Shown here: in pieces, positions 1 through 64,000 of the stretch
Position numbering within the stretch: the stretch's first letter is position 1
Layout: each line of letters begins with the position of its first letter
DNA from: Anaerolineae bacterium
GTDB taxonomy: Bacteria > Chloroflexota > Anaerolineae > Aggregatilineales > Aggregatilineaceae
DNA: 64,000 nucleotides
Assembly: GCA_018432315.1 (NCBI GenBank)
Contig: JAHDLB010000023.1
Location: 1 to 64,000, forward strand
Reading direction: 5' to 3'
The notes under the pieces: model-generated
Told to the model about the DNA's origin: nothing
The model's input: only the letters and a program-made list of their open reading frames with translations
The model's database searches: none
Position numbers and translations under genes: made by a program

Positions 1-229
1 GGCGCGTGTCGCGGATCATGGCGTCGAACTGCTCGGCGAGGTAGGCCGGCACGGGGTCCAGTCCCGCCTGGGTCCGGATGCGCCGGTTGTGCCAGTCCAT
101 GCGCGTCCGGCTCAGGTCGCACAGCGCGACCAGCTCGCACGCGTCGCGGTAAGTGGTGGTGATCGCCTGGATGAACATGCCGGCGCGGCCACCGGTGCCC
201 ACCACGGCGTAACGCCTCTTGCGGTTCAT
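1..229 (-). CDS. Gfo/Idh/MocA-family oxidoreductase, N-terminal part
   Basis: The gene runs off the left edge, so only about 76 N-terminal residues are visible. They begin MNRKRRYAVVGTGGRAG, followed by an ALCDLSRTR segment. This is a Rossmann dinucleotide-binding fold with the G-x-G-x-R loop and acidic strand-2 end typical of NAD(P)-dependent sugar dehydrogenases of the Gfo/Idh/MocA family. The ATG overlaps the TGA of the upstream LacI gene in an ATGA junction, so the two are translationally coupled. The substrate is probably a sugar or cyclitol, inferred only from the family and the LacI neighbour. The catalytic EKP motif lies outside the window. Confidence 0.85.
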   Translation of the reverse strand, partial: MNRKRRYAVVGTGGRAGMFIQAITTTYRDACELVALCDLSRTRMDWHNRRIRTQAGLDPVPAYLAEQFDAMIRDTR

Positions 230-1254
230 CGCGGCTCCTTTTCGGGCGGCATGGCGCTCTGGCGGATCACCAGGTCGGGGATCAGGACGTGCTGGTGGTG
301 CCTGTAGTCCGGGCCGGCGATCTGCTCGAGGAGGAACTGGGAGGCCAGCCGGTTCTGCATGTCGAAGTCGAACGCGACGGTGGTGAGGGGCGGGATGAGG
401 TAGGGCGCAATGGCGTCGTCGTCGAAGCTGACGATCGAGACGTCCTGAGGGACGCGCCGCCCGTGCTCGTGGAGCGCGCGCAGGGCGCCCATGGCCGCGT
501 GGTCGTTGACGGTCAGGATGGCGGTGAAGGGTGCGCTGCGGCGGAGGAACTCGCACACGCCCTCGTAGCCGGTCCGCATGGCGTTGGCGAAGGTGGAGTA
601 GTCCCCGGTGTAGGTCGGGCCGGGGTCCAGCCCCCGGTCGGTCAGCAGGCTGAGCCAGGTGTCGTGGCGCAGGCGCGGGTTGATGAAGTCGAGCGAGCCG
701 GTGATCTCGGCGATCTGGCGGTGGCCCAGGTCGATCAGGTGCCCGACCGCCAGGCGGGTGGCGTGTTCCTGGTTGTAGCCGACCCAGGTGAGCCGGGACG
801 CCAGCACGTAGTCGCGGCGCACCAGGGGGATGCCGTGGCTCATCGCCAGCAGCTCCTCGTCGGAGATGTGCAGGCGGGGGGCGTAGAGCAGGATGCCGTC
901 CACCAGCCGCGCCGCGGCGGTGTCGAGCGTCTCGGCGAAGTTGTCCTGGGTGCATTCGGAGTAGAGCGCGGAGTAGCCCGCCGCGTTGACGTACTGCGCC
1001 ATGCGGGGCAGCTCAAGCCCGAAGTGCACGTCCATGACGATGAACTCGATGATGCCCGAGCGGTGGGTGGTGAGCATGCGCGCGCCCAGGTTGCGGTGAT
1101 AGCCCATCTTCTTCATGACGCGCTGGACGTGCAGGCGGGTGGCGGGCGCGACCTCCGGGTGGTTGTTGAGCACGCGCGAGACGGTGCCGTAGGACACCCC
1201 CGCCTCGCGCGCTACGTCCCGGATGGTGGGCCGTTTGTCTTTGGGCTTGGGCAT
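226..1254 (-). CDS. LacI-family transcriptional regulator
   Basis: A 342-residue sugar-responsive repressor. The N-terminal helix-turn-helix (TIRDVAREAGVSYGTVSRVLNN) is followed by a hinge helix and a periplasmic-binding-protein-like sensor domain ending in the usual SFDDD and LTTVAFDF segments. I place the start at the ATG at 1254 because GGAG lies at good spacing and the helix-turn-helix then begins near residue 9. A longer reading from 1314 adds 20 residues unlike the family. It is the first gene of an operon with the Gfo/Idh/MocA oxidoreductase (4-bp overlap), so it probably controls catabolism of the sugar that enzyme oxidises. Two identical 13-bp motifs upstream may be its operators. 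Confidence 0.93.
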   Translation of the reverse strand: MPKPKDKRPTIRDVAREAGVSYGTVSRVLNNHPEVAPATRLHVQRVMKKMGYHRNLGARMLTTHRSGIIEFIVMDVHFGLELPRMAQYVNAAGYSALYSECTQDNFAETLDTAAARLVDGILLYAPRLHISDEELLAMSHGIPLVRRDYVLASRLTWVGYNQEHATRLAVGHLIDLGHRQIAEITGSLDFINPRLRHDTWLSLLTDRGLDPGPTYTGDYSTFANAMRTGYEGVCEFLRRSAPFTAILTVNDHAAMGALRALHEHGRRVPQDVSIVSFDDDAIAPYLIPPLTTVAFDFDMQNRLASQFLLEQIAGPDYRHHQHVLIPDLVIRQSAMPPEKEPR

Positions 1255-1330
1255 GGATTCGCTCCGGTGTACTCTGGTGTGCCCCAAAGTGTAACATTTT
1301 TCCATGAAGTTCATAGCGGTTCGGGGCGTC

Positions 1331-1343
1331 GTAACCAGTCACG
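1331..1343. promoter_or_regulatory. Candidate operator, copy 1
   Basis: The 13-mer GTAACCAGTCACG is an imperfect palindrome (GTrAC-CA-GTyAC) lying about 80 bp upstream of the LacI start at 1254. An identical copy lies 98 bp further upstream. A TATGAT hexamer on the minus strand (about 1351-1356) lies just upstream of this copy, so a bound repressor would sit at the transcription start. Paired operators are typical of LacI autoregulation; the assignment to this LacI is inference. Confidence 0.5.
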
Positions 1344-1361
1344 AAAACTATATCATAAAAT

Positions 1362-1398
1362 CGCGAGGTTGTCGATATGCCTCGCGGTTTTTCTTTCT
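1362..1398. terminator. Rho-independent terminator-like hairpin
   Basis: CGCGAGG (1362-1368) pairs perfectly with CCTCGCG (1380-1386). On the plus strand it is followed by GTTTTTCTTTCT. On the minus strand the stem is followed by ATTTTATGAT, so it can end the minus-strand transcript of the reductase gene that stops at 1509, before the LacI promoter. The plus-strand tail is stronger, but no plus-strand gene is upstream. Confidence 0.55.
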
Positions 1399-1428
1399 GT
1401 GAGGGGTGACGCACTCTATGCCGGGACT

Positions 1429-1441
1429 GTAACCAGTCACG
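1429..1441. promoter_or_regulatory. Candidate operator, copy 2
   Basis: Exact second copy of GTAACCAGTCACG, here extended to the inverted repeat GACTG-TAAC-CAGTC (1426-1439). The 98-bp separation from copy 1 (about nine helical turns) would allow DNA looping by a tetrameric LacI-type repressor. The hairpin terminator lies between the two copies. Confidence 0.45.
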
Positions 1442-1508
1442 GAAAAGCGAAACTGTCGATCCGCCTGATGAAAAATGGTGCGCGGGCCCGGGCGAAACCG
1501 GCCCGCCG

Positions 1509-2243
1509 TCACAGCGAGAGCCGCTTGAATACCCGCTCTGGAATCAGCCGGATGATCCACATGATGTACCGCCAGAACCAGGGGGCGTACACCACGTCCT
1601 CACCCTTAAGCATGGCGACGTAAATCCGCCGGCCAACCGTGGCGGGGCTGGCAAAGAGCGGGTTCTTCTTCAGGTGGGCGGTCATCGGCGTGTCCACGAA
1701 GCCGGGCTTGATCGTGACGACGGCGACGCCGGCTTTGCTCAGGCGCGCGCGCAGCCCGCTGGCAAACAGGCTGACCGCGCCTTTGGCCGCGCCATAGACG
1801 TAGTTGCTGCCACGGCCCCGGTCCCCGGCCACGGATGCGATCACGGCGATGCAGCCGCGCCGCTGCTGCTCGAAGCGCCCCGCCAGCAGCGTGAGCAGCG
1901 AGATGTAAGTGAGCGCGTTGGTGGTGAACGCCTCCAGCGTCGCTTCGACGTCGGCCTGCGCGCGCGCCTGGTCCGGCAGGGTGCCATGCGCGATCAACAC
2001 GGCATCCAGCGCGCCCATCGCGTCATACGCCGCCGCGATCAGCGCCTCGTGCTGCGCCAGGTCGTTCAGGTCCAGCGTGTGCAGCACGACGCGCCCCGCG
2101 CCGCGCACGTCCAGGTCGCGCTGAACCGCCGCCAGTTTGTCCGGATCGCGCCCCACCAGGAAAAACTCCGCCCCGTCGGCGGCGAACTGCCGGGCCGCTT
2201 CATGCGCGATCGCCGAGGTCGCGCCAATGATCATCAGCTTCAT
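1509..2243 (-). CDS. SDR-family reductase, DprE2-like
   Basis: A 244-residue short-chain dehydrogenase/reductase. The nucleotide-binding loop GATSAIAHEAA replaces the classical TGxxxGIG, a form seen in DprE2-type ketoreductases. The NAG-like segment IAHG and the catalytic Y-G-A-A-K (in YVYGAAKGAVSLF) are present. The C-terminal WFWRYIMWIIRLIPERVFKRL stretch is hydrophobic and basic and may contact the membrane, as in DprE2. It starts 9 bp after the oxidase gene at 2253-3596, so the pair forms one operon. By analogy with mycobacterial DprE1/DprE2 the two would epimerise a polyprenyl-phosphate sugar by oxidation followed by keto reduction. The actual substrate here is not shown by the sequence. 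Confidence 0.85.
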   Translation of the reverse strand: MKLMIIGATSAIAHEAARQFAADGAEFFLVGRDPDKLAAVQRDLDVRGAGRVVLHTLDLNDLAQHEALIAAAYDAMGALDAVLIAHGTLPDQARAQADVEATLEAFTTNALTYISLLTLLAGRFEQQRRGCIAVIASVAGDRGRGSNYVYGAAKGAVSLFASGLRARLSKAGVAVVTIKPGFVDTPMTAHLKKNPLFASPATVGRRIYVAMLKGEDVVYAPWFWRYIMWIIRLIPERVFKRLSL

Positions 2244-2252
2244 GATGGTCCC

Positions 2253-3596
2253 TCATTCATGGGTGGTCTGCGTGACGCGCCGCCAGAAACTCGACGAGAA
2301 CTTCGGGTCGATGTGCCGGGCGAACTCGCGCCATTGCGGATAAAACGCCTGGAAATTCTCCGCCGACATGCGGGCGTCTTTGGCCGGGTAGAGCACGCCG
2401 CCATGCGCCCGTACGATCTCGTCGAGGCGGTCGAGCAGCGCCAGCGTGCGCTGGCCGCGAAACGGAAAGTCCAGCGCCAGCGTGACGCCCGGTCGCGGGA
2501 AGGACAGCATCCCCGGTGACGGCACGTCGCCGAATACCTTCAACACTGCCAGAAACGACACCACGCCGGACTGGCTGATCTGCCGCAGGATGTCCTTGAT
2601 CGCCGTGCGGTCCTGGGCATAGGGCACCACGAACTGGTATTGCAGGAAGCCGGGCGCGCCGTAGAGCCGGTGCCATTCCTGAATGGCGTCCAGCGGGTAG
2701 AAGAACGGGTCGTAGGGGACCGTCTGAAACGTGCGCCTGGTGAGCTGCGAGCGATAGTACAGGCTGTTGAACGCTTTCACCGTCGCCAGGTTGAGCGCGA
2801 AGGCCGGGAGCTGCACCGGCATGGTGAACAACGAGCGCGGCTCGGCGGCTTTGCGCGGGATGCGCTTGGGCCAGGTGTAGTTGCCGCGCATGAACAGCCC
2901 GCGCCCCAGGTGTTTGCCCGTCGCCAGGCAGTCGACCCAGGCCATCGTGTGCTCGAAGCGCTCGTCGGACTCGGCGCTGATCTCGAAGAACTCGTCGATG
3001 CTGCCAAACCGGATCTGTTCCTTGGCGATGAACGGCCCGGCGACGCGCTGCACGCGAATTTCCGCCCACAGGATCAGGCCGGTGAGGCCCAGCCCGCCGA
3101 TGGTGGCGCGGAACAGGTCGGCGTTTTCGTCCGGCGAGCAGATCAGCCGCTCGCCATCCGAGCGCAGCAGCTCGAAGCGGGTGACGTGGCGGCCAAACGT
3201 CCCGGCCCTGTGGTGGTTCTTGCCGTGCACGTCGTTGGCGATGGCGCCCCCGATGGTGACGAACTTGGTGCCGGGGGTGGTCGGCAGGAACCAGCCGCGC
3301 GGCACGATGAGCTTCAGGATGTCGGCCAGCGTCACGCCGGCTTCGCAGCGCAGCAGCCCGGCCTCTTCGTCGAAGGCGATGAAGCGGTTGAGCGGGGAGG
3401 TATCGAGCAGCGTGCCGCCGCCGTTCAGGCAGCTATCGCCGTAACTGCGGCCCAGGCCATACGGCAGCACCGGGCCATCGATGCGCGCCAGGTCGAGATC
3501 GTTGTTGCGCCAGTAGACCGGCCTGACGTTCTGCTGTTCCACACGGGGATAACGCCCCCACGATTGGTAAGCGCGCCGGTGTCCATTGGCTGTCAT
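2253..3596 (-). CDS. FAD-dependent oxidase, DprE1-like
   Basis: A 447-residue FAD-binding oxidase of the VAO/PCMH fold, close in length to mycobacterial DprE1 (about 460). The N-terminal SWGRYPR, the FAD pyrophosphate loop PYGLGRSYGD, and the PGTKFVTIGGAIANDVHGKNHH segment containing the flavin-linked HGKNHH motif all match the decaprenylphosphoryl-ribose 2'-oxidase family. GGLGLTGLILWAEI follows as in DprE1. GAGG precedes the ATG at 3596. It is the first gene of a two-gene operon with the SDR reductase. The likely role is oxidation of a lipid-linked pentose or another sugar for cell-envelope synthesis; the polyprenyl substrate is inferred from the family. Confidence 0.87.
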   Translation of the reverse strand: MTANGHRRAYQSWGRYPRVEQQNVRPVYWRNNDLDLARIDGPVLPYGLGRSYGDSCLNGGGTLLDTSPLNRFIAFDEEAGLLRCEAGVTLADILKLIVPRGWFLPTTPGTKFVTIGGAIANDVHGKNHHRAGTFGRHVTRFELLRSDGERLICSPDENADLFRATIGGLGLTGLILWAEIRVQRVAGPFIAKEQIRFGSIDEFFEISAESDERFEHTMAWVDCLATGKHLGRGLFMRGNYTWPKRIPRKAAEPRSLFTMPVQLPAFALNLATVKAFNSLYYRSQLTRRTFQTVPYDPFFYPLDAIQEWHRLYGAPGFLQYQFVVPYAQDRTAIKDILRQISQSGVVSFLAVLKVFGDVPSPGMLSFPRPGVTLALDFPFRGQRTLALLDRLDEIVRAHGGVLYPAKDARMSAENFQAFYPQWREFARHIDPKFSSSFWRRVTQTTHE

Positions 3597-3875
3597 GTGC
3601 TAACCTCGCGTCCGGATAGGGTGTCAACGTCACAGCACTAGATTATACACAGCCAGCCCCGGTTGGCGGCCAATGGATAAGCCGGCGTGGGGGACGTTCG
3701 CGGCGATCTCCGGCGCGGAATCCGGCTGGTGCTCCGGGCGAGCGATGCCGGTGCGGGGGGCAGCACGCGGGCCGGGCCGGCGCGGCCCTGGCCTGCGTCT
3801 CATGTGGGTTTTGGCCAATGTTCGGCAGGACGATCGAGAAGAACAGCCGGTATTCGTTGGCGCCATCGACGTTGC
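3597..3875. other. Divergent intergenic region, nothing else seen
   Basis: About 280 bp of GC-rich DNA between the divergent oxidase and LacI genes. The open frames here overlap each other on both strands, show no recognisable protein and lack good ribosome-binding sites, so I treat the stretch as non-coding. The promoter and operators of the plus-strand LacI gene begin at its right end. Confidence 0.5.
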
Positions 3876-3904
3876 TTGACACCACAAACGTTTTCTGTTA
3901 GTGT
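3876..3904 (+). promoter_or_regulatory. Promoter of arabinoside LacI gene
   Basis: A perfect -35 TTGACA (3876-3881), a 17-bp spacer and a weak -10 TAGTGT (3899-3904). TGT just before it gives an extended -10 character. One palindromic operator fills the spacer, so repressor binding would block RNA polymerase directly. Confidence 0.6.
3885..3900. promoter_or_regulatory. LacI-type operator, copy 1
   Basis: CAAACGTTTTCTGTTA, with the AAACGTTT palindrome and central CG characteristic of LacI/PurR/CcpA-family operators. It lies between the -35 and -10 elements of the promoter at 3876. Confidence 0.7.
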
Positions 3905-3912
3905 GAGAACAG

Positions 3913-3928
3913 CAAACGTTTTCTGTCA
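3913..3928. promoter_or_regulatory. LacI-type operator, copy 2
   Basis: CAAACGTTTTCTGTCA, 15 of 16 bases identical to copy 1 and 28 bp downstream, in the leader before the LacI start at 3957. Tandem copies around the transcription start suggest tight autoregulation of the LacI gene and perhaps of the downstream transport and hydrolase genes. Confidence 0.7.
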
Positions 3929-3956
3929 GATGTTTGCAGCGTGAGGACCAACGACC

Positions 3957-5042
3957 ATGGGGGTTACACTAGAGGAAATCGCGCGGGCTTCGGGCTTCTC
4001 CGTCTCGACCGTGTCGCGCGCGCTCACCAATCCCAACTACCCGGTGAACGAGGTGACCCGCAAGCGCATCACCGAGGTGGCTCGCGCCATGGGCTACAAG
4101 CCGAACATGGCGGCGCGCAGCCTGCGCACCGACCAGACCAACACCATTGGCATTATCGCGGATGACATCCTCAGCCCCTTCGTTCCCCCGATCATCCGCG
4201 GCATTCAGGATTACCTGCGCGAGCACGATTTTCTCAGCCTGATCGTCAACTCCGACTGGGACCCCGATATCGAGCAGGACGCCATCAACGCGCTGATCAG
4301 CCGCCCGGTGGACGGCATCGTGTTCGCCGAGTCGTCGCATCTTGCCATCAACGACAACCTGCGGCAGTCCGGAAAACCCTACGTTTTCGCGCACCGCCTG
4401 TTCGGCTCGACGATCGCGAACTCGGTCGTGCCCGACGATCACTACGGGGCCGCGCTGGCTGTCAGGCACCTGGTGGGCCTGGGCCACCAGCGGATCGCCA
4501 TGATCAAGGGCCGCGAGGGCTGGCATTCGGCCAGCCGCCGCTTCGCCGGTTACCAGGCCGAGCTGGCGGCCCAGAACATCGACTTCGATCCGGCGCTGGT
4601 CCAGCAGGGCGACTGGGAATACGAAGGGGGCTATAGCGCGGCCAGGGTGCTGTTCGCCGTGGCGTCCCCGCCGACCGCGATCTTCGCCGCCAACGACCTG
4701 ATGGCGCTCGGCGCGATTTGCGCGGCGCAGGACGCCGGGCTGCGCGTCCCGCAGGATATCGCGATCGTGGGCTACGACAACCGCGAATTCACCCGCATCG
4801 TCCGCCCGAAGATCACCACCGTGAGCATGCCCGTTTACGAAATGGGCCACACTGCCGCCAAGCTGCTGCTGGGTCAGATCCGGAACGGCCAGGAAGATTT
4901 CGAGGAAATCCAGATCAAGGGCCGCCTGTTCATCCGCGAGAGCTGCGGGGCCGACGTCTCGCAGCAGACGGTCGAGGGGCTGGATCCTGCCACCACGTCG
5001 CGCCGCATTCTGCTGGACCGCGACCCGGACCCGGATCGTTAG
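3957..5042 (+). CDS. LacI-family regulator of arabinoside operon
   Basis: 361 residues. The helix-turn-helix at residues 3-25 (VTLEEIARASGFSVSTVSRAL) is followed by the hinge and a type-1 periplasmic-binding-like effector domain with the usual TAIFAANDLMALGA and VGYDN motifs. GTGAGGA precedes the ATG. The gene leads a plus-strand cluster of binding protein, two permeases, GH127 and GH51 arabinofuranosidases, so its effector is probably L-arabinose or a short arabino-oligosaccharide. Two near-identical palindromic operators overlap its own promoter. No third copy of the operator was seen in the 249-bp gap before the binding-protein gene, so the operon may be read through from this promoter. 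The C-terminus carries about 20 extra residues ending in acidic and arginine repeats. Confidence 0.93.
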   Translation: MGVTLEEIARASGFSVSTVSRALTNPNYPVNEVTRKRITEVARAMGYKPNMAARSLRTDQTNTIGIIADDILSPFVPPIIRGIQDYLREHDFLSLIVNSDWDPDIEQDAINALISRPVDGIVFAESSHLAINDNLRQSGKPYVFAHRLFGSTIANSVVPDDHYGAALAVRHLVGLGHQRIAMIKGREGWHSASRRFAGYQAELAAQNIDFDPALVQQGDWEYEGGYSAARVLFAVASPPTAIFAANDLMALGAICAAQDAGLRVPQDIAIVGYDNREFTRIVRPKITTVSMPVYEMGHTAAKLLLGQIRNGQEDFEEIQIKGRLFIRESCGADVSQQTVEGLDPATTSRRILLDRDPDPDR

Positions 5043-5291
5043 GCGGGCCCCGCCTGCCGCCCAACGCGCCGCCGGTCTGCCAGCCCGCAATCACCGATAG
5101 CATGGACGATAACCGGTTCTTTCTCGGCACCAACCGGAAACAGGAAGGAGGTGGCAAGCGGAGCGAGACCACAACGGACCACCTGCTACACAAAAAGTGA
5201 GTTTACGTCTCTCCACTCGGTCCCCGATTTGCCGGAGAGCCGCCGGCCTGTAGCGCTGCTTTGAACTGCTAGTATTCCTAAGGAGACTGAA

Positions 5292-6623
5292 ATGCCTACC
5301 TCATCCAAATTCAAAATTACGCGCCGAGAGTTCCTTCGCAGGGCAGGGAGTGCTGCGGCGGGTGCGGCACTGGCTGCGAATGCGCCCGGTGTGGTCGCCG
5401 CCGCCAGGGACGCGAAACCGTTCGGCGTCCCCCACATCCGCCAGAATCGCAAAGTCCGCATTGCCGTCGGCGGTTGGGCCGAGCAGAACATGCTGGACCT
5501 GCTCGAACGCACCGATTTTTCCGGGCAGACGGGGATCGACGTCGAGGTCGTGCTCCGGACCGACACCAAAGAGACCGAGATCACCAAGATCGTCGGCGCC
5601 GTGCAGGCCGGCACCAGCCCGTACGACATCATCGACTTCGAGGACGAGCTGACCACGACGCTGTCGCAGGCAAACTACATGCTGGGCCTGGACGACATTC
5701 TCCCGTCCGATCTGTGGGACGATTTCTCGCCGGAGATGGTCGCGTACAGCAAGGTCTGGAGCATGCACAATGACGAGACCTTCCGCGTCATTCACAACTG
5801 GGAAATGCCGATCTGGTGGTACCGCAAAGACTGGTTCGACGAGCGGGGCGTTGCCGTCCCCACGACCTGGGACGAGGTCGCCGCGATGGGCGAGGTCTTC
5901 ACCGACGAGGCCAACGGGGTGTGGGCGACGGAGGACGGCCTGATCAAGGGCGCCTTCCTGAACGTGTACCTGGCGTGGATCACGCTGCAGGCGGGCGGCA
6001 ACCCGTTCGATGTCGGCGAGCCTTACAAGGTCGCCCTCGAGTACATCTACGACCTGATGCACACTCACAAGACGCTGAATCCGGCCTCGCTGCAGAAGGA
6101 CTACAACCAGCAGAATGGTGACTACGTGGCCGACCGGGTCGCCTTCATGCGCCAGTGGCCCTTCTTCGGGGACTTTGCCCGCAGCGCGGAGAACGAAGAA
6201 TGGTTCCACGAGGACAAAGTCGCCATCGGCCTGCCACCGGTTGGGCCGGGCGGCATAGGCGGCTCGACCTATCCTGCTGCCTGGGGGTTCGGCATCATCA
6301 AGACCTCGCCCAACCTGGAAGAGGCCAAGGAACTGCTCAGTTTCCTGGTGTCGACCGAGGTGGCTGTGGAAGCCATGAAGGTGGGGTTCTGGTTCCTCAA
6401 CGCTCGCAAATCCGTGCTGGCGGAGGCGCCGCAGGACAATTGGCTCGTCCAGCAGTTGCAGATGTACACCGACGCGGGCGTCATCGGCGTGCGGCCCTTC
6501 CATCCGCAGTTCGTCGAGGCCCTCACGATCCTGGAAGACAACGCCTCGGCGTTCCTCACCAACCAGATGAGCCTGGACGACACGCTGAACCAGACCCGGG
6601 CGCAACTCGACGATCTGGAGTAG
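5292..6623 (+). CDS. Sugar ABC transporter substrate-binding protein (Tat-type signal)
   Basis: 443 residues, extracellular solute-binding protein family 1. The N-terminus has the twin-arginine motif in RREFLRRAG followed by an alanine-rich hydrophobic stretch ending in VVAAA, so export in the folded state by Tat is likely. There is no lipobox cysteine. AAGGAG lies 6 nt before the ATG. A 9-bp hairpin after the stop (6643-6670) separates it from the first permease gene and may stabilise the binding-protein message. Together with the permeases at 6712 and 7665 it forms an importer for arabinose-containing sugars, judged from the GH127 and GH51 genes downstream. No ATPase is encoded nearby, so a shared MsmX/MalK-type ATPase is expected. 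Confidence 0.92.
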   Translation: MPTSSKFKITRREFLRRAGSAAAGAALAANAPGVVAAARDAKPFGVPHIRQNRKVRIAVGGWAEQNMLDLLERTDFSGQTGIDVEVVLRTDTKETEITKIVGAVQAGTSPYDIIDFEDELTTTLSQANYMLGLDDILPSDLWDDFSPEMVAYSKVWSMHNDETFRVIHNWEMPIWWYRKDWFDERGVAVPTTWDEVAAMGEVFTDEANGVWATEDGLIKGAFLNVYLAWITLQAGGNPFDVGEPYKVALEYIYDLMHTHKTLNPASLQKDYNQQNGDYVADRVAFMRQWPFFGDFARSAENEEWFHEDKVAIGLPPVGPGGIGGSTYPAAWGFGIIKTSPNLEEAKELLSFLVSTEVAVEAMKVGFWFLNARKSVLAEAPQDNWLVQQLQMYTDAGVIGVRPFHPQFVEALTILEDNASAFLTNQMSLDDTLNQTRAQLDDLE

Positions 6624-6642
6624 TCACCAACCGCATTGACGT

Positions 6643-6670
6643 ACCTGGACGGGCCCCGGCTCGTCCAGGT
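6643..6670 (+). other. Intergenic stem-loop after binding-protein gene
   Basis: ACCTGGACG (6643-6651) pairs perfectly with CGTCCAGGT (6662-6670) across a 10-nt loop, with no T-run after it. Its place between a binding-protein gene and its permease gene suggests 3'-end protection of the upstream message and differential expression within the operon, as known for malE-malF. The function is inferred. Confidence 0.55.
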
Positions 6671-6711
6671 CACCCTTCTCGCGGGTAGGTTGAAGAGAGA
6701 TCGGTGCGAAG

Positions 6712-7650
6712 ATGACCTCGACCCTCGAAAATAACGCTGTTGCCCGGCGCAAAATGACCCTGAGACTCCCGTCGAAAGCGACCCGGCGGCGCTATCTGCT
6801 GTTCGTGCTGCTGGTATCCCCGGCGTTTGTGCTGCGGCTCGCCACCGCCGTCTACCCGATCGTCCAGACGATCCTGTATAGCTTCAGGAACTACAGCTTG
6901 TTGAAGGGCACCAATGAATTCGTCGGCCTGGAGAACTACGCCAACCTCGCCAACAATTACGGGGTTCGCGGGGCGCTGTCGTTCACCATCATCTACGTCG
7001 TCGCTTCGACGATCCTGGGCCTGATCGTCGGCCTGCTGATCGCCCAACTGCTCAATGCCAACTTCAAGGGCCGGACCTTCGCGCGAACCATCAACCTGAT
7101 TCCCTGGGCGATTCCGACGATCGTGGCCGGTTACGCGTTTCGCTGGCTGCTGGACGATCAATTTGGCCTGATCCCGTACTGGTTCACCGAGCTGACGGGC
7201 CAGCGCATGGTCGTCTTCATCGATCCCACCTATGCCCGGCTCACCGTCATCCTGGTGCATGTTTGGAAGGACGCGCCGTTCATGGCGGTGGTGTTCCTGG
7301 CGGGCATGCAGGGGATCCCGCTCGACCTGTACGAGGCGGCCAGGGTGGACGGGGCCAACGCGTGGCAGCGCTTCTGGCACATCACCATGCCGCTCGTCGC
7401 GCCGCTGGTGATCACGATGGGGCTGTTCCGGCTGGTGTGGTCGCTGGCGAGCTTCGACCTGGTGTTCGGCCTGACGTCCGGTGGGCCGGGGGTGGCGACG
7501 TCCGTGCTGGCGCTGCAAATCTTCCGCGAGGGCATCCTGTTCTTCAAATTCGGGTTCGCTTCCGCGATTAGCGGCGTCTTGCTGCTCCTGGTGGCGGTGA
7601 TTGGGCTGGTCGGGCTGCGGCTCTACCGGCGCTTCGATGTGACATATTAG
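6712..7650 (+). CDS. Sugar ABC transporter permease (MalF/UgpA type)
   Basis: 312 residues with about six membrane segments after a basic, charged N-terminus. The ATPase-contact EAA loop reads DLYEAARVDGANAWQRFWHITMP, with the conserved EAA and the glycine nine residues later. This marks a carbohydrate uptake transporter-1 family inner-membrane subunit. It lies between the binding protein and the second permease gene (14 bp gap), giving the usual binding protein - permease - permease order. The sugar is probably an arabinoside, from the downstream hydrolases. Confidence 0.92.
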   Translation: MTSTLENNAVARRKMTLRLPSKATRRRYLLFVLLVSPAFVLRLATAVYPIVQTILYSFRNYSLLKGTNEFVGLENYANLANNYGVRGALSFTIIYVVASTILGLIVGLLIAQLLNANFKGRTFARTINLIPWAIPTIVAGYAFRWLLDDQFGLIPYWFTELTGQRMVVFIDPTYARLTVILVHVWKDAPFMAVVFLAGMQGIPLDLYEAARVDGANAWQRFWHITMPLVAPLVITMGLFRLVWSLASFDLVFGLTSGGPGVATSVLALQIFREGILFFKFGFASAISGVLLLLVAVIGLVGLRLYRRFDVTY

Positions 7651-7664
7651 GGGCGGATACTGCT

Positions 7665-8534
7665 ATGGCTGCCGTAAAGACATATTACCAGGAACGCCTC
7701 CGCATTTCGGCCATCTGGAACTCGGCGGGCATCTACATTGCGTTTATTGTGTTCAGCGTGGTGGTTTTGCTGCCCATCTACTGGATGCTGCGCTCCGCGT
7801 TCGCCGTTCAGGCCGATCTGACTCAGACGCCGCTCGTGTACCTTCCCAGTCCCACACTGCACAACTTCGAGATGCTGATCGACCAGGTCCCATTTGTCGA
7901 GTATACTCGCAACTCGATCGTCTTCTCCGTGGGGACGACCGTGACGACGCTGATCGTCAGCTACCTGGCGGCTTATGCGTTTGCCCGGCTGCGCATTCGG
8001 GGCAGCGGCATTCTGTTGTGGGTTTTCCTGCTCACGATGGCGCTGCCGGACGTGGGGACGATTGTGCCCTTGTACCGGATTCTGTCCCGATTCAACCTGC
8101 TCGATACCATTACCGGCCTGACGATCGTGCTCAGCAGCACGCTGACCCCGTTCACGGTGTGGGTGCTGGTGGCGTTCATCAAACAGGTTCCGTACGAGAT
8201 CGAAGAGGCGGCGATTATCGACGGCGCGTCGCTGCCGACCATTTTATGGCGCATCCTGCTGCCGCTCACCGCGCCTGGGCTGGTGACAATGGGAGTCATC
8301 AACTTCATCAATGCCTGGAACAACCTGTTGTACCCGCTGTCTTTCTCGGTGACGCCGGCCTCGAAAACGCTCAGCGTGTCCATCACGGAGGTATTCGCGG
8401 GGTTCTCGCCCTGGGGGCGCCCCTGGGAACTGATCATGGCGGTGGGTGTGACCATGGTGATCCCAATCACGCTGCTGATCCTGGTGTCGCAGAGGGCGAT
8501 TGTGCGCGGCCTGACCGGCGGCGCCGTCAAGTGA
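7665..8534 (+). CDS. Sugar ABC transporter permease (MalG/UgpE type)
   Basis: 289 residues and six predicted membrane helices. The EAA loop reads EIEEAAIIDGASLPTILWRILLP near residue 185, and the short C-terminal tail (QRAIVRGLTGGAVK) is typical of MalG-type subunits. It pairs with the 312-residue permease to form the membrane pore of the arabinoside importer. GGGGCGGA lies upstream of the ATG. The next gene, 85 bp downstream, is the GH127 enzyme. Confidence 0.92.
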   Translation: MAAVKTYYQERLRISAIWNSAGIYIAFIVFSVVVLLPIYWMLRSAFAVQADLTQTPLVYLPSPTLHNFEMLIDQVPFVEYTRNSIVFSVGTTVTTLIVSYLAAYAFARLRIRGSGILLWVFLLTMALPDVGTIVPLYRILSRFNLLDTITGLTIVLSSTLTPFTVWVLVAFIKQVPYEIEEAAIIDGASLPTILWRILLPLTAPGLVTMGVINFINAWNNLLYPLSFSVTPASKTLSVSITEVFAGFSPWGRPWELIMAVGVTMVIPITLLILVSQRAIVRGLTGGAVK

Positions 8535-8619
8535 TCCCCCGGTAGCGTTTTGGCGAGCCAGGGACTGCGGATAGGACGATTCGTGTGCTACTACCTCATG
8601 CCTCGACTGGAGATCGATC

Positions 8620-10518
8620 ATGCATATCTCGAAGCTGACCTCAACCGAAGCTCATCTGCCGTTCGCCCGCTGGCATGGCCTGCCGCTGGAGTCGGTCCGG
8701 CTGAGCGCCGGGTTCTGGGCGGCGTGGCAGGACACCAACCGGCGCGTGACGCTGCCCCACGGCCTGCAGATGCTGGAGCAGGCCGGCACGCTTGACAATT
8801 TCCGGGTGGCAGCCGGTTTTAAGGACGCCCCGTATCGCGGCGCGATGACGTTCCACGATTCCGACGTCTACAAGTGGCTCGAAGCGGTGGCCTACGAGCT
8901 GCAGGCCAATCCCGACCCGGTGCTGAGGCAGCAGGCCGACGAGGTGATCGATCTGGTGGCCGCCGCGCAGCAGCCCGACGGGTATCTCAACACGTATTAC
9001 CAGCTCGTCGAACCCCAGAGCCGCTGGAGCGATCTCGATTTCGGCCACGAGCTGTACTGCGCCGGCCACCTGTTCGAGGCGGCGGCGGCCTACACGCGCG
9101 CGACGGGCACCACCCGCCTGCTGGACGTCGCCACCCGGTTCGCCGATCTGCTCGACGCGACCTTCGGCCCCGGCAAGCGCGAGGCCACCTCCGGCCATCC
9201 GGTAGTCGAGCTGGCGCTGGTCAAGCTGTACCGGGCGACGGGTAATGCCCGGTACCTGGACCTCGCCAGGTTCTTCGTCGATGTGCGGGGCAGGGGCGTC
9301 ATGCGCGGGCTGGGCTGGCTGAAGTCCGAGTACCACCAGGATCGCGTGCCCGTGCGCGAGCAGGACATCGTTGAGGGGCACGCCGTGCGGGCGATGTACC
9401 TCAACGCCGGGGTGACCGATCTTTACCTGGAAACGGGCGAAGCCGCGCTGCTGGCCGCGATGCAGCGCCAGTGGCGCGATATGACCGGCGGCAAGATGTT
9501 CGTCACCGGCGGGTTGGGGTCGCAGTACGAAGGGGAAGCGTTCGGCGACGCCTACGAACTGCCGTCGGACCAGTGTTATTGTGAAACGTGCGCCGCCATC
9601 GGCAACGTCTTCTGGAACTGGCGCATGCTGCTGGCGACGGGCGAGGCGCGCTTCGCCGACCTGATCGAGCGCGCGCTGTTCAACGGCGTGCTCAGCGGGC
9701 TGTCCGCGGCTGGCGACTCGTTCTTCTACATCAACCCGCTGCTCAGCCGGGGCGGGTACGCGCGCCAGCCCTGGTACGAGGTCGCCTGCTGCCCGCCCAA
9801 CCTGATGCGCCTCCTCGCGTCGCTGCCGCAGTATTTCATGTCGCACGATGACGGCGGCCTGCAGGTGCACCTCTACGGCACGGGGACGGCCCAACTCGCG
9901 CTCGAGTCGGGGCAGCCCCTGACCCTCTCCATGCAGACGGACTATCCCTGGGACGGGAAGATCGAGCTTCGCATCGACGAGGCGGACGGCTCGCGCTGGG
10001 CGCTCCGGCTGCGCCGTCCCGGCTGGTGCACGGGCGCGGCGGTGACGGTCAACGGGCAGCCGGTCGACGCCCCCGCCGTCGAGGCCGGTTACATCGTGCT
10101 CGACCGGGCGTGGCAGCCGGGGGACGTCGTCCAGCTCGATTTGCCGATGGAGCCCACGCTGGTCGAGGCGCATCCGCGCGTCGACGCGGTGCGCGACAGC
10201 GTCTCCATCCAGCGCGGCCCGGTGGTCTACTGCGTGGAAGAGGCCGATCACCCGGGCGTCAACGTGATGGACCTCCGGCTGGACGAGAACGCGCCGCTGC
10301 GCGCCGTCTGGCGCGAGGGGCTGGTGGGCCGGGGCGCGATGGTCGTCGAGGCATCCGGCGCTGTCGCGGACCTCAGCGCGTGGGATGGCCTCCTCTACCG
10401 GCGCGCTGGAAAGCGGGGCGACCTGCCGCTGCGACCGATCACCCTTGTGGCGATCCCGTACCACGCCTGGGCCAATCGCGGCGCGAACGCGATGCGCGTC
10501 TGGATTCCCCGCGCCTGA
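8620..10518 (+). CDS. GH127 beta-L-arabinofuranosidase
   Basis: 632 residues, the normal length for family GH127 (HypBA1 type). The enzyme removes beta-L-arabinofuranosyl units using a zinc-bound cysteine nucleophile. The expected metal and catalytic residues are visible: Glu322 and Cys324 in Y-C-E-T-C, and the Cys390-Cys391 pair in ACCPPN. An N-terminal (alpha/alpha)6 barrel covers about residues 20-430, followed by beta-sandwich domains. There is no signal peptide, so it acts in the cytoplasm on imported oligosaccharides. GGAG lies 7 nt before the ATG. The GH51 alpha-arabinofuranosidase follows 33 bp downstream, so both anomers can be processed. Confidence 0.92.
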   Translation: MHISKLTSTEAHLPFARWHGLPLESVRLSAGFWAAWQDTNRRVTLPHGLQMLEQAGTLDNFRVAAGFKDAPYRGAMTFHDSDVYKWLEAVAYELQANPDPVLRQQADEVIDLVAAAQQPDGYLNTYYQLVEPQSRWSDLDFGHELYCAGHLFEAAAAYTRATGTTRLLDVATRFADLLDATFGPGKREATSGHPVVELALVKLYRATGNARYLDLARFFVDVRGRGVMRGLGWLKSEYHQDRVPVREQDIVEGHAVRAMYLNAGVTDLYLETGEAALLAAMQRQWRDMTGGKMFVTGGLGSQYEGEAFGDAYELPSDQCYCETCAAIGNVFWNWRMLLATGEARFADLIERALFNGVLSGLSAAGDSFFYINPLLSRGGYARQPWYEVACCPPNLMRLLASLPQYFMSHDDGGLQVHLYGTGTAQLALESGQPLTLSMQTDYPWDGKIELRIDEADGSRWALRLRRPGWCTGAAVTVNGQPVDAPAVEAGYIVLDRAWQPGDVVQLDLPMEPTLVEAHPRVDAVRDSVSIQRGPVVYCVEEADHPGVNVMDLRLDENAPLRAVWREGLVGRGAMVVEASGAVADLSAWDGLLYRRAGKRGDLPLRPITLVAIPYHAWANRGANAMRVWIPRA

Positions 10519-10551
10519 CGCCGGAATGCATGACCGGAAGGACATGACTTG

Positions 10552-12027
10552 ATGAACCAGATCAAACTCGATCCCGAGCGCACCCTGAGCACCATCGACC
10601 GCAACATCTTCGGCGGCTTCGTCGAACACCTGGGGCGCTGCATCTATGGCGGTCTCTACGAGCCGGAGTCGCCGCTGGCTGACGAGGCGGGACTCCGCAC
10701 CGACGTCCTCGACGCGCTGCGCCGCCTTCGCATGCCGGTCATGCGGTACCCCGGCGGGAATTTCGTCTCCGGCTATCGCTGGCGGGATGGCGTCGGCCCG
10801 GTCGAGGAGCGCCCGGCGCGGCACGACATGGCCTGGAATTCAATCGAGCCCAACCGGTTCGGCACCAACGAGTTCATTGGCCTGTGCCGCAAGCTGGACA
10901 CCGAGCCGTATTTCGTCGTCAACTGCGGGGATGGCGACATGCGCGAGGCGCGCGACTGGGTCGAATACTGCAACGGCACGCAGCCCACGCACCTGGTCAG
11001 GCTCCGCCACCAGCACGGTTTCGAGCAGCCGCACCGGGTCCGCTACTGGGGCATCGGTAACGAGGTGGACGGTCCCTGGCAGGTGGGCATGAAGACGCCC
11101 GAAGAATACGCGCGCGCCTATCTCGAATTCAGCAAGGTCATGCGCTGGGCCGACCCGTCGATCAAGCTGCTTGCCTCGGTCACGTCGGCCTGGGACGCCA
11201 CGTTCGTCGAGCGGGCGCAGCTCTTGATCGAACAGGCGGCGCAATACGTCGACTACGTCTCGATCCACTGGTACGTGGGCAACCAGGACGGCGATTTTGC
11301 GAGCTACATGGCGACCTCGGAGATCATCGAGGACCGGCTCAGTTCGTTCGAGGGCCTGATCCGCGCTCTGCGCTTCCAGCAGCAGGTCGCGCACCCGATC
11401 GCGCTGGCCGTCGACGAGTGGAACGTCTGGTATCGCGCCACGCCGGACCCGGCTTCCCCGAACTTCAACGGCCTGGAAGAAACCTACAACCTGGAAGACG
11501 CGCTGGTGGTGGCGCTGCAACTCAACGCCTTCATTCGCCACGCCGCCTCGGTGCGCATGGCGAACCTGGCGCAGGTCGTCAACGTCATCGCCCCGATCGT
11601 CACGCGCCCCGATGGACTCGTGCTGCAGTCCATCTTCTACCCCTTCGAGCTGTACAGCCGCACCTGCGGCGACACGGCGCTGGACGTATTCTGGCAGGGG
11701 GAGACGTTCACCCCGGCGGGCCATGCCGCGCTGCGCGTGCTGGACGTGGCGGCGACGCTCGACGCAGCGGAGAAGACGATCGCGCTCTACGTCGTCAACC
11801 GGAGCGAGACGGACGCGATGGAAACGACTATCTCGCTCCAGACGGGCGCGTTTGCCGGGCCGGTCCAGGCATCCGTGGTGAACGGTCCCGACATCAGGGC
11901 CGAGAACACGTTCGACCAGCCGGGGCGGGTGGGCGTTGCTGAGGCGAGCGTGAGCGCGGACGGGAAGACGCTGCCCTATACTTTCGAGCCGCATTCCGTC
12001 ACAGCCCTGGTGTGCCGGTTGGCGTAA
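10552..12027 (+). CDS. abfA: GH51 alpha-L-arabinofuranosidase
   Basis: 491 residues, family GH51. The N-terminal NIFGGFVEHLGRCIYGG segment is diagnostic. The acid/base Glu171 lies in YWGIGNEVDG and the nucleophile Glu289 in AVDEWNVWYR, followed by a C-terminal jelly-roll domain. It has no signal peptide and is therefore cytoplasmic, releasing terminal alpha-L-arabinofuranose from imported arabino-oligosaccharides. AGGA lies 10 nt before the ATG; a TTG three bases upstream is an alternative start. It is the last enzyme gene before a strong promoter for the next LacI gene. Confidence 0.94.
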   Translation: MNQIKLDPERTLSTIDRNIFGGFVEHLGRCIYGGLYEPESPLADEAGLRTDVLDALRRLRMPVMRYPGGNFVSGYRWRDGVGPVEERPARHDMAWNSIEPNRFGTNEFIGLCRKLDTEPYFVVNCGDGDMREARDWVEYCNGTQPTHLVRLRHQHGFEQPHRVRYWGIGNEVDGPWQVGMKTPEEYARAYLEFSKVMRWADPSIKLLASVTSAWDATFVERAQLLIEQAAQYVDYVSIHWYVGNQDGDFASYMATSEIIEDRLSSFEGLIRALRFQQQVAHPIALAVDEWNVWYRATPDPASPNFNGLEETYNLEDALVVALQLNAFIRHAASVRMANLAQVVNVIAPIVTRPDGLVLQSIFYPFELYSRTCGDTALDVFWQGETFTPAGHAALRVLDVAATLDAAEKTIALYVVNRSETDAMETTISLQTGAFAGPVQASVVNGPDIRAENTFDQPGRVGVAEASVSADGKTLPYTFEPHSVTALVCRLA

Positions 12028-12085
12028 CAGCGGGCGGGCCGGCATGCCGCTGGCCCGGCATCTCCGAGAATTCTCCACAGGGCGC

Positions 12086-12114
12086 TTGACAGCGCCCGAT
12101 TTTCTTAATATGCT
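12086..12114 (+). promoter_or_regulatory. Strong sigma-70-type promoter of second LacI gene
   Basis: TTGACA (12086-12091), a 17-bp spacer and TATGCT (12109-12114). Transcription should begin near 12121, inside the first palindromic operator. Confidence 0.75.
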
Positions 12115-12115
12115 G

Positions 12116-12133
12116 TAGTTAAGGGCTTAACTA
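12116..12133. promoter_or_regulatory. LacI-type operator O1
   Basis: TAGTTAAGGGCTTAACTA: perfect 8-bp arms TAGTTAAG/CTTAACTA around two bases. It begins 1 bp after the -10 box, so occupancy would block initiation. The probable ligand protein is the LacI encoded at 12221. Confidence 0.75.
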
Positions 12134-12164
12134 CCCTGCACCGTCGATATCTTTTTCACCCAAC

Positions 12165-12180
12165 AGTTAATCGCTTAACT
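12165..12180. promoter_or_regulatory. LacI-type operator O2
   Basis: AGTTAATCGCTTAACT, arms AGTTAA/TTAACT around a central TCGC, centred 48 bp downstream of O1 and about 40 bp before the GTG start of the LacI gene. Two matched sites suggest cooperative autorepression. Confidence 0.7.
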
Positions 12181-12220
12181 ATAGGCTTCGCCGGTCGTTA
12201 GAATAAAAAGGTTTCTTTGA

Positions 12221-13228
12221 GTGCCTACTTTAGAGGATGTCGCCAAACGCGCGGGTGTGTCCACCGCCACCGTGTCCAAGGTGCTGTCGAATACGCCGTA
12301 TTTCACCGACGCCACGCGGCTCAAGGTGATGCAGGCGGTCCAGGAGTTAGGGTACGTTCCGAACCTGGCGGCCCGCGCCTTGTCGTCCGGCAAGACGCAC
12401 ATCATCGCGGTGGTGTTCCCCTACGTTTACGAAGCGATCTTCACCGATCCGAACATCATGAACACCCTGGCGGGCATCGAGGCCGAATGCACCACGCAGG
12501 GCTACAACATCCTGTTGAGCACGCCGCAGCTCGCCTCGGATGAGCCAGACACGCATTACCAGCAGTTGATCCAGAGCGGGTACCTGGACGGCGTGATCGC
12601 GATCGACAGCTATCCCACCGCGTCGGCGCTCAAGCCGGTGCAGGAAAAAGGCATTCCCGCCGTGGTCATCGGTTACGAAGCCTGCGATTATTCCGTGCGG
12701 CACGACGACCAGGCGGGCGGCCAGAAGATCATGGAGCACCTGATCGCGCTGGGACACACGCGGTTCGGGCTGATCGAGGTGCCGGAAGACACCAACTACG
12801 GCGTCAAATACCGGAGCATTGGCGTCCGGGCCGCCGCCGAACAGGCCGGGCTGGACTACGACAGCTTCCCGCGCACGAGCGGCGACTGGTCCACGCACAG
12901 CGGCAGCCGGTGCGCCGCGGCGCTGCTCGCCCAACACCCCGACGTCACGGCGCTGATCTGTTACAACGACCGCATGGCGATGGGCGCCATCCAGCAGGCG
13001 CGCAGCATGGGCCGCGCCGTCCCTGGCGATCTGTCCATCACCGGCTACGACGACATTCCCTCCGCCGTCCTCTGTGACCCCGCGCTGACAACCATCAGCC
13101 AGCGCTCGCCCGAGCAGGGGCGCATCGGGGCGCGGCTTCTGTTCGAGGTGCTCGACGGCACGCATCCGGACCCGGTCGTATTGGACCCGCTGCTCATCGT
13201 TCGCCAATCATCGGCGCCGCGGCCTTGA
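12221..13228 (+). CDS. LacI-family regulator of second sugar importer
   Basis: 335 residues beginning at a GTG codon with AAAAAGG upstream. The helix-turn-helix starts at residue 3 (TLEDVAKRAGVSTATVSKVL), followed by the hinge (YVPNLAARALSSGKT) and an effector domain with the late motifs LICYNDRMAMGA and ITGYDD. It is expressed from a near-consensus promoter carrying two palindromic operators, most simply its own. The binding protein and two permeases at 13367-17042 follow, so it probably governs that importer. Its sensing domain is clearly different from that of the LacI at 3957, consistent with a second sugar signal within the same island. Confidence 0.93.
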   Translation: MPTLEDVAKRAGVSTATVSKVLSNTPYFTDATRLKVMQAVQELGYVPNLAARALSSGKTHIIAVVFPYVYEAIFTDPNIMNTLAGIEAECTTQGYNILLSTPQLASDEPDTHYQQLIQSGYLDGVIAIDSYPTASALKPVQEKGIPAVVIGYEACDYSVRHDDQAGGQKIMEHLIALGHTRFGLIEVPEDTNYGVKYRSIGVRAAAEQAGLDYDSFPRTSGDWSTHSGSRCAAALLAQHPDVTALICYNDRMAMGAIQQARSMGRAVPGDLSITGYDDIPSAVLCDPALTTISQRSPEQGRIGARLLFEVLDGTHPDPVVLDPLLIVRQSSAPRP

Positions 13229-13366
13229 GCGGCCTGGGCGCCGACCAGAACATGACGCACGCCGGTCGCGTGTCGTCAGCCGGAAAGGAGGCAGCAACCA
13301 TCTCTCGTCTGTTCTGAACTCGCCAACTAGTGCACTTTCGTGTTTAGTGTTTATGAGGAGTGAACC

Positions 13367-14647
13367 GTGTCTAAGATCACCAAATCAGGAATGTTTATCA
13401 TGCTGGTGCTGGCCCTCGTCATGCTGCCGGTCAGCCTCAGCACCCAGGCGCAAGCGCCCGAATACATCACCTACAACTCGATGAACAGCGATCCACTGCC
13501 GCGCGCCCTCGATGAAGAGGTCGTGCAGTTGTGGAACGAACGCAACCCGACGTTGCCGGTCGAGCATTCGATCATTGCGCACGAAGACTTCAAGCAAGCG
13601 ATCCGCGCGTACCTGACCGCCGAACCGTCGCCCGACGTGCTGACCTGGTTCGCAGGCAACCGGGCTCGCTTCTTCATCGACAGGGGGCTCATCCTCGATA
13701 CGTCGGATGTCTGGGAGGAGTACGGGTTCAACGACACGTACGCGCCGGGCTTCAAGGCGCTGGCGACCGTCGATGACAAGCAGTACTTCCTGCCGACCTC
13801 ATACTACTGGTGGGCCGTCTACTACCGTCCGTCGCTCTTCGAGCAGGCGGGCATCACCGAGATTCCCGAGACCTGGGACGATCTGCTGGCGGCCTGCGAC
13901 GCCTTCAACGAGGCCGGGCTGTACCCCTTCACCATCGGCACCAAGTACCGCTGGACGACCGCGGCCTGGTTCGACTACATCAACATGCGCGTCAACGGGC
14001 CGGAGTTCCACCTGGACCTGATGCTGCTCAAGGAATCCTACACCGATGAGCGCGTCGCCGCCGTGTTCGACTACTGGAAGCAATTGTTCGATCACAACTG
14101 CTTCCTCCCAGACCCGGCTGCCTATAGCTGGCAGGAAGCGCTGGACTTCATGATCCAGGGCGAGGCCGGCATGTACCTGATGGGCGGCTTCATCACCGAC
14201 TCGTACCCGGATGAGATGGAAGACGATCTCGATTTCTTCCGCTTCCCGATCATCAACCCGGACGTGCCGATCGGTGAGGATGCCCCGACCGACGGCCTGT
14301 TCATGGCGGCCAACGCGCGCAACCCCGAGGCCGGCAAGCAATTCCTGGCTTTCATGGGGTCCCAAGAGGTGCAGCAGATGGCGTTCGACGAGATGGGCCG
14401 CCTGCCAACCCGCACCGACGTGGACGTGTCGGCTGCGTCGGAGGCTGTGCAGAAGGGCATCAACCTGATCCAGACGGCGGACAACGTGCTCCAGTTCTAC
14501 GACCGCGACACGACCCCGCCGATGGCTGACGCCGGCATGGATGGGTTCATGGCGTTCTGGGATAACCCCGACTCGATCGACACGATTCTGGCTGACCTCG
14601 ACGCCGAGCGCCTGCGCCTGCTCGAAGCAGGCGACACCGGCGAGTAA
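13367..14647 (+). CDS. Sugar ABC transporter substrate-binding protein
   Basis: 426 residues, extracellular solute-binding protein family 1, with a Sec signal peptide (basic MSKITK, hydrophobic core, cleavage near TQAQA). There is no lipobox cysteine. The GTG start at 13367 is supported by GAGGAG 6 nt upstream. The body shows family features such as WWAVYYRPSLFEQAGI and IPETWDDLLAACDAFNEAG. It is followed by a stem-loop and two permease genes and preceded by a LacI gene. The ligand is probably a plant-derived sugar, given the arabinoside genes upstream. Confidence 0.92.
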   Translation: MSKITKSGMFIMLVLALVMLPVSLSTQAQAPEYITYNSMNSDPLPRALDEEVVQLWNERNPTLPVEHSIIAHEDFKQAIRAYLTAEPSPDVLTWFAGNRARFFIDRGLILDTSDVWEEYGFNDTYAPGFKALATVDDKQYFLPTSYYWWAVYYRPSLFEQAGITEIPETWDDLLAACDAFNEAGLYPFTIGTKYRWTTAAWFDYINMRVNGPEFHLDLMLLKESYTDERVAAVFDYWKQLFDHNCFLPDPAAYSWQEALDFMIQGEAGMYLMGGFITDSYPDEMEDDLDFFRFPIINPDVPIGEDAPTDGLFMAANARNPEAGKQFLAFMGSQEVQQMAFDEMGRLPTRTDVDVSAASEAVQKGINLIQTADNVLQFYDRDTTPPMADAGMDGFMAFWDNPDSIDTILADLDAERLRLLEAGDTGE

Positions 14648-14688
14648 GGTCTATCGCGCGCCGAATCGCGGGTGATAGCGTGGTGAAT

Positions 14689-14722
14689 GGCACGGTCAAT
14701 GCCGCTCGGTCTTGGCCGTGCC
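14689..14722 (+). other. Intergenic stem-loop between binding protein and permease
   Basis: GGCACGG (14689-14695) pairs with CCGTGCC (14716-14722), with a 20-nt loop. A weaker hairpin (CTATC/GATAG) lies just upstream at about 14651-14678. As at 6643, it sits between binding-protein and permease genes, which suggests a shared design for raising binding-protein expression. Confidence 0.45.
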
Positions 14723-14762
14723 CCCTCCCTTCCACATGCCCATTCAGCCCCAGGAAGCCGAA

Positions 14763-16160
14763 ATGTCTACCATAGCCTCAACCGCTCCGCAGCAACAGCC
14801 CAGGCACGCTCTGCGTGCCCCCATCGATCCCACCTGGGCCAACTTCGTGGGATTGATCAGCGCCGCCGCGCTCCTGTTCGCATTCCTGTTCGCGCCCTGG
14901 TACTGGGGCGAGGTCAAATACAACGGGGCGCGCTTGATGTCCGAAGTGTTGGTCGACCGCCCCTACGGCCAGTACACGTCGGCCATGATCATCCTGATCC
15001 CGCTGGCCGCGTTGGGCACGGTGTTGATCACGCTCTGGGGGTTGAACAGCCCGGAACGCGGCAAGCTGGCCTCCTTCGGGACGTCGTTGTTCGGCCTGAT
15101 CGCGCTGTTCTATTTCCTCGACTTTTACGCTTTGCAGGACAACGAGTTAATCGACCAGTACGTACAAACGAGCAGCGGTTTCACGATCGCGCTGGTGGCA
15201 GCGGTCGTCCTGTTGGGGCAGGCGGTGCTCCTGCATCCCTGGATCAACGAGGGCCTGTTCCGCCTGAGCGAAACCGGCTCGGCGCGGCTGCCCGCCGTGC
15301 CGGCCTGGCTGATCCCGTACCTGTTCCTGGCCGCGCCGCTGGCCCTGTACGTGGTCTGGATCATCGCCCCGACCATCTACACGTTCTATCTCAGCCTCAC
15401 CGACTGGGACGGCGTCTCGTCGCCGCGCTATATCGGCCTGAAGAATTACAAAGACCTGTTCGCCCATCGCTCTTTCACCGAGGCGCTGGGCAACAACGTG
15501 CGCTGGCTGGCGGTGTTCATCACCGTGCCGACGACGCTCGGCCTGGCGTTGGCGCTGATCTTCAACACCGAGATGCGCGGCGGCAAGTGGTACAAAGTGA
15601 GCTTCTACTCGCCTCTGGTGTTGTCCGGCCCGGTGATTGCCCTGGTCTGGTCGTGGGTGTATCACCCCAGCAAGGGGCTGATCAACCCGCTGCTGGTGGA
15701 CTCCGGCATCACGTCCAGCCCGCCCGGCTGGCTGGCCGACCGCCAGATCGCCATTTACTGCATCATCGTGGCGGCGGCGTGGCGCCAGGTCGGTTATGTG
15801 ATGGTGCTCTACCTCGCCGGGCTGAAAAACATCGACCCGACGCTGCTCGATGCCGGGCTGGTGGATGGGACGAACCGCTGGCAGTTGTTCCGGTACATCA
15901 TTTTTCCGCTGCTGGCCCCGGTGACGACGATCATCGTCATCATCTCGATCATCGATTCGCTGCGTGCGTTCGACCTGGTGCAGATCATGACCAGGGGCAA
16001 CCAAAACACCGAGGTGCTGGCGAACCTGATGTACATGGAAGCCTTCAACAATTACCGCATGGGCTATGGCGGTGCGATTGCGGTCATCCTGTTTTCGATC
16101 AGCGTGGTGTTCGTGGGGCTGTACCTGTGGCGCACGCTGAAAGACGAGCTGGAATATTAG
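14763..16160 (+). CDS. Sugar ABC permease with extra N-terminal membrane domain
   Basis: 465 residues, about 150 longer than typical MalF-type subunits. Residues 1-175 contain four additional predicted membrane segments (around FVGLISAAALLFAFLFAPWY, MIILIPLAALGTVLITLW, FGLIALFYFLDFYAL and ALVAAVVLLGQAVLLHP). The canonical six-helix permease then starts near IPYLFLAAPLALYVVW. The EAA-type loop reads LLDAGLVDGTNRWQLFRYIIFP, slightly degenerate. AGGAAG lies 6 nt before the ATG at 14763; a longer reading from 14712 lacks support. It pairs with the permease at 16170. The role of the additional domain is unknown. Confidence 0.88.
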   Translation: MSTIASTAPQQQPRHALRAPIDPTWANFVGLISAAALLFAFLFAPWYWGEVKYNGARLMSEVLVDRPYGQYTSAMIILIPLAALGTVLITLWGLNSPERGKLASFGTSLFGLIALFYFLDFYALQDNELIDQYVQTSSGFTIALVAAVVLLGQAVLLHPWINEGLFRLSETGSARLPAVPAWLIPYLFLAAPLALYVVWIIAPTIYTFYLSLTDWDGVSSPRYIGLKNYKDLFAHRSFTEALGNNVRWLAVFITVPTTLGLALALIFNTEMRGGKWYKVSFYSPLVLSGPVIALVWSWVYHPSKGLINPLLVDSGITSSPPGWLADRQIAIYCIIVAAAWRQVGYVMVLYLAGLKNIDPTLLDAGLVDGTNRWQLFRYIIFPLLAPVTTIIVIISIIDSLRAFDLVQIMTRGNQNTEVLANLMYMEAFNNYRMGYGGAIAVILFSISVVFVGLYLWRTLKDELEY

Positions 16161-16169
16161 GAGCGCATC

Positions 16170-17042
16170 ATGGCAACCGTTGCGAATCTCACCCGGCCAG
16201 GCGAGCGTGCCGAACAGCGACGCAAGCTCGTCTTCGCCGCGATCAAGTATGGTGCGCTGACCGCCTTGACGCTGCTATGGCTCGTCCCGGTCTTCTCGTC
16301 GCTGATCACGTCGTTCCGCACGATGGACGACATCTCGATCAACGGCTTCTGGAGCATTCCCTCCGAAGTGACGCTCGATAAATTCCAGGAAGCCTGGAAG
16401 GCGGCGCGCATTCGCCAGTACCTGTTGAACAGCTTCATCATCACGATTCCATCGCTGGCCGGGATGTTGTTCCTGGCGTCGCTGACGTCCTATGCCCTGG
16501 CGCGCTTCCGGTTTCGCGGGAACCTGTTCATCTACTTCATGTACGTCGCCGGGATGATGCTGCCCTTCCAGATTCTGCTGCTGCCGGTCTTCCGGCTGGT
16601 GAACCGGCTCGGCCTGTACGACACGTATGCCGCGCTGATCCTGATTCACACGGCGTTTCAGCTTGGCTTTTGTACGTTCGTGATGCGGAACTTCATGCGC
16701 ACCGTGCCGGGCGAAATCCTCGATGCGGCGCGCGTCGACGGCTGCGGCGAGTTCCGCATCTACTGGCAGATCATGCTGCCGCTCAGCTTGCCCTCGCTGG
16801 CCGCCCTGGCAACGCTCGAATTCACCTGGGTGTTCAACGATTTCCTGTGGGCGCTGATCCTGCTGCAATCGGACGCGCTGCGCCCGGTGACGGCGGGGCT
16901 GGCGACGCTCCAGGGCCAGTACGTCACCGACTGGCCGCTCATCACGGCGGGCGCGCTGCTGGCAACGCTGCCGACGGTATTCGTCTTCGTCTTCCTGCAG
17001 CGCTATTTCATCCAGGGGCTGACGCTGGGATCGGGCAAGTAG
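16170..17042 (+). CDS. Sugar ABC transporter permease (MalG type)
   Basis: 290 residues with six predicted helices. The EAA loop reads EILDAARVDGCGEFRIYWQIMLP and the C-terminus is QRYFIQGLTLGSGK, typical of MalG/UgpE-type subunits. It starts 9 bp after the 465-residue permease with GGAG upstream, and ends the plus-strand sugar island. The next genes are convergent (minus strand). No ATPase gene is present, so a shared one must energise this importer. Confidence 0.92.
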   Translation: MATVANLTRPGERAEQRRKLVFAAIKYGALTALTLLWLVPVFSSLITSFRTMDDISINGFWSIPSEVTLDKFQEAWKAARIRQYLLNSFIITIPSLAGMLFLASLTSYALARFRFRGNLFIYFMYVAGMMLPFQILLLPVFRLVNRLGLYDTYAALILIHTAFQLGFCTFVMRNFMRTVPGEILDAARVDGCGEFRIYWQIMLPLSLPSLAALATLEFTWVFNDFLWALILLQSDALRPVTAGLATLQGQYVTDWPLITAGALLATLPTVFVFVFLQRYFIQGLTLGSGK

Positions 17043-17099
17043 CGCGCGCGGCTCTGGTCGCGTTCGCCGCGGGGGATTGGCATCGACGACCGGCGAGGC

Positions 17100-17795
17100 T
17101 TAGCTGACCAGCTTGTAGCCGATGCCCGGCACGGTCAGGACCAGCTCCGGGTCGCTGGGGTTGATCTCGATCTTGGCCCGCAGGCGGCGGATATTCACCG
17201 TGACCACCTGCTCGGTGTCCGGCGAGTGGTCGTAGCCCCACACCGCGTCGAGGATCTGCTCGCGGCTCAGCACCTGGTTGGGATGTTGGGCCAGGTAGGT
17301 CAGCAGGCGCAGTTCGGTCGGCGTCACGTTGATCACCTCGCTGCCGCGCAGGACGTTCCCCCGCCGCCGGTCGATCACCAGGTCCCCGGCGTACAGCGTG
17401 TCGCTGTCACCGATCGCCAGCTCGCCATAGGCGCGGCGCAGGTGGGCCCGCACGCGTGACAGCAGCTCGCGCAGGCTGAAGGGCTTGGTCACGTAGTCGT
17501 CGGCGCCCATCTCCAGCCCGATCACCTTGTCCGCTTCGTCGGCCTGGACGGTGAGCATGATCACCGGCTGGCGCACGCCAAGCTGGCGCATCTGGCGGCA
17601 GAAGTCGAAGCCGGAGCCATCCGGCAGGCGGATGTCGAGGATGATCAGGTGCGGGTTGTGATCGCGCGCGTAGGCCACGCCGCTCTCGCCGTCCATCTTC
17701 CAGTGGACGCTGTAGCCTTCGCGCACCAATGCCGTTTGCAGGCTCCCCGCGATGCCCGGATCGTCCTCGATCAGCAGGATGTGATACGTGACCAT
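17100..17795 (-). CDS. OmpR/PhoB-family response regulator (system 1)
   Basis: 231 residues. The receiver domain (residues 1-120) has the acidic pair at 10-12, phospho-acceptor Asp54 (in LIILDIRLPDG), and the conserved Thr and Lys in MLTVQAD and DYVTKPFS. The C-terminal winged helix has the recognition region EQVVTVNIRRLRAKIE and ends VLTVPGIGYKLVS. It starts 2 bp after the kinase gene stop and is the last gene of the eight-gene operon. It is clearly paralogous to the regulator at 45661-46365. The (A/C)TTACA repeats at 11-bp spacing upstream of 28949 and 29640 are its most likely binding sites. Confidence 0.95.
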   Translation of the reverse strand: MVTYHILLIEDDPGIAGSLQTALVREGYSVHWKMDGESGVAYARDHNPHLIILDIRLPDGSGFDFCRQMRQLGVRQPVIMLTVQADEADKVIGLEMGADDYVTKPFSLRELLSRVRAHLRRAYGELAIGDSDTLYAGDLVIDRRRGNVLRGSEVINVTPTELRLLTYLAQHPNQVLSREQILDAVWGYDHSPDTEQVVTVNIRRLRAKIEINPSDPELVLTVPGIGYKLVS

Positions 17796-17797
17796 GG

Positions 17798-19339
17798 TTA
17801 CCGTCCTTCTGGGACCTCCAGGGGCAGGCGGACCGTGAAGCGCGTGCCCTGCGCGCCGCTCTCGACGTCGATCTGCCCGCCGTGATCCTCGACAATCGCC
17901 TTCGTGATGACCAGTCCCAGGCCATTTCCGGGGTAGGCGGCTGCGTTTCGCCCGCGATGAAACCGGCTGAACAGCCGGGACACATCCCCGGCAGGAATCC
18001 CGATGCCCGTGTCGGCCACCCACAACCGCGCGCCGTCCGCCTCGCGGCTCACGCCCAGCGTCACCGTCCCGCCGTCGGGCGTGAACTTCAGCGCATTGTC
18101 GAGCAGGTTGTCGAACACGCGCGCGACCTGGGCCTGGTCGCCCCGGACGATCACCGGCCCGGCTGCGGCGTCGAGCGCCAGCGCGATGCCGGCTTGTTCG
18201 GCCCGCGAGGTATAGTGCTCGTGCATCTGCCGCGCCAGCACCGCCAGGTCGACCGGGGCGCGCTGGCGTGGCGCGTCGCGACCTTCCAGCCGCGACAGAG
18301 TGAGCAGGCCGCGGGTCAGCGTCTCCAGGCGCTCTAGCTCGTCCTGCGCGCGCCGGATGTCCGCCTGGAAATCGGCGGGCGTGCCGCCGGCCCCGGCCAG
18401 CTCCAGGTTGGTGCGCAGCGCCGTGATCGGCGTGTTGATCTCGTGCGCCGCGTCGGCCACGAACCGCTTGAGCGCGATCACCGTGCTCTCGACACGCTCG
18501 GCCATGCTGTTGAACGTGCGCGCCAGCTCGCCGAACTCGTCGCGGCGCTTCAGCTCGCTGCGCACCGACAGGTCGCCCTCGGCCATGCGCCGGGTCGTTT
18601 CGGCCAGCGCCAACACCGGCTGGTTGATCTGGCGGCTGGCGAACCAGCCCGCCGCCGCCGCGAGCAGCACGGCCAGCGCCCCGGCGCCGACCGCCTTCTC
18701 GGCTACGTCCTCGATGATCTCGCGCCCGAAGGCCGGGCTTTCCGACACTTCCAGGTAGCCGTGAATCTGGCCGCCGGCGTCGCGGATCGGCACCGTCACG
18801 CTCAGGTCGGCGCGCGTGTTGCCGTCTGCCGAGCCGACCGCCGACAGCAGGCGGCCCACGCCGCCGGAACGTCCCTGGAACTGGTATCGCGGCATCTCCG
18901 GCAGGGCTGCCCATTTGTCTCCCTGAACGCTCAGAAACGTCTCGTAGCGCGGCTGCGGGAGGGCTCCCGGTTCCGTCACTGTCGCCGCCGGCGGCCGTCG
19001 CAGGTCGAGGCTCAGCGAGTCCTGCTCCGTCACCGGCCCGGAATCCGCGATGAGCGCGCGGTCGGCGTCCAGCAGGCGCACGCGCGACCGGACGAGAAAG
19101 GAGAAGATGTCGGCGGATGCCTGCAGCACGTCGTCGGACAGGAACTCGCGGTCGCGGTACAGTTCCTCGGCGCTGCGCAGAACGACGTCGACGCTGGCGT
19201 CGAGGTACTGCCGCTCCAGGCTGTCGTAATGCTGCCGCAGCGTGACGAGCAGCAGGCCGCCCAGCGCCAGCGCCGCCAGCAGCGCGATGCCCGCATAACT
19301 CAACGGGAGCCGCCACCGGATCGAATGAAGATTGACCAT
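17798..19339 (-). CDS. Sensor histidine kinase (system 1)
   Basis: About 513 residues. Membrane helix 1 is near 11-34, an extracytoplasmic sensor domain of about 180 residues follows, then helix 2 near 216-234 and HAMP. The dimerisation domain has phospho-acceptor His299 (ADAAHEINTP). The ATPase domain shows the N box (FDNLLDNALKF), G1 (VADTGIGIP) and G2 (GNGLGLVITKAIV). An ATG at 19357 is an alternative start six codons upstream. It is paralogous to the kinase at 43858-45576: both begin with a similar HSIRWRL-LSYA segment. Its sensor probably reads the state of the cell surface or of the tandem binding protein encoded first in the operon; that is inference from synteny. Confidence 0.94.
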   Translation of the reverse strand: MVNLHSIRWRLPLSYAGIALLAALALGGLLLVTLRQHYDSLERQYLDASVDVVLRSAEELYRDREFLSDDVLQASADIFSFLVRSRVRLLDADRALIADSGPVTEQDSLSLDLRRPPAATVTEPGALPQPRYETFLSVQGDKWAALPEMPRYQFQGRSGGVGRLLSAVGSADGNTRADLSVTVPIRDAGGQIHGYLEVSESPAFGREIIEDVAEKAVGAGALAVLLAAAAGWFASRQINQPVLALAETTRRMAEGDLSVRSELKRRDEFGELARTFNSMAERVESTVIALKRFVADAAHEINTPITALRTNLELAGAGGTPADFQADIRRAQDELERLETLTRGLLTLSRLEGRDAPRQRAPVDLAVLARQMHEHYTSRAEQAGIALALDAAAGPVIVRGDQAQVARVFDNLLDNALKFTPDGGTVTLGVSREADGARLWVADTGIGIPAGDVSRLFSRFHRGRNAAAYPGNGLGLVITKAIVEDHGGQIDVESGAQGTRFTVRLPLEVPEGR

Positions 19340-19410
19340 GCCTCGCCTGCTGCTCATCGCCTGTCCCCTTCTCGCCCCTACGACTTCACCGAGTCTAGCA
19401 CGAATCGGGC

Positions 19411-20340
19411 TTACATCCCGCCGCCGCTCAGTCCGCCGCTCGTCGCGCTGGGGTCCACAGTGGGCGTCGGCGTGGACGACAGCGGCTTGTAGAACGTCCA
19501 CGGCCCGCCTTCCAGGCAGGCCACCTGCACGAAGTCGCGCCCCAGCGGGTACACGTACCAGGTGTACATCCCTTCCTGCGAGAGGTGTTCGGTCAGGTTG
19601 ATCGTTTCGTTCTGGCGCAGTTCGATCACGCGCTCGAAGACGCTGCCGTCGGGCCGGATGATGCGGATCAGGTTGATCGGCGCCTGCGGCCCGCGCCAGT
19701 TGAACGTGATCGCGCCATCGGCGGGCACCGTCACCGACCCGTCGAACGGCGTCAGCACCTCCCACGGGACACATTCGACTTCCGGCTGCTGGGGATGGCC
19801 CTCGCCCGGCACGTGCAGCACCTGTCCCACCACGATCAGGTTCTTGTCGGTGATGCAGTTGCCCTCGGCCAACTCGTCGGGCCAGGTGCCATAACGGTCG
19901 GCGATGGCGCTGAGCGTGTCGTCGAACTGCACGGTGTAGGTCAGCGTCCAGTCCGCGCGCGGCACGCAGCCCGGTGTCGAGGTCGGCGTGGGAGTCTCGG
20001 CGCCGTGCAGGCCGGGGATCGACACGTCCACGTCGATGGTGGGCGCCGGGGTGGTGCTGGGCGCTTCCGACGGCGCGGGCGTGGACGTGGGCGGCTCGAA
20101 CGTGGGCGGCGGCAGCAGCGTGTTCGTCGCGCTGGGTTGGGGCGTCGTCGTCGCCAGGATCGCGTTCGGGTTCGACGCCCGGATGTAGGTCGGCGGCGCC
20201 GCCGGGATGTTTCGCTCCGCCTGGGCGAGGGGGTTCTCGCTGGCGCCCGGCGATTCGCTCGACGACAGCAGCGCGCCCAGCCCGGCCAGCCCCACGACGA
20301 TCACCAGCCCCCACGTCAGTCTCATCACGATCCGGCCCAT
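19411..20340 (-). CDS. Membrane-anchored LysM-domain protein
   Basis: 309 residues. The N-terminal hydrophobic segment (about 7-27) has no lipobox, so it is a signal anchor or cleaved signal. A low-complexity linker rich in Pro, Thr and Ser (about 45-130) follows. A single LysM motif covers about 133-190 (YTVQFDDTLSAIADRYGTW ... VVGQVLHVPG). The C-terminal beta-sandwich-like region is ligand-binding-like but unassigned. GGAGG with an 8-nt spacer precedes the ATG at 20340. A second ATG at 20325 overlaps the upstream ATPase stop as ATGA. LysM binds N-acetylglucosamine polymers such as peptidoglycan, so this protein may tether the exporter or kinase system to the wall. It lies between the ABC genes and the kinase gene in one operon. 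Confidence 0.85.
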   Translation of the reverse strand: MGRIVMRLTWGLVIVVGLAGLGALLSSSESPGASENPLAQAERNIPAAPPTYIRASNPNAILATTTPQPSATNTLLPPPTFEPPTSTPAPSEAPSTTPAPTIDVDVSIPGLHGAETPTPTSTPGCVPRADWTLTYTVQFDDTLSAIADRYGTWPDELAEGNCITDKNLIVVGQVLHVPGEGHPQQPEVECVPWEVLTPFDGSVTVPADGAITFNWRGPQAPINLIRIIRPDGSVFERVIELRQNETINLTEHLSQEGMYTWYVYPLGRDFVQVACLEGGPWTFYKPLSSTPTPTVDPSATSGGLSGGGM

Positions 20341-21049
20341 ATCTCATCCCTCCGTTCGGGCACCGATTCGGTTTCGGGCCCGGTGCGCCGGATGACCTTG
20401 CCATCCAGCAAGTCGTATACTGCGTCTACGTATTCCACGACCAGCGAATCGTGGCTGACGATCACGAACGTGATCCCTTCTGCGCGCGCCATGCCGCGAA
20501 ACAGCGCCAGGATGCGGCGCGCCGTCGCCGTGTCGATCCCGTTGGTGGGCTCGTCGGCCAGGATCAGCCGCGACTGCAAGGCCAGCGCCCGCGCAATGGC
20601 GATCCGCTGCTGCTGGCCGCCGCTCATCTCCTCCGGCATGTGATCGGCCCACGCGCTCAGCCCCACCGCCTCCAACGCCGCTCGGACGCGCCGCCGCCGC
20701 TCGAAGTATCCCAGCCCCGGCAGGCGCAGCGCGAGGTCGATGTTCTCGCGGGCCGAATAGGTTGGCAGCAGCGAGGTGCTCTGAAACACGAACCCGAGCT
20801 GCGCCCGGCGCAGGTGCGCCCGGCGGCGGTCGCTCAGGCGCACGATGTCGCTGCCCAGCACCTCGATCTGCCCGGCGTCGGGGCGATCCAGCGCGCCGAT
20901 CAGGTTGAGCAGCGTCGTCTTGCCGCTGCCCGACGGACCGAACAACGCCACCAGCTCGCCGGCGCCCACGTCCAGGTCGACGCCGCGCAGGACGTGCAAA
21001 TCGCCGAAGCGGCGTTCGACGCCGCGCACCCGCACGCACCATTCCGCGC

Positions 21050-21053
<4 letters not shown>
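20325..21053 (-). CDS. ABC exporter ATPase (MacB/LolD type)
   Basis: 242 residues. Walker A is GPSGSGKTT, the signature is MSGGQQQRIAIARALA and Walker B is LILADEPTNGID, with the LolD/MacB-type FVFQSTSLLPTYSARENI Q-loop segment. The ATG overlaps the stop of the preceding ATPase (ATGA) and the stop overlaps the LysM gene, so three genes are translationally coupled. With the second ATPase it probably forms a heterodimer that drives the single long FtsX-type permease at 23433. MacB/FtsX-type ABC systems move or sense envelope substrates rather than import sugars. Confidence 0.94.
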
Positions 21054-22015
<962 letters not shown>

Positions 22016-22042
22016 TCGTCTCCGTCCTTTGAGCCGGGCGCG

Positions 22043-23428
22043 TTACGGCGCGATCACGACGTCGCCCTCTTCGACGCCGCTGGCGATCTCGACGCGCTCG
22101 TCGGTTTGCAGGCCGAGCGTCACGTCGACGGTGCGCGGGCCGTCCGGCGTGTCGAGCACGACGAACGTCCGGTTCTGGAAGGTGCGAATCACGCTTGGCG
22201 GCAGCCAGAGCACGTTCTCGCGCACGTCCAGCGGAAGCTCGACCTCGATCAGTTGGTTCTCCGGGATGTCGTCCGGCAGCGACGCGGCGACACGCGTCGT
22301 CTGGTCCGCGTCCCGGCTGCTGAGCGGGATCGAGCGGACGGCGCAGCCCACCGCCGTCTCCGGGCGGTTGACGACCTGGCAGACGCCCGTCATGCCGGCG
22401 CTGAGCCGGTTGGCGTCGGTGATTGCCAGGCTGGCGATCACCTCTTTCGGCTCCGGCAGCGCGATCACGATCACCGTGTTGTACGCCTGGACCGTGTCGC
22501 CCGGCGCGATGGTCACTTCCAGGATCACGCCGTCGATGGGCGCGTACAGCGACGACTGGCCGATCTTCTGCTGGATCTGGTCGATCTCCAGTTGGACGCT
22601 CCGCACGTTCTCGTCGCTGACGCCGCCCGCCGCCTCGGTGATCGCCCGTTGCAGGTTGAGCTCGGCTTGCAGCACGGCGTTCTCCGCCTGGTCGAGGCTG
22701 ATCTCGTACTTGTCGTAGTTCTGGGCCGACGAGAAGTAGTTGATCTGCGCGCTATCAAGCTGCTGCTGGGCGTTGAGCACCTGCTGGTAGGCGTTGTCGA
22801 CGGTCGAGGCGGGATTCTCCGGGTGGCTGAGCGCCTCGTTATAAGCGCGCTGCGCGTCTTCCAGGGTGCGCTCCGCCGACTCGATCTGCAGCCGGGCCGA
22901 CGCGATGCTGGTCCACGGGCTGCCCGCTTTCGTGTTCTCCAGCGAGAGCCGCGCATTGGCGAGCGCGATCTGCGCGTTCTCAACGGCTTCGATGCCGCCC
23001 AGCTCGCTCGAGTCCACGTTGGCGAGCGCGGTTTCGAGCCGGATCTGGGCGCTGCTGAGCTGGGCTTCCAGGTCGGTGATGTCGTAGTCGGCCAGCAGGT
23101 CGCCGGCGCTCACCGCGTCGCCGCGCTGCACGTTGACGCGCCGCACCGTCCCGTTCACCGGGAAGGACAGCGCCATCTGGTCGCGCGGCTGCCAGCGCCC
23201 GGTGAAGCTGAACACTTCCTCGACCGTGCCGCGCTGCACCGTGTAGGTGGGCCGCGCCGCGATTTCCGCGGTGGGCACTGGCGTCGAGGTGGGCTGCGCC
23301 TGGGCCTGCGCGCCTGTTACGCCGTCCATCGACGAGCAAGCGCTCGCCGCCATCACACCGATCACCATCAGGCCAGCCATCAGGCCATAGCGGACTGTCG
23401 TCTTCAATGTCAAGGACCTCCCTCGCAT
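22043..23428 (-). CDS. Periplasmic adaptor (HlyD/MacA-type), lipoprotein
   Basis: 461 residues. The signal peptide ends at the lipobox ASAC (Cys near 31), so it is probably lipid-anchored. A biotinyl-lipoyl half motif (VNGTVRRVNVQRGDAVSAGDLLADYD) is followed by a long alpha-helical hairpin (about 110-270, rich in Ala, Gln, Glu), the second lipoyl half (LYAPIDGVILEVTIAPGDTV) and beta-barrel and membrane-proximal domains. It stands between the FtsX-type permease and the ATPases, as in MacA-MacB-like exporters. The start may instead be a TTG at 23407, which has GGAGG at 9-nt spacing and would give a shorter signal peptide. Confidence 0.9.
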   Translation of the reverse strand: MRGRSLTLKTTVRYGLMAGLMVIGVMAASACSSMDGVTGAQAQAQPTSTPVPTAEIAARPTYTVQRGTVEEVFSFTGRWQPRDQMALSFPVNGTVRRVNVQRGDAVSAGDLLADYDITDLEAQLSSAQIRLETALANVDSSELGGIEAVENAQIALANARLSLENTKAGSPWTSIASARLQIESAERTLEDAQRAYNEALSHPENPASTVDNAYQQVLNAQQQLDSAQINYFSSAQNYDKYEISLDQAENAVLQAELNLQRAITEAAGGVSDENVRSVQLEIDQIQQKIGQSSLYAPIDGVILEVTIAPGDTVQAYNTVIVIALPEPKEVIASLAITDANRLSAGMTGVCQVVNRPETAVGCAVRSIPLSSRDADQTTRVAASLPDDIPENQLIEVELPLDVRENVLWLPPSVIRTFQNRTFVVLDTPDGPRTVDVTLGLQTDERVEIASGVEEGDVVIAP

Positions 23429-23432
23429 GCGA

Positions 23433-26201
23433 TTAGGCGTCTCCCAGTTTCACCAGCGTCGAGATGTGCTGCCGGCTGAGGACGAGCGTGGTCAGCACCG
23501 TGACGCCGAACAGCACCCCGGCGAAGACCGAATACACCAGCACGATGTCGTCCCACGCCACCCGCACCAGGTAAGGCGGCAGCCCGCCGCTGAAATCGAG
23601 CAGCGGCAGGAACAGGAGCGTGGTCGCCGTGCCGATCAGCGTGCCGCCCGCGATCCCGCCAAGCGCCGCGATCCCCTGGGCCAGCAGCAGGTAGGCCGCC
23701 ACCGCCAGCCCGCCCAGCCCCATCGCGCGCAGCGATCCAAGCTGGACCGCCTGGGCGCGGAACGATGCCGTGCTCTGAATCACGCTGCCGACCAGCGTCA
23801 GCAGGATGGCCGAGACGAACCCCACCGACAGGAACCCGAGCACGCCGCGCCGGGTCGGGTCCGCCTGGGCTTCGGCGATCAGTTCGTCCGGGTCGAGCCA
23901 GTCGAGGACCGGGAACCCGGTCGCGCGCACCCCCTCCAACACCCGGTCGCCATCCGCGCTGGGCTCCAGCCGCAGCCAGATGTTGTGCGGCAGCTCGGTC
24001 CCCACCAGCTCGAAGACCGGATCGAGGTTGCCGACGATGAAGAACCCGTCGCGCGGGTCGAGGGTGGGGAAGTAATCCAGCAGGCCCACGATCGGCACGG
24101 TCGTCTCGTACCACGCGTTGAGCGCGGCGATCTGCAGCGTGATCTCCTGCCCGACGGTCAGGCTGTAGGTTTCGGCGGTCACCGCGCTCAACAGGACCCC
24201 GGCGCGGTTGCCCGCCAGCCGGTTGAGCGAATCGGCCAGCGGCTCCGGGCCGTAGTCCTCGCGGAAGGCCGCGATCGCCGCCATCGACTCGCGGTCGACG
24301 CCCAGGATCGTGCCCGATATGCGCTGCCCCGGCAGCACGATTTGCGCCGGGTAGCGCCCCACGCGCGACACGGCGTACACGTCGTCGATCTCCAGCAGCG
24401 TGCTGGCCGGCAGCGTGTTGTAGCCGACGACCGTCAGCTCGGTCCCGCTCTCGGATGAGTCGCCCTCTTCGGTTTGCGCCTCGGACGCCACGACCAGCAC
24501 GCGCTCGGCCCCCACGTCGTATTCGATCACGTCTTTCAGGCTGCGGTCGAGCGTGCTCGCCATTGACGCGGTGAACCCGATCAGGCTGAGCGTGAAGCAC
24601 GTCATCAGCAGCGTGCCGCGATAGCGCCCCAGCGAGCGCGTCAGCTCGCGCAGCGCCATCAGCAGCGCGATGCTCTTGCTCGTGCCCACCAGCCGCGCCG
24701 CCTGGGCCAGCAGGGACGGGTAGAGCCGCAGGAACATCAGCGTGAAGCCGAACGAAAACAGCGTGGGCGCCAGGAACACCACCGGATCGCTGAACGGATC
24801 GGTGGCCCGCGCGGTCAGCCCGCTCTGGGCCTGCAGCGTGTAGAACACGTACCCCGCCGGCACCAGCAGCAGCACGTCGAGGTACATCCGCTGCCACCAC
24901 GCCTTGCCGGACCGCGCCTGGGCGCGCTTGAAGGTGTTGATCGACTGTCCCGTCGCCCGCCACGCCATCACCAGCCCGCTGCCCGCGGCGAGCAGCCCGG
25001 TTACCGCGCCCGCCAGGATCGCCCCGCGCGTGAACACGATGTCCAGCGGCGCGCTCGGATAGTCGAAGCTGAGAAACGACGACGTGCGCCCGATCAACTG
25101 TACGACCAGGGGCGACACGGCGATGCCGGCCCCCAGCGCCAGCCCGGCCAGGATCAGCCACATCAGCGCGTGCAGGCCCAACAGCCGGGCGCGGCTCATG
25201 CCCCGGCTGGCGAGCGTCACGTCTTCGTGCTGCTGGCGCCCGACCAGCATCCCGGCCAGCATGGTCACGAAGTAGAGGATCAGCCCGGCGACCGGCAGCA
25301 CCACGATCACCAACTGCTGGGTGAGCGCGTTCACGTCGTCGCTGAAGGCGCGCAGCCCGCTTTCCGGCGAGACGTCCAGCCGCACGCCGGACAGCACTGC
25401 CGCCACCGCCCGCGTCCCGGTGGTGATGCCGTCCAGCAGCCCGGCGACGTCCGAGGTGCGCAGATCGCTCCCGTCGAAGACGATCTGCCAGTCCACTTCC
25501 TCAACCGGGCTTTCGATCCCGTCCAGCGCGGCCCACAGATCACCGGCCTGCATCAAAAACACGCTGTCGAAGAACTTGGGCGTCAGGATCCATGCCGGGT
25601 CATCCGCATCGACCGGCGACCACAGCGCCGCGATTTCGAGCGCCAGCGGGGCGGGCGCGCCGGCCCTGGTCACGGTCAGCACGTCGCCGACCTGCAGGCC
25701 AGTCTGGTACAGCAGCTTTTCGGCCATCAGCACGGGGATGGCGTCGCCGCCCGTATCGCCCGGCGGCCATTGCCCCGCCGTGATCTGCATCTGCGCGTCC
25801 GCGCCTTCCAGCGCGCCCAGCGTGTAGACGCCGAAGGCCGCGGGCGCGTCGCCCTGGCGGGTGACGTTCCAGTTGCCGCCGCCCGTGAAGCGGGCCGCTC
25901 GCGCCACCGGCAGGCCGATCGCATCCGCGAAGCTCCCTTCGATGGCCGCCGTCGCCCGTTCCACGTCCGCCGGGGCGATCGTGCCCTCCCAACTGCCGAG
26001 GTAGCGGAAGCGGAAGGCATACGGCGGGTTGGACAGCCGCCCGGTGAGCAGGTCCGTGTTCACGGCGTCCACGTACAGGGTCAGGCTCAGCGCGAGCGTG
26101 GTCGCCGCCACCAGGCCCGCCAGCGTCCAGAACACCAGGGCGCGGTGCTGCCACAGGCGCTCGAAGGCGAGCAACACGAGATCGAGAAATCGGGTCATCA
26201 T
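23433..26201 (-). CDS. FtsX/MacB-family ABC permease, long form
   Basis: About 922 residues. One helix near the N-terminus (ALVFWTLAGLVAATTLALSL) is followed by a large extracytoplasmic domain (about 45-270) and a first FtsX-type helix bundle near 280-410. A second large extracytoplasmic region and a C-terminal FtsX bundle (residues about 770-925) complete it. This two-bundle arrangement lets a single gene supply the whole membrane part, matching the two separate ATPase genes downstream. I prefer the ATG at 26201 (GTG at 26210 is possible). It follows the tandem binding-protein gene by about 33 bp and ends 4 bp before the adaptor gene. Confidence 0.9.
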   Translation of the reverse strand: MMTRFLDLVLLAFERLWQHRALVFWTLAGLVAATTLALSLTLYVDAVNTDLLTGRLSNPPYAFRFRYLGSWEGTIAPADVERATAAIEGSFADAIGLPVARAARFTGGGNWNVTRQGDAPAAFGVYTLGALEGADAQMQITAGQWPPGDTGGDAIPVLMAEKLLYQTGLQVGDVLTVTRAGAPAPLALEIAALWSPVDADDPAWILTPKFFDSVFLMQAGDLWAALDGIESPVEEVDWQIVFDGSDLRTSDVAGLLDGITTGTRAVAAVLSGVRLDVSPESGLRAFSDDVNALTQQLVIVVLPVAGLILYFVTMLAGMLVGRQQHEDVTLASRGMSRARLLGLHALMWLILAGLALGAGIAVSPLVVQLIGRTSSFLSFDYPSAPLDIVFTRGAILAGAVTGLLAAGSGLVMAWRATGQSINTFKRAQARSGKAWWQRMYLDVLLLVPAGYVFYTLQAQSGLTARATDPFSDPVVFLAPTLFSFGFTLMFLRLYPSLLAQAARLVGTSKSIALLMALRELTRSLGRYRGTLLMTCFTLSLIGFTASMASTLDRSLKDVIEYDVGAERVLVVASEAQTEEGDSSESGTELTVVGYNTLPASTLLEIDDVYAVSRVGRYPAQIVLPGQRISGTILGVDRESMAAIAAFREDYGPEPLADSLNRLAGNRAGVLLSAVTAETYSLTVGQEITLQIAALNAWYETTVPIVGLLDYFPTLDPRDGFFIVGNLDPVFELVGTELPHNIWLRLEPSADGDRVLEGVRATGFPVLDWLDPDELIAEAQADPTRRGVLGFLSVGFVSAILLTLVGSVIQSTASFRAQAVQLGSLRAMGLGGLAVAAYLLLAQGIAALGGIAGGTLIGTATTLLFLPLLDFSGGLPPYLVRVAWDDIVLVYSVFAGVLFGVTVLTTLVLSRQHISTLVKLGDA

Positions 26202-26234
26202 GCGGTCCACCGGCGGTCCCTGCCGGATATCGGC

Positions 26235-28949
26235 TCAGTCGAGCAGGCTGAAGGACGGATCGACCAGCGTGGCGCACTCGCTCATCTGGCGGAACTGCTC
26301 TCCGCGCTGGTCGGGCGCGGTCGTGGACGGTTCGACCGCGATCCCCTCCACGCACGCCAGATAGGCGAGCGTCGTCGCCTCGGCTTCGGCCAACGCCATG
26401 TCGAGATCGGCCCCTTCCTGCACGTAGGCATCCATCGCCGCCCGCAGCCAGTACGACTGCATCATGCTCAGCTCGCCGCCGCCGCGCCCCGCGGTGAACG
26501 TCGGAAAGACGATCGTGTTCGGCGCGCGCAGCAGCGCGTCGATCTGCCGGTATACCGCGACGATCTCCTCGCCCTGGGCCGCCACGACGCCCGGATCGCT
26601 CACCAGCGACTGCCGGGCGGGCATGCCGGAGAGCACCTGCGGGCTGCGCGCGACCGCGCTCAGGAAGCGGTAGGCCGCCTCAGGATTCTGGGCCGTGGCG
26701 CTGATGTAGCCGGTCGTGATCTCGTAGGCGATCGCGTTGTACTGGCTGCCCTGCGGATAGGCGATCGTCACCCTGTCGGGCTGTTCGGTGCCCGCCAGCC
26801 GCATCAGTCCCGCGCCGCGAAACTGGTTGAGCGTGTTGGTCGTGATGGCGGGAGCGGTGCCCTGGCCCGGCGCGGCGGCGACGAACTCGGCCAGCCCGCC
26901 CAGCGAGATGTACCCGCCTGCCGCGAGATCCAACACCTGGCGGATCGCGTCGACGGTGGCCGGATCGGTGAAATTGACGGTCGGCGGGTCGGTGCGGTAG
27001 TCCAGCGGCAGCCCACCGAAGGCGGCGATCAGCATCATCAGGTAAGACCCGCTCGGGTCGTTCGGCTGGAACGGGGCGGGATCGGTGTCGTAGGGCTTCA
27101 GCATCCGCAGGGCATCGGCGAAGGCGTCCACCGTCCACCCGCCGGCGGGTTCCGGCACGCCGGCCCGCGCGAACTGCGCCGGATCGTATTCCAGCATCTG
27201 CGGCTGGATCGCCAGCGGCAGCGCCCAGGTGCGGTTATCCTGCTGGAGCTGGGCCAGGGTGTTGCCGATCACGTCGTTCCGGTCGAACGCCGGATCGGTG
27301 TCGAGCAGCGGGTCCAGGCTGAGCAGCGGGCTGAGGTCCGCGCCCTCGACGGCGTTGGAGGGCAGGATGAAGCAGTCGTACTGCTCCGCCAACCGCGCCA
27401 GGTCCGTCTCCTGCGTCGACTCGAGGACGACCGCGCCCACCGCCGCATCACCGGCGACGAAATCGGCGATCAGCCGGTCCCATTCGTCCTGGTTGGCGAG
27501 CTGCGATCCGCGTCCCATCCCGCCAAAGCCCAGGTTGACGCCGCAGGTGATCTGGATCTCGCCCGCGGTCAGCGGGGCGGGCGTCGCGGGCGGGACGACG
27601 ACCAGATCGGTGGTATCGGCGCGGGCGGTCGCTGCCTGCATATCGGCCAGCGCCTGGGCCTCGACTGCTTGCAGCGCGGAACGGGCGTCCGTGCCGTTCG
27701 CCGTCATGTCCGCCAGCGCGGTGCTGAGATAGGACGCGTACCGCAGTTCGGACACCGGCAGCGCGACGTTAAGCCCCTGGTCGACCACCGGCTGGACGGT
27801 CTCGGGGATGGTCCGGTTGCCGCCGGACATCCCGCCGCCCGGTCCCCCACCCGGACCGCCCGCGTTGGCGGGCTGCGCCGGGTCCACGCTGGTGCGGGCC
27901 GGAACGGCGCTGAAGGTGTTGTTCGCCAGTTCGGAGCGCGTCGTCAGGAAGCTCGCCAGGGCGTAGGCCAGCTCCGGCTGCTGCGTCCCCGCGCTGACGG
28001 CGAATCCCTGGACGTTCAGCACTGCCGTCCCGCCGGGCAGCAGCGACGCGTAACGTACTTCGTCGTCCCGGTTGTTGAAGCCGCGCTGGGCGTAACCGTT
28101 GATCCCCTCCACGCGCAGCGGAATGTCGCTATTGCGGCCTCCGCCCTGGGCCAGCACGACCCCTTCCTGAACCAGTTGGTTCCAGGTTTCGAGCGCGTAT
28201 TCCAGCGCCGGATCGGAGAAGGCGGGCGCGTTGGGGGCGGTGGCCGGATCGGTGAAGCTCGCCCCGGCCAGCGCGCGCAGGAGGACGGTCTGGTTGTTGC
28301 CGCCGGACACGGTCGAAAGGCCCGGCACGCTCACGCTGCCGTCAGCGGCGTATGCGGCCAGCCGCCGCGCAGCGTGGGCGAGGTCGTCCACCGTCCAGCG
28401 CTCGTTCGGGTAGGCGAGGCCCGCCGCGTCGAAGGCGAGCGGATCGTAGGTGAGCAGAATCACGTCGACCGACAGCGGCAGCGCCCAGATGCCGTTATCC
28501 CACTGGTACGACTGCCACGCCGCGGGGACGAAATCGGCGGCGTTCATCGCCGGATCGCTCATCACCAGCGGAGCCAGGTCGAGGAAATAGCCCGCCTGGG
28601 TATCGGCGGCGGTCAGCGAGGACGAATCGACGTAGAGCACGTCAGCCACCGCGACGCGTTCCTCGGTGGCGTCGAGCTGGTCGTCGATGGACGACACCGG
28701 CCCGCCGAAGTCGAAAAACGCCGTTTCGGAGTAGGTCACAACCACGTCCACGCCGGGATACTGCGCCTCGAACGCGCCCAGCACGTCCGGCGTCAGCACA
28801 TCTTCCCACATCGAGGGCACGCTGACCACCAGGGACGTCGTCCCCTGGGCAGACGCATGTCCCCCGGCCAGCGGCAGCACCAGGCTGACGCTCAATACGA
28901 CGCCGATCAGAGCGCCCAAACATTTCACGACCACATGACGACGATTCAC
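26235..28949 (-). CDS. Tandem-domain extracellular solute-binding protein (system 1)
   Basis: 904 residues, twice the usual length. A Sec signal peptide ends near HASAQ. Two family-1 solute-binding domains follow, at about residues 37-420 and 470-890. Each has its own W-ALPL or P-I-Y-P-FxxAGxPxPxxxWTVDDxAxALR block and its own PAR(T/Q)S hinge-like motif. Between them is a Gly-rich patch (GGPGGGPGGGMSGG, near residue 370) and an inter-domain helix region. The GTG start has AGGAGG 8 nt upstream. It is the first gene of the operon and has no import permease partner; FtsX-type exporter and two-component genes follow instead. A sensing role, ligand capture reported to the kinase or exporter, is more likely than nutrient uptake. 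A paralogue occurs at 41048-43765. Confidence 0.88.
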   Translation of the reverse strand: MNRRHVVVKCLGALIGVVLSVSLVLPLAGGHASAQGTTSLVVSVPSMWEDVLTPDVLGAFEAQYPGVDVVVTYSETAFFDFGGPVSSIDDQLDATEERVAVADVLYVDSSSLTAADTQAGYFLDLAPLVMSDPAMNAADFVPAAWQSYQWDNGIWALPLSVDVILLTYDPLAFDAAGLAYPNERWTVDDLAHAARRLAAYAADGSVSVPGLSTVSGGNNQTVLLRALAGASFTDPATAPNAPAFSDPALEYALETWNQLVQEGVVLAQGGGRNSDIPLRVEGINGYAQRGFNNRDDEVRYASLLPGGTAVLNVQGFAVSAGTQQPELAYALASFLTTRSELANNTFSAVPARTSVDPAQPANAGGPGGGPGGGMSGGNRTIPETVQPVVDQGLNVALPVSELRYASYLSTALADMTANGTDARSALQAVEAQALADMQAATARADTTDLVVVPPATPAPLTAGEIQITCGVNLGFGGMGRGSQLANQDEWDRLIADFVAGDAAVGAVVLESTQETDLARLAEQYDCFILPSNAVEGADLSPLLSLDPLLDTDPAFDRNDVIGNTLAQLQQDNRTWALPLAIQPQMLEYDPAQFARAGVPEPAGGWTVDAFADALRMLKPYDTDPAPFQPNDPSGSYLMMLIAAFGGLPLDYRTDPPTVNFTDPATVDAIRQVLDLAAGGYISLGGLAEFVAAAPGQGTAPAITTNTLNQFRGAGLMRLAGTEQPDRVTIAYPQGSQYNAIAYEITTGYISATAQNPEAAYRFLSAVARSPQVLSGMPARQSLVSDPGVVAAQGEEIVAVYRQIDALLRAPNTIVFPTFTAGRGGGELSMMQSYWLRAAMDAYVQEGADLDMALAEAEATTLAYLACVEGIAVEPSTTAPDQRGEQFRQMSECATLVDPSFSLLD

Positions 28950-28996
28950 TGACTTTCCTCCTACGAGACACGTGCATCCGGGACTGAGCTTCGTCC

Positions 28997-29040
28997 ATCA
29001 TGCGCCAGCCACATTACACCGGCCTTACAGCGGCATTACA
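28997..29040 (-). promoter_or_regulatory. Response-regulator box and promoter of system 1 operon
   Basis: Read on the plus strand, ATTACA (29013), CTTACA (29024) and ATTACA (29035) stand exactly 11 bp apart. On the transcribed strand this gives consecutive TGTAA-type repeats, the layout bound by OmpR/PhoB-family dimers. A -10-like CATGAT (minus strand, 29002-28997) follows 10 bp downstream with no good -35, as in activator-dependent promoters. Transcription would start near 28990 and lead into the GTG at 28949. Confidence 0.65.
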
Positions 29041-29083
29041 ATCTCGTAATGCCGCGCGCTGCGCCGGGCCGGGGTAGGGGAAT

Positions 29084-29118
29084 CAAAACGAAGAAGGCGC
29101 GACCGCGTGGTCGCGCCT
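29084..29118 (-). terminator. Intrinsic terminator of small secreted protein gene
   Basis: Perfect 10-bp stem AGGCGCGACC (29095-29104)/GGTCGCGCCT (29109-29118) with a 4-nt loop. On the minus strand it is followed by TCTTCGTTTTGATT. It lies 37 bp after the stop at 29155 and before the system 1 promoter. Confidence 0.75.
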
Positions 29119-29154
29119 CCCTGGTGCTGTTAGAGCCGGGGGAACGCCGGGGAT

Positions 29155-29640
29155 TTACCAGACTTCCCACGTGAAGCTGTAGCCGTCCGGGCCGGATACC
29201 CACAGGTAGCCGAACGGCGAGTAACCGGCGGTGATCCCGTTGGCGGAGCCCAGGACCGCATCGACGCCCGCCAGTTTGGCTTCCTCGACCGCTTCCGCCG
29301 GGATAGTCAGCGCCCGGTATCCGGCGCCATCCGCGGTGATGCCCCAGATGTCGATGGCGCTGATGACGCCCTCTGACGACTGCTGCCAGTATTCCTCGCC
29401 GTCCTCGTCTTCCGCCAGGGTAGACGTGGTGACGACCTCGTAGTCATAGTAGACGGCGACCGACTGGACGATGTCCATCGAGTTGAGCCGGCCATCGCAG
29501 TAGCCCGTCACCCAGACGCCCAACTCTTCGTTGTAAGCCGCCGGGCATTCCGTCCCGCCGTCATCGGCGAGGACGTTTGCCGCGCCGAACGCCATTACGA
29601 GCACCACGACCGACACGATGAGCGACACTTTCTTGACCAT
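29155..29640 (-). CDS. Small secreted protein of unknown function
   Basis: 161 residues with a clear Sec signal peptide (MVKKVSLIVSVVVLVMAFGAANVLA, cleavage near VLA-DD). The mature part has two cysteines (TECPAAYN and GYCDG) that could form a disulfide, many acidic residues and several aromatic residues. I recognise no family. The ATG at 29640 has AAGGAG 6 nt upstream; a longer frame from 29688 lacks a signal peptide at its start. Its promoter carries the same ATTACA repeats at 11-bp spacing as the system 1 operon, so it is probably a regulon member, perhaps the abundant surface product of that response. A strong terminator follows. Confidence 0.8.
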   Translation of the reverse strand: MVKKVSLIVSVVVLVMAFGAANVLADDGGTECPAAYNEELGVWVTGYCDGRLNSMDIVQSVAVYYDYEVVTTSTLAEDEDGEEYWQQSSEGVISAIDIWGITADGAGYRALTIPAEAVEEAKLAGVDAVLGSANGITAGYSPFGYLWVSGPDGYSFTWEVW

Positions 29641-29708
29641 CTGATACTCCTTCCAATCGACTGAATTCGGTTCGTTGGCCTGAGCCACTTTGAGGATCGC
29701 CGCGCGAG

Positions 29709-29762
29709 ATTACACGCCCATTACAGCCGCCATGCGGTTCTGTAACGTTACCGGCCTGTAAT
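29709..29762 (-). promoter_or_regulatory. Response-regulator box upstream of small secreted protein
   Basis: ATTACA at 29709 and 29720 (11 bp apart) repeat the element seen before the system 1 operon. Further upstream are TGTAAC (29741) and TGTAAT (29757) in the opposite orientation, with a GTAACGTTAC palindrome at 29742-29751. The shared repeats place this gene and the operon under the same OmpR-type regulator, most simply that encoded at 17100-17795. Confidence 0.6.
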
Positions 29763-29931
29763 GCTGCCCGGCCAGCCGTGCGTGACTCGCGTGCTGTTTG
29801 TTTAGTCTGGGAATTGGCGCGCCGCGTTCCATTTTGGGGTGGGCGAACCGCGCCGGGGCAACGAGTGGGGGATGGCGCCCGACCGCGTCAGGCTGATGTC
29901 GGGCCGGGCAAGGCGGGCGGGGATGCGCCGG

Positions 29932-30717
29932 TCACCGTCCCGGCTGCCACACGCACTCGGTCGCCATGGTGATGGTCACGAACCCGAAGCGCTCCAGGAT
30001 GGGGCGGCTCATCGGGCTGGCATCCACGACCAGGAACCGCCGCCCCCGCGCCTGGGCCTCTTCGGCCCGCGCGGCTAGCAGCCCGGTGTAGAAGCCCCGC
30101 TTGCGATAGCCGGGCAGCGTCGTGCCGCCCCACAGGCCCGCGAACTGGCTGCCGGGCGTGTACTGGACCCAGGCGACGCTCACCAGCTCCCCATCCGCGA
30201 AGGCGGCGTACAGGCTGAGAACGTCGGCGTTCTCTCGCATTTGGGCGGCGAGTTCCTCGCCCAGCGGCGCGAAATCTTCCTCCCAGACCTGCGTCAGCAC
30301 CGCCATGAGCGCGGGGATCTCGCCGGGATCGGTGACGCGCCGGATCGCCTCCGGGATGGGCAGCTTCAGCGCGTCGGGCAGCGCGTGCATGTCCAGGACC
30401 ATGATCGCGTCGGCTGGCTCTCGGACCTCGAAGCCACGCGCCGCCAGCCGGTCCTTGAGGTCGGCGGGTTGGTCGTGGCTGTACACTTTCCACTCGAACT
30501 CGCGTCCTGTGCTCTTGATCCACGCGAGCTGCTCGTCGATGGCCGCGTCAGCCGTGTCTTCGGTCAGGCGGGACCACAGAATCCAGCCCTGCTGCCGGCC
30601 CGTGGTCTGGACGTGCCGCACGATGATCCCATCGACGACGTCGCGGCGCGTGTCGGGGTAGGTGACGTCGAAGCGTTGGTCCTGGTCGTAGGTGGCGCGA
30701 AGTTCTTCCACGTTCAT
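29932..30717 (-). CDS. GNAT-family N-acetyltransferase
   Basis: 261 residues containing two GNAT-like halves. The C-terminal half has the acetyl-CoA pyrophosphate loop in LPGYRKRGFYTGLLAARAEEA, preceded by the SVAWVQYTPG strand and followed by LVVDASPMSRPILERFGF. The ATG at 30717 has GAGGAA just upstream; a longer frame to 30837 gives an untypical basic N-terminus. The gene is monocistronic and divergent from the DinB-like gene. The acceptor substrate cannot be predicted. Confidence 0.85.
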   Translation of the reverse strand: MNVEELRATYDQDQRFDVTYPDTRRDVVDGIIVRHVQTTGRQQGWILWSRLTEDTADAAIDEQLAWIKSTGREFEWKVYSHDQPADLKDRLAARGFEVREPADAIMVLDMHALPDALKLPIPEAIRRVTDPGEIPALMAVLTQVWEEDFAPLGEELAAQMRENADVLSLYAAFADGELVSVAWVQYTPGSQFAGLWGGTTLPGYRKRGFYTGLLAARAEEAQARGRRFLVVDASPMSRPILERFGFVTITMATECVWQPGR

Positions 30718-30889
30718 GGGGTTCCTCGTCGTGACGCTGCATGGCCGAAGTGAAGCGAGGGCGAATGATAGCGTATCTGGCCGGCGTGGGCGATTTCTCG
30801 TGCGAATGCGTTCTGTGGGCAGGTCGAACGTCTTCACGATACATTCTGAGAGCGCTGCAACACATTCCAGTTTGACGGGAGACGGATCG

Positions 30890-31579
30890 ATGACACATGC
30901 GGCAAATCCAATCGAGGTCTACGTGGAGATGGGGCAGAAGCGGGCGTTCGCCGTTGCCCTGGATTGGCCGGGCTGGGCACGCAGCGGGCGCGACGAAACG
31001 TCCGCCCTGCAAACGCTCGTCGATTATGGGCCGCGCTACGAGCGGGTTCTGCAACAGGCGCTGCCTGAATTTCGGGCGCCGTCGGCGGTAGCGGACCTGG
31101 TCGTCGTCGAGCGGCAGCCGGGCACCGCCACCACCGATTTCGGCGCGCCCGACCTCGCCCTTGCGCGTGACGAAGTCCCGGTCGAGCCGGGCGAGCTGGA
31201 ACGGTGGCGGACCATCTTGCGGGCCTGCTGGGACGCGTTCGACCGGGCGGCGGGGGCGGCGCAGGGCAAGACTCTCAGCAAGGGCCCGCGTGGCGGCGGG
31301 CGCGATCTGCCGAAGATGATCGAGCACGTGCGCGACGTCGATCTCAGCTATCTGCGCACACTCGGCGGGACGGCGAACATCGACAAGGCCGCCAATCCCC
31401 TGCACGTGCTGCCGAAGGTGCGCGAAACGATCCTGGAGACACTCACCAGGGCGGTGAACGGCGAGATCGAGCCCTACGGGCCACGCGGCGGCAAGCGCTG
31501 GACGCCGCGCTATTTCGTCCGGCGTCTGGCCTGGCACGAGCTCGATCACGCCTGGGAGATCGAGGACCGGGTCCAGTAG
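30890..31579 (+). CDS. DinB-like protein with HicB-like N-terminus
   Basis: 229 residues. The first 45 residues (VYVEMGQKRAFAVALDWPGWARSGRDETSALQTL, in part) resemble the HicB-type fold used in toxin-antitoxin partners. The C-terminal two-thirds is helical and ends RRLAWHELDHAWEIEDR, a DinB/YfiT-like pattern whose His residues often bind a metal. GGGAG precedes the ATG at 30890. It is convergent with the asparagine synthase gene, with only 5 bp between stops. No partner toxin gene is adjacent, so a toxin-antitoxin role is unlikely. The function is unknown. Confidence 0.7.
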   Translation: MTHAANPIEVYVEMGQKRAFAVALDWPGWARSGRDETSALQTLVDYGPRYERVLQQALPEFRAPSAVADLVVVERQPGTATTDFGAPDLALARDEVPVEPGELERWRTILRACWDAFDRAAGAAQGKTLSKGPRGGGRDLPKMIEHVRDVDLSYLRTLGGTANIDKAANPLHVLPKVRETILETLTRAVNGEIEPYGPRGGKRWTPRYFVRRLAWHELDHAWEIEDRVQ

Positions 31580-31584
31580 GCGGG

Positions 31585-33072
31585 TCAATCCATCCAGCGC
31601 CGGATCAAGGCGGCGACCTGCGGATCGAAGTGCTCGCGGAAGAGGCGGTAGTAGTACAGCTCCTCTTTGCCCGAAAGCCGGCGCCCGGTTTCGGCCTCGA
31701 ACTGCCGCTTCTCGCGGGCGTAGTCCGCATCGCCGATCGCGTCTTCCGCGACCTCGACCAGCGCGTCCGCCGACCCGGCCCCGATGGCAAACTGGGACTT
31801 CTTGCGCCAGATCACCTCGTCGGGCAGCATGCCTTCGAACGCTTTGCGCAGCGCCCACTTTTCGACCTCGCTGTCCTGTTGCAGCCGCTGCGAGAGATCG
31901 ACCGCGGCGGCCACTTCGATGAACTCGGTGTCCAGGAACGGGACGCGCCCCTCCAGGCTGTGCGCCATCGTCATGCGGTCCAGCCGCTGCAGGTTGCAGT
32001 CGTGCAGGCCGTCGGTGATGCGCACCAGCTCGCTCTGCAGGGCGGCGGGGTTGTCGTAGTCTTTCAGGTAGTGATAGCCGCTCATCAGCTCGTCGGCGCC
32101 CTCGCCGGAGAGCACGACCGTCACGTACTCGCTGGCGAGCTTTGCCAGGAAGAAGTTCGGAATGGCGGAGCGAATGATGGCCGGATCGTACGATTCGAGG
32201 TGATAGATCACGGTCGGCAGGATGTCGATCATCTCGTCGACCGTGTAGATGGTTTCGTGGTGCTCGGTGCCCAGGTAGTCGGCCACGAGGCGGGCGTAAT
32301 GCCGGTCTTCGCTGGTGCCTTCGATGCCCACGTTGAAGGAATGCAGGTGGTCCATTTCCTGGGCCACGATGGCCGCTACGAGGCTGCTGTCCAGCCCGCC
32401 GCTCAGAAAGACGCCCAGCGGGACGTCCGACATCAGGCGCTTGCGGACCGCTTCGGTCAGCGCCTCGCGAATCTGGTTGAGGGACGGGGACGGGCGGTGC
32501 AGCGCTTCGGTGATGACCGAGGCGACGCTGTAGTAAGGCTGGAACCCGTGCGCCGTGTGGTACCAGTGGCCGTGGGGAAACTCGCGCACCCGGTCCACCC
32601 GGCCCTGGAGCGCTTTGATCTCCGAAGCAAACTGCAAATGACCGTCGCGCCAGCCATAGTACAGGGGCTTGATCCCCAGCGGATCGCGGGCCATGTACAG
32701 CCCGGTGCCATCCCACAGCGCAAACGCAAACATGCCGTCCAGGTGCCGGGCGGCCTCCACGCCATAGCGCTGGTACAGGGGCAGGATGATCTCGTTGTCA
32801 GAGGCGGTCTGGTAGTCGTAATCGGTGAACTGCTGGCGGAGCGTCTCGTGGTTGTAGATTTCGCCGTTGCACACCAGCCACGAGCCGTCCGTTGCGTTGG
32901 CGAGCGGCTGTTCGCCCCCCTCCACATCGACGATTGCCAGCCGCACGTGCCCGAACGTCCCGGCATCGAACTGCACCACCGCCTGCCCGTCGGGGCCGCG
33001 ATGGCGCATCCGTGTTAGGTGTGGGTCCAGGTCCTCCCCGGTTTCTCCGAATATGCCCGCAATGCCGCACAT
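31585..33072 (-). CDS. asnB: Asparagine synthase (glutamine-hydrolysing)
   Basis: 495 residues, a compact class-II glutamine amidotransferase plus synthetase. Cys2 (MCGIAGIFG) is the glutaminase nucleophile, and RHRGPDG and NGEIYNH are the glutamine-binding motifs. The synthetase domain has the ATP pyrophosphate loop SGGLDSSLVAA and the SGEGADELMSGY motif, so both half-sites look intact. It makes asparagine from aspartate, glutamine and ATP, or amidates a related carboxylate. It is shorter than E. coli AsnB (about 554), with a reduced C-terminus. The 170-bp leader shows no convincing T-box. Confidence 0.93.
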   Translation of the reverse strand: MCGIAGIFGETGEDLDPHLTRMRHRGPDGQAVVQFDAGTFGHVRLAIVDVEGGEQPLANATDGSWLVCNGEIYNHETLRQQFTDYDYQTASDNEIILPLYQRYGVEAARHLDGMFAFALWDGTGLYMARDPLGIKPLYYGWRDGHLQFASEIKALQGRVDRVREFPHGHWYHTAHGFQPYYSVASVITEALHRPSPSLNQIREALTEAVRKRLMSDVPLGVFLSGGLDSSLVAAIVAQEMDHLHSFNVGIEGTSEDRHYARLVADYLGTEHHETIYTVDEMIDILPTVIYHLESYDPAIIRSAIPNFFLAKLASEYVTVVLSGEGADELMSGYHYLKDYDNPAALQSELVRITDGLHDCNLQRLDRMTMAHSLEGRVPFLDTEFIEVAAAVDLSQRLQQDSEVEKWALRKAFEGMLPDEVIWRKKSQFAIGAGSADALVEVAEDAIGDADYAREKRQFEAETGRRLSGKEELYYYRLFREHFDPQVAALIRRWMD

Positions 33073-33117
33073 GCTTTACTTCCCTTCTCGATAGGTAACA
33101 CTGCCGCCAGACACGAT

Positions 33118-33143
33118 AAGACCCTGCCGCAAACCAGGGTCTT
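33118..33143 (-). terminator. Perfect stem-loop, probable terminator of TPR gene
   Basis: AAGACCCTG (33118-33126) pairs perfectly with CAGGGTCTT (33135-33143) across an 8-nt loop. It lies 100 bp downstream of the TPR gene stop on the minus strand and 45 bp upstream of the asparagine synthase start. The U-tract is poor, so it could instead be a leader structure of the synthase message. Confidence 0.45.
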
Positions 33144-33242
33144 CGAGCGGTGTCCGGACTCTACGAGCCTAACAAAAAGCCGGTGAGGCGGCAAGCCGGG
33201 CGGCGCACAAGTCCTCGCGGTTCGCCTGAGTAGTCGACAGGG

Positions 33243-34520
33243 TCAGTACACGTCGATGATGTCGGGCGGCACGGTGGGGGACGCTTCGGGCGTGGGGATG
33301 TCGGCCAGGTCGAACTCGTCTTCGTATGCGGCACAGCTTGCCATCCCTGCGAGGATGGCGCGCCGTTCGTTTGCGTCAGGATTCATCGCCAGGGCATCGG
33401 TGAACAGCGTCCACGCCGTCGCACAGTCTCCCAGATAGACCAGCGCCAGCCCGCGAATGTAAGCGCATTCCACGTCACGCGCGCCGGGTGCGATTCCCTG
33501 CGCGCTCTCCAACTTCGCGCAGGTTGCCAGCGATTCAACGGCGCCTTCGAAGTTGCGGCGCTTGTACTGAATTTCGCCCAACTGCTGGTAGGCGTCGATG
33601 TAGTCCGGTTCCAGCAGGATTGCCTGTTCGCACGCCTCCTGGGCGCGAGTCCATTCGCCCAGCGTGTACTGCGTCTCGCACAGGCGGGTATACGCTTTGG
33701 CGCTGTCCGGTTTCAACGCCAGCACCCGGTAATAGACCGCGACCGCGGCCTCGTAGTTCAGCTGGGCTTTGTAGGATACGGCCAGCTCGAAGTAAAGCGC
33801 ATCCAGGCGGGGATGAAGCTGAAGCGCCGTTTCATATTGCTGGATGGCCGCATCAACTGCGCCCTGTGACTGCAAGGCCAGCGCCAGCGCGCGCCGTGCA
33901 TCCACCGACTCGGGATTAAGTGTTACGGCGCGCTGCGCCGCGTCGAGCATGAAACTCGGCCCCTGCGCTTGCAGGTAGGCCAGCGCGAGATACGCGTACG
34001 CCTCGGCAAAATCCGGCGCGATCTCGACGGCGCGCAGTCCTGCCCCAATAGCCTCGTGAGGGCGATTGGCCTCGACCAACGCCCAACAGAGCAGCGCCTG
34101 CGAGCGCGCGTCGTCTGGCGCCTGCTCGACCATTTCTTCAGCGACAGCGAGCGCGTCCCCAGCATACGATGCGGACGAACGCCCGGCATAACTCTGATAG
34201 ATCAGGTTGCGCCCATACTCGAAGGCAATGCCGATATGGCCCGGTTCCAATTGGTGCGCCTGGCCGTAAAGGTCGATTGCGCCAGCCAGATCGCCGTTCA
34301 TATAAGCGCGTTCGCCTTGGGCGGCGAGCGTGGTGGCATGGGGGGTAGGGGGCGGCGCACCCTGAAGCTGGGACAATACCCAGGATTGCGCGCTGTCGAA
34401 GCGCAGCACAATCGCCAGGGCAGCGCCCACTACGACCATCCAGGCAACGAACCACACAAGTTGTCCGCGACGCGCGTGGCGTCCAAACCGCAGATGCGGT
34501 CGATCTCGTTGGATACGCAT
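33243..34520 (-). CDS. Membrane-anchored TPR-repeat protein
   Basis: 425 residues. A basic N-terminus and one membrane helix (LVWFVAWMVVVGAALAIVL, about 24-42) are followed by about eight to ten tetratricopeptide repeats with recurring pairs such as GDLAGAIDLYGQAHQLEPGH and GAVDAAIQQYETALQLHP. The tail is Pro- and Asp-rich (IPTPEASPTVPPDI). The ATG at 34520 is preferred; a longer frame to 34748 runs through a repeat-like hairpin and has no membrane logic. TPR arrays mediate protein-protein contacts at the membrane. No partner is evident from the neighbours. Confidence 0.85.
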   Translation of the reverse strand: MRIQRDRPHLRFGRHARRGQLVWFVAWMVVVGAALAIVLRFDSAQSWVLSQLQGAPPPTPHATTLAAQGERAYMNGDLAGAIDLYGQAHQLEPGHIGIAFEYGRNLIYQSYAGRSSASYAGDALAVAEEMVEQAPDDARSQALLCWALVEANRPHEAIGAGLRAVEIAPDFAEAYAYLALAYLQAQGPSFMLDAAQRAVTLNPESVDARRALALALQSQGAVDAAIQQYETALQLHPRLDALYFELAVSYKAQLNYEAAVAVYYRVLALKPDSAKAYTRLCETQYTLGEWTRAQEACEQAILLEPDYIDAYQQLGEIQYKRRNFEGAVESLATCAKLESAQGIAPGARDVECAYIRGLALVYLGDCATAWTLFTDALAMNPDANERRAILAGMASCAAYEDEFDLADIPTPEASPTVPPDIIDVY

Positions 34521-34597
34521 TGTTTTTAAAGGCCATTCGAGAAGTGCTCTTATTCTCGCTGGCAGAGCACTCAATGGGACGAACCACCTCTTTTTCA

Positions 34598-34621
34598 CCC
34601 TTCCCCCTCGTTGGGGAAGGG
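34598..34621. repeat. Repeat-like intergenic hairpin
   Basis: Perfect 9-bp stem CCCTTCCCC (34598-34606)/GGGGAAGGG (34613-34621) with a 6-nt loop. A second short palindrome (GGACCCGAAGGGTTC, 34627-34641) and a G-rich stretch ending near 34654 follow. The arrangement resembles short dispersed intergenic elements. Only one copy is in this window, so repeat status is a guess. Confidence 0.4.
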
Positions 34622-35021
34622 AAGCGGACCCGAAGGGTTCGCGGGGATGGGGGTTCTCAAACGGTCTCTTAGAACACGCCGCCGTCTTCCAACTGACTCG
34701 TGTCTCTTCGAGCAAGACCGGGCACAGTGCCCACCATGAGTCTACCACATGCCGATAGCGAGACGCTTGAGAGTGGCGAAGTCATGAAGCTCAACGGCTG
34801 TACGGTGTCGCGAGTGGGCTTTGCCTCAAGATGGCGGCTTGCAGTTCGTTGCGCATTGCGCGGCGGCAGGCAGTGCTCGGGCGTACAATCAACGCTTCAC
34901 GCCAGCGGAGCGAGAGGTCGGGCGGCGCTGTCGGGCACGCGGTGAATGCGGCGCGCTGCGGTCGGCGTGTCCGGCGAAGCGCGATTCCTGTTCCTCCCCC
35001 GCGGTATAACACGCCACACAA

Positions 35022-35054
35022 CCCTGCATGGTTAACCACACATGCGGGGTTTTT
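35022..35054 (+). terminator. Orphan intrinsic terminator
   Basis: CCCTGCATG (35022-35030) pairs with CATGCGGGG (35041-35049; one mismatch) and is followed directly by TTTTT. No plus-strand gene ends upstream. It may close a short untranslated transcript or terminate stray transcription before the promoter at 35067. Confidence 0.55.
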
Positions 35055-35066
35055 CACGCGGAGTAC

Positions 35067-35095
35067 TTGCGTAACGGGCCCGGAAACAGCATAAT
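35067..35095 (+). promoter_or_regulatory. Promoter of peptide-importer operon
   Basis: TTGCGT (35067-35072), a 17-bp spacer and CATAAT (35090-35095), five of six bases of the -10 consensus. Transcription from about 35102 gives a leader of about 119 nt containing a GCTGGC/GCCAGC hairpin near 35150-35170. Confidence 0.65.
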
Positions 35096-35220
35096 TAAGT
35101 GGATCTCGTTATCAGCTTCTCCGAAAAATCGGGGAGGGAGATCGATCGTGCTGGCTGCTTGGAGGCCAGCCCCGCTGTAAGACTTGTTCGGTGAATTCGC
35201 GACTGAATGCGGAGGGAGCA

Positions 35221-36795
35221 ATGCGACGTTTCATAACGGTGTTATTCGTCCTGAGTTTGATCGTCATGGTTTTCGGGACAGTTACTGCCCAAGACGATGA
35301 AAAGGTTTTAGTGGTTGGCCTCTCAGAAGATTACCATTCACTCGATCCCAACCGCGCCTATGAACCCGGTGGCTCGCAGGTGCACCACTCGGTATACGAC
35401 ACGCTCGTCACCTTCCCGTCCGATTCCGTAGACGAGATCCTGCCGAACCTGGCCGCCGATTGGGATATCTCGGAAGATGGCCTGGTGTACACGTTCTACC
35501 TGCGGGATGACGTCGTTTTCTCCAATGGGGATCCGCTGACCGCCGACGATGTCGTGTTTAGCTTCAACCGCATGAAGAACCTCAAGGATAACCCCGCGTT
35601 CCTGGCCGATACGATTGCCAGTGTCGAAGCCGCTGACGATCTGACGGTGGTTCTGACGCTCGAACACCCCGATCCGGCGATCCTTGCCAAGCTGATCTTC
35701 GACGCGTTCTCGGTGGTCAACGCGGACGTGGTCCGCGAACATGGCGGCACCGATGCCGAAGACGCGGCTGAGACGGACACCGCGGAAGACTGGCTGATGA
35801 ACAACTCGGCTGGCACCGGCCCCTACATGGTCGAGAGCTACGAGCCCACCGTGCAAACCGTCCTGGTGCGGAATCCGAATTACTGGGGCGAGCCGGCTTA
35901 CTTCGATCGCATCATCATTCAGAACCTGCCGGAAACCTCGACCCAGAAGCTGATCCTCGAAGCGGGCGACATCGACATCGCGATGGACGTCATCGCGGAT
36001 CAACTGCCTTCCCTGCGGCAGAATGACGCCATCGAAGTCTTCTCCACCCAGAGTGACACGCTGATCTTCTTGCTGTGCAACCAGGATCCTGAGATCGGTG
36101 GTCCGATGAGCGATCCGCTCGTCCAACGGGCGCTGCGGTACGCGGTGAACTACGAAGAACTGAAGTTCCTCAGCGGCGAGGGTGCCGACAACCCCGCCGC
36201 GATGGTCCCGATCGGCTTTGCGGGCGCGCTGGACCCGTCCGAAGGGCTGACGCGTGACCTGGATCAAGCGCGGGCGCTGCTCGCCGAGGCGGGCTATGCG
36301 GACGGATTCACGATCGACCTCGAGTATCCGGACTTCAACTACATTGGCACGGAGTTCGGCATCGTCGCCCAGAAGGTTCAGGCTGACCTCGCGGAAGTCG
36401 GGATCACGGTCAACCTCGTGCCCCAGGAATTCCAGGTTTCGCTGGAAGCGTACCGCGCGGGCCGGCAGGGGTTCAGCCTGTGGCTGTGGAACCCGGATTA
36501 CTACGACACGCTGGACTACGTGGAGTTCTTGCCCAATGGTGTGGTGGGTAACCGGGCCAACTGGACCGACGAGAACGCCGACCAGGAGATTCTCGACCTG
36601 CGCGACGCCGTCATCGTCGAAACGGATTCGGCCACCCGCAACGAGCTGTTCCGCCAGATTCAGTTGTACGAGCAGCAGAACGGGCCGTTCGTGCCGCTCT
36701 TCCAGCCGGGCGTCCACTTTGCCTATGATGCCAATCTGCAAGGATTCGCCTACAATGGGCAGTGGCGTGTAGACCTGACAAGACTGCACTACTGA
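35221..36795 (+). CDS. Peptide/nickel-type ABC substrate-binding protein (family 5)
   Basis: 524 residues. The Sec signal peptide (MRRFITVLFVLSLIVMVFGTVTAQ) has no lipobox cysteine. The mature domain has the family-5 landmarks SLDPNRAYEPG, LYTFYLRDDVVFSNGDPLTADDVVFSFNR (in part) and the late PFVPLFQPG. The ATG at 35221 has GGAGGGAG just upstream; an earlier start at 35191 would disrupt the signal peptide. It leads an operon with two DppB/DppC-type permeases. The ligand is probably a peptide or opine-like molecule, though glycosides are also bound by this family. No ATPase genes follow. Confidence 0.92.
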   Translation: MRRFITVLFVLSLIVMVFGTVTAQDDEKVLVVGLSEDYHSLDPNRAYEPGGSQVHHSVYDTLVTFPSDSVDEILPNLAADWDISEDGLVYTFYLRDDVVFSNGDPLTADDVVFSFNRMKNLKDNPAFLADTIASVEAADDLTVVLTLEHPDPAILAKLIFDAFSVVNADVVREHGGTDAEDAAETDTAEDWLMNNSAGTGPYMVESYEPTVQTVLVRNPNYWGEPAYFDRIIIQNLPETSTQKLILEAGDIDIAMDVIADQLPSLRQNDAIEVFSTQSDTLIFLLCNQDPEIGGPMSDPLVQRALRYAVNYEELKFLSGEGADNPAAMVPIGFAGALDPSEGLTRDLDQARALLAEAGYADGFTIDLEYPDFNYIGTEFGIVAQKVQADLAEVGITVNLVPQEFQVSLEAYRAGRQGFSLWLWNPDYYDTLDYVEFLPNGVVGNRANWTDENADQEILDLRDAVIVETDSATRNELFRQIQLYEQQNGPFVPLFQPGVHFAYDANLQGFAYNGQWRVDLTRLHY

Positions 36796-36872
36796 GTTCT
36801 GTCGCCAGGGTGCGGCGGCGGGATCTGGGTGATAGATCTCGCCGCCTTTTTTCATCACCTTGAGGCAAGATT

Positions 36873-37892
36873 ATGTCGCTTCATGTTTATCTGATGCGCC
36901 GTCTGGTGTTGATGATCCCGCTGCTCGTCGGCATTTCGATCGTGTCCTTCACCATCTCGAATGCCATCCCTGCCGATCCGACCGCCGCCAACCTCGGCGA
37001 GCGGGCCGCGGCGGATCCTGACATCGTAGCGGCATTTCGCCACAAATGGGGCCTGGACCAACCACTCCACGTGCAATACCTGACGTACATGCGCAATTTG
37101 CTGCGCGGCGATATGGGAACCTCGATTCGCAGCCACCGCCCCGTGGTTGAGGAATTGCGCCGGTATCTTCCCGCTACCATCGAGCTTGCTACAGCCGGCA
37201 TCCTTGTGAGCGTGATCGCGGGCGTGATCTTCGGCGTCGTATCGGCGGTGTGGCGCAACAAGCCGATTGATTTCGTGGTCCGCATCCTGTCCCTGATCGG
37301 GGTCAGCGCGCCGGTCTTCTGGCTCGCCTTGATCGGGTTGTTGGTGCTCTATCTGCGCTGGGACGTGGTTCCCGGTCCTGGCCGGTTGGATGCCAGGGTC
37401 GTTCCCCCCGCGCGCGTCACCGGGTTGTACACGGTCGATAGCCTGGTGGCCGGCGACCTGGGCCTTTTCCGCAATTCGATCGAGCATCTCTTGCTGCCCG
37501 CGCTGGTCCTGGGCGCGTATTCGGCGGGGCTGATCACACGCATTACCCGCTCGTCGATGTTGGAAGTCCTCTCGCAAGACTACATCACGACGGCGCGCAG
37601 TAAGGGATTGCGCGAATGGGTGGTGGTTATGCGGCATGCGCTGCGGAACGCGTTGATGCCGGTCGTGACGATCATCGGCCTGTCATACAGCAGTCTTCTG
37701 TCCGGAGCGGTGCTCACCGAGACAATCTTTGCCTGGGAGGGCATTGGACGCTACGCCTATAACGCAGCACGGACGCTCGACTTTCCCGCCATTATGGGAG
37801 TGAGTATGTTGATCGCGTTGGTATTCGTTGTGACAAACCTGGTTGTAGACATCCTGTATTATTGGCTGGATCCACGACTCCGGCATGGATGA
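36873..37892 (+). CDS. DppB/OppB-type ABC permease
   Basis: 339 residues. The N-terminal helix (RRLVLMIPLLVGISIVSFTI) and the extracytoplasmic segment with HKWGLDQPLHVQYLTYMRNLLRGDMGTS (in part) are hallmarks of OppB/DppB/GsiC subunits. The ATPase-contact loop is DYITTARSKGLREWVVVMRHALRNAL. GAGG lies upstream of the ATG. Its TGA overlaps the ATG of the next permease (ATGA), indicating coupled synthesis of the pore subunits. It follows the binding protein by 77 bp. Confidence 0.93.
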   Translation: MSLHVYLMRRLVLMIPLLVGISIVSFTISNAIPADPTAANLGERAAADPDIVAAFRHKWGLDQPLHVQYLTYMRNLLRGDMGTSIRSHRPVVEELRRYLPATIELATAGILVSVIAGVIFGVVSAVWRNKPIDFVVRILSLIGVSAPVFWLALIGLLVLYLRWDVVPGPGRLDARVVPPARVTGLYTVDSLVAGDLGLFRNSIEHLLLPALVLGAYSAGLITRITRSSMLEVLSQDYITTARSKGLREWVVVMRHALRNALMPVVTIIGLSYSSLLSGAVLTETIFAWEGIGRYAYNAARTLDFPAIMGVSMLIALVFVVTNLVVDILYYWLDPRLRHG

Positions 37893-38743
37893 GCGCCATG
37901 GATAATCTACACACCGTTCGGTTGCGAATGCGCCAGAATCCGCTGATGGTCGTGGGAGCCATCGTCTGCCTCGTCTGGATCGTCATTTCGATGGCCGCGG
38001 GGGATCTCGCGCCCTACCATCCGCTTGAACAAAGCGTGATGGAACGCCTCCAGGCCCCAAGCAGCGACCATCTCTTCGGCACCGACCAGCTTGGGCGTGA
38101 TGTGCTGTCGCGCGTTCTTTACGGCGGGCGTACGTCCTTGCCTGCCGGTTTGCTGGTGGTGACGAGCGCGATGCTTGTCGGGACGGCCTTTGGCGCCGTC
38201 GCCGGTTATATGGGCGGCATGTGGGACGAACTGCTGATGCGTTTTACCGAAGTGTTTATGGCGTTCCCGATCATCATTCTGGCGATGGCGATTGCAGCGG
38301 CGCTGGGGCCCAACGTGACGAATGCCGTGATCGCGATGAGCGTGGTGTGGTGGCCGAACTATGCCCGCATCGTCCGCAGCCTGGTCATCAGCGTGAAATC
38401 CGATGCCTACGTCGAATCGGCGCGCGCGATAGGGTCGTCGCCGGTTCGCATACTGCTGATCACCATTCTGCCCAACTGCGTCGCCCCCGCGCTGGTGATG
38501 GCGACCCTGGATATCGGGAATGCGATCCTCATTTTCGCGGGGCTGAGCTTCCTGGGGTTGGGTCCCGAGCCATCCTCGCCAGAGTGGGGACGCATGGTGT
38601 CCGACGGCATCGACTATTTCGATCAGTGGTGGCTCAGCACTTTTCCCGGCCTGGCGATCTTCACGGTGGTGATGGCCCTCAATTTCGTCGGCGACGGGAT
38701 GCGCGATCTGCTCGATCCACGGACGCGCAAGCAGATTGGTTGA
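37889..38743 (+). CDS. DppC/OppC-type ABC permease
   Basis: 284 residues. The N-terminal QNPLMVVGAIVCLVWIVIS helix and the segment HLFGTDQLGRDVLSRVLYGGRTSL (in part) are diagnostic of DppC/OppC. The contact loop is SDAYVESARAIGSSPVRILLITILPN. The start codon overlaps the stop of the DppB-type gene by 4 bp; a second ATG at 37898 is possible. The gene ends the operon, 62 bp from the convergent patatin gene. The two DppD/DppF ATPase genes normally found next are missing. Confidence 0.93.
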   Translation: MSAMDNLHTVRLRMRQNPLMVVGAIVCLVWIVISMAAGDLAPYHPLEQSVMERLQAPSSDHLFGTDQLGRDVLSRVLYGGRTSLPAGLLVVTSAMLVGTAFGAVAGYMGGMWDELLMRFTEVFMAFPIIILAMAIAAALGPNVTNAVIAMSVVWWPNYARIVRSLVISVKSDAYVESARAIGSSPVRILLITILPNCVAPALVMATLDIGNAILIFAGLSFLGLGPEPSSPEWGRMVSDGIDYFDQWWLSTFPGLAIFTVVMALNFVGDGMRDLLDPRTRKQIG

Positions 38744-38805
38744 GTGCCTGATCGCGGATCACGAGTCACCCGAATCGCAACCCGCGCCCATTCATCCTTG
38801 GCGTT

Positions 38806-39690
38806 CTAGGTCGGGACGGCCTGTTTGGCGATCTCGTAGCCCGTCCGGATCAGCTCCTGGTAGTTGCCGAAATCCCACAGGGGCGTTTGGGTGGGACACT
38901 TCAGTTGCACGTGACGGACGGGCACCCCGCGCGCCTTTGCCAACGCCGTCTCCAGCGCGACGTGCCGCAGGTTCAGAGCATAACTGAGTTTCTCCACGTA
39001 CTGGACGAAGCCGTCGCCCCAATAGCCTGACAGCGTGTCCATCTCGTTCAGGTCGAGCGCGATGATCTCGGTGGCCCCCATGGTCAGCGCCGGTTCGATG
39101 GGCAGGTTGCTCAGAAAGCCGCCATCCACGATGTGCCGGCCTTCTTTTTCCACCGGGGCGAACCACGGCGGCAGCGCGATCGAGGCCAGCAGCCCTTCCA
39201 GCACCGACTGGGTGGGATCCGTCCCGTAGATCACCGGCTGCCCGGCGTCGAGATCGGAGCCGACCATGCCCAGCCTGACCCCTTCGATGTGCTCGAATCG
39301 CACGTCCGACGTGATGCCCTTCGACGCGAAGAACTGCGCGATCTGCTGGGTGGCGCGCGTGTTGGGGCGCCCCAGCAGGCACCGCAAAAGCAAGCGCGAT
39401 AGACGCGGGTCCAGCAGATACGCGTCAGCCGCATCGCGCCAGGTGCGTTCCAGCACGTCGAGCCCGTTCAAGTCGACGCCCCACAACGCCAGGCCGGTTG
39501 CATTCACCGCGCCAATCGAGGTTCCCACCAGCAGGTCGGGCTTCAAGCCTGCTTCGAACAGGGCGCGCATCGCGCCAACCTGCAACGCGCCGCGCGCGCC
39601 ACCGCCGCCCAGCACGAACGCCAGGCATTTTCTGCGCTTCCTTCGCCCGTCAGAATAGCTCATAGCCCTGATGCACATCCCTTTCACCAC
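38806..39690 (-). CDS. Patatin-like phospholipase
   Basis: 294 residues. The oxyanion loop is GGGGARG, the nucleophile elbow is G-T-S-I-G, and the catalytic aspartate lies in DGG (IVDGGFLSNLP). Together these form the Ser-Asp dyad of bacterial patatin-family lipid acyl hydrolases. There is no signal peptide, so the enzyme is cytoplasmic or membrane-peripheral. The GTG start at 39690 has AGGAGG at 8-nt spacing. An extended -10 (TGCTATAAT, minus strand, 39770-39762) lies about 72 bp upstream. It is monocistronic and divergent from the alpha/beta hydrolase gene, with a 386-bp shared upstream region. Confidence 0.9.
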   Translation of the reverse strand: MVKGMCIRAMSYSDGRRKRRKCLAFVLGGGGARGALQVGAMRALFEAGLKPDLLVGTSIGAVNATGLALWGVDLNGLDVLERTWRDAADAYLLDPRLSRLLLRCLLGRPNTRATQQIAQFFASKGITSDVRFEHIEGVRLGMVGSDLDAGQPVIYGTDPTQSVLEGLLASIALPPWFAPVEKEGRHIVDGGFLSNLPIEPALTMGATEIIALDLNEMDTLSGYWGDGFVQYVEKLSYALNLRHVALETALAKARGVPVRHVQLKCPTQTPLWDFGNYQELIRTGYEIAKQAVPT

Positions 39691-39761
39691 GTTCGCATCC
39701 TCCTGTCGTTGGAGAAGCCGGGCCGTAGGGACTTCACCCGTGGCATTGCCGGTTTGTTCTC

Positions 39762-39770
39762 ATTATAGCA
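39762..39770 (-). promoter_or_regulatory. Extended -10 promoter of patatin gene
   Basis: The minus strand reads TGCTATAAT, a full extended -10 element, with no clear -35. It is the only strong signal I see in the 386-bp divergent region 39691-40076. The rest is GC-rich and I see nothing in it beyond short inverted repeats around 39850-39900. Confidence 0.6.
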
Positions 39771-40076
39771 TGCGCCTGGTCGCCAGAGGCTCACGGTCCG
39801 CGTTTCCGGTTCGCAGGCGCGGGACGGTTCTTCGGCCAGATGATCGCCGGTGACCCGTGGGCCCGCGCCCGTCACCCGCTGCCCGGTGTCTTGAACCGGC
39901 GGGCCCACACTTGCCGCCCAGCGGATCCGGGTCGCGCATGCCGGCGAACAATGGGCTGCCCTGCCGGGGGTTTATATGCGACAATCCTCTTGTTGAGATA
40001 ACCTCGTTCGCCCGTGTCTGCTGCCCAACCCTGGAGCGGAGACACGGTATCGATAGCACGATCGAAGGGACGATCA

Positions 40077-40874
40077 ATGCCATTACATGTCGATGAAAGT
40101 GGAGCGCCGGGATCGCCCAGCATTGTCTTTTTGCATGGCATCGGCACGAGCGGCTGGATGTGGTGGAGGCAAGTCGCCGCCCTGGCCGACTTCCACTGCC
40201 TGACGGTGGACTTGCCGGGGCACGGCAAGAGCAACCATGTCGACTGGGTTTCGCTGGCGGATACGGCGCGCCAGGTCGCCGCGATTATCCAATCTCGCGC
40301 CACGAACGGGCGGGCGCACGTGGTCGGGCTATCGCTCGGCGGCTACGTCGGGCTGGTGATGCTGGAACAGCACGCCGATCTCGTGCAGCGCGCCATCCTG
40401 AGCGGCGTCACTGCCGCACCGATGCCCAACCGGATCCTACTCAAACCACAGCTTGGGCTGATGTCCGTCCTGCTGAAACGGCGGTGGTTTGCGGATATGC
40501 AGGCCCGATCACTGCGCGTTCCGCCGGACATGCAGGCGGCGTTCACCGACAATCTGCTGGCGATGTCGATGCAGGCCTACCGCCGGATCTGGAAAGAAGC
40601 GGCGGTGTTTTCTGCGCCCGCTGGCCTTCGAAACGTTGATGTCCCGACGCTGATCACGGCGGGTGGAGCCGAGTCGGACATCATTTTGCAGGCGGTCGAT
40701 GCGATTCCGACACTCATGCCCAACGCGCAGGGACGAGTCGCGCCGGGGCTGGGTCACGGCTGGAACGTCGAGGCTCCCGACCTGTTCAACGCGATGGTGC
40801 GCGCCTGGATTACGGAGACGCCACTTCCATCCAGGATGCAGGCGGCGAACGGCAGTCACGGCACCGGCGGCTGA
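40077..40874 (+). CDS. Alpha/beta-hydrolase
   Basis: 265 residues. The oxyanion segment is FLHGIGTSGWMW, the nucleophile elbow is G-L-S-L-G-G (Ser near residue 83) and the catalytic His lies in GLGHGWNVE. DLPGHGKS is the typical strand-4 motif. AGGGA precedes the ATG at 40077; an upstream start at 40014 adds a poorly conserved tail. It looks cytoplasmic and monocistronic, with a strong terminator downstream. The substrate is not predictable: esterases, lactonases and C-C hydrolases share these motifs. Confidence 0.87.
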   Translation: MPLHVDESGAPGSPSIVFLHGIGTSGWMWWRQVAALADFHCLTVDLPGHGKSNHVDWVSLADTARQVAAIIQSRATNGRAHVVGLSLGGYVGLVMLEQHADLVQRAILSGVTAAPMPNRILLKPQLGLMSVLLKRRWFADMQARSLRVPPDMQAAFTDNLLAMSMQAYRRIWKEAAVFSAPAGLRNVDVPTLITAGGAESDIILQAVDAIPTLMPNAQGRVAPGLGHGWNVEAPDLFNAMVRAWITETPLPSRMQAANGSHGTGG

Positions 40875-40939
40875 TAGCCCCTCCTCCCTTTTCCGCCGCC
40901 TGCGATCGACGCGGCTTGAAGCGGTGACACACAGCACGA

Positions 40940-40972
40940 CCAGCCCTGGCGAACCGCCCAGGGCTGGTTTTT
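40940..40972 (+). terminator. Strong rho-independent terminator
   Basis: CCAGCCCTGG (40940-40949) pairs perfectly with CCAGGGCTGG (40958-40967) and is followed by TTTTT. It ends the alpha/beta-hydrolase transcript 66 bp after the stop codon. Confidence 0.9.
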
Positions 40973-41047
40973 GTCACTCACGTGATCGGTGAGCTGTCGC
41001 CCACCATCGAACGGGCGAGGGTTTTCCCGTGACGGCAGTTCCCCGCC

Positions 41048-43765
41048 TTACCTCAGCGGGCCGAAGAAATCCGCCGCAGAGGGATCAACCCGGACCGCGC
41101 AGTCCATGAACTGCAGATAGTACGCCTCGAACGCATCGCTGCTGGGGTCATAGGGCGCGATTGCCGCGATGCAGTCCTGGTAGTTCCTGGTGAACAACTC
41201 CGCGTCGGCCAGTTCGGTCGCCAGGTTGGCGTCTTCCTGCACGTAGCGATCGAAGGCGCGGTTGAGCCAGAACGAAAGCAGCGTGTTGCCCATCGCGGCA
41301 GGGTCGAAGTTGAACCCCGTCGGGATGACGATCGTATTCGGGGTCTGCATCAGGGCATCCATCGCCTGGTAAAACGCTACCTTGTCCTGTCCCTGCGCGG
41401 CGGCGACGTCCGGGTTGTTGATCAACGAGCGCCGGGCAGGCATGCCCGTGATCAGGTCGGGACGTCTCGACAGCTCGCTGATGAAGCGGTAGCACGCCTC
41501 GATGTTCGGTGACTTGCCGCTGATGTACGCGGCGCTGACATCAAAGGACGTGGCCGTGTACGTCGAGCCTTGCGGGAAGGCCGCGAACAGGTCGCGATTC
41601 CCAGGGAACTCCGGTCCAACGCTCCCCACACTGCCACCCCCGGCGGGCGCGATCGCCACCACCCCGCCGCCGCTGATCTCGCCGATCGTGTTCAGAATTT
41701 CCGTATACAGCGGCGTCGTATCGTCGACTCCGATCCACCCCCCGTTACTCGTGCTGGCCAGGGCGCTGTAGTCGATATAGCCGTTTCTGGCGAGATCGAG
41801 CACCTGTTGGATCGCGGCGACTGTGTTCGGGTCGGTGAAGTTGGCGGTGGGCGGTGTGGTCCGGTAGTCCAGCGGCAGGCCGCCGTAGGCCGCGATCAGC
41901 ATCAGCAGGTGCGTATTGTTGAAGGTGCGCGGCACGAACGGGGCCGAATCGCCGGTCAGGCTCTTGAGCGCTCGCAGCGCGTATTCGAATTCCTCGACCG
42001 TCCAGCCATCCGTGGGAGGAACTGCGCCCGCCTGGGCGAACAGATCGGGATTGTAGCGCATGGCGAGCGGCTGGATCATGACCGGCAGCCCCCACGTCTG
42101 CCCGTCGCGCTGCACCTGCTGCATCGCGCCGTTGACGATGTCGTTCGGATCGTAAGCCGGATCGGTTGCCAGCAGCGGATCGAGACTGCGCAGCAGGCTG
42201 AGGTCCGCTGTCGGGACCACGTTGCTCGACGCGAGGAAACAATCGTAATCGTCCGCCGCATCCGCGAGCGAGCCGGGAAACCCTGACTTGATCTGCACCA
42301 GGCCGACTTCGGGATCGCGGGCGGCGAAGTCTTCCGCCAGCGCGTCCCAGCGATCTTGATCCGGCAGCGGCGCTATGATCGACGACACGCCAAACGTGAG
42401 CGCGATTTCGCCCGGCGCCAGGTTCGCCATCGGCAGCGGCGTCTGGACGGTGATCGGCGCTTCATCTCGCCGGGCGGATGCCGTTTCCAGGCGGATCAGG
42501 GCGCTTTCCTCGACCATCTGCAAGGCGGTGAACGCATCGACGTTGTTTTGCACCATCTCCCGGATGGCCTGCGCCAGGTATTCGGAAAAGCGCATTTCGC
42601 CCGGCGGGAAACCCTGGTCCAGCGCCACGGGAACCAGCGGCGCCAGTTCGGGCGACTGCGCCCCGCCGAACGCGATCGCCGGGCCGTCGCCGGCCTGGAC
42701 GCCGGCCAGATCGCGGCGGGCGGGCGTGCTGCCGATGAAGCTCGTGGCAACCTGGGGATCGTTGATCAGGAACGTGACCAGTTCATACGCTTCTTCCGGA
42801 TACTGCGTCCCGCTGCTGATCGCGAAGCCGCTCACGTCGAGGCTCGCGCGTCCGCCGGGCAGCAGGGCGGGGGTTTTGGGCGCGGTGCCGTCGGGGCCCA
42901 CGCCGCTGAACGCGCTGCGTCCCATTTGCAGCGGCGTATCGAAGATGCTCATCCCGTCATCACCGTCGGGAATGGCCGGCGGGTCGAAATACCCTTCACG
43001 TTGCAGTTGTGCCCAGACATTCAGCAGGTGTTCCAGGTCGGGCGAATCGAAGCGGGGCACGCTGGGGATCACGCCCTCGTCGTAGACGCCGTGACCCAGC
43101 AGCGCAACCGCCAGCGCCGCGGGGCCGTACTCCACGTTCATGAAACCGGGCCTGGCGACCGTGCCGTCGGGGTTGAATTGGGTCAGCGTGCGGATCGCCA
43201 TGTCGACATCCTCGATGCTGCGCCAGGTGTCGGGGTAGGGCAGGCTGGCGGCGTCGAACGCGGCCTTGTCGTAGAACAACAGGATCGGGTCCGCGGCCAC
43301 CGGGAGCGCCCAGTTGCCGCCGTCCCACTGGAACGACGGCCAGACCGCCGTGTAAAAATCGGCGCTGTTCAGGTCCGGATCGCTGTTGACCAGCGGCGTC
43401 AGGTCGAGGAAATAGCCCGCGCGGGTGACTTCCGGCGACAGGTCCGCCGAACTGACCGCGAGCACGTCGGCGGAGCGCGCGTAAGCCTCGCGCTCGTCCA
43501 GAACGTCGTCGATGTCACCCTGGCCGGCGGTGCTGCCGGCGCTGACGATGATCGCCGCGCCGCCGCTGGTGACCAGTTCGACCCGTGTTCCGGGGTGCGC
43601 CGCCTCGAACCGGTCGATCACGCCGCTGTCGAGCATGTCTTCCAGGTAACCGGGGACGGCGAGCTGTAACACGACTTGCTGGTCTTGTGCGCGCAGCGGA
43701 CCAACGCCGCCCGCAAGCACTAGCAGCAGAACCACACCGGCTACCACCATTTTGAGTTTGTTCAT
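41048..43765 (-). CDS. Tandem-domain extracellular solute-binding protein (system 2)
   Basis: 905 residues with a Sec signal peptide ending near GPLRAQ and two solute-binding domains (about 30-420 and 460-880). The internal duplication is visible as W-ALPVAADPILLFYDKAAFDAASLP in the first half and WGLPVMIQPLAMRYNPDLFAQAGAVP in the second. Each half also has a PARR(D/S)L motif. It is paralogous to the protein at 26235-28949, sharing RAGYFLDLTPLV, SGTQYPE, EAYELVTFL-like and PLDYRTTPPTANFTDP segments. AAGGAG is upstream of the ATG at 43765 (TTG at 43768 also possible). It is the third gene of a regulator-kinase-binding protein operon with no permease, so extracellular sensing is its most likely role. 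Confidence 0.88.
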   Translation of the reverse strand: MNKLKMVVAGVVLLLVLAGGVGPLRAQDQQVVLQLAVPGYLEDMLDSGVIDRFEAAHPGTRVELVTSGGAAIIVSAGSTAGQGDIDDVLDEREAYARSADVLAVSSADLSPEVTRAGYFLDLTPLVNSDPDLNSADFYTAVWPSFQWDGGNWALPVAADPILLFYDKAAFDAASLPYPDTWRSIEDVDMAIRTLTQFNPDGTVARPGFMNVEYGPAALAVALLGHGVYDEGVIPSVPRFDSPDLEHLLNVWAQLQREGYFDPPAIPDGDDGMSIFDTPLQMGRSAFSGVGPDGTAPKTPALLPGGRASLDVSGFAISSGTQYPEEAYELVTFLINDPQVATSFIGSTPARRDLAGVQAGDGPAIAFGGAQSPELAPLVPVALDQGFPPGEMRFSEYLAQAIREMVQNNVDAFTALQMVEESALIRLETASARRDEAPITVQTPLPMANLAPGEIALTFGVSSIIAPLPDQDRWDALAEDFAARDPEVGLVQIKSGFPGSLADAADDYDCFLASSNVVPTADLSLLRSLDPLLATDPAYDPNDIVNGAMQQVQRDGQTWGLPVMIQPLAMRYNPDLFAQAGAVPPTDGWTVEEFEYALRALKSLTGDSAPFVPRTFNNTHLLMLIAAYGGLPLDYRTTPPTANFTDPNTVAAIQQVLDLARNGYIDYSALASTSNGGWIGVDDTTPLYTEILNTIGEISGGGVVAIAPAGGGSVGSVGPEFPGNRDLFAAFPQGSTYTATSFDVSAAYISGKSPNIEACYRFISELSRRPDLITGMPARRSLINNPDVAAAQGQDKVAFYQAMDALMQTPNTIVIPTGFNFDPAAMGNTLLSFWLNRAFDRYVQEDANLATELADAELFTRNYQDCIAAIAPYDPSSDAFEAYYLQFMDCAVRVDPSAADFFGPLR

Positions 43766-43841
43766 CAATCGAATCTCCTTGGCACTGTGACAGGTTACCG
43801 GCTCATTGTGCGCGAAGGAGATTGCGGCCCAGTTTCGAGGA

Positions 43842-43857
43842 GGTTAAGGTTTCGTAA
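43842..43857 (-). promoter_or_regulatory. Candidate response-regulator box 2A
   Basis: The plus strand reads GGTTAAGGTTTCGTAA, 14 of 16 bases identical to the element at 45640-45655. It abuts the kinase gene stop and lies about 80 bp upstream of the tandem binding-protein start. On the transcribed strand TTA recurs at a 10-bp interval, as in OmpR-family sites. It probably allows separate induction of the binding-protein gene by the system 2 regulator. Confidence 0.55.
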
Positions 43858-45576
43858 TCAGCCCTGGGGTAGCCGTGCCAGCGGCAGCGTCACCGTCATT
43901 TTGGTCCCGTTGCCGCTGCTTTCAGCCGCGATCGAACCGCTGTGTGCCTTGACGATGGCCTTTGTGATCGCCAGCCCCAGGCCGCTGCCCGGATGATCCG
44001 AGGCGTTGCGTGCCCGGCGAAAACGCTCGAACAGCAGGGGGAGATCGCCGGGGGGAATGCCGATACCGGTATCCTGAACGATGAGTTCCAGCGCCTGGTC
44101 GAACGTGCGCGCGCAGAGCGTGACCGTGCCGCCAGCAGGGGTGAATTTGATCGCGTTGTCCACCAGGTTCGAGAGCACGACCTCAAGCTGGCCGGGCCGC
44201 CCCAGAACCGGCAGCGCGTGCTCGGGCAGCGATAGCTCGAACGCCAGCTCGGACTGCTCGGCGCGGGAAGCATAGAGCTCGCTGGCCGACCGGATCAGCC
44301 CGCCCAGGTCGACCCATTCCGCCGGGCTCGGATCAGATTGGGCTTCGATGCGCGACAGCGTGAGCAGGCTGTCGGTCAGTTTCTCCAGGCGGATCACCTG
44401 GTCGTGGGCGCGGCGGATCGCCGCTGATGGATGTTCACTCTGAACCAGTTCCAGGTTGGTACGCAAGGCGGTCAGGGGCGTGTGCAGTTCGTGGGCAGCA
44501 TCCGCAACGAAACGCTGCAACGTGATCACGGTCTCCTCGATTCGGTCGGCCATCACGTTGAACGAACGCGCCAGCGTCCCGATTTCATCTTGCCGCGCGA
44601 TGGCGGCCCGCCGGGATAAATCCCCCGCGGTCATGTGAGCGGTCACGTCAGTCAGGGCAAGCAGCGGTTTGCTGAGTTGGCGGCTGACGAACCACCCGGC
44701 AGCCGCTGCCAGCAGGACGGCAATTCCCCCGGCCATCAACCAGCCACGCGCCACACTCGTCACGATTTCGCTGCCATACGCCGGGCCGTCCGACAAGATG
44801 ATGCCCCCCAGCCGGTTGTGATTCGCATCCGACAATACACTGGTGATCTGCTGGTCGGAGCGGGGGGCTGTATCGACATTGATGGCAGGGCTCGCGTTTC
44901 CGCTCCCCACGGCAAAGCCAAACAACGCGCTCGATAGGGGGAACGCCGACACGGCATCCATAATGATCTGACCGTCAGCGGGCGCAGAGCCGGAAAACCC
45001 CGCCTCCTGTTCCCCGGTCGCCGTCCTCCCGGTGATGATACCGCTCACCGAGGCCTGGGGAACGAACGGATCGACCAGGGATGGCCCAGAAGTCGCCGTG
45101 GTTGGCTCTGCCGGATTCACGGGCTGCCACTCGCTTCCCTCAGCGCCCAACACGTGGACGCTTCCGCTCATGGCTGCCGGCTCGCCGGGCGGATTGAGCA
45201 GGATCGATCCACTCCCCAAATCATCCGGGGCCTGGTCCGAAGTCGCGTACAGAAAGGACATGACATACGGGTCGGTGGGGATGCCCGTGTCGATGAGTTC
45301 CTGACCTTGAATATCCAGGACGCGAATGCGAACTTTGGAGATAAACGCGAGATTCTCAAGCTGTGATTGTAGGAGGTTGATCGGGACGTCCTCAGCGAAG
45401 GCGCTGGATACCAATGCCCCAATGCTTTCCGCGTTGCTGGCAAGATAATCGCGCTCCTGTATCGCGTAGTGCCGGCGCAAAATACCGAGCAGGACCGCCC
45501 CTAACGCCAGCGCAGCCAGGCAGGCAATCGCGGCATAACTGAGCGTCAGCCGCCAGCGTATCGAGTGAGCGCGCAT
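43858..45576 (-). CDS. Sensor histidine kinase (system 2)
   Basis: 572 residues. Helix 1 is near 9-32, a large extracytoplasmic domain of about 240 residues follows, then helix 2 near 278-296 and HAMP. His362 is in ADAAHELHTP. The ATPase domain has LSNLVDNAIKF, VQDTGIGIP and GSGLGLAITKAIV. It is a paralogue of the kinase at 17798-19339, with a longer and divergent sensor region containing a Pro-, Thr- and Ser-rich stretch. The tandem binding protein encoded next in the operon is the natural candidate for presenting a ligand to this sensor domain. The cognate regulator is encoded upstream, 84 bp away. Confidence 0.94.
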   Translation of the reverse strand: MRAHSIRWRLTLSYAAIACLAALALGAVLLGILRRHYAIQERDYLASNAESIGALVSSAFAEDVPINLLQSQLENLAFISKVRIRVLDIQGQELIDTGIPTDPYVMSFLYATSDQAPDDLGSGSILLNPPGEPAAMSGSVHVLGAEGSEWQPVNPAEPTTATSGPSLVDPFVPQASVSGIITGRTATGEQEAGFSGSAPADGQIIMDAVSAFPLSSALFGFAVGSGNASPAINVDTAPRSDQQITSVLSDANHNRLGGIILSDGPAYGSEIVTSVARGWLMAGGIAVLLAAAAGWFVSRQLSKPLLALTDVTAHMTAGDLSRRAAIARQDEIGTLARSFNVMADRIEETVITLQRFVADAAHELHTPLTALRTNLELVQSEHPSAAIRRAHDQVIRLEKLTDSLLTLSRIEAQSDPSPAEWVDLGGLIRSASELYASRAEQSELAFELSLPEHALPVLGRPGQLEVVLSNLVDNAIKFTPAGGTVTLCARTFDQALELIVQDTGIGIPPGDLPLLFERFRRARNASDHPGSGLGLAITKAIVKAHSGSIAAESSGNGTKMTVTLPLARLPQG

Positions 45577-45639
45577 CGTCCCATCCCTTTCACATTGTCC
45601 CTACCATGTCCGGAGGATGTCACAACCCGGTTTCAGCGT

Positions 45640-45655
45640 GGTTACGGTTTCTTAA
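45640..45655 (-). promoter_or_regulatory. Candidate response-regulator box 2B
   Basis: GGTTACGGTTTCTTAA on the plus strand, near-identical to box 2A. It lies 5 bp after the regulator stop and about 70 bp upstream of the kinase start. The equal placement of 2A and 2B behind successive genes suggests internal autoregulated promoters within the operon. Confidence 0.55.
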
Positions 45656-45660
45656 CCGGC

Positions 45661-46365
45661 TCAGCCGGCGAGACGGTACCCAATCCCCGGCACCGTCAGG
45701 ATGATCTGGGGCTGGCTGGGGTCGAGTTCGATCTTTTCGCGCAGGCGGCGGATGTGCACGTTCACGGTGCGATCGCTTTCGACATCCGCGCTGTAGCCCC
45801 AAACGGCATCGAGGATTTGCTGGCGCGACAGCGCCTGCCCGCGATTCTGCGCGAAGAAGCTCAGCAGGCGGAATTCGATGGGCGTGAGGTTCAACGATTC
45901 ATTCCCGCGCGAAACCTGCCCGCTGGCCCGGTCCAGCACCATATCCGCGACGTAAATGATATCGTTGCTGTTGATCGTCGCCAGTTCGCCATACGAACGC
46001 CGCAGCAGTGCCCGCACACGCGAAAGCAGCTCGCGCAGGCTGTACGGCTTGGTCATGTAGTCGTCCGCGCCCATTTCCAGCCCTAACACCTTGTCGATCT
46101 CCTCGCGCTGCACCGTGAGCATCAGGATCGGCTGGTGCAGTTTGCTCTGGCGCATCTGGCGACAAAAATCAAGGCCGGACCCATCCGGCAGGCGAATGTC
46201 CAGCACGATGAGATGGGGATTATGCATTCGAGCGTATTCGATCCCCTCGACGCCGGATGCTTTCCAGGTCGTGGCAAACCCCTCGCGTTCCAGCCCATCT
46301 TGCAGGCTTTGGGCTACCGCTGCGTCATCTTCGATCAACAGGATGTGGAAATTGTTCTGGTTCAT
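45661..46365 (-). CDS. OmpR/PhoB-family response regulator (system 2)
   Basis: 234 residues. The receiver domain has phospho-acceptor Asp56 in LIVLDIRLPDG, with MLTVQREE and DYMTKPYS completing the active site. The winged-helix domain contains LSRQQILDAVWGY and ends ILTVPGIGYRLAG. It is strongly similar along its length to the regulator at 17100-17795, showing a local duplication of the whole module. It is the first gene of its operon. A perfect TATAAT on the minus strand (46399-46394) gives a short leader. Confidence 0.95.
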   Translation of the reverse strand: MNQNNFHILLIEDDAAVAQSLQDGLEREGFATTWKASGVEGIEYARMHNPHLIVLDIRLPDGSGLDFCRQMRQSKLHQPILMLTVQREEIDKVLGLEMGADDYMTKPYSLRELLSRVRALLRRSYGELATINSNDIIYVADMVLDRASGQVSRGNESLNLTPIEFRLLSFFAQNRGQALSRQQILDAVWGYSADVESDRTVNVHIRRLREKIELDPSQPQIILTVPGIGYRLAG

Positions 46366-46393
46366 CGTCGTTGCGGCTCTCGTTTTTGGCGCG

Positions 46394-46399
46394 ATTATA
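46394..46399 (-). promoter_or_regulatory. -10 element of system 2 operon
   Basis: The minus strand reads TATAAT about 29 bp upstream of the regulator start. The -35 region (TTACCC at 17-bp spacing) is weak. The upstream AGAGAAACC partly matches boxes 2A and 2B, which would fit autoregulation, but this match is only a half site. Confidence 0.5.
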
Positions 46400-46487
46400 G
46401 CTCGGCGGGTTTCTCTGGGTAAAGCGATCGCTGGCCGGACCCTGTTGCGTTGCTTGTAGGGCCCCTGGTGGATGCGCCGGGCTTCCC

Positions 46488-47615
46488 TTATTGCCGTGGA
46501 TACCAGCCCAAAATATTGCCGGTTCGGTATTGGAGGATATCCATTTCCAGCGTGTGAATGTCCAACAGAACGGGATAACCGTCATAACCGAATGTCAGCA
46601 TGTTCCCATCGGGTGACCACCGTGGAACGTTGGTGAACCAGAACTGGATGCCCGACTCATTCAGGCAGTAGTCGCTGATCCGTTTCTCCAGCAGGTCGGC
46701 AACGAACAATTGCTCCTCCGCGGTGAAAGCCAGGCTATGACCATCAGGGGAGAAAACCGCGCATCCAGCATAACCAGCATATGAAAATATCGTCTCGACA
46801 TATTGCCCATCACGATCAAAGATGTCCAGTTGTCTGTCTGTCGAGCTACCTCCCTCAGAGGCATTCTGACCTTCCATCACGAACCCTGACGCGTCAGGCA
46901 TCCATGCAAGAAATCTGGACGTGGACTCAAAAGAGGCGAGCATGACGTCGTTCTCGACATCGTATAACCCGCTGACTTTTTCTCGCCATTGGTGAACTAT
47001 CGCGCGGGTGAAGTCCGGCGAAAAGTGCGACAGGCGTGACAGCCAGGTTTCCCGTTCCCATGGCGTGAATTCTGCGGTGAAAGGGTTCACGATGCCATCG
47101 TCGCCCATCTCCCTGTATGCAACAAGCTGCTCGTTGTCGATCCACTCCACGCGAGGTAATGCGAATGACCCGGTTTGCCCAAACCCCTGCTCCTGCCATG
47201 GAACTCGATACACCACTTGTTGGGGATCGGTGCTCACGACGAGGATTGAATCGGCAACGTAGAAATGATCTCCCGCTGAGTTGACGTACCAATTCATGCG
47301 CCCAACAGGATAAGCAAACCATTGCCCATTGGGCGAGAATGCTCCAGCGCTGGCAAATGACGTACCATCGTCAAATGCTACGAAATAGGACGTGGGGACG
47401 TCCGTTCGAATCGCGCGTACCCCGTCCCCGGTTTCACTGAAAATGACGCCTTCGAAATCCCACTGTTCGCGCGGAATCTTCGAGGACGGCACGTCGGCGA
47501 CGCAGGCCCGAATCACTTCCCAACCGTCATTTCGAGGTTGTTGATCCTGCGCGTGTGCCAAAACCGCTGTGAGAAGACATATGCTGACCATACATATGCT
47601 GAGCAAACGACGCAT
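46488..47615 (-). CDS. Secreted beta-propeller (TolB/WD40-like) protein
   Basis: 375 residues. The signal peptide (MRRLLSICMVSICLLTAVLAHA) is followed by repeated blade motifs of the TolB/PD40 kind: AFSPNGQWFAYPVG, HFSPDFTRAIVHQ, VFSPDGHSLAFTAEEQLFVADL and RWSPDGNMLTFGYDG. These suggest a six-bladed propeller with no attached enzyme domain. The ATG at 47615 has GGAGGT 7 nt upstream; the GTG at 47624 lies within that ribosome-binding site. It sits between the system 2 two-component genes and the sulfate importer and appears to be its own transcription unit. It is probably an extracytoplasmic binding or scaffold protein. Confidence 0.83.
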   Translation of the reverse strand: MRRLLSICMVSICLLTAVLAHAQDQQPRNDGWEVIRACVADVPSSKIPREQWDFEGVIFSETGDGVRAIRTDVPTSYFVAFDDGTSFASAGAFSPNGQWFAYPVGRMNWYVNSAGDHFYVADSILVVSTDPQQVVYRVPWQEQGFGQTGSFALPRVEWIDNEQLVAYREMGDDGIVNPFTAEFTPWERETWLSRLSHFSPDFTRAIVHQWREKVSGLYDVENDVMLASFESTSRFLAWMPDASGFVMEGQNASEGGSSTDRQLDIFDRDGQYVETIFSYAGYAGCAVFSPDGHSLAFTAEEQLFVADLLEKRISDYCLNESGIQFWFTNVPRWSPDGNMLTFGYDGYPVLLDIHTLEMDILQYRTGNILGWYPRQ

Positions 47616-47727
47616 ATAACCCACCTCCGACCGCAGACTGCCTCTGCGCAGCGTTTTCTGGCTTTTGATAAGCGGCTGGGAGCAGCCCGTCAGGTGTGGA
47701 CGTCCGGATAGCAGGCCAAATCGTCGA

Positions 47728-48614
47728 TCACGAGCCGCTGATTTGTTCCATCCACAAGCTGGGCTTGATCACCAGCACCGCAGGAATTTGGTAGGGGCGG
47801 ATGACATCCGTGAGCCCTTCTGCGATCTCGCCGTAGGCATCAGCGGCAACCGCTACCAGATCGTAAGCGCGATTCGCCACTTCGGCCCGGATGATCTCGA
47901 TGAAGGCGCCCTGCCGCAGCCGCAGTTGGCCGGGAACGCCTGCCTGGTCTAACTGCTGTCTGATCTTCTCCAGATGCTGGCCCTGCGGCGTCTTGCGATC
48001 CGTCAGGTAAGCCAGGTTGCCGGATACGACTCCGGTGTCCGGCAGCAAGACGACCTCGGACGCGTGTGCTTTCGCCAGCGGAACGAGGCTGGCGACCACC
48101 ACCTGATCCGGCGTGTGCAAGCGCACTAAATGCAGAATGCGCGCGATAGGTTGGGCAATGCGGTTGACCAACAAGGTTGAACTGAAAAGTTTGGGGGACA
48201 GCGTTTCGGAAAAACGTCGAATGAAAAGCGTGTTCTCCGCCACCTCGCCGCTGCCATCGACAATGTGACTGCCGAAGATATCCGCGAATTGGCGCGCATA
48301 GTGGTTCACTACCGGATCATCGCTCGGGGCGGTTATTTGCAGCCAGGGAAGCTCTTGAATCGGGTGCCAGATCGTGTCGAGCAGGCGGCGGATGTGTTCG
48401 GCTTCGCTCCGCACCGGAATCACCGGCTTGCCCAAAGCGCTCTGAATGATCTCGCGCGCTTTCACGTTATCCGGCTGGGCCATCGCTATCGTGATGCCCT
48501 CATCATCGATCCCGATGGGAAGCGCCAGGTGATAATAGGCCAACTGGCGCGACAGCCGGCGCGCCAGCGCCTCGTCCAAAGGAAAGTCGTCTAGCGATAC
48601 ATTCGGATACATCG

Positions 48615-48618
<4 letters not shown>
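47728..48618 (-). CDS. GspE-N/MshEN-like and universal-stress-protein fusion
   Basis: 296 residues. Residues about 5-85 (LARRLSRQLAYYHLALPIGID ... ITIAMAQPDNVKAREII ... VIPVRSE) match the N-terminal domain of type II secretion ATPases (GspE-N/MshEN), though without the RLGxxL half that carries the c-di-GMP motif. Residues about 150-290 resemble a universal stress protein (HASEVVLLPDTGV, AYDLVAVAADAYG, IPAVLVIKP), with no clear GxxGxxxxxxxxxG(S/T) ATP-binding motif. The GTG overlaps the stop of the ATPase gene (GTGA), so it belongs to the sulfate-importer operon. It may modulate the importer; this is inferred from position. Confidence 0.75.
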
Positions 48619-49673
<1,055 letters not shown>

Positions 49674-49674
49674 G

Positions 49675-50478
49675 TCATTGACTCCGCCTGCTTTGAACCT
49701 GTTTGAGGATGTTCATCGACAGCAAGACCGCCACCGAAATGACGCCCAGGAGAATCGCCATGCTGTAAGCGCCTGTGTCGTTGCGGTCGTGGATCGAACG
49801 GAAGATGTAGATGGTCGCGTTTTCGGTATACCCCTGCACGCCGCCACCGGCGACGGCTGCCGCGCCGAATTCACCCAGGGCGCGCGCGAGAGTCAGCACA
49901 AGGCCGTAGATGACTGCCGGGCGAATCGTCGGCAAGATGATGCGGCGAAACGTCAACAGGCGTGACGCTCCCAGCGTATAGGCCGCTTCTTCCTGCTCCG
50001 GCGGCATTGCCCGCAAGACCGGCATGACCTCCCGCACCACGAACGGCAGCGAGACGAACACCGTCACCAGCAGCATGGCCCTGGGCGTGAACGCGATGGA
50101 CAGCCCCGCAAACCAGCCTTCACGGCCAAACAACACGATCACGACGTAGCCCACGATGACCGGCGACATCACGAACGGCAGATCGACCAGCCCATCGATG
50201 AAGCACCGCCCCGGAAAACGGTAACGCACGAGCACCCACGCCACGAGAATGCCCATGACGGTGTTGATCGCTGCCGTCGCCAGCGCAATGATCGCGGTCA
50301 GGCGCAGAGCTTCCCGAGCATCCGGCGCGGTGATGCTGTCCAGCATCGGCTGGATGCCATCGACGAACGCCTGCTGAACGATCGCTGTGATGGGCGCGAT
50401 CAGGAGGATTCCGGCATAAGCGACCACCAGCACAATGAGCACGAGTGCCGTCCAGTGAGTTGCGCGTTTTTCAGCCAT
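49675..50478 (-). CDS. cysW: Sulfate-type ABC permease CysW-like
   Basis: 267 residues with six predicted helices. The contact loop is QEEAAYTLGASRLLTFRRIILP, followed by ALGEFGAAAVAGGGVQG, both characteristic of CysW/CysT/ModB subunits. It overlaps the CysT-like gene by 8 bp. It forms the membrane pore with that protein for import of sulfate or a similar oxyanion. Confidence 0.92.
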   Translation of the reverse strand: MAEKRATHWTALVLIVLVVAYAGILLIAPITAIVQQAFVDGIQPMLDSITAPDAREALRLTAIIALATAAINTVMGILVAWVLVRYRFPGRCFIDGLVDLPFVMSPVIVGYVVIVLFGREGWFAGLSIAFTPRAMLLVTVFVSLPFVVREVMPVLRAMPPEQEEAAYTLGASRLLTFRRIILPTIRPAVIYGLVLTLARALGEFGAAAVAGGGVQGYTENATIYIFRSIHDRNDTGAYSMAILLGVISVAVLLSMNILKQVQSRRSQ

Positions 50479-51325
50479 GCTGGCGGCTCCGCTGCATCCA
50501 ATCCACGCCGAGGGTGACGATCAAAGCCACGCCCAACAGCACCACCGACACGGCGCTGGCGGCTGGCATATTGCCCGCTTCGACTTTGCCGTAAATGTAC
50601 ACCGGGGCGGTCTGGGTGCGAAGGGGAATGTTGCCCGCCACGATGACAATCGCGCCGAATTCGCCCAGTGCCCGCGCAAACCCTAACATGCCGCCGGACA
50701 GCATGGCGGGCCGGATCGCCGGGAAAACGATGCGGCGGAAGGTATACCAGCCCGATGCCCCCAACGTATAGGCGGCTTCCGGCTGGCGTTCGTCGAGCTG
50801 CACGAGCACGGGCTGAACCGCGCGGATCACGAACGGGTAACAGATGAACAACAGGGCGAGCACGATCCCCGGCCTGGCGTACAGCACGCGCACGTCGAAC
50901 CGGTCCTGCAGGAAACCCGCCAGCGCCGTTTGGGGACCATACAGCAGGACCAGCATGATACCGGTCACCAGGGTTGGAATGGCAAAGGGGAGATCGATCA
51001 GCGCGTCCAGCACGTTTTTGCCCGGAAAGCGGTAGGTTACGAGGACGTAGGCGGTCAGCGTGCCCATCACGACGTTGATGACCGTCATGATCGCCGCGGT
51101 GACGAGCGTCACGCGCAGGGCGGATACCGCGTGGGGATGGCTGACGTTGTCCCAAAACCCTGACAGCCCGGCTTGCAGCCCGCTCGAAAAGACGACGAAC
51201 ACGGGGAGCGCGATCATCACCAGCAGGTACACGATCGCTGTGCCGCGCAGCCCCCAGCCTGAAAGATCGAGCTGAGGGCGCGGAGCGTTGACCGCTTCTT
51301 GTTCCAAGCGAGCCGCGTTCTGCAT
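50471..51325 (-). CDS. cysT: Sulfate-type ABC permease CysT-like
   Basis: 284 residues with six helices. The contact loop is RQPEAAYTLGASGWYTFRRIVFP and the segment ALGEFGAIVIVAGNIP is typical of CysT (CysU). The N-terminal helix reads GTAIVYLLVMIALPVFVVFSSG. It starts 2 bp after the binding-protein stop and overlaps CysW by 8 bp. Sequence similarity between the two permeases is high, as usual for CysT/CysW pairs. Confidence 0.92.
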   Translation of the reverse strand: MQNAARLEQEAVNAPRPQLDLSGWGLRGTAIVYLLVMIALPVFVVFSSGLQAGLSGFWDNVSHPHAVSALRVTLVTAAIMTVINVVMGTLTAYVLVTYRFPGKNVLDALIDLPFAIPTLVTGIMLVLLYGPQTALAGFLQDRFDVRVLYARPGIVLALLFICYPFVIRAVQPVLVQLDERQPEAAYTLGASGWYTFRRIVFPAIRPAMLSGGMLGFARALGEFGAIVIVAGNIPLRTQTAPVYIYGKVEAGNMPAASAVSVVLLGVALIVTLGVDWMQRSRQHG

Positions 51326-51327
51326 GG

Positions 51328-52395
51328 CTACTGGGCCTCCGCGATGGCGCGCGTGTAGATGCCGTCATCTCCGAAGAAATCGCCGCCGATTTGATCCCAC
51401 CCGCCGAAGTAAGCCACAGTAAAGATGTCCTCCACCGGCGGGAACCGGTCCGGATCGAGCGCGCTTTCTTCCCACAGCGCGCCGCCACCGGGTTCGGCGG
51501 TTTCCTCTTCCTCGTCCGCGGCCTGCAAGACGGGCGGGCGATACCCTTTGTCGGCAAAGACAGCCTGGGCCTGGTCGGAATACAGGAACGCGACGAACGC
51601 TTCCGCCGCTTCACGCACGCCGTGCGCGTCGGCATAAGCATCCACCACCGCCACCGGATTCTCGATCAATATGGTCGACGTGGGATACACGATGTCGTAT
51701 TCGTCGCCGGCAGCGATCCCGGCGAAATACTCGTTCTCGTAGGTGATCAGCACATCCCCGATCCCCCGGCTGTAGGTGATGACGCTGTCACGCGCGCCGG
51801 GATCGAGAACGGCCACGTGGGACAGCCAATCGACCAGGAAGTTGTACGCGCCTTCATCATCGGCGGAATACCCATCCACGTATCCCCGCTGGGCCGCGCC
51901 GTACGTTGCCAGTACGTTCCACTGCGCCCCGCCGCTGGTTGCCGGGTCCGGGGTGAGGACTTCGACCCCGTCACGCGCCAGGTCGCCCCAATCCGTGACA
52001 TCCTTGGGGTTCCCCGGGCGCACCACCAACACCGCGAGCGAGGTCGAAACCATGCCGTTATAGGGGTTGCTCTGCCAGTCGTGCGTGATGAGGCCGGCAT
52101 CCACCAGCCGGGTGACGTCCCGCTCCAGCGATAGCGCGACGACGTCGGCTTCGAAGCCGCCCTCCACCGCGCGCGACTGTGCCCCGGAACCGAGATAAGA
52201 CGCCTGAAACTCGACGCGCTGCCCGGTTTCCTGCAGCCAGTATTCCTCAAACAGCGGGATCACCTCGACGTAAACCTCGCGAGGCGTCGTGTAGGCGGCG
52301 AGTGTCAGCGTGATAGCCGGTGCATCCTGCGCCTGAACACCAGAAAAGCCTGTGAGGAGAGCCGGTAAGACCAGCAGGAGAACGATTCGCTTCAT
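51328..52395 (-). CDS. Sulfate/thiosulfate-type substrate-binding protein
   Basis: 355 residues with a Sec signal peptide ending near GVQAQ. Family features of Sbp/CysP are clear: LTLAAYTTPREVYVEVIPLF, YLGSGAQSRAVEGGFEADVVALSL, GNPKDVTDWGDLARDGVEVLTPDPATSGGAQWN (in part) and DVLITYENE. A tail of about 40 residues follows the usual core end. It is the first gene of the importer operon. Its promoter has a perfect -10 and an 11-bp direct-repeat box next to the stop of the response-regulator gene, implying control by that two-component system. The ligand is probably sulfate, but other oxyanions are possible. Confidence 0.9.
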   Translation of the reverse strand: MKRIVLLLVLPALLTGFSGVQAQDAPAITLTLAAYTTPREVYVEVIPLFEEYWLQETGQRVEFQASYLGSGAQSRAVEGGFEADVVALSLERDVTRLVDAGLITHDWQSNPYNGMVSTSLAVLVVRPGNPKDVTDWGDLARDGVEVLTPDPATSGGAQWNVLATYGAAQRGYVDGYSADDEGAYNFLVDWLSHVAVLDPGARDSVITYSRGIGDVLITYENEYFAGIAAGDEYDIVYPTSTILIENPVAVVDAYADAHGVREAAEAFVAFLYSDQAQAVFADKGYRPPVLQAADEEEETAEPGGGALWEESALDPDRFPPVEDIFTVAYFGGWDQIGGDFFGDDGIYTRAIAEAQ

Positions 52396-52433
52396 AGAAG
52401 ACTGCTCCTTAATGTGTCAAACCATCATGGAGC

Positions 52434-52489
52434 ATTATAGAAGCTGGGGGTGATAGCGGCGGTTATGGGGTGGTCACAAAGCGGTCACA
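52434..52489 (-). promoter_or_regulatory. Activator-type promoter of sulfate-importer operon
   Basis: The minus strand has a perfect -10 TATAAT (52439-52434) and no -35. On the plus strand, GGTCACA occurs at 52472 and 52483 and a degenerate GGTTATG at 52461, all in 11-bp steps, covering about -33 to -61 relative to the expected start. This is the layout of a PhoB-type box replacing the -35. The box abuts the stop of the response-regulator gene. Confidence 0.7.
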
Positions 52490-52492
52490 GAA

Positions 52493-53158
52493 TCAGCGTT
52501 TTCGCTGGACCAGGGCATAGCCCACGCCGGGCACCGAGTCGATGTAAACGTCGCACGCTTCGATTTTCTGGCGCAAGCGGTAAACCAACTGCTTGAGCAT
52601 GGCCTTGTCGCCGCCGCCCGGCCAGATACGGTCGATGATGGTTTGCGTGGGCAGCACGCGCTCGCCGTTGATCATCAGCAGCTCGATCAGGCTGTATTCG
52701 AGCGGGCTGAACTGAACCGGATCGGCATCGACCTGTTCCAGCAGGTGACGCTCGGGGTTCAGCGTGACCGTGCCAAGCGAGAGCTTGCGGGGCGCGGACT
52801 GCCCGACGCGCCTGAGCACCGTCTCCATCCGGGCGGTCAACTGCGCGGGACTGAACGGTTTGGTCACGTAATCATCCGCGCCGATGCGCAGCCCTTCGAT
52901 AACCTCTTCGTCGCTGTCACGCACGCTCAGGATGATAATCGGCGTATCGTGTGTCTGCCGGATGTGGCGGCAAACGGACAGGCCATCCAATTGGGGCAGG
53001 TTGAGGTCGAGCAGCACGATGGTCGGGTTTTCGGCGTCGAACTGCTCCAGGGCGGCCCTGCCATCCTGCGCGTGAATGACTTCATACCCCTCGCGCCGCA
53101 GCGTAAACGACAGCACGTCCATCAGGACCAGGTCATCTTCGACAATCAGGACTTTCAT
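52493..53158 (-). CDS. OmpR/PhoB-family response regulator (system 3)
   Basis: 221 residues. The receiver has phospho-acceptor Asp51 in IVLLDLNLPQLDG, LSVRDSDEE and DYVTKPFS. The winged helix ends YIDSVPGVGYALVQRKR. Its DNA-binding part differs from systems 1 and 2 (QTIIDRIWPGGGDKAMLKQLVYRLRQKIE, in part). The ATG overlaps the kinase stop (ATGA). The TGTGACC direct repeats just downstream are its expected target and place the sulfate-type importer under its control. Confidence 0.95.
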   Translation of the reverse strand: MKVLIVEDDLVLMDVLSFTLRREGYEVIHAQDGRAALEQFDAENPTIVLLDLNLPQLDGLSVCRHIRQTHDTPIIILSVRDSDEEVIEGLRIGADDYVTKPFSPAQLTARMETVLRRVGQSAPRKLSLGTVTLNPERHLLEQVDADPVQFSPLEYSLIELLMINGERVLPTQTIIDRIWPGGGDKAMLKQLVYRLRQKIEACDVYIDSVPGVGYALVQRKR

Positions 53159-55032
53159 ACGGCACTTTCTCGCGTCAGGGGGATCGAGAACCAGAAGATC
53201 GATCCACCCCCCTCCCGTACATTCACGCCCACCTTGCCCCCATGCGCTTCGATGATACCGCGCACCACCGAGAGCCCTAACCCCGTGCTGTGATCGGCCC
53301 GGGCCGATTGCTCCAGGCGCACGAACGGCTGGAAAATCGCCTCCTGTTGGGCTGGCGGCACGCCTTTTCCGCGGTCGGCCACCCCCAGCCAGAGTTCAGC
53401 CGGGTTGTGCGTTACGCTGAGATCGATCTCGGCGGCATCCGGGCTGTATTTGCTGGCATTCGACAGCAGATTGACCACGACCTGCACCAGCCGCGTGTGG
53501 TCGCCTTCGATCGGTGGCGAGCTGAGCGGCAGGTTGAGGGCGATAGGCTGCTGGCGGCGCTTGAGCAGGGGGTACATGGTGTGCAGCGCGTCGGTCAGGA
53601 TCTGTTCGATCTGCACGGGTTGTCGGTGCAGTGAGAATTTCTGCGCTTCCAGCTTGCTGCCTTCGAGCAGGTTGTCGATCAGGCGCTGGAGGCTGGACAT
53701 GCTCATCAACAGGGAAGTGAAAAGCTGCTGTCGCTCGTTCCGCGTCAGCGACCGGTCGTTGTCGATCAGAAGCTCCACCAGGGCTTTCATGCCCGAAAGC
53801 GGCGTGCGGAATTCGTGGGACATATTCGCCAGGTAATACGCCTGGGCGCTGGACTGGCGGTTTTCTTCGGTGATGTCTCGCAGCACCAGGGGAATCGCCC
53901 CATCCGGCAGCGTCCGCGCGCGTGTGACCGCCAGCGTGATCGTATAGGCGTCCGGCAAACACACCTGCAGCGATTTTCGGCTGCCTTCGGGCGGCAAACA
54001 CGCGGAGAACGGTTGATCGGAATCGGCCAGGCGAAACACGTGGTCGACCTGTTGGCCGGCCTGGTCCGTCTCCCAGTGCATGATCTGGCGGGCGCTCTGG
54101 CTGTGGAACACGATCTCGCCCTGGGGGTTGATGGTGACGATCCCCTCGATGATGGACTGCATCAACGTGTTCGACCAATCGCGTTCCTCTTGAAGCTGCT
54201 GCATCATGCGCCGGATGCGCTGGCGCGTGGTTTCCAGCGTGTCGGCCAGCGTGCGAATTTCCGGTGAATACGTCACGACGTCGATCTGCCGGGCAAAGTC
54301 ACCTTCGCCCACCATTTGCGCTGCCCGGCGCAGGTCGCCCAGGGGCCGGATGCGCCGCCGCATGTACAGCCCGCTGATCACCGAGCCCGCGCCCGCCGAC
54401 ACGAGCGCAATCGCCACGATGGCGGTCATGGCCGAGGTCTCGACGGACTGCGCGTCCTGCGTGTCGATCAGCACGGTCAGCGTGAGATCGCTCGACAGGC
54501 GCACCGGTCGGGTGCGGTAGCCCGGCCCCGGCTCGGCGTGTGAATCGGGAAACCGGTACAGAAACCCGGTCTGTTCGTGCAGCCGGTCCAGCAAGCGCGT
54601 ATCCACCACGAGGCCGCCCACCAGCGTCAGGTCGCCAGCGAGTGCCCGTTCCGCCGCCTGGATCGCACCGGCTGCGGGGACGGTGCCGGCCAGCGCCGTG
54701 CCCTGCTCGTTTGCTACGTACAGGAAATCGAGCGTGGTGCCCGCGTGGAAATCCGCCAGGTACGAATCGAGCGCGGCCCAATCGCGCTCGTCCACGAGCC
54801 GGCGCAGTGTGGGACGCTCCGACGCTAACTCGACGGTCTGGCTCATCTGGAGCTCGGTCAGGGCCCAGATCGTCCGGGTGTGTCGTTCTCCGGCAGCCAG
54901 CCGCAGGTCGATCTGTCGATCCAGTTCGCGGTGAAACAACCACAGCGCGGGCAGGGCTGTGATCATGGCCGTGATGAACATCGAGATCACCGCGATGCCG
55001 GTAAGCTGACGGGTCAGGCTCAGCGTCCTCAT
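53155..55032 (-). CDS. Sensor histidine kinase with PAS domain (system 3)
   Basis: 625 residues. Helix 1 is near 11-33, an extracytoplasmic dCache/sCache-like domain of about 165 residues follows, then helix 2 near 201-222, HAMP and a PAS domain (about 285-390, SIIEGIVTINPQGEIVFHS). His406 is in ANMSHEFRTP. The ATPase domain contains VNLLSNASKYS, VADRGKGVP and GLGLSVVRGIIEAHGG. It is co-transcribed with its regulator. The stimulus could be the oxyanion imported by the adjacent transporter or a linked redox or energy signal read by PAS; neither is shown directly. Confidence 0.94.
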   Translation of the reverse strand: MRTLSLTRQLTGIAVISMFITAMITALPALWLFHRELDRQIDLRLAAGERHTRTIWALTELQMSQTVELASERPTLRRLVDERDWAALDSYLADFHAGTTLDFLYVANEQGTALAGTVPAAGAIQAAERALAGDLTLVGGLVVDTRLLDRLHEQTGFLYRFPDSHAEPGPGYRTRPVRLSSDLTLTVLIDTQDAQSVETSAMTAIVAIALVSAGAGSVISGLYMRRRIRPLGDLRRAAQMVGEGDFARQIDVVTYSPEIRTLADTLETTRQRIRRMMQQLQEERDWSNTLMQSIIEGIVTINPQGEIVFHSQSARQIMHWETDQAGQQVDHVFRLADSDQPFSACLPPEGSRKSLQVCLPDAYTITLAVTRARTLPDGAIPLVLRDITEENRQSSAQAYYLANMSHEFRTPLSGMKALVELLIDNDRSLTRNERQQLFTSLLMSMSSLQRLIDNLLEGSKLEAQKFSLHRQPVQIEQILTDALHTMYPLLKRRQQPIALNLPLSSPPIEGDHTRLVQVVVNLLSNASKYSPDAAEIDLSVTHNPAELWLGVADRGKGVPPAQQEAIFQPFVRLEQSARADHSTGLGLSVVRGIIEAHGGKVGVNVREGGGSIFWFSIPLTRESAV

Positions 55033-55084
55033 AAGTGCCTCGTGCCGTCCCTGTGGCGTAAATCTGGCCCCACGGCGTGCCCGA

Positions 55085-55090
55085 ATTATA
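55085..55090 (-). promoter_or_regulatory. -10 element of system 3 operon
   Basis: The minus strand reads TATAAT about 53 bp upstream of the kinase ATG. No good -35 lies at standard spacing. Confidence 0.45.
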
Positions 55091-55125
55091 GACGGGCGTC
55101 AGGCCGCTCGCCAAAACCGCGAGAT

Positions 55126-55136
55126 CCCCCCCCCCC
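55126..55136. repeat. Homopolymeric tract of 11 C
   Basis: Eleven consecutive C residues lie between the DUF4760-like gene stop (55150) and the system 3 promoter. This is the longest mononucleotide run I noticed in the window. Length variation here would change no protein but could alter transcript 3' or promoter spacing. Confidence 0.7.
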
Positions 55137-55149
55137 AACGCTCTGGATT

Positions 55150-55854
55150 CTACAGGCGGGACTGTGTGAAGCCGATCTGTCGCTCGCGGTCCGGGTGGTT
55201 CTTGTCGCGCCACACCGCGCATTTCTTAGCCAGGTTGACTGCCGAGAGGTAGTAGTCCGGTTCTTCGGGGCGGTGGCTGCGTTCGTATTCCACGATCGGG
55301 CCGATTTTCTTCCACACCTTGACCACCACGGGACTCAACCAGCCGACCACGTCGTCGGACGTGACCCAGTCCTGCTCGACCAGGAAGCCGAAGTAATCGA
55401 TCAGGTTGAGGACTTCCTTGATGTTGCGCCTGGCCTCCTCGTCGCCATCCAGGATGGCCCGGATCGCCGCGTCGCGGGCATCCGTGTCGCCCTCGGGGAT
55501 CGTGGGAAGCTGTTGGTAGACGAAACGGCGTGCCTCGATCTGCTCGAGGCACATCATCTTCTCGTAGATGTCGCGGTAGATGCCCAGGTTGCGGCTGTCG
55601 TTGGCCTCGGAGATCTGGAGCAGGACCGTCACGCCGGCGCCGAGGGCAAACGCCAGGGTTATCACAGAGATGAGCGCGCTGAGCCCTGACCACTGCTGGT
55701 CCGTCAGGGAGGCTGCATCGAGCAGGGTGGGCGCCAGGGCAATCAAGATCACCACGCTCGCGATCACCATCAGGATGATGATCCCCATCAGCGCGCCAAT
55801 GGAGCGGCGCTTCAGAAACCGCAGATGTAGAACTCTGTCTCGTGGTCGTGCCAT
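55150..55854 (-). CDS. DUF4760-like membrane protein
   Basis: 234 residues. Two membrane helices (about 21-42 and 56-82: IGALMGIIILMVIASVVILIAL and SALISVITLAFALGAGVTVLLQ) are followed by a cytoplasmic helical domain with IYEKMMCLEQIEARRFVYQQLP, RNIKEVLNLIDYFGFLVEQDWV and VVKVWKKIGPIVEYERSHR. This is the pattern of DUF4760-type proteins. GGAGGAA precedes the ATG at 55854; a longer frame upstream is not supported. The function is unknown. Confidence 0.75.
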   Translation of the reverse strand: MARPRDRVLHLRFLKRRSIGALMGIIILMVIASVVILIALAPTLLDAASLTDQQWSGLSALISVITLAFALGAGVTVLLQISEANDSRNLGIYRDIYEKMMCLEQIEARRFVYQQLPTIPEGDTDARDAAIRAILDGDEEARRNIKEVLNLIDYFGFLVEQDWVTSDDVVGWLSPVVVKVWKKIGPIVEYERSHRPEEPDYYLSAVNLAKKCAVWRDKNHPDRERQIGFTQSRL

Positions 55855-56048
55855 CGCGATTCCTCCAGGATGACGAGCCGCGCGTACGGCCCGGTTGCGT
55901 TTCAGGCATTCTACTGCGAGCGATGGTTCAAGGGAAATTCTCCTCGTGGCCCACTTTGGATACGAAAAACGCGCCGAGAACCATGCGGCCACGATTGCCG
56001 TAGCCGCGACAGTTCTCTGGCGCCAGTTGCATGCGCGCCCTGCACGCC

Positions 56049-56906
56049 CTAGCTTGGCAACTCGCAGTTCAGCCGGGCGAGAGCGGCCTGCCATTCCTCT
56101 TCGCTGGTGGCTTTGCGGGCGCGGAAGTTGATCCCCATCGTGCCGAAACTCGCCGCGCTGCTTTCCTGGGGAGCCCCGCCGAACACGTCGGCCCGCCAGG
56201 TGATCTCGAAGTCGACGAAACCGGCCATCACCACGGCCATCTCCAACTCTGCTTCCAGCAGAGCGCCGGCAATTCAACCGGTCCACAGGTCGATGTTGCG
56301 TTTGGCTCCCGCTGGCACGGGTTTCTCGACCAGGATGTCGGCGATCTGCAGCCGTCCGCCCGGCTTGAGCACGCGGGCCATTTCGCCCAGCGCGGCGTGC
56401 TTGTCCGGCATCAGGTTGAGCACGCCGTTGGAGATGACCAGGTCCGCCCAGCCGTCGAACACGGGCAGCGCCTCGCCAAAACCTTCGCGGTACTCGACGT
56501 TACGCAGCCCCGTGTCGCGGGCGGCCTTCCGCGCTTTGGCGAGCATGGCCGGCGTCATGTCCACGCCCACCACGTGCCCCTCCGGCCCGACCATTTTGGC
56601 GGCGACCAGACTGTCCATGCCGGCGCCGCAGCCCACGTCCACGACCCGGTCGCCGGGCCCTGGCTGCTCCATGCTGAACGGGTTTCCCGTCCCGGCGAAC
56701 GAAGCGATGGCGGCTTCCGAAATGCCTTCCAGCCAGGCATCGTCGTACCCCAGCATGCGGGTCAGCGGGCGCCCGGTGTGGAAGTGAAAGCCGTGGTCCG
56801 GATTCTCGGCCACCACCTGGTACTCGGTCTGGATTGCCTGTCGCAGGCTGTCGAGATCGAGATCGGGGACGGATGGGCCTGTGGGAGAGTGTGTGTCCAT
56901 CGTCAT
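56049..56906 (-). CDS. ArsM-like SAM methyltransferase, candidate selenoprotein (Sec211)
   Basis: 285 residues if the in-frame TGA at 56276-56274 is read as selenocysteine. Motif I (VVDVGCGAGMD, about 88-98), VGVDMTPAMLAKARKAA and VISNGVLNLMPDKHAALGEMARVLKPGG (in part) identify a class-I methyltransferase close to arsenite methyltransferases. After the TGA the same frame continues 74 residues with family sequence (IAGALLEAELEMAVVMAGFVDFEITWRADVF, in part). The TGA sits in W-T-G-TGA-I-A-G-A-L, the position of the catalytic Cys in ArsM/AS3MT (C-x-G-A-L context). The first ArsM cysteine (GCGNP) is Thr here (AGTGNP). A SECIS-like hairpin follows the TGA. AGGA lies 9 nt before the ATG. It lies 116 bp downstream of the OsmC gene. 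Confidence 0.82.
56246..56264 (-). promoter_or_regulatory. Candidate bacterial SECIS element (methyltransferase)
   Basis: Minus strand: stem CTCTGC (56263-56258)/GCAGAG (56252-56247), extended by a G-T pair, with the 5-nt loop TGGAA. Sixteen bases separate the TGA from the loop, and G is the second loop base. These features fit published bacterial SECIS models (loop 16-37 nt after UGA, G among the first two loop bases). The loop start and size equal those of the element in the divergent regulator gene. Confidence 0.7.
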
Positions 56907-56965
56907 TTTTGCACATCCTTCTCGTTCAGGCGCAGTCTGTTCTGACTGGCGCGGAATGGGGAGGG

Positions 56966-56991
56966 GGAGGAAGACCTGCGGGCCTTCCTCC
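56966..56991 (-). other. Stem-loop between OsmC and methyltransferase genes
   Basis: GGAGGAAG (56966-56973) pairs perfectly with CTTCCTCC (56984-56991) across a 10-nt loop, with no T-tract. It lies in the 116-bp gap between the two genes and may set their relative expression or act as a processing site. Confidence 0.55.
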
Positions 56992-57022
56992 ATTGGCGTT
57001 ATGTCCGGTAAGCCGAACGCCT

Positions 57023-57592
57023 TCAGTCTGCGAGCGCGACGCTCACCGGGACCGGGTTGCGGAGCATGTCCAGCACGGGCGACGTGCGCTGGACGTAATC
57101 GCACAGCGCCTCGATCTTCTCGCGCGGGGCGTCGCTCTTGACCCGGTAGGTGAGGCGGATGTTCTCGAACCCCGGTCGCACGTCCTCGGATAGGCCGAGG
57201 AACGCCTGCAGGTCCAGATCGCCCTCCAGGTCGAAGTTCAGACTCTCGACGGTGATCCCCTGCGCAGCCGCGTTGTAGACGAAGCCGACCGCCAGGCACG
57301 ACGCGAGCGCGTGCAGGATGGCTTCGACGGCGTTCGGGCCGGCGTTGCCGCCGAGCAGCACCGGGGGCTCGTCGCCTTCGAGGACGAACGGCTGGCTGCG
57401 GGACTCGTCTTCCTGGCCCGCGCCGTAGAACCCCTGGATGGTCGTGCGCGAATGCCCGCCATCGATCCATTCGTTCTGGGCGCGGAACTGGAACCGCGCG
57501 ATCTCCGGTTTTTCCTGGATGGCCTGGACCGTTGCAACGAGCTGATCGACGTTGACGCCGTTGACGCGGGTGGTGACTTGTGTGTTCATCAT
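57023..57592 (-). CDS. OsmC/Ohr-family protein
   Basis: 190 residues. The conserved OsmC segment is present: GGNAGPNAVEAILHALASCLAVGFVYNAAAQGI (in part), with the C-terminal partner region RSPVLDMLRNPVPV-like (RTSPVLDMLRNPVPVSVAL). Cys in ALASCLAV corresponds to the resolving or peroxidatic cysteine of this fold; an N-terminal extension of about 35 residues precedes the core. AAGGAG lies 5 nt before the ATG at 57592 (ATG at 57589 also possible). It is first in an operon with the methyltransferase and divergent from the SARP-type regulator. It probably reduces organic hydroperoxides or handles a reactive thiol or metalloid product. Confidence 0.87.
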   Translation of the reverse strand: MMNTQVTTRVNGVNVDQLVATVQAIQEKPEIARFQFRAQNEWIDGGHSRTTIQGFYGAGQEDESRSQPFVLEGDEPPVLLGGNAGPNAVEAILHALASCLAVGFVYNAAAQGITVESLNFDLEGDLDLQAFLGLSEDVRPGFENIRLTYRVKSDAPREKIEALCDYVQRTSPVLDMLRNPVPVSVALAD

Positions 57593-57689
57593 TTGTTCTC
57601 CTTGTGATTTTTTCACGTCCATGTGAGTCCCACTTTACCGGCCTGCCGTGCCGGATGCGTGACAAAACGCGTCCCACGAGCGTGATTTT

Positions 57690-57730
57690 TGATGATAAAT
57701 AGGTTTTTATGTTAAAAATAAGTGTATAAT
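57690..57730. promoter_or_regulatory. AT-rich divergent promoter region
   Basis: A markedly AT-rich 41-bp stretch in GC-rich surroundings. A perfect TATAAT (57725-57730, plus strand, preceded by TG) would start transcription near 57737, just before the regulator ATG at 57743. On the minus strand TATCAT (about 57699-57694) could serve the OsmC-methyltransferase operon. This shared region is the natural site of control by the SARP-type protein. Confidence 0.5.
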
Positions 57731-57742
57731 CGAGAGACAGTC

Positions 57743-60700
57743 ATGCAGAGTAGCAGCAGGGAGGTGAAAACCAGGCCATTGACTTCACTAAAGCTCATAT
57801 TGTTCGGCCCTCCCCGCGTGGAGCGCGAGGGCCAACCGGTAGATGTGACTCGTCGTAAAGCCCTGGCTTTGCTGTCGTACCTGGCCGCAACCGGGCAACC
57901 CCACAGCCGCGATACGCTCGCCACCCTTTTCTGGCCCGATGTCCCTCAACGTCAGGCTCGGGGCAATCTGCGCCGGGCCCTGTCCGATCTGAATGCCGAG
58001 ATCGGTGATGATGTCCTGCTGCTGGACGGCGAAACCGTCGCGCTAAACGTCGACGGCGTTGAGTCGGACGTGGCGCGGTTTCGGGCGTGTCTGGCGGCGT
58101 GTTCGGCACACGACCACCGGCCCGACGACGTCTGCCCGAATTGCGTCCCCTTGCTGGCCGAGGCCGCCGACCTGTATCAGGCGGACTTCCTGGCCGGTTT
58201 CACCTTGCGCGACACAGTCGAGTTCGACGATTGGCAGTATTTCGAAGCCGAAGGGCTGCGCCAGGATCTCGCGTCTGCGCTGGCTCGCCTGGTGGAAGGG
58301 CTGGTCGTCCGGGCCGATTACGAGGCGGCCATTTCCTATGCGCGCCGCTGGGTCGCGCTCGATCGCCTGCACGAACCGGCTCACCAGCAGCTCATGCGCC
58401 TGTACGCCCAGCTTGGGCGCCGCCACGATGCGCTGCGCCAGTACCGCGCCTGCGCTGAAACGCTGGATTCCGAGTTGGGCATCTCCCCTTCGCCCGAAAC
58501 CGAGATGCTCTACCAGCGAATCGCGGGCGGCGACGTATCCCTGCCGGCTGCGGCGAGTCCCAAGCCGGCCTGGCTGCCCCCGGCGCTCACCGCCGTCGCG
58601 GTGAAGCACGGCGCGCCCCTGGCTGGCCGGGACGCGGAGCTGGAACAGATTCGCGCCAAAATCGATGCAAGCTGGCATGGCGGGGGGCAGACCCTGCTGC
58701 TGGCCGGCGTATCCGGGGTGGGCAAGACGCGGGTGGCCTACGAAGCCCTGCAGAGCGCGGCGCAGTCCGGCATCACGACGCTGCTAGGCGCAGCCTACGA
58801 ACAGGAAGGGCACCTGGCGTACCATCCCTTCATCGAGGCGATTGACCGCTATCTCACCGACCAACAGCGCCCCCTGGAGCAGAACCCCATCACCTATTAC
58901 AAACCGTTGGGCGCCACCGATCCACAGCAGGAACACACGGCCCTGTTCAAGGCTACAGCCATGTTCTTTGCAGCCCTCGCCGAAAACAACCCGGTGCTGC
59001 TCATGCTGGATGACCTCCACGACGCGGACGAAGCCAGCCTGAGCATGTTCCATTATCTGGCGCGACAGACGCGCTCGTTTCCTATCATCCTGCTGGCGAC
59101 CTACTCCACCGACATTCCCATCAGCGGCGTCTCGCCATTTGGCAGCCTGCTCAACGCGCTGTACCGCGAGCAGTTGAGCGAGGCCATCGACCTGTCGCCG
59201 CTGTCGGAAGATGCCGCCGCCGAGATCGTCAATCACGCGCTGGCGGGGCGGGCCGATCCGCACCTGGTCAAAACGATCTACGACGCTGCCGAAGGGAATC
59301 CGTTCTACGTGCAGGAAATCAGCCGGGCGATGTCCAAGGATGAACACCTGGTTCGGGCGGGCGATGGCTTGCGGCTGCGTCCCGAGGCGGCTGTCCCCAT
59401 CCCCACCGGGCTACAGGATCTGCTGCGCGAGCGGGTGCAGCGGCTGGGCAAAGATGTCGAGTCCGCTCTCAGCGCGGCGGCGGTGGTGGGGCGCGAATTT
59501 CGCTTTGCGGTCCTCAAACACGTCACCGATCTGCCCGACGGCGAACTGTTCGATGCGCTCGACACAGCCCTGTCGGCCCATCTACTCCAGGAAACGGATA
59601 CCGGGTACCGCTTCCAGCATGCCCTGATTCGTCACGCGCTCTACGAGGCGCTGAGCCGCCGCCGCCGGGCGTGGCTGCATGGGCGCGCCGCCGGGGCAAT
59701 CGAGGCCCTCTATGCCGGACAGGCGGGCGGGCTGCAGCCCCATGTCGATGCGCTGGCCCACCACTATGACCTCAGCGATCAGCGCGACAAGGCTTTGCCG
59801 TACCTGGTCCAGGCCGCCGACAAAGCAGCCGGGCTCTTCGCCCTGGAGATCGCGTCCGATTACCTGGAGCGGGCGATTGGCCTGATGGACGAACTGGGCA
59901 TCGAAGATCCGGCGGCCCGGTGGCCCCTGCTCGAGAAGTTGGGCACCTGGGCCAAGGTGTTGGCGGATACCAGCCGCGCCGTGTCGAGTTACCAGCAGGC
60001 GCTGGCTCTGCCCGCCACCGGCGATTGGCAGCCCAGTCCTGGCGACCGGGTACGGCTGCACCGCTCGGCTGCCCGATCGCTCATTGCCACCGGTCGCATG
60101 GCCGAGGCGGAGCAGAATTTGCAGGCAGCCATCGAGCTTGTCGCGGATGTGGATCAGGCGTCGCTGGATTACGCTAATATCCTGTACGATGTGGCGCTGT
60201 GGCACTGGCATAACGACGCCTACCAGGAGGCGTATACCGCCGCTCAGCGCAGCCTGGAGATCGCCGAGAAGATCGATGACACGACTGCAAGGGCCCAGGC
60301 TTACGAGATGCTGGCGCTGGCCTGTCACTCGCTGGGCGAGTGGCAGGAGGGACTCAGCTTCGAGCAGCAGCGCTCGTTGTTGATCGGCCCCAACCTCGAC
60401 GTGACGGAGGCGTTCGACGCGCACCTTTGACTGTGGGAATATCACCTGTACGGTGATAAGGAATACGATGAATTCAGGGGCATCATCGACACGACCCTGC
60501 ATCAGGCCCGGCGCATGGGCGCGCCCCGCGCGATAGCCCTGTGCCAGAGTTTCAACGGCGCGCTCGAATTTCAGGTGGGGCATTGGGCCGAGGCTGAGCA
60601 GTCTCTCGACGAATCGATCCGCCTGTTTCAGGAGATCGGCGCGGCAGATGGCGAGGCGCTGTCCTACCAGCGGCTGGGCATCCTTCTGACCGCGCAGGGC

Positions 60701-61180
60701 CAGTTGGCGCAAGGTCTCTCGGCCCTCGAACAGGGGATCGTGGCGGCCAAACATGCCAAGCTGCGGGCGCACCTGCAGGGGCGTCTGTACGCCGCCATCG
60801 CCCGCAACCGCCTGTTGGCCGGGGACGTGCCAGCGGCGGACGACGCGCTCTCGCTGGGGGAGGCGCTGACCGAAAGCCACGGTCACTGTGCGCTGTGTGA
60901 AGCCCTGCTGCTGCCGGTCGCCGTCAGTGTGCGAATCGCCCAGGGGGACCTGGCTTCGGCAGCCGAATACTGCCACCGGCTCGATGAGGCGGCAGCGCGT
61001 TATGGCAGTGACGCGTGGATGGCGCTCGCTGCTCAAGCGCACGGGGAACTGGCTGCAGCCCAGGAAGATGCAGACGCGGCTGTTGCGCATTACGCGGTGG
61101 CCCGCACGTACTTCGAGCAGGCGAAGAACGAGGTCGCCGCCGGGCAGTGCGCCGACGCGCTCGCCCAGCTTCAGGCGTGA
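57743..61180 (+). CDS. SARP-BTAD/AAA/TPR regulator, candidate selenoprotein (Sec896)
   Basis: 1145 residues when the in-frame TGA at 60428-60430 is read through. An OmpR-like winged helix (about 15-95, KLILFGPPRVEREG) leads into a BTAD helical domain (about 95-260). The AAA ATPase has Walker A GVSGVGKT (about 322-329) and Walker B VLLMLDDLHDADE (about 418-430). A long TPR-like C-terminus follows. Four cysteines in C-x3-C and C-x2-C (about residues 116-134) form a possible metal or metalloid site. The frame continues 250 residues past the TGA with uninterrupted TPR sequence (LWEYHLYGDKEYDEF). A perfect 7-bp SECIS-like hairpin follows the TGA. It is divergent from the OsmC-methyltransferase operon, which it probably activates. 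A GTG at 57722 and a TTG at 57779 are alternative starts. Confidence 0.82.
60440..60458 (+). promoter_or_regulatory. Candidate bacterial SECIS element (regulator)
   Basis: TATCACC (60440-60446) pairs perfectly with GGTGATA (60452-60458) around the 5-nt loop TGTAC. The loop begins 17 nt after the TGA (60428-60430) and has G as its second base. Stem length, loop size, loop start and the leading T-G are the same as in the methyltransferase element, although the stem sequences differ. Confidence 0.7.
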
Positions 61181-61274
61181 CGTTACGTGCATGTCGCAGT
61201 GTGAACTGCCCTCGTAACAGCCGGTTTCGTGCTCGTTGGGGTTCAGCGGCCCGGCTCACGCTGCTCGCGCGGCT

Positions 61275-62168
61275 TCACTCGCCTTCCACGTCGGTGAGCG
61301 CTTCGAACCCGGAGGCAATGTCCAGCAGTTCTTCGGTGATCGAGCTCTGGCGCAGGTGGTGGTACCGGGTGGTGATCTCCCGCAGGCGATCTTCGATGTT
61401 CTGCTCGGCGGCCTGCATGGTTGCCAGGCGCGTGGTGTTCTCGCTGGTCAGCGACTCGACAAACGCGCGGTAGAGCAGGACGAAGAAGTACTGGTGCAAG
61501 AGCGCCGAAAACAACTGGCCCCGGTCCATGGTGAACATCGGCAGCACGCGCGAGTCCCATGCGGTGGTTTGCAGGTCGCGCAGCCAGTCCAGGTCCACGG
61601 GCAGCAGCCAGCGCATCCGGGTATGGAAGGCGGTGCCTGAGGTGGGGGTGTTGAAGAACAGCACGATCCGTTGAACGTCGTGCTGCTCGCGCCACTCCTC
61701 GACTTTTAGCAGCACGTCGATCACGCTCGACGTCACGCCCGCCAGCGAGCTGGGCGACGCGATGGCCTTTTCCACCGGGTGCCCGGCGACATCCATGTGG
61801 GCGGCGGTGCGCAGCCCGATCACCAGGACGTGGCGCTGGTCAGGCGGTGCGGCGAGTTTGTCCATGCCGCGGAGCGCGTACGACACGACCCGGTTGCTGA
61901 ACTGCCCGGCCAGTCCCTGATTGGCGCCGATGACGATCGCGCCCAACGCGCTGCCGGGCCCTGTCTCCATTCCGGGGATGGAACGCGCCTCGCTTTGCAG
62001 GACGATCTGCAGCCCCATTTCGATCGTCCGGTAGTACTCGACGAGCGATTCGAGCGCTTCCCGGTAGTGGCGGACGTTGACCGCCGCGAGCACCTTCATC
62101 GTGCGGGCGATCGAATAGAGATCTTCGGCGCTCTCCATTTTGCCGCGCAGAGACTCAAGCGTCTCCAT
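61275..62168 (-). CDS. atpG: N-type ATPase gamma subunit
   Basis: 297 residues. The N-terminal coiled-coil helix ([31 protein letters not shown]) and the C-terminal helix ([42 protein letters not shown], in part) pack in the alpha-beta ring of F1. The central Rossmann-like region is divergent from standard AtpG, as in the alternative N-ATPases. GGAGG lies 6 nt before the ATG at 62168; the ATG at 62174 overlaps that site. It overlaps the alpha gene by 14 bp and appears to be the last gene of the operon. Confidence 0.9.
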
Positions 62169-63699
62169 GCTCATCCTCCGCCAGGGGGGCGATGGCTTCC
62201 TCGATCGTGCCGAGCAGCGCCTCCCGATCGGCCTCGCTCAGTGGCTTTCGCTTGTGGATTCTCTCGTAGAGGTCGGGCTGTTTTCTGGCGGCAGCGGCAC
62301 GGATCGCTCGTTCTGCTTCGGCGATCCGGTCCGGGGGCAGAATGTCCAGGGCGCCTTCGGTCACAGCCAGCAGCACGGCGATCTGGTCGGCGGCGGACAG
62401 CGGGGCATATTGGGTTTGCTTCAGCGTTTCGCGGACGCGCCGCCCGCGCTCGATCGTCTGGCGTGTCTCTTTGTCGAGCTGTGTGCCAAAGCGCGCGAAG
62501 GCTTCTAACTCCTCGAACTGGGTGTAGGACAGGCGCAGGTCGCCGGCCACCGCCCGGAACGCCGGGAGCTGGGCTTTGCCGCCCACGCGCGACACCGACC
62601 GGCCAATGTCCACGGCGGGCAGCACGCCGCGTTGGAACAGCGTCGGCGAGAGGTAGATCTGGCCGTCGGTGATCGAGATCAGGTTGGTTGGAATGTACGC
62701 GGAGATGTTCTGCGCCTCGGTTTCGACGATCGGCAGCGCCGTCATCGAGCCGCCGCCCAGGTCCGGGTGCAGGTGCGTTGCGCGCTCGAGCAGGCGCGAA
62801 TGGATGTAGAAGATGTCGCCCGGAAACGCTTCGCGGCCCGGCGGACGGCGCAGCAGCAGCGACAGCTCGCGATAGGCCCGCGCGTGGTGCGTCAGGTCAT
62901 CGTAGATAATCAACACGTCGCGTCCCTGTTCCATGAAGTACTCGCCGATCGAAGTCGCGGCATACGGCGCGTTATATTGCAGGCCGGGCGCGTCCTGCCC
63001 GGTCGCCAGCACGACGATCGTGTAATCCATCGCGCCGTGTTCCTGCAGATCGCTGATCACCTTCGCCACCGACGCATTGCGCTGTCCAATGGCACAGTAG
63101 ATGCAGATCACGTCTTTGTCGCGCTGGTTGATGATCGTGTCCAGCGCGATCGCGGTCTTGCCGGTCTGGCGGTCGCCGACGATCAGCTCGCGCTGCCCGC
63201 GCCCGATCGGGAACAACGCGTCGATCACTTTGATCCCGGTTTGCAGCGGCATGGTCACCGGCGCGCGGTCCATGATGGCCGGGGCGTCCCGCTCGATGGG
63301 CAGGCGATCGGCTGTTCCCAGCAGCTCGCGCCCATCCAGGGGGCGGCCCAACGCGTCGATCACCCGGCCCAACAGGGCCTCGCCGACCGGAATGTCGGCC
63401 ACCCGCCCGGTGCGATAGGCTTCCATGCCGGCGTACAGCCCCTGGTTGCTGTCCAGCAGGACGACGCCCACTTGGCCCGGGTCGAGGTTGAACGCCATGC
63501 CCAGCCGCCCATCGGCAAACTCGATCAGCTCCTGGGACTGCGTGCCGGGGAGCCCCTGGACGTGTACCGTGCTGCTACCCACGCTGACCAGCGTGCCAAT
63601 CTCGTCGACGCGCAGCGCTACATCGTGGCTTTCCAGCACGTGATCCAGCGTCGAGAGCACGTCGCCTACCACGGCGGTGAGTTCTGGCCTGTCGCTCAT
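62155..63699 (-). CDS. atpA: N-type ATPase alpha subunit
   Basis: 514 residues, full length for F1 alpha. Walker A is [15 protein letters not shown], Walker B is [10 protein letters not shown], and [33 protein letters not shown] (in part) matches alpha. The catalytic arginine region [15 protein letters not shown] is present. The order b - alpha - gamma, without a separate delta gene between b and alpha and with no beta or epsilon after gamma, is that of N-ATPase operons (atpDCQRBEFAG). These enzymes typically pump Na+ or H+ by ATP hydrolysis. The ATG overlaps the b-subunit stop (ATGA). Confidence 0.95.
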
Positions 63700-64000
63700 T
63701 GGGCGCTTGCCTCCGCAGCGTCTGGCTGCGCCGCTTCTTCGGGCGGGCCAGCGGGGTCTGCGATGGTGGGCATGTCGCCTGCCAGCGCCTCGACAACGCG
63801 CTCCTCCAGCAGGTTCAGGTAGTCTCGCAGGTTCCAACCAAGCTGGTAGTCACCCGTTTTCAGCAGGATCCCGCTGATCAGGTCCGCGTTCACGTCGAAC
63901 CGCAGCGCCACGTGATTCCCAACCTGCTGCTGCAGGATATCGGCCAGGCGCTCGCGCGTTTCATCGGACAGTTCGAACGCGCTGTGAATCACCATCTCGC
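63696..64000 (-). CDS. atpF: N-type ATPase b subunit (with delta-like C-terminus), partial
   Basis: The gene extends beyond the right edge; about 101 C-terminal residues are visible. [23 protein letters not shown] followed by [31 protein letters not shown] (in part) is the delta-like stator domain fused to b in N-ATPases. The Ala-, Pro- and Glu-rich tail ([17 protein letters not shown]) is low-complexity. The stop overlaps the alpha start by 4 bp. The membrane and coiled-coil parts lie outside the window. Confidence 0.85.

Follow-up and report, generated by a model that had tools for sequence, protein, structure and literature searches.

Genes and features of the locus

The window (the whole 64-kb stretch of DNA that was analysed) carries a gene for a SARP-type transcription activator (SARP) and, divergently from it, genes for an OsmC/Ohr-like protein (OsmC) and an ArsM-like SAM-dependent methyltransferase (MT; table 1). 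The SARP-OsmC-MT module, first described from the sequence of the window alone (hereafter, the sequence-only reading), is real and recurrent, being found as an operon in relatives, in most of which OsmC adjoins SARP. The SARP open frame extends from 57722 to 61180 on the forward strand, and residues are numbered here from 57722, so that Sec903 corresponds to residue 896 counted from the ATG at 57743, while the cysteines of the CxxC motif, C446 and C449 of the segment, become frame residues by adding 610. The ATG at 57743, the GTG at 57764 or the TTG at 57779 is a likelier start than the GTG at 57722, which is doubtful because it overlaps the TATAAT box.

Table 1. Coordinates of the genes, codons, hairpins and promoter elements in the window.
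Feature	Position	Strand	Remarks
SARP-type activator	57743..61180	+	DNA-binding + BTAD, AAA/NOD, TPR; one UGA read through
SARP UGA (predicted Sec) codon	60428..60430	+	motif DAHL-U-LWEYHLYGD
SARP bSECIS-like hairpin	60440..60458	+	stem 60440-60446/60452-60458, loop 60447-60451 TGTAC; MFE −9.8 kcal/mol
SARP CxxC codons	60887..60898	+	motif HGH-C1056-xx-C1059
Likely −10 box of SARP promoter	57725..57730	+	TATAAT, read from sequence
Candidate SARP operator	57657..57686		three heptamers GCGTGAC-AAAA-CGCGTCC-CACGA-GCGTGAT, 11/12-bp spacing, divergent intergenic region
OsmC/Ohr-like protein	57023..57622	−	without UGA (Cys form); ATG 57592 is the likely start
ArsM-like SAM-dependent methyltransferase	56049..56906	−	one in-frame UGA (predicted Sec211), stop TAG
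MT UGA (predicted Sec) codon	56274..56276	−	motif LWTG-U-IAGAL; aligned with CmArsM C224
MT bSECIS-like hairpin	56246..56264	−	conserved pairing, compensatory changes

The domain composition of SARP is that of the large SARPs, namely, an OmpR-type DNA-binding domain and BTAD followed by a NOD/AAA ATPase and a TPR sensor, with Pfam scores of 76 bits for BTAD and 77 bits for AAA_16. The AfsR structure 8hvr matches the DNA-binding domain and BTAD (query 12-264, chain 44-289, E 5.8e-7), and the TPR part is modelled as a superhelix (pLDDT 86) with TPR matches in the PDB. AfsR is a STAND protein, the SARP domain of which is inhibited by the NOD and TPR parts (PMC10936776), and PimR, which has a single target gene, recognizes three heptamers separated by 4 bp (PMC5930380). 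The protein resembles these regulators in domain order, in the structural match to AfsR, in the candidate heptamer-like repeats upstream of the −10 box and in the single, probable adjacent target, as for PimR-pimM. Unlike them, it has a predicted Sec residue and an invariant CxxC motif in the TPR sensor, and it is found in Chloroflexota beside redox and methylation genes rather than in antibiotic clusters.

In-frame UGA codons and their hairpins

The SARP and MT frames contain one in-frame UGA each, followed by hairpins of equal geometry, and the sequence-only reading had placed all of them correctly. By numbering the T of UGA as 1, both hairpins occupy the same columns (stem 13-19/25-31, 5-nt loop 20-24 opening T-G), and, therefore, both have a 16-nt gap between UGA and loop and seven pairs. 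The sequences are TATCACC-TGTAC-GGTGATA for SARP and GCTCTGC-TGGAA-GCAGAGT for MT, with one G-U among the pairs of the latter. Both fit the published bSECIS model with respect to loop (TGTAC and TGGAA), stem (7 bp), distance (16 nt) and stability (−9.8 and −15.7 kcal/mol); an Rfam search of the 64-kb window gave no match. Only three of the 1669 TGA trinucleotides on the two strands of the window have 7/7 pairs at this geometry. Two are those of SARP and MT; the third, at 38670, is out of frame at a transporter-permease-like C-terminus. The chance of 4^-7 put forward initially is about right for one fixed offset, but the comparative evidence for Sec is much stronger.

The UGA is kept at the SARP position in at least 17 Chloroflexota genomes, with orthologue identities of 36-69%, and the ratio of UGA to Cys is 17:1 among orthologues of at least 36% identity. 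Cys is the standard replacement for Sec. In the Cys-form orthologue (genome G383, L044/L080; 56% identity) the peptide is unchanged and the hairpin has disappeared through synonymous changes, the codons there being CAT-TTG-TAT-GGC. Cys is also present in two distant homologues (G313 and G340), and among the SARP homologues no residue other than Sec (UGA) or Cys was found at this position. The hairpin codons TAT-CAC-CTG-TAY-GGT-GAY are frozen across the UGA orthologues, and no other stretch of 10 codons in the gene is as strongly constrained, synonymous diversity being lowest at the hairpin. From the dN/dS values of unsaturated pairs (approx. 0.10-0.23 downstream of the UGA versus 0.13-0.20 upstream), it is estimated that the segment past the UGA is under purifying selection equal to that acting on the segment before it. 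The MT orthologues have UGA in 18 genomes and Cys in one, G534, for which a UAG-encoded Sec was considered and discarded, TAG being the normal stop and TGC (Cys) being found at the position. The 17 distinct MT hairpin sequences are 100% paired, with double compensatory changes at two pairs and zero for the slid controls.

The source genome encodes SelA (545 bits) adjoining SelB (335 bits), tRNA-Sec (75 bits) and SelD (364 bits), the latter with an in-frame UGA (Sec) of its own. tRNA-Sec scores above cut-off in all 16 genomes of SARP relatives tested and SelA is found in 14 of the 16, as well as in 19 of 20 further genomes of the two families. Orthologous modules with neither Cys nor TGA at both positions, or a lack of Sec machinery in all carriers, had been indicated at the outset as observations that would refute the sequence-only reading; instead, UGA or Cys is present in every homologue read and the machinery is present in the carriers. 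By taking into account the machinery, the Sec/Cys pairs and the conserved hairpins, the UGA codons at 60428 and 56276 are almost certainly selenocysteine codons, as originally proposed, directed by bSECIS hairpins in a host with a complete Sec apparatus.

Other explanations of the in-frame stops would have to account for the same data. That the stops arose by nonsense mutation in pseudogenes, or by errors of sequencing or assembly, is suggested by nothing except the stops themselves and is rejected because the identical codon is conserved in 17 (SARP) and 18 (MT) independent genomes; the hairpins are also conserved and purifying selection acts downstream of the UGA, so that such an origin has a negligible probability, and the early view that independent decay explains the codons poorly is fully borne out. 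Scarcely more probable is that the UGA is decoded, with no involvement of selenium, as another amino acid, or that it ends a shorter functional SARP: a 902-residue product would retain the SARP and NOD domains and part of the TPR domain, but UGA serves elsewhere as an ordinary stop, the hairpin conforms to bSECIS and is found together with the Sec machinery, and homologues have Cys at the position. Genome-wide TGA reassignment is ruled out, TGA being the stop of SARP (61178-61180) and of OsmC.

The methyltransferase, OsmC and the promoter region

ArsM and OsmC-like selenoproteins are already known. MT matches the ArsM fold (5evj, 93 bits; 4kw7; 4fr0) and scores 231 bits with the NCBIfam ArsM/AhpD selenoprotein model (cut-off 510) and 215 bits with PRK11873 (cut-off 263), thus remaining under the thresholds; its AlphaFold model (pLDDT 68) is too weak for use. 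With the ArsM-family selenoproteins (ArsM; ArsM/AhpD, NF041537; ArsM/DUF2284, NF041536; MTase/UXPK-star, NF047649) it shares the SAM methyltransferase fold and the UxxG motif in the same place (U-I-A-G), but it stands alone with no fused second domain, lacks two of the three As-binding cysteines and falls below every curated cut-off. The As(III)-binding C72, C174 and C224 of CmArsM correspond to Thr73, Gly161 and Sec211, and Thr73 and Gly161 are invariant among orthologues. A bona fide arsenite methyltransferase was, therefore, discarded as an assignment, and arsenic methylation is a part of the sequence-only reading that is unsupported as it was stated, because two of the three cysteines are replaced, whereas Sec, the absence of decay and the recurrent module hold.

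A related possibility is that the locus is an arsenic detoxification circuit, in which SARP would sense arsenite through Sec and cysteines and MT would be a Sec-type ArsM. The fold match and the similarity to the ArsM selenoprotein models, the position of Sec at the third As-binding Cys and the cataloguing of an ArsM selenoprotein as experimentally verified (PMC13188914) are in its favour. However, with the invariant Thr and Gly, the scores under the family cut-offs and an ArsR gene beside a metal-transporting ATPase gene only in L032 among the loci read, it is rather doubtful.

OsmC scores 72 bits with Pfam PF02566 (gathering score 27.5) and 58 bits with the NCBIfam model OsmC_like_Se (NF041052; cut-off 95). 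It shares the OsmC domain with the OsmC-like (seleno)proteins, but it is under the selenoprotein cut-off and, like its counterparts in the relatives read, is the Cys form.

The three-heptamer repeat and the TATAAT box upstream of SARP are conserved in the closest relative, L028, and genome-wide the repeat has a perfect match only at the window locus and two weaker ones. In relatives, a putative SARP-like promoter motif, GTAAGATTTTTGGGAGGTC-N7-TATNNT, lies upstream of OsmC, is the best-scoring position within its locus in 9/9 leave-one-out tests and is also present in L029, L032, L080 and L084. It occurs 0-2 times per genome (12 matches in 13 genomes versus a total of one for the reversed control), almost always at the SARP-OsmC-MT operon. 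The intergenic repeats of the window are unlike the motif found in other lineages. The conserved motif and repeats of the relatives are candidate operators; the assignment in the window is uncertain because of the divergent arrangement. SARP very probably controls MT. The operon neighbours point several ways as to the inducer: TusA-DsrE-DinB behind the promoter motif in the genome with the Cys-form SARP, rhodanese and metallo-beta-lactamase genes in L029, and the ArsR and ATPase genes already mentioned in L032.

A probable selenocysteine-containing regulator

It is highly probable that SARP is an AfsR-like STAND activator, with DNA-binding domain and BTAD, NOD ATPase and TPR sensor, dedicated to the adjacent OsmC/Sec-MT genes. 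The comparisons also suggest, with good though lesser confidence, a regulatory module of two selenoproteins, in which the Sec-containing SARP would respond to a thiol-reactive inducer by activating the OsmC and Sec-MT genes. The Cys/Sec position, the CxxC motif and three histidines (His869, His901 and His1017) are invariant in 19 homologues, the CxxC down to an identity of 26%; in the model, Sec903 and the CxxC are approximately eight helices apart along the TPR array, which is a point against this reading.

A sequence of events that may well apply, on balance, can be outlined. The TPR half would be the sensor, in which Sec903 and Cys1056-xx-Cys1059, possibly with the three histidines, would bind or react with a soft, thiol-reactive inducer, such as a reactive sulfur or selenium species, a metalloid or heavy metal, or an oxidant. 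Such contact would lift the NOD/TPR autoinhibition, and the freed SARP domain would recruit RNA polymerase at the heptamer-like repeats directly upstream of the −10 box. The offending compound would then be reduced by OsmC and methylated by Sec-MT.

Full-length SARP requires Sec insertion, and the switch would, therefore, depend on selenium too. In E. coli, UGA recoding is efficient only with sufficient selenium (PMC4513850). The regulator may report selenium sufficiency, as the sequence-only reading suggested. It has been considered that the UGA is mainly a translational sensor: sufficient selenium would give the full activator, whereas at low selenium a truncated 902-residue SARP, devoid of the last 250 residues, would be unable to activate or would act differently, and the operon would be expressed only under conditions that allow insertion of its own Sec. 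This proposal, which is consistent with the occurrence of two Sec proteins in a single local circuit, with the late position of the UGA in the gene and with the 17:1 predominance of UGA over Cys, nevertheless appears unlikely. A Sec-decoding genome has a Cys orthologue accompanied by the same motif, so that gating by UGA is dispensable, and the invariance of the Sec/Cys position and of the downstream CxxC even in distant homologues fits chemistry better than gating alone. The natural Cys versions of SARP and MT, with the invariant CxxC past Sec, make it more likely that Sec acts chemically in sensing, and selenium gating may be a by-product or an added layer. That one protein is at once a Sec/CxxC switch responsive to the inducer and a check on selenium ahead of Sec-MT production is conceivable, if the less probable case.

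The catalogue of prokaryotic selenoproteins of May 2026 lists 119 families of enzymes, redox proteins, transporters, metal binders and proteins of unknown function, with the putative regulator FmdB as the exception (PMC13188914). A Sec-containing SARP is absent from it, and a literature search found no Sec-containing SARP/BTAD/TPR regulators. FmdB, the sole ‘regulatory’ entry, likewise contains Sec, but it is a small CxxC-CxxC protein and no SARP-type DNA-binding activator, while HrsM/LysR_Se, also linking selenium to transcription regulation (PMC9312934), is a selenium-specific LysR-type regulator that is not catalogued as a selenoprotein. Thus, SARP appears to be the first DNA-binding transcription regulator recognized as a selenoprotein and, if so, Sec would be used for sensing in transcription control besides catalysis. 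Regulator, promoter and target would form a compact natural system with matched Sec and Cys forms, in which the advantage that Sec gives a sensor relative to Cys, as well as selenium-dependent gene expression, could be tested directly. Standard annotation cuts these SARP regulators short at approximately residue 902.

UGA codons and hairpins of the regulator and the methyltransferase

On re-reading the window, the in-frame UGA codons and downstream bSECIS-like hairpins of the SARP-type (DNA-binding and BTAD, NOD/AAA, TPR) activator gene and of the ArsM-like SAM-dependent methyltransferase (MT) gene were found exactly where the sequence-only reading had placed them. The claimed equal geometry was also recovered, with shared columns (UGA, 16 nt, 5-nt T-G loop, 7 pairs). 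At this geometry, 7/7 pairing occurs at 3 of the 1669 TGA trinucleotides of the window, two being those of SARP (−9.8 kcal/mol) and MT (−15.7 kcal/mol), and both of these hairpins agree with the published bSECIS model. The third, out of frame in a stretch resembling a transporter permease C-terminus, is probably due to chance. Directly behind SARP, on the opposite strand, lie genes resembling those for the gamma and alpha subunits of ATP synthase.

Features in the window and at loci of relatives
Feature	Location	Strand	Sec codon and motif
MT frame	window 56906->56049	-	UGA 56276-56274, residue 211, LWTG-U-IAGAL
SARP frame	window 57722-61180	+	UGA 60428-60430, residue 903, DAHL-U-LWEYHLYGD
Third TGA with 7/7 hairpin	window 38670	+	
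ATP synthase gamma and alpha subunit-like genes	window 61275-63837	-	
Cys-form MT locus	L079 (G534) 9390-12791	-	
Further Sec-type MT	L094 (G593:C14) ~63.7-65.2 kb		NWFA-U-IAGA
TusA, DsrE and DinB-family genes	L080 (G383) ~6300-7988	-	
SARP C-terminal part	L084 (G675) ~8900-11000	-	

The source genome (5.69 Mb, 99% complete) contains SelB (335 bits), the adjoining SelA (545 bits), tRNA-Sec (75 bits) and SelD (364 bits), the latter itself carrying one in-frame TGA, also a feature of known Sec-type SelD. The proposed co-occurrence with Sec machinery extends to genomes of SARP relatives, tRNA-Sec being above cut-off in 16/16 tested (strong in 15) and SelA in 14/16; SelD exceeded the cut-off in 17/18 genomes, and of 20 additional genomes with members of the two families, Cys-form genomes included, 19 have SelA.

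Comparison of homologues strongly supports Sec in both proteins. SARP orthologues were drawn from a class search, a scan of 84,980 species represented by a single genome each, a phylum search and the loci read. Sec-type forms were found in 17 genomes including the source (36–69% identity; named carriers all Chloroflexota), with TGA at the same place in all. The hairpin codons TAT-CAC-CTG-TAY-GGT-GAY are frozen, CAC, CTG and GGT occurring in every Sec-type orthologue, and synonymous diversity along the gene is lowest in the 10-codon window at UGA. On alignment, the best control for the Sec reading is the Cys-form orthologue of genome G383 (55–56% identity), in which TGC stands in an unchanged peptide (CLWEYHLYGD) and the stem is destroyed by the codons CAT-TTG-TAT-GGC. 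Cys is also found in the more distant homologues of G313 (L040) and G340, and no residue other than Sec or Cys was seen at this position among the homologues compared. The stretch after UGA is constrained as strongly as that before it. Aligning 19 homologues, with identities reaching as low as 26%, leaves just 30 invariant columns, including Sec/Cys, a CxxC approximately 153 residues later (Cys1056, Cys1059) and His 869, 901 and 1017 (numbering, segment number + 610). At L084, the SARP C-terminal part shifts frame after the Sec codon and the alpha/beta-hydrolase-like gene that follows is spread over several frames, reflecting either assembly indel errors or decay.

ArsM, OsmC-like and FmdB entries are present in the lists of 87 (2022, PMC9312934) and 119 (2026, PMC13188914) prokaryotic selenoprotein families; a SARP/BTAD/TPR regulator is absent from both, and scans of two of these proteins with NCBIfam 20.0 gave no model for such a selenoprotein. 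Sec-SARP is a previously unlisted selenoprotein variant of SARP regulators and a new selenoprotein family, not in the open literature searched, though others may have seen it.

For MT (METHYLTRANSFERASE), TGA is found in orthologues of at least 56% identity from 18 genomes, and the G534 orthologue (60% identity) has Cys; UAG at that position was rejected, TAG being the gene's stop. The hairpins (17 distinct sequences) are 100% paired, with double compensatory changes at two stem pairs, where five have A-U for G-C and four have U-A for C-G; slid controls showed none. Against solved ArsM structures, the MT Sec aligns with Cys224 of CmArsM, whereas Cys174 and Cys72 are replaced by Gly and Thr, both invariant among orthologues. 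In its fold MT resembles ArsM, but a role as an arsenite methyltransferase is unlikely.

Operon module and promoter motif

The proposed neighbourhood comparison shows that the SARP-OsmC-MT triplet, where OsmC is the OsmC/Ohr-like gene, is recurrent: it lies in that order on one strand in nine loci (L030, L031, L033, L036, L037, L038, L039, L081, L084). At the Sec positions, only TGA or Cys was seen in the homologues read. The divergent layout of the window is rarer. L084 holds two Sec-MT copies flanking the operon, L029 has SARP-MT and L034 has SARP-OsmC; in L032 the genes after SARP encode a membrane protein, a PpoB2/DUF2182 protein and DUF1326. In L030, L036 and L039 a different ArsM-type MT, with UGA, hairpin and the motif EAAFAG-U-LGGAL, occupies the same position downstream of OsmC; by gene order, two MT types are used with the same regulator. 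At L079, the Cys-form MT is accompanied by OsmC, a PpoB2/DUF2182-like gene and a small membrane protein as in L032; there is no Sec-SARP at the locus, and another regulator-like gene is divergent to MT. The further MT kind of L094, which belongs to a carrier genome and lies on a separate contig, is followed by a weak match to the promoter motif.

This motif, GTAAGATTTTTGGGAGGTC-N7-TATNNT, was found upstream of OsmC in nine operons, several with a second GGTAAG 11 bp upstream. In leave-one-out scoring the site ranked first of 21,000–38,000 positions in 9/9 loci, and independent matches lie before MT in L029, after SARP in L032 and L084, and after Cys-SARP in L080. Scanning 13 whole genomes (3 mismatches allowed) gave 12 matches, 0–2 per genome, 10 of them at the SARP operon; the reversed motif gave one in total. 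Because the motif is so scarce and so concentrated, SARP would seem to be an activator dedicated to its own locus, in the way that PimR serves pimM (PMC5930380). The intergenic region differs in the window and in L028, the relative closest to it, having three GCGTGAC-like heptamers with 11/12-bp spacing in place of the motif.

Candidate inducer site and a possible role of selenium

The nearest SARP relative with a solved structure is AfsR, a STAND protein whose SARP domain is the activating part; NOD and TPR are inhibitory, ATP relieves this inhibition, and no inducer is known (PMC10936776). The TPR half of SARP was modelled as a TPR superhelix (pLDDT 86). We infer a sensing role for SARP, and the invariant Sec/Cys and CxxC in the TPR sensor are the obvious candidate for the inducer site. 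In the best-supported model, a soft, thiol-reactive ligand or an oxidant would act on Sec903 and CxxC, relieving autoinhibition, and SARP would then turn on OsmC and Sec-MT. The regulator may, as had been proposed, report selenium sufficiency, because full-length SARP arises only through Sec insertion, a selenium-dependent step (PMC4513850), though we consider this unlikely as the main function.

As to the inducer class under the ligand or oxidant model, the promoter motif at L080, from the genome with Cys-SARP, is followed by TusA, DsrE and DinB-family genes in place of OsmC and MT, a hint that the regulated process may be sulfur-relay or persulfide chemistry. L029 has rhodanese and metallo-beta-lactamase genes as neighbours, and the two loci together weakly favour reactive sulfur or selenium species.
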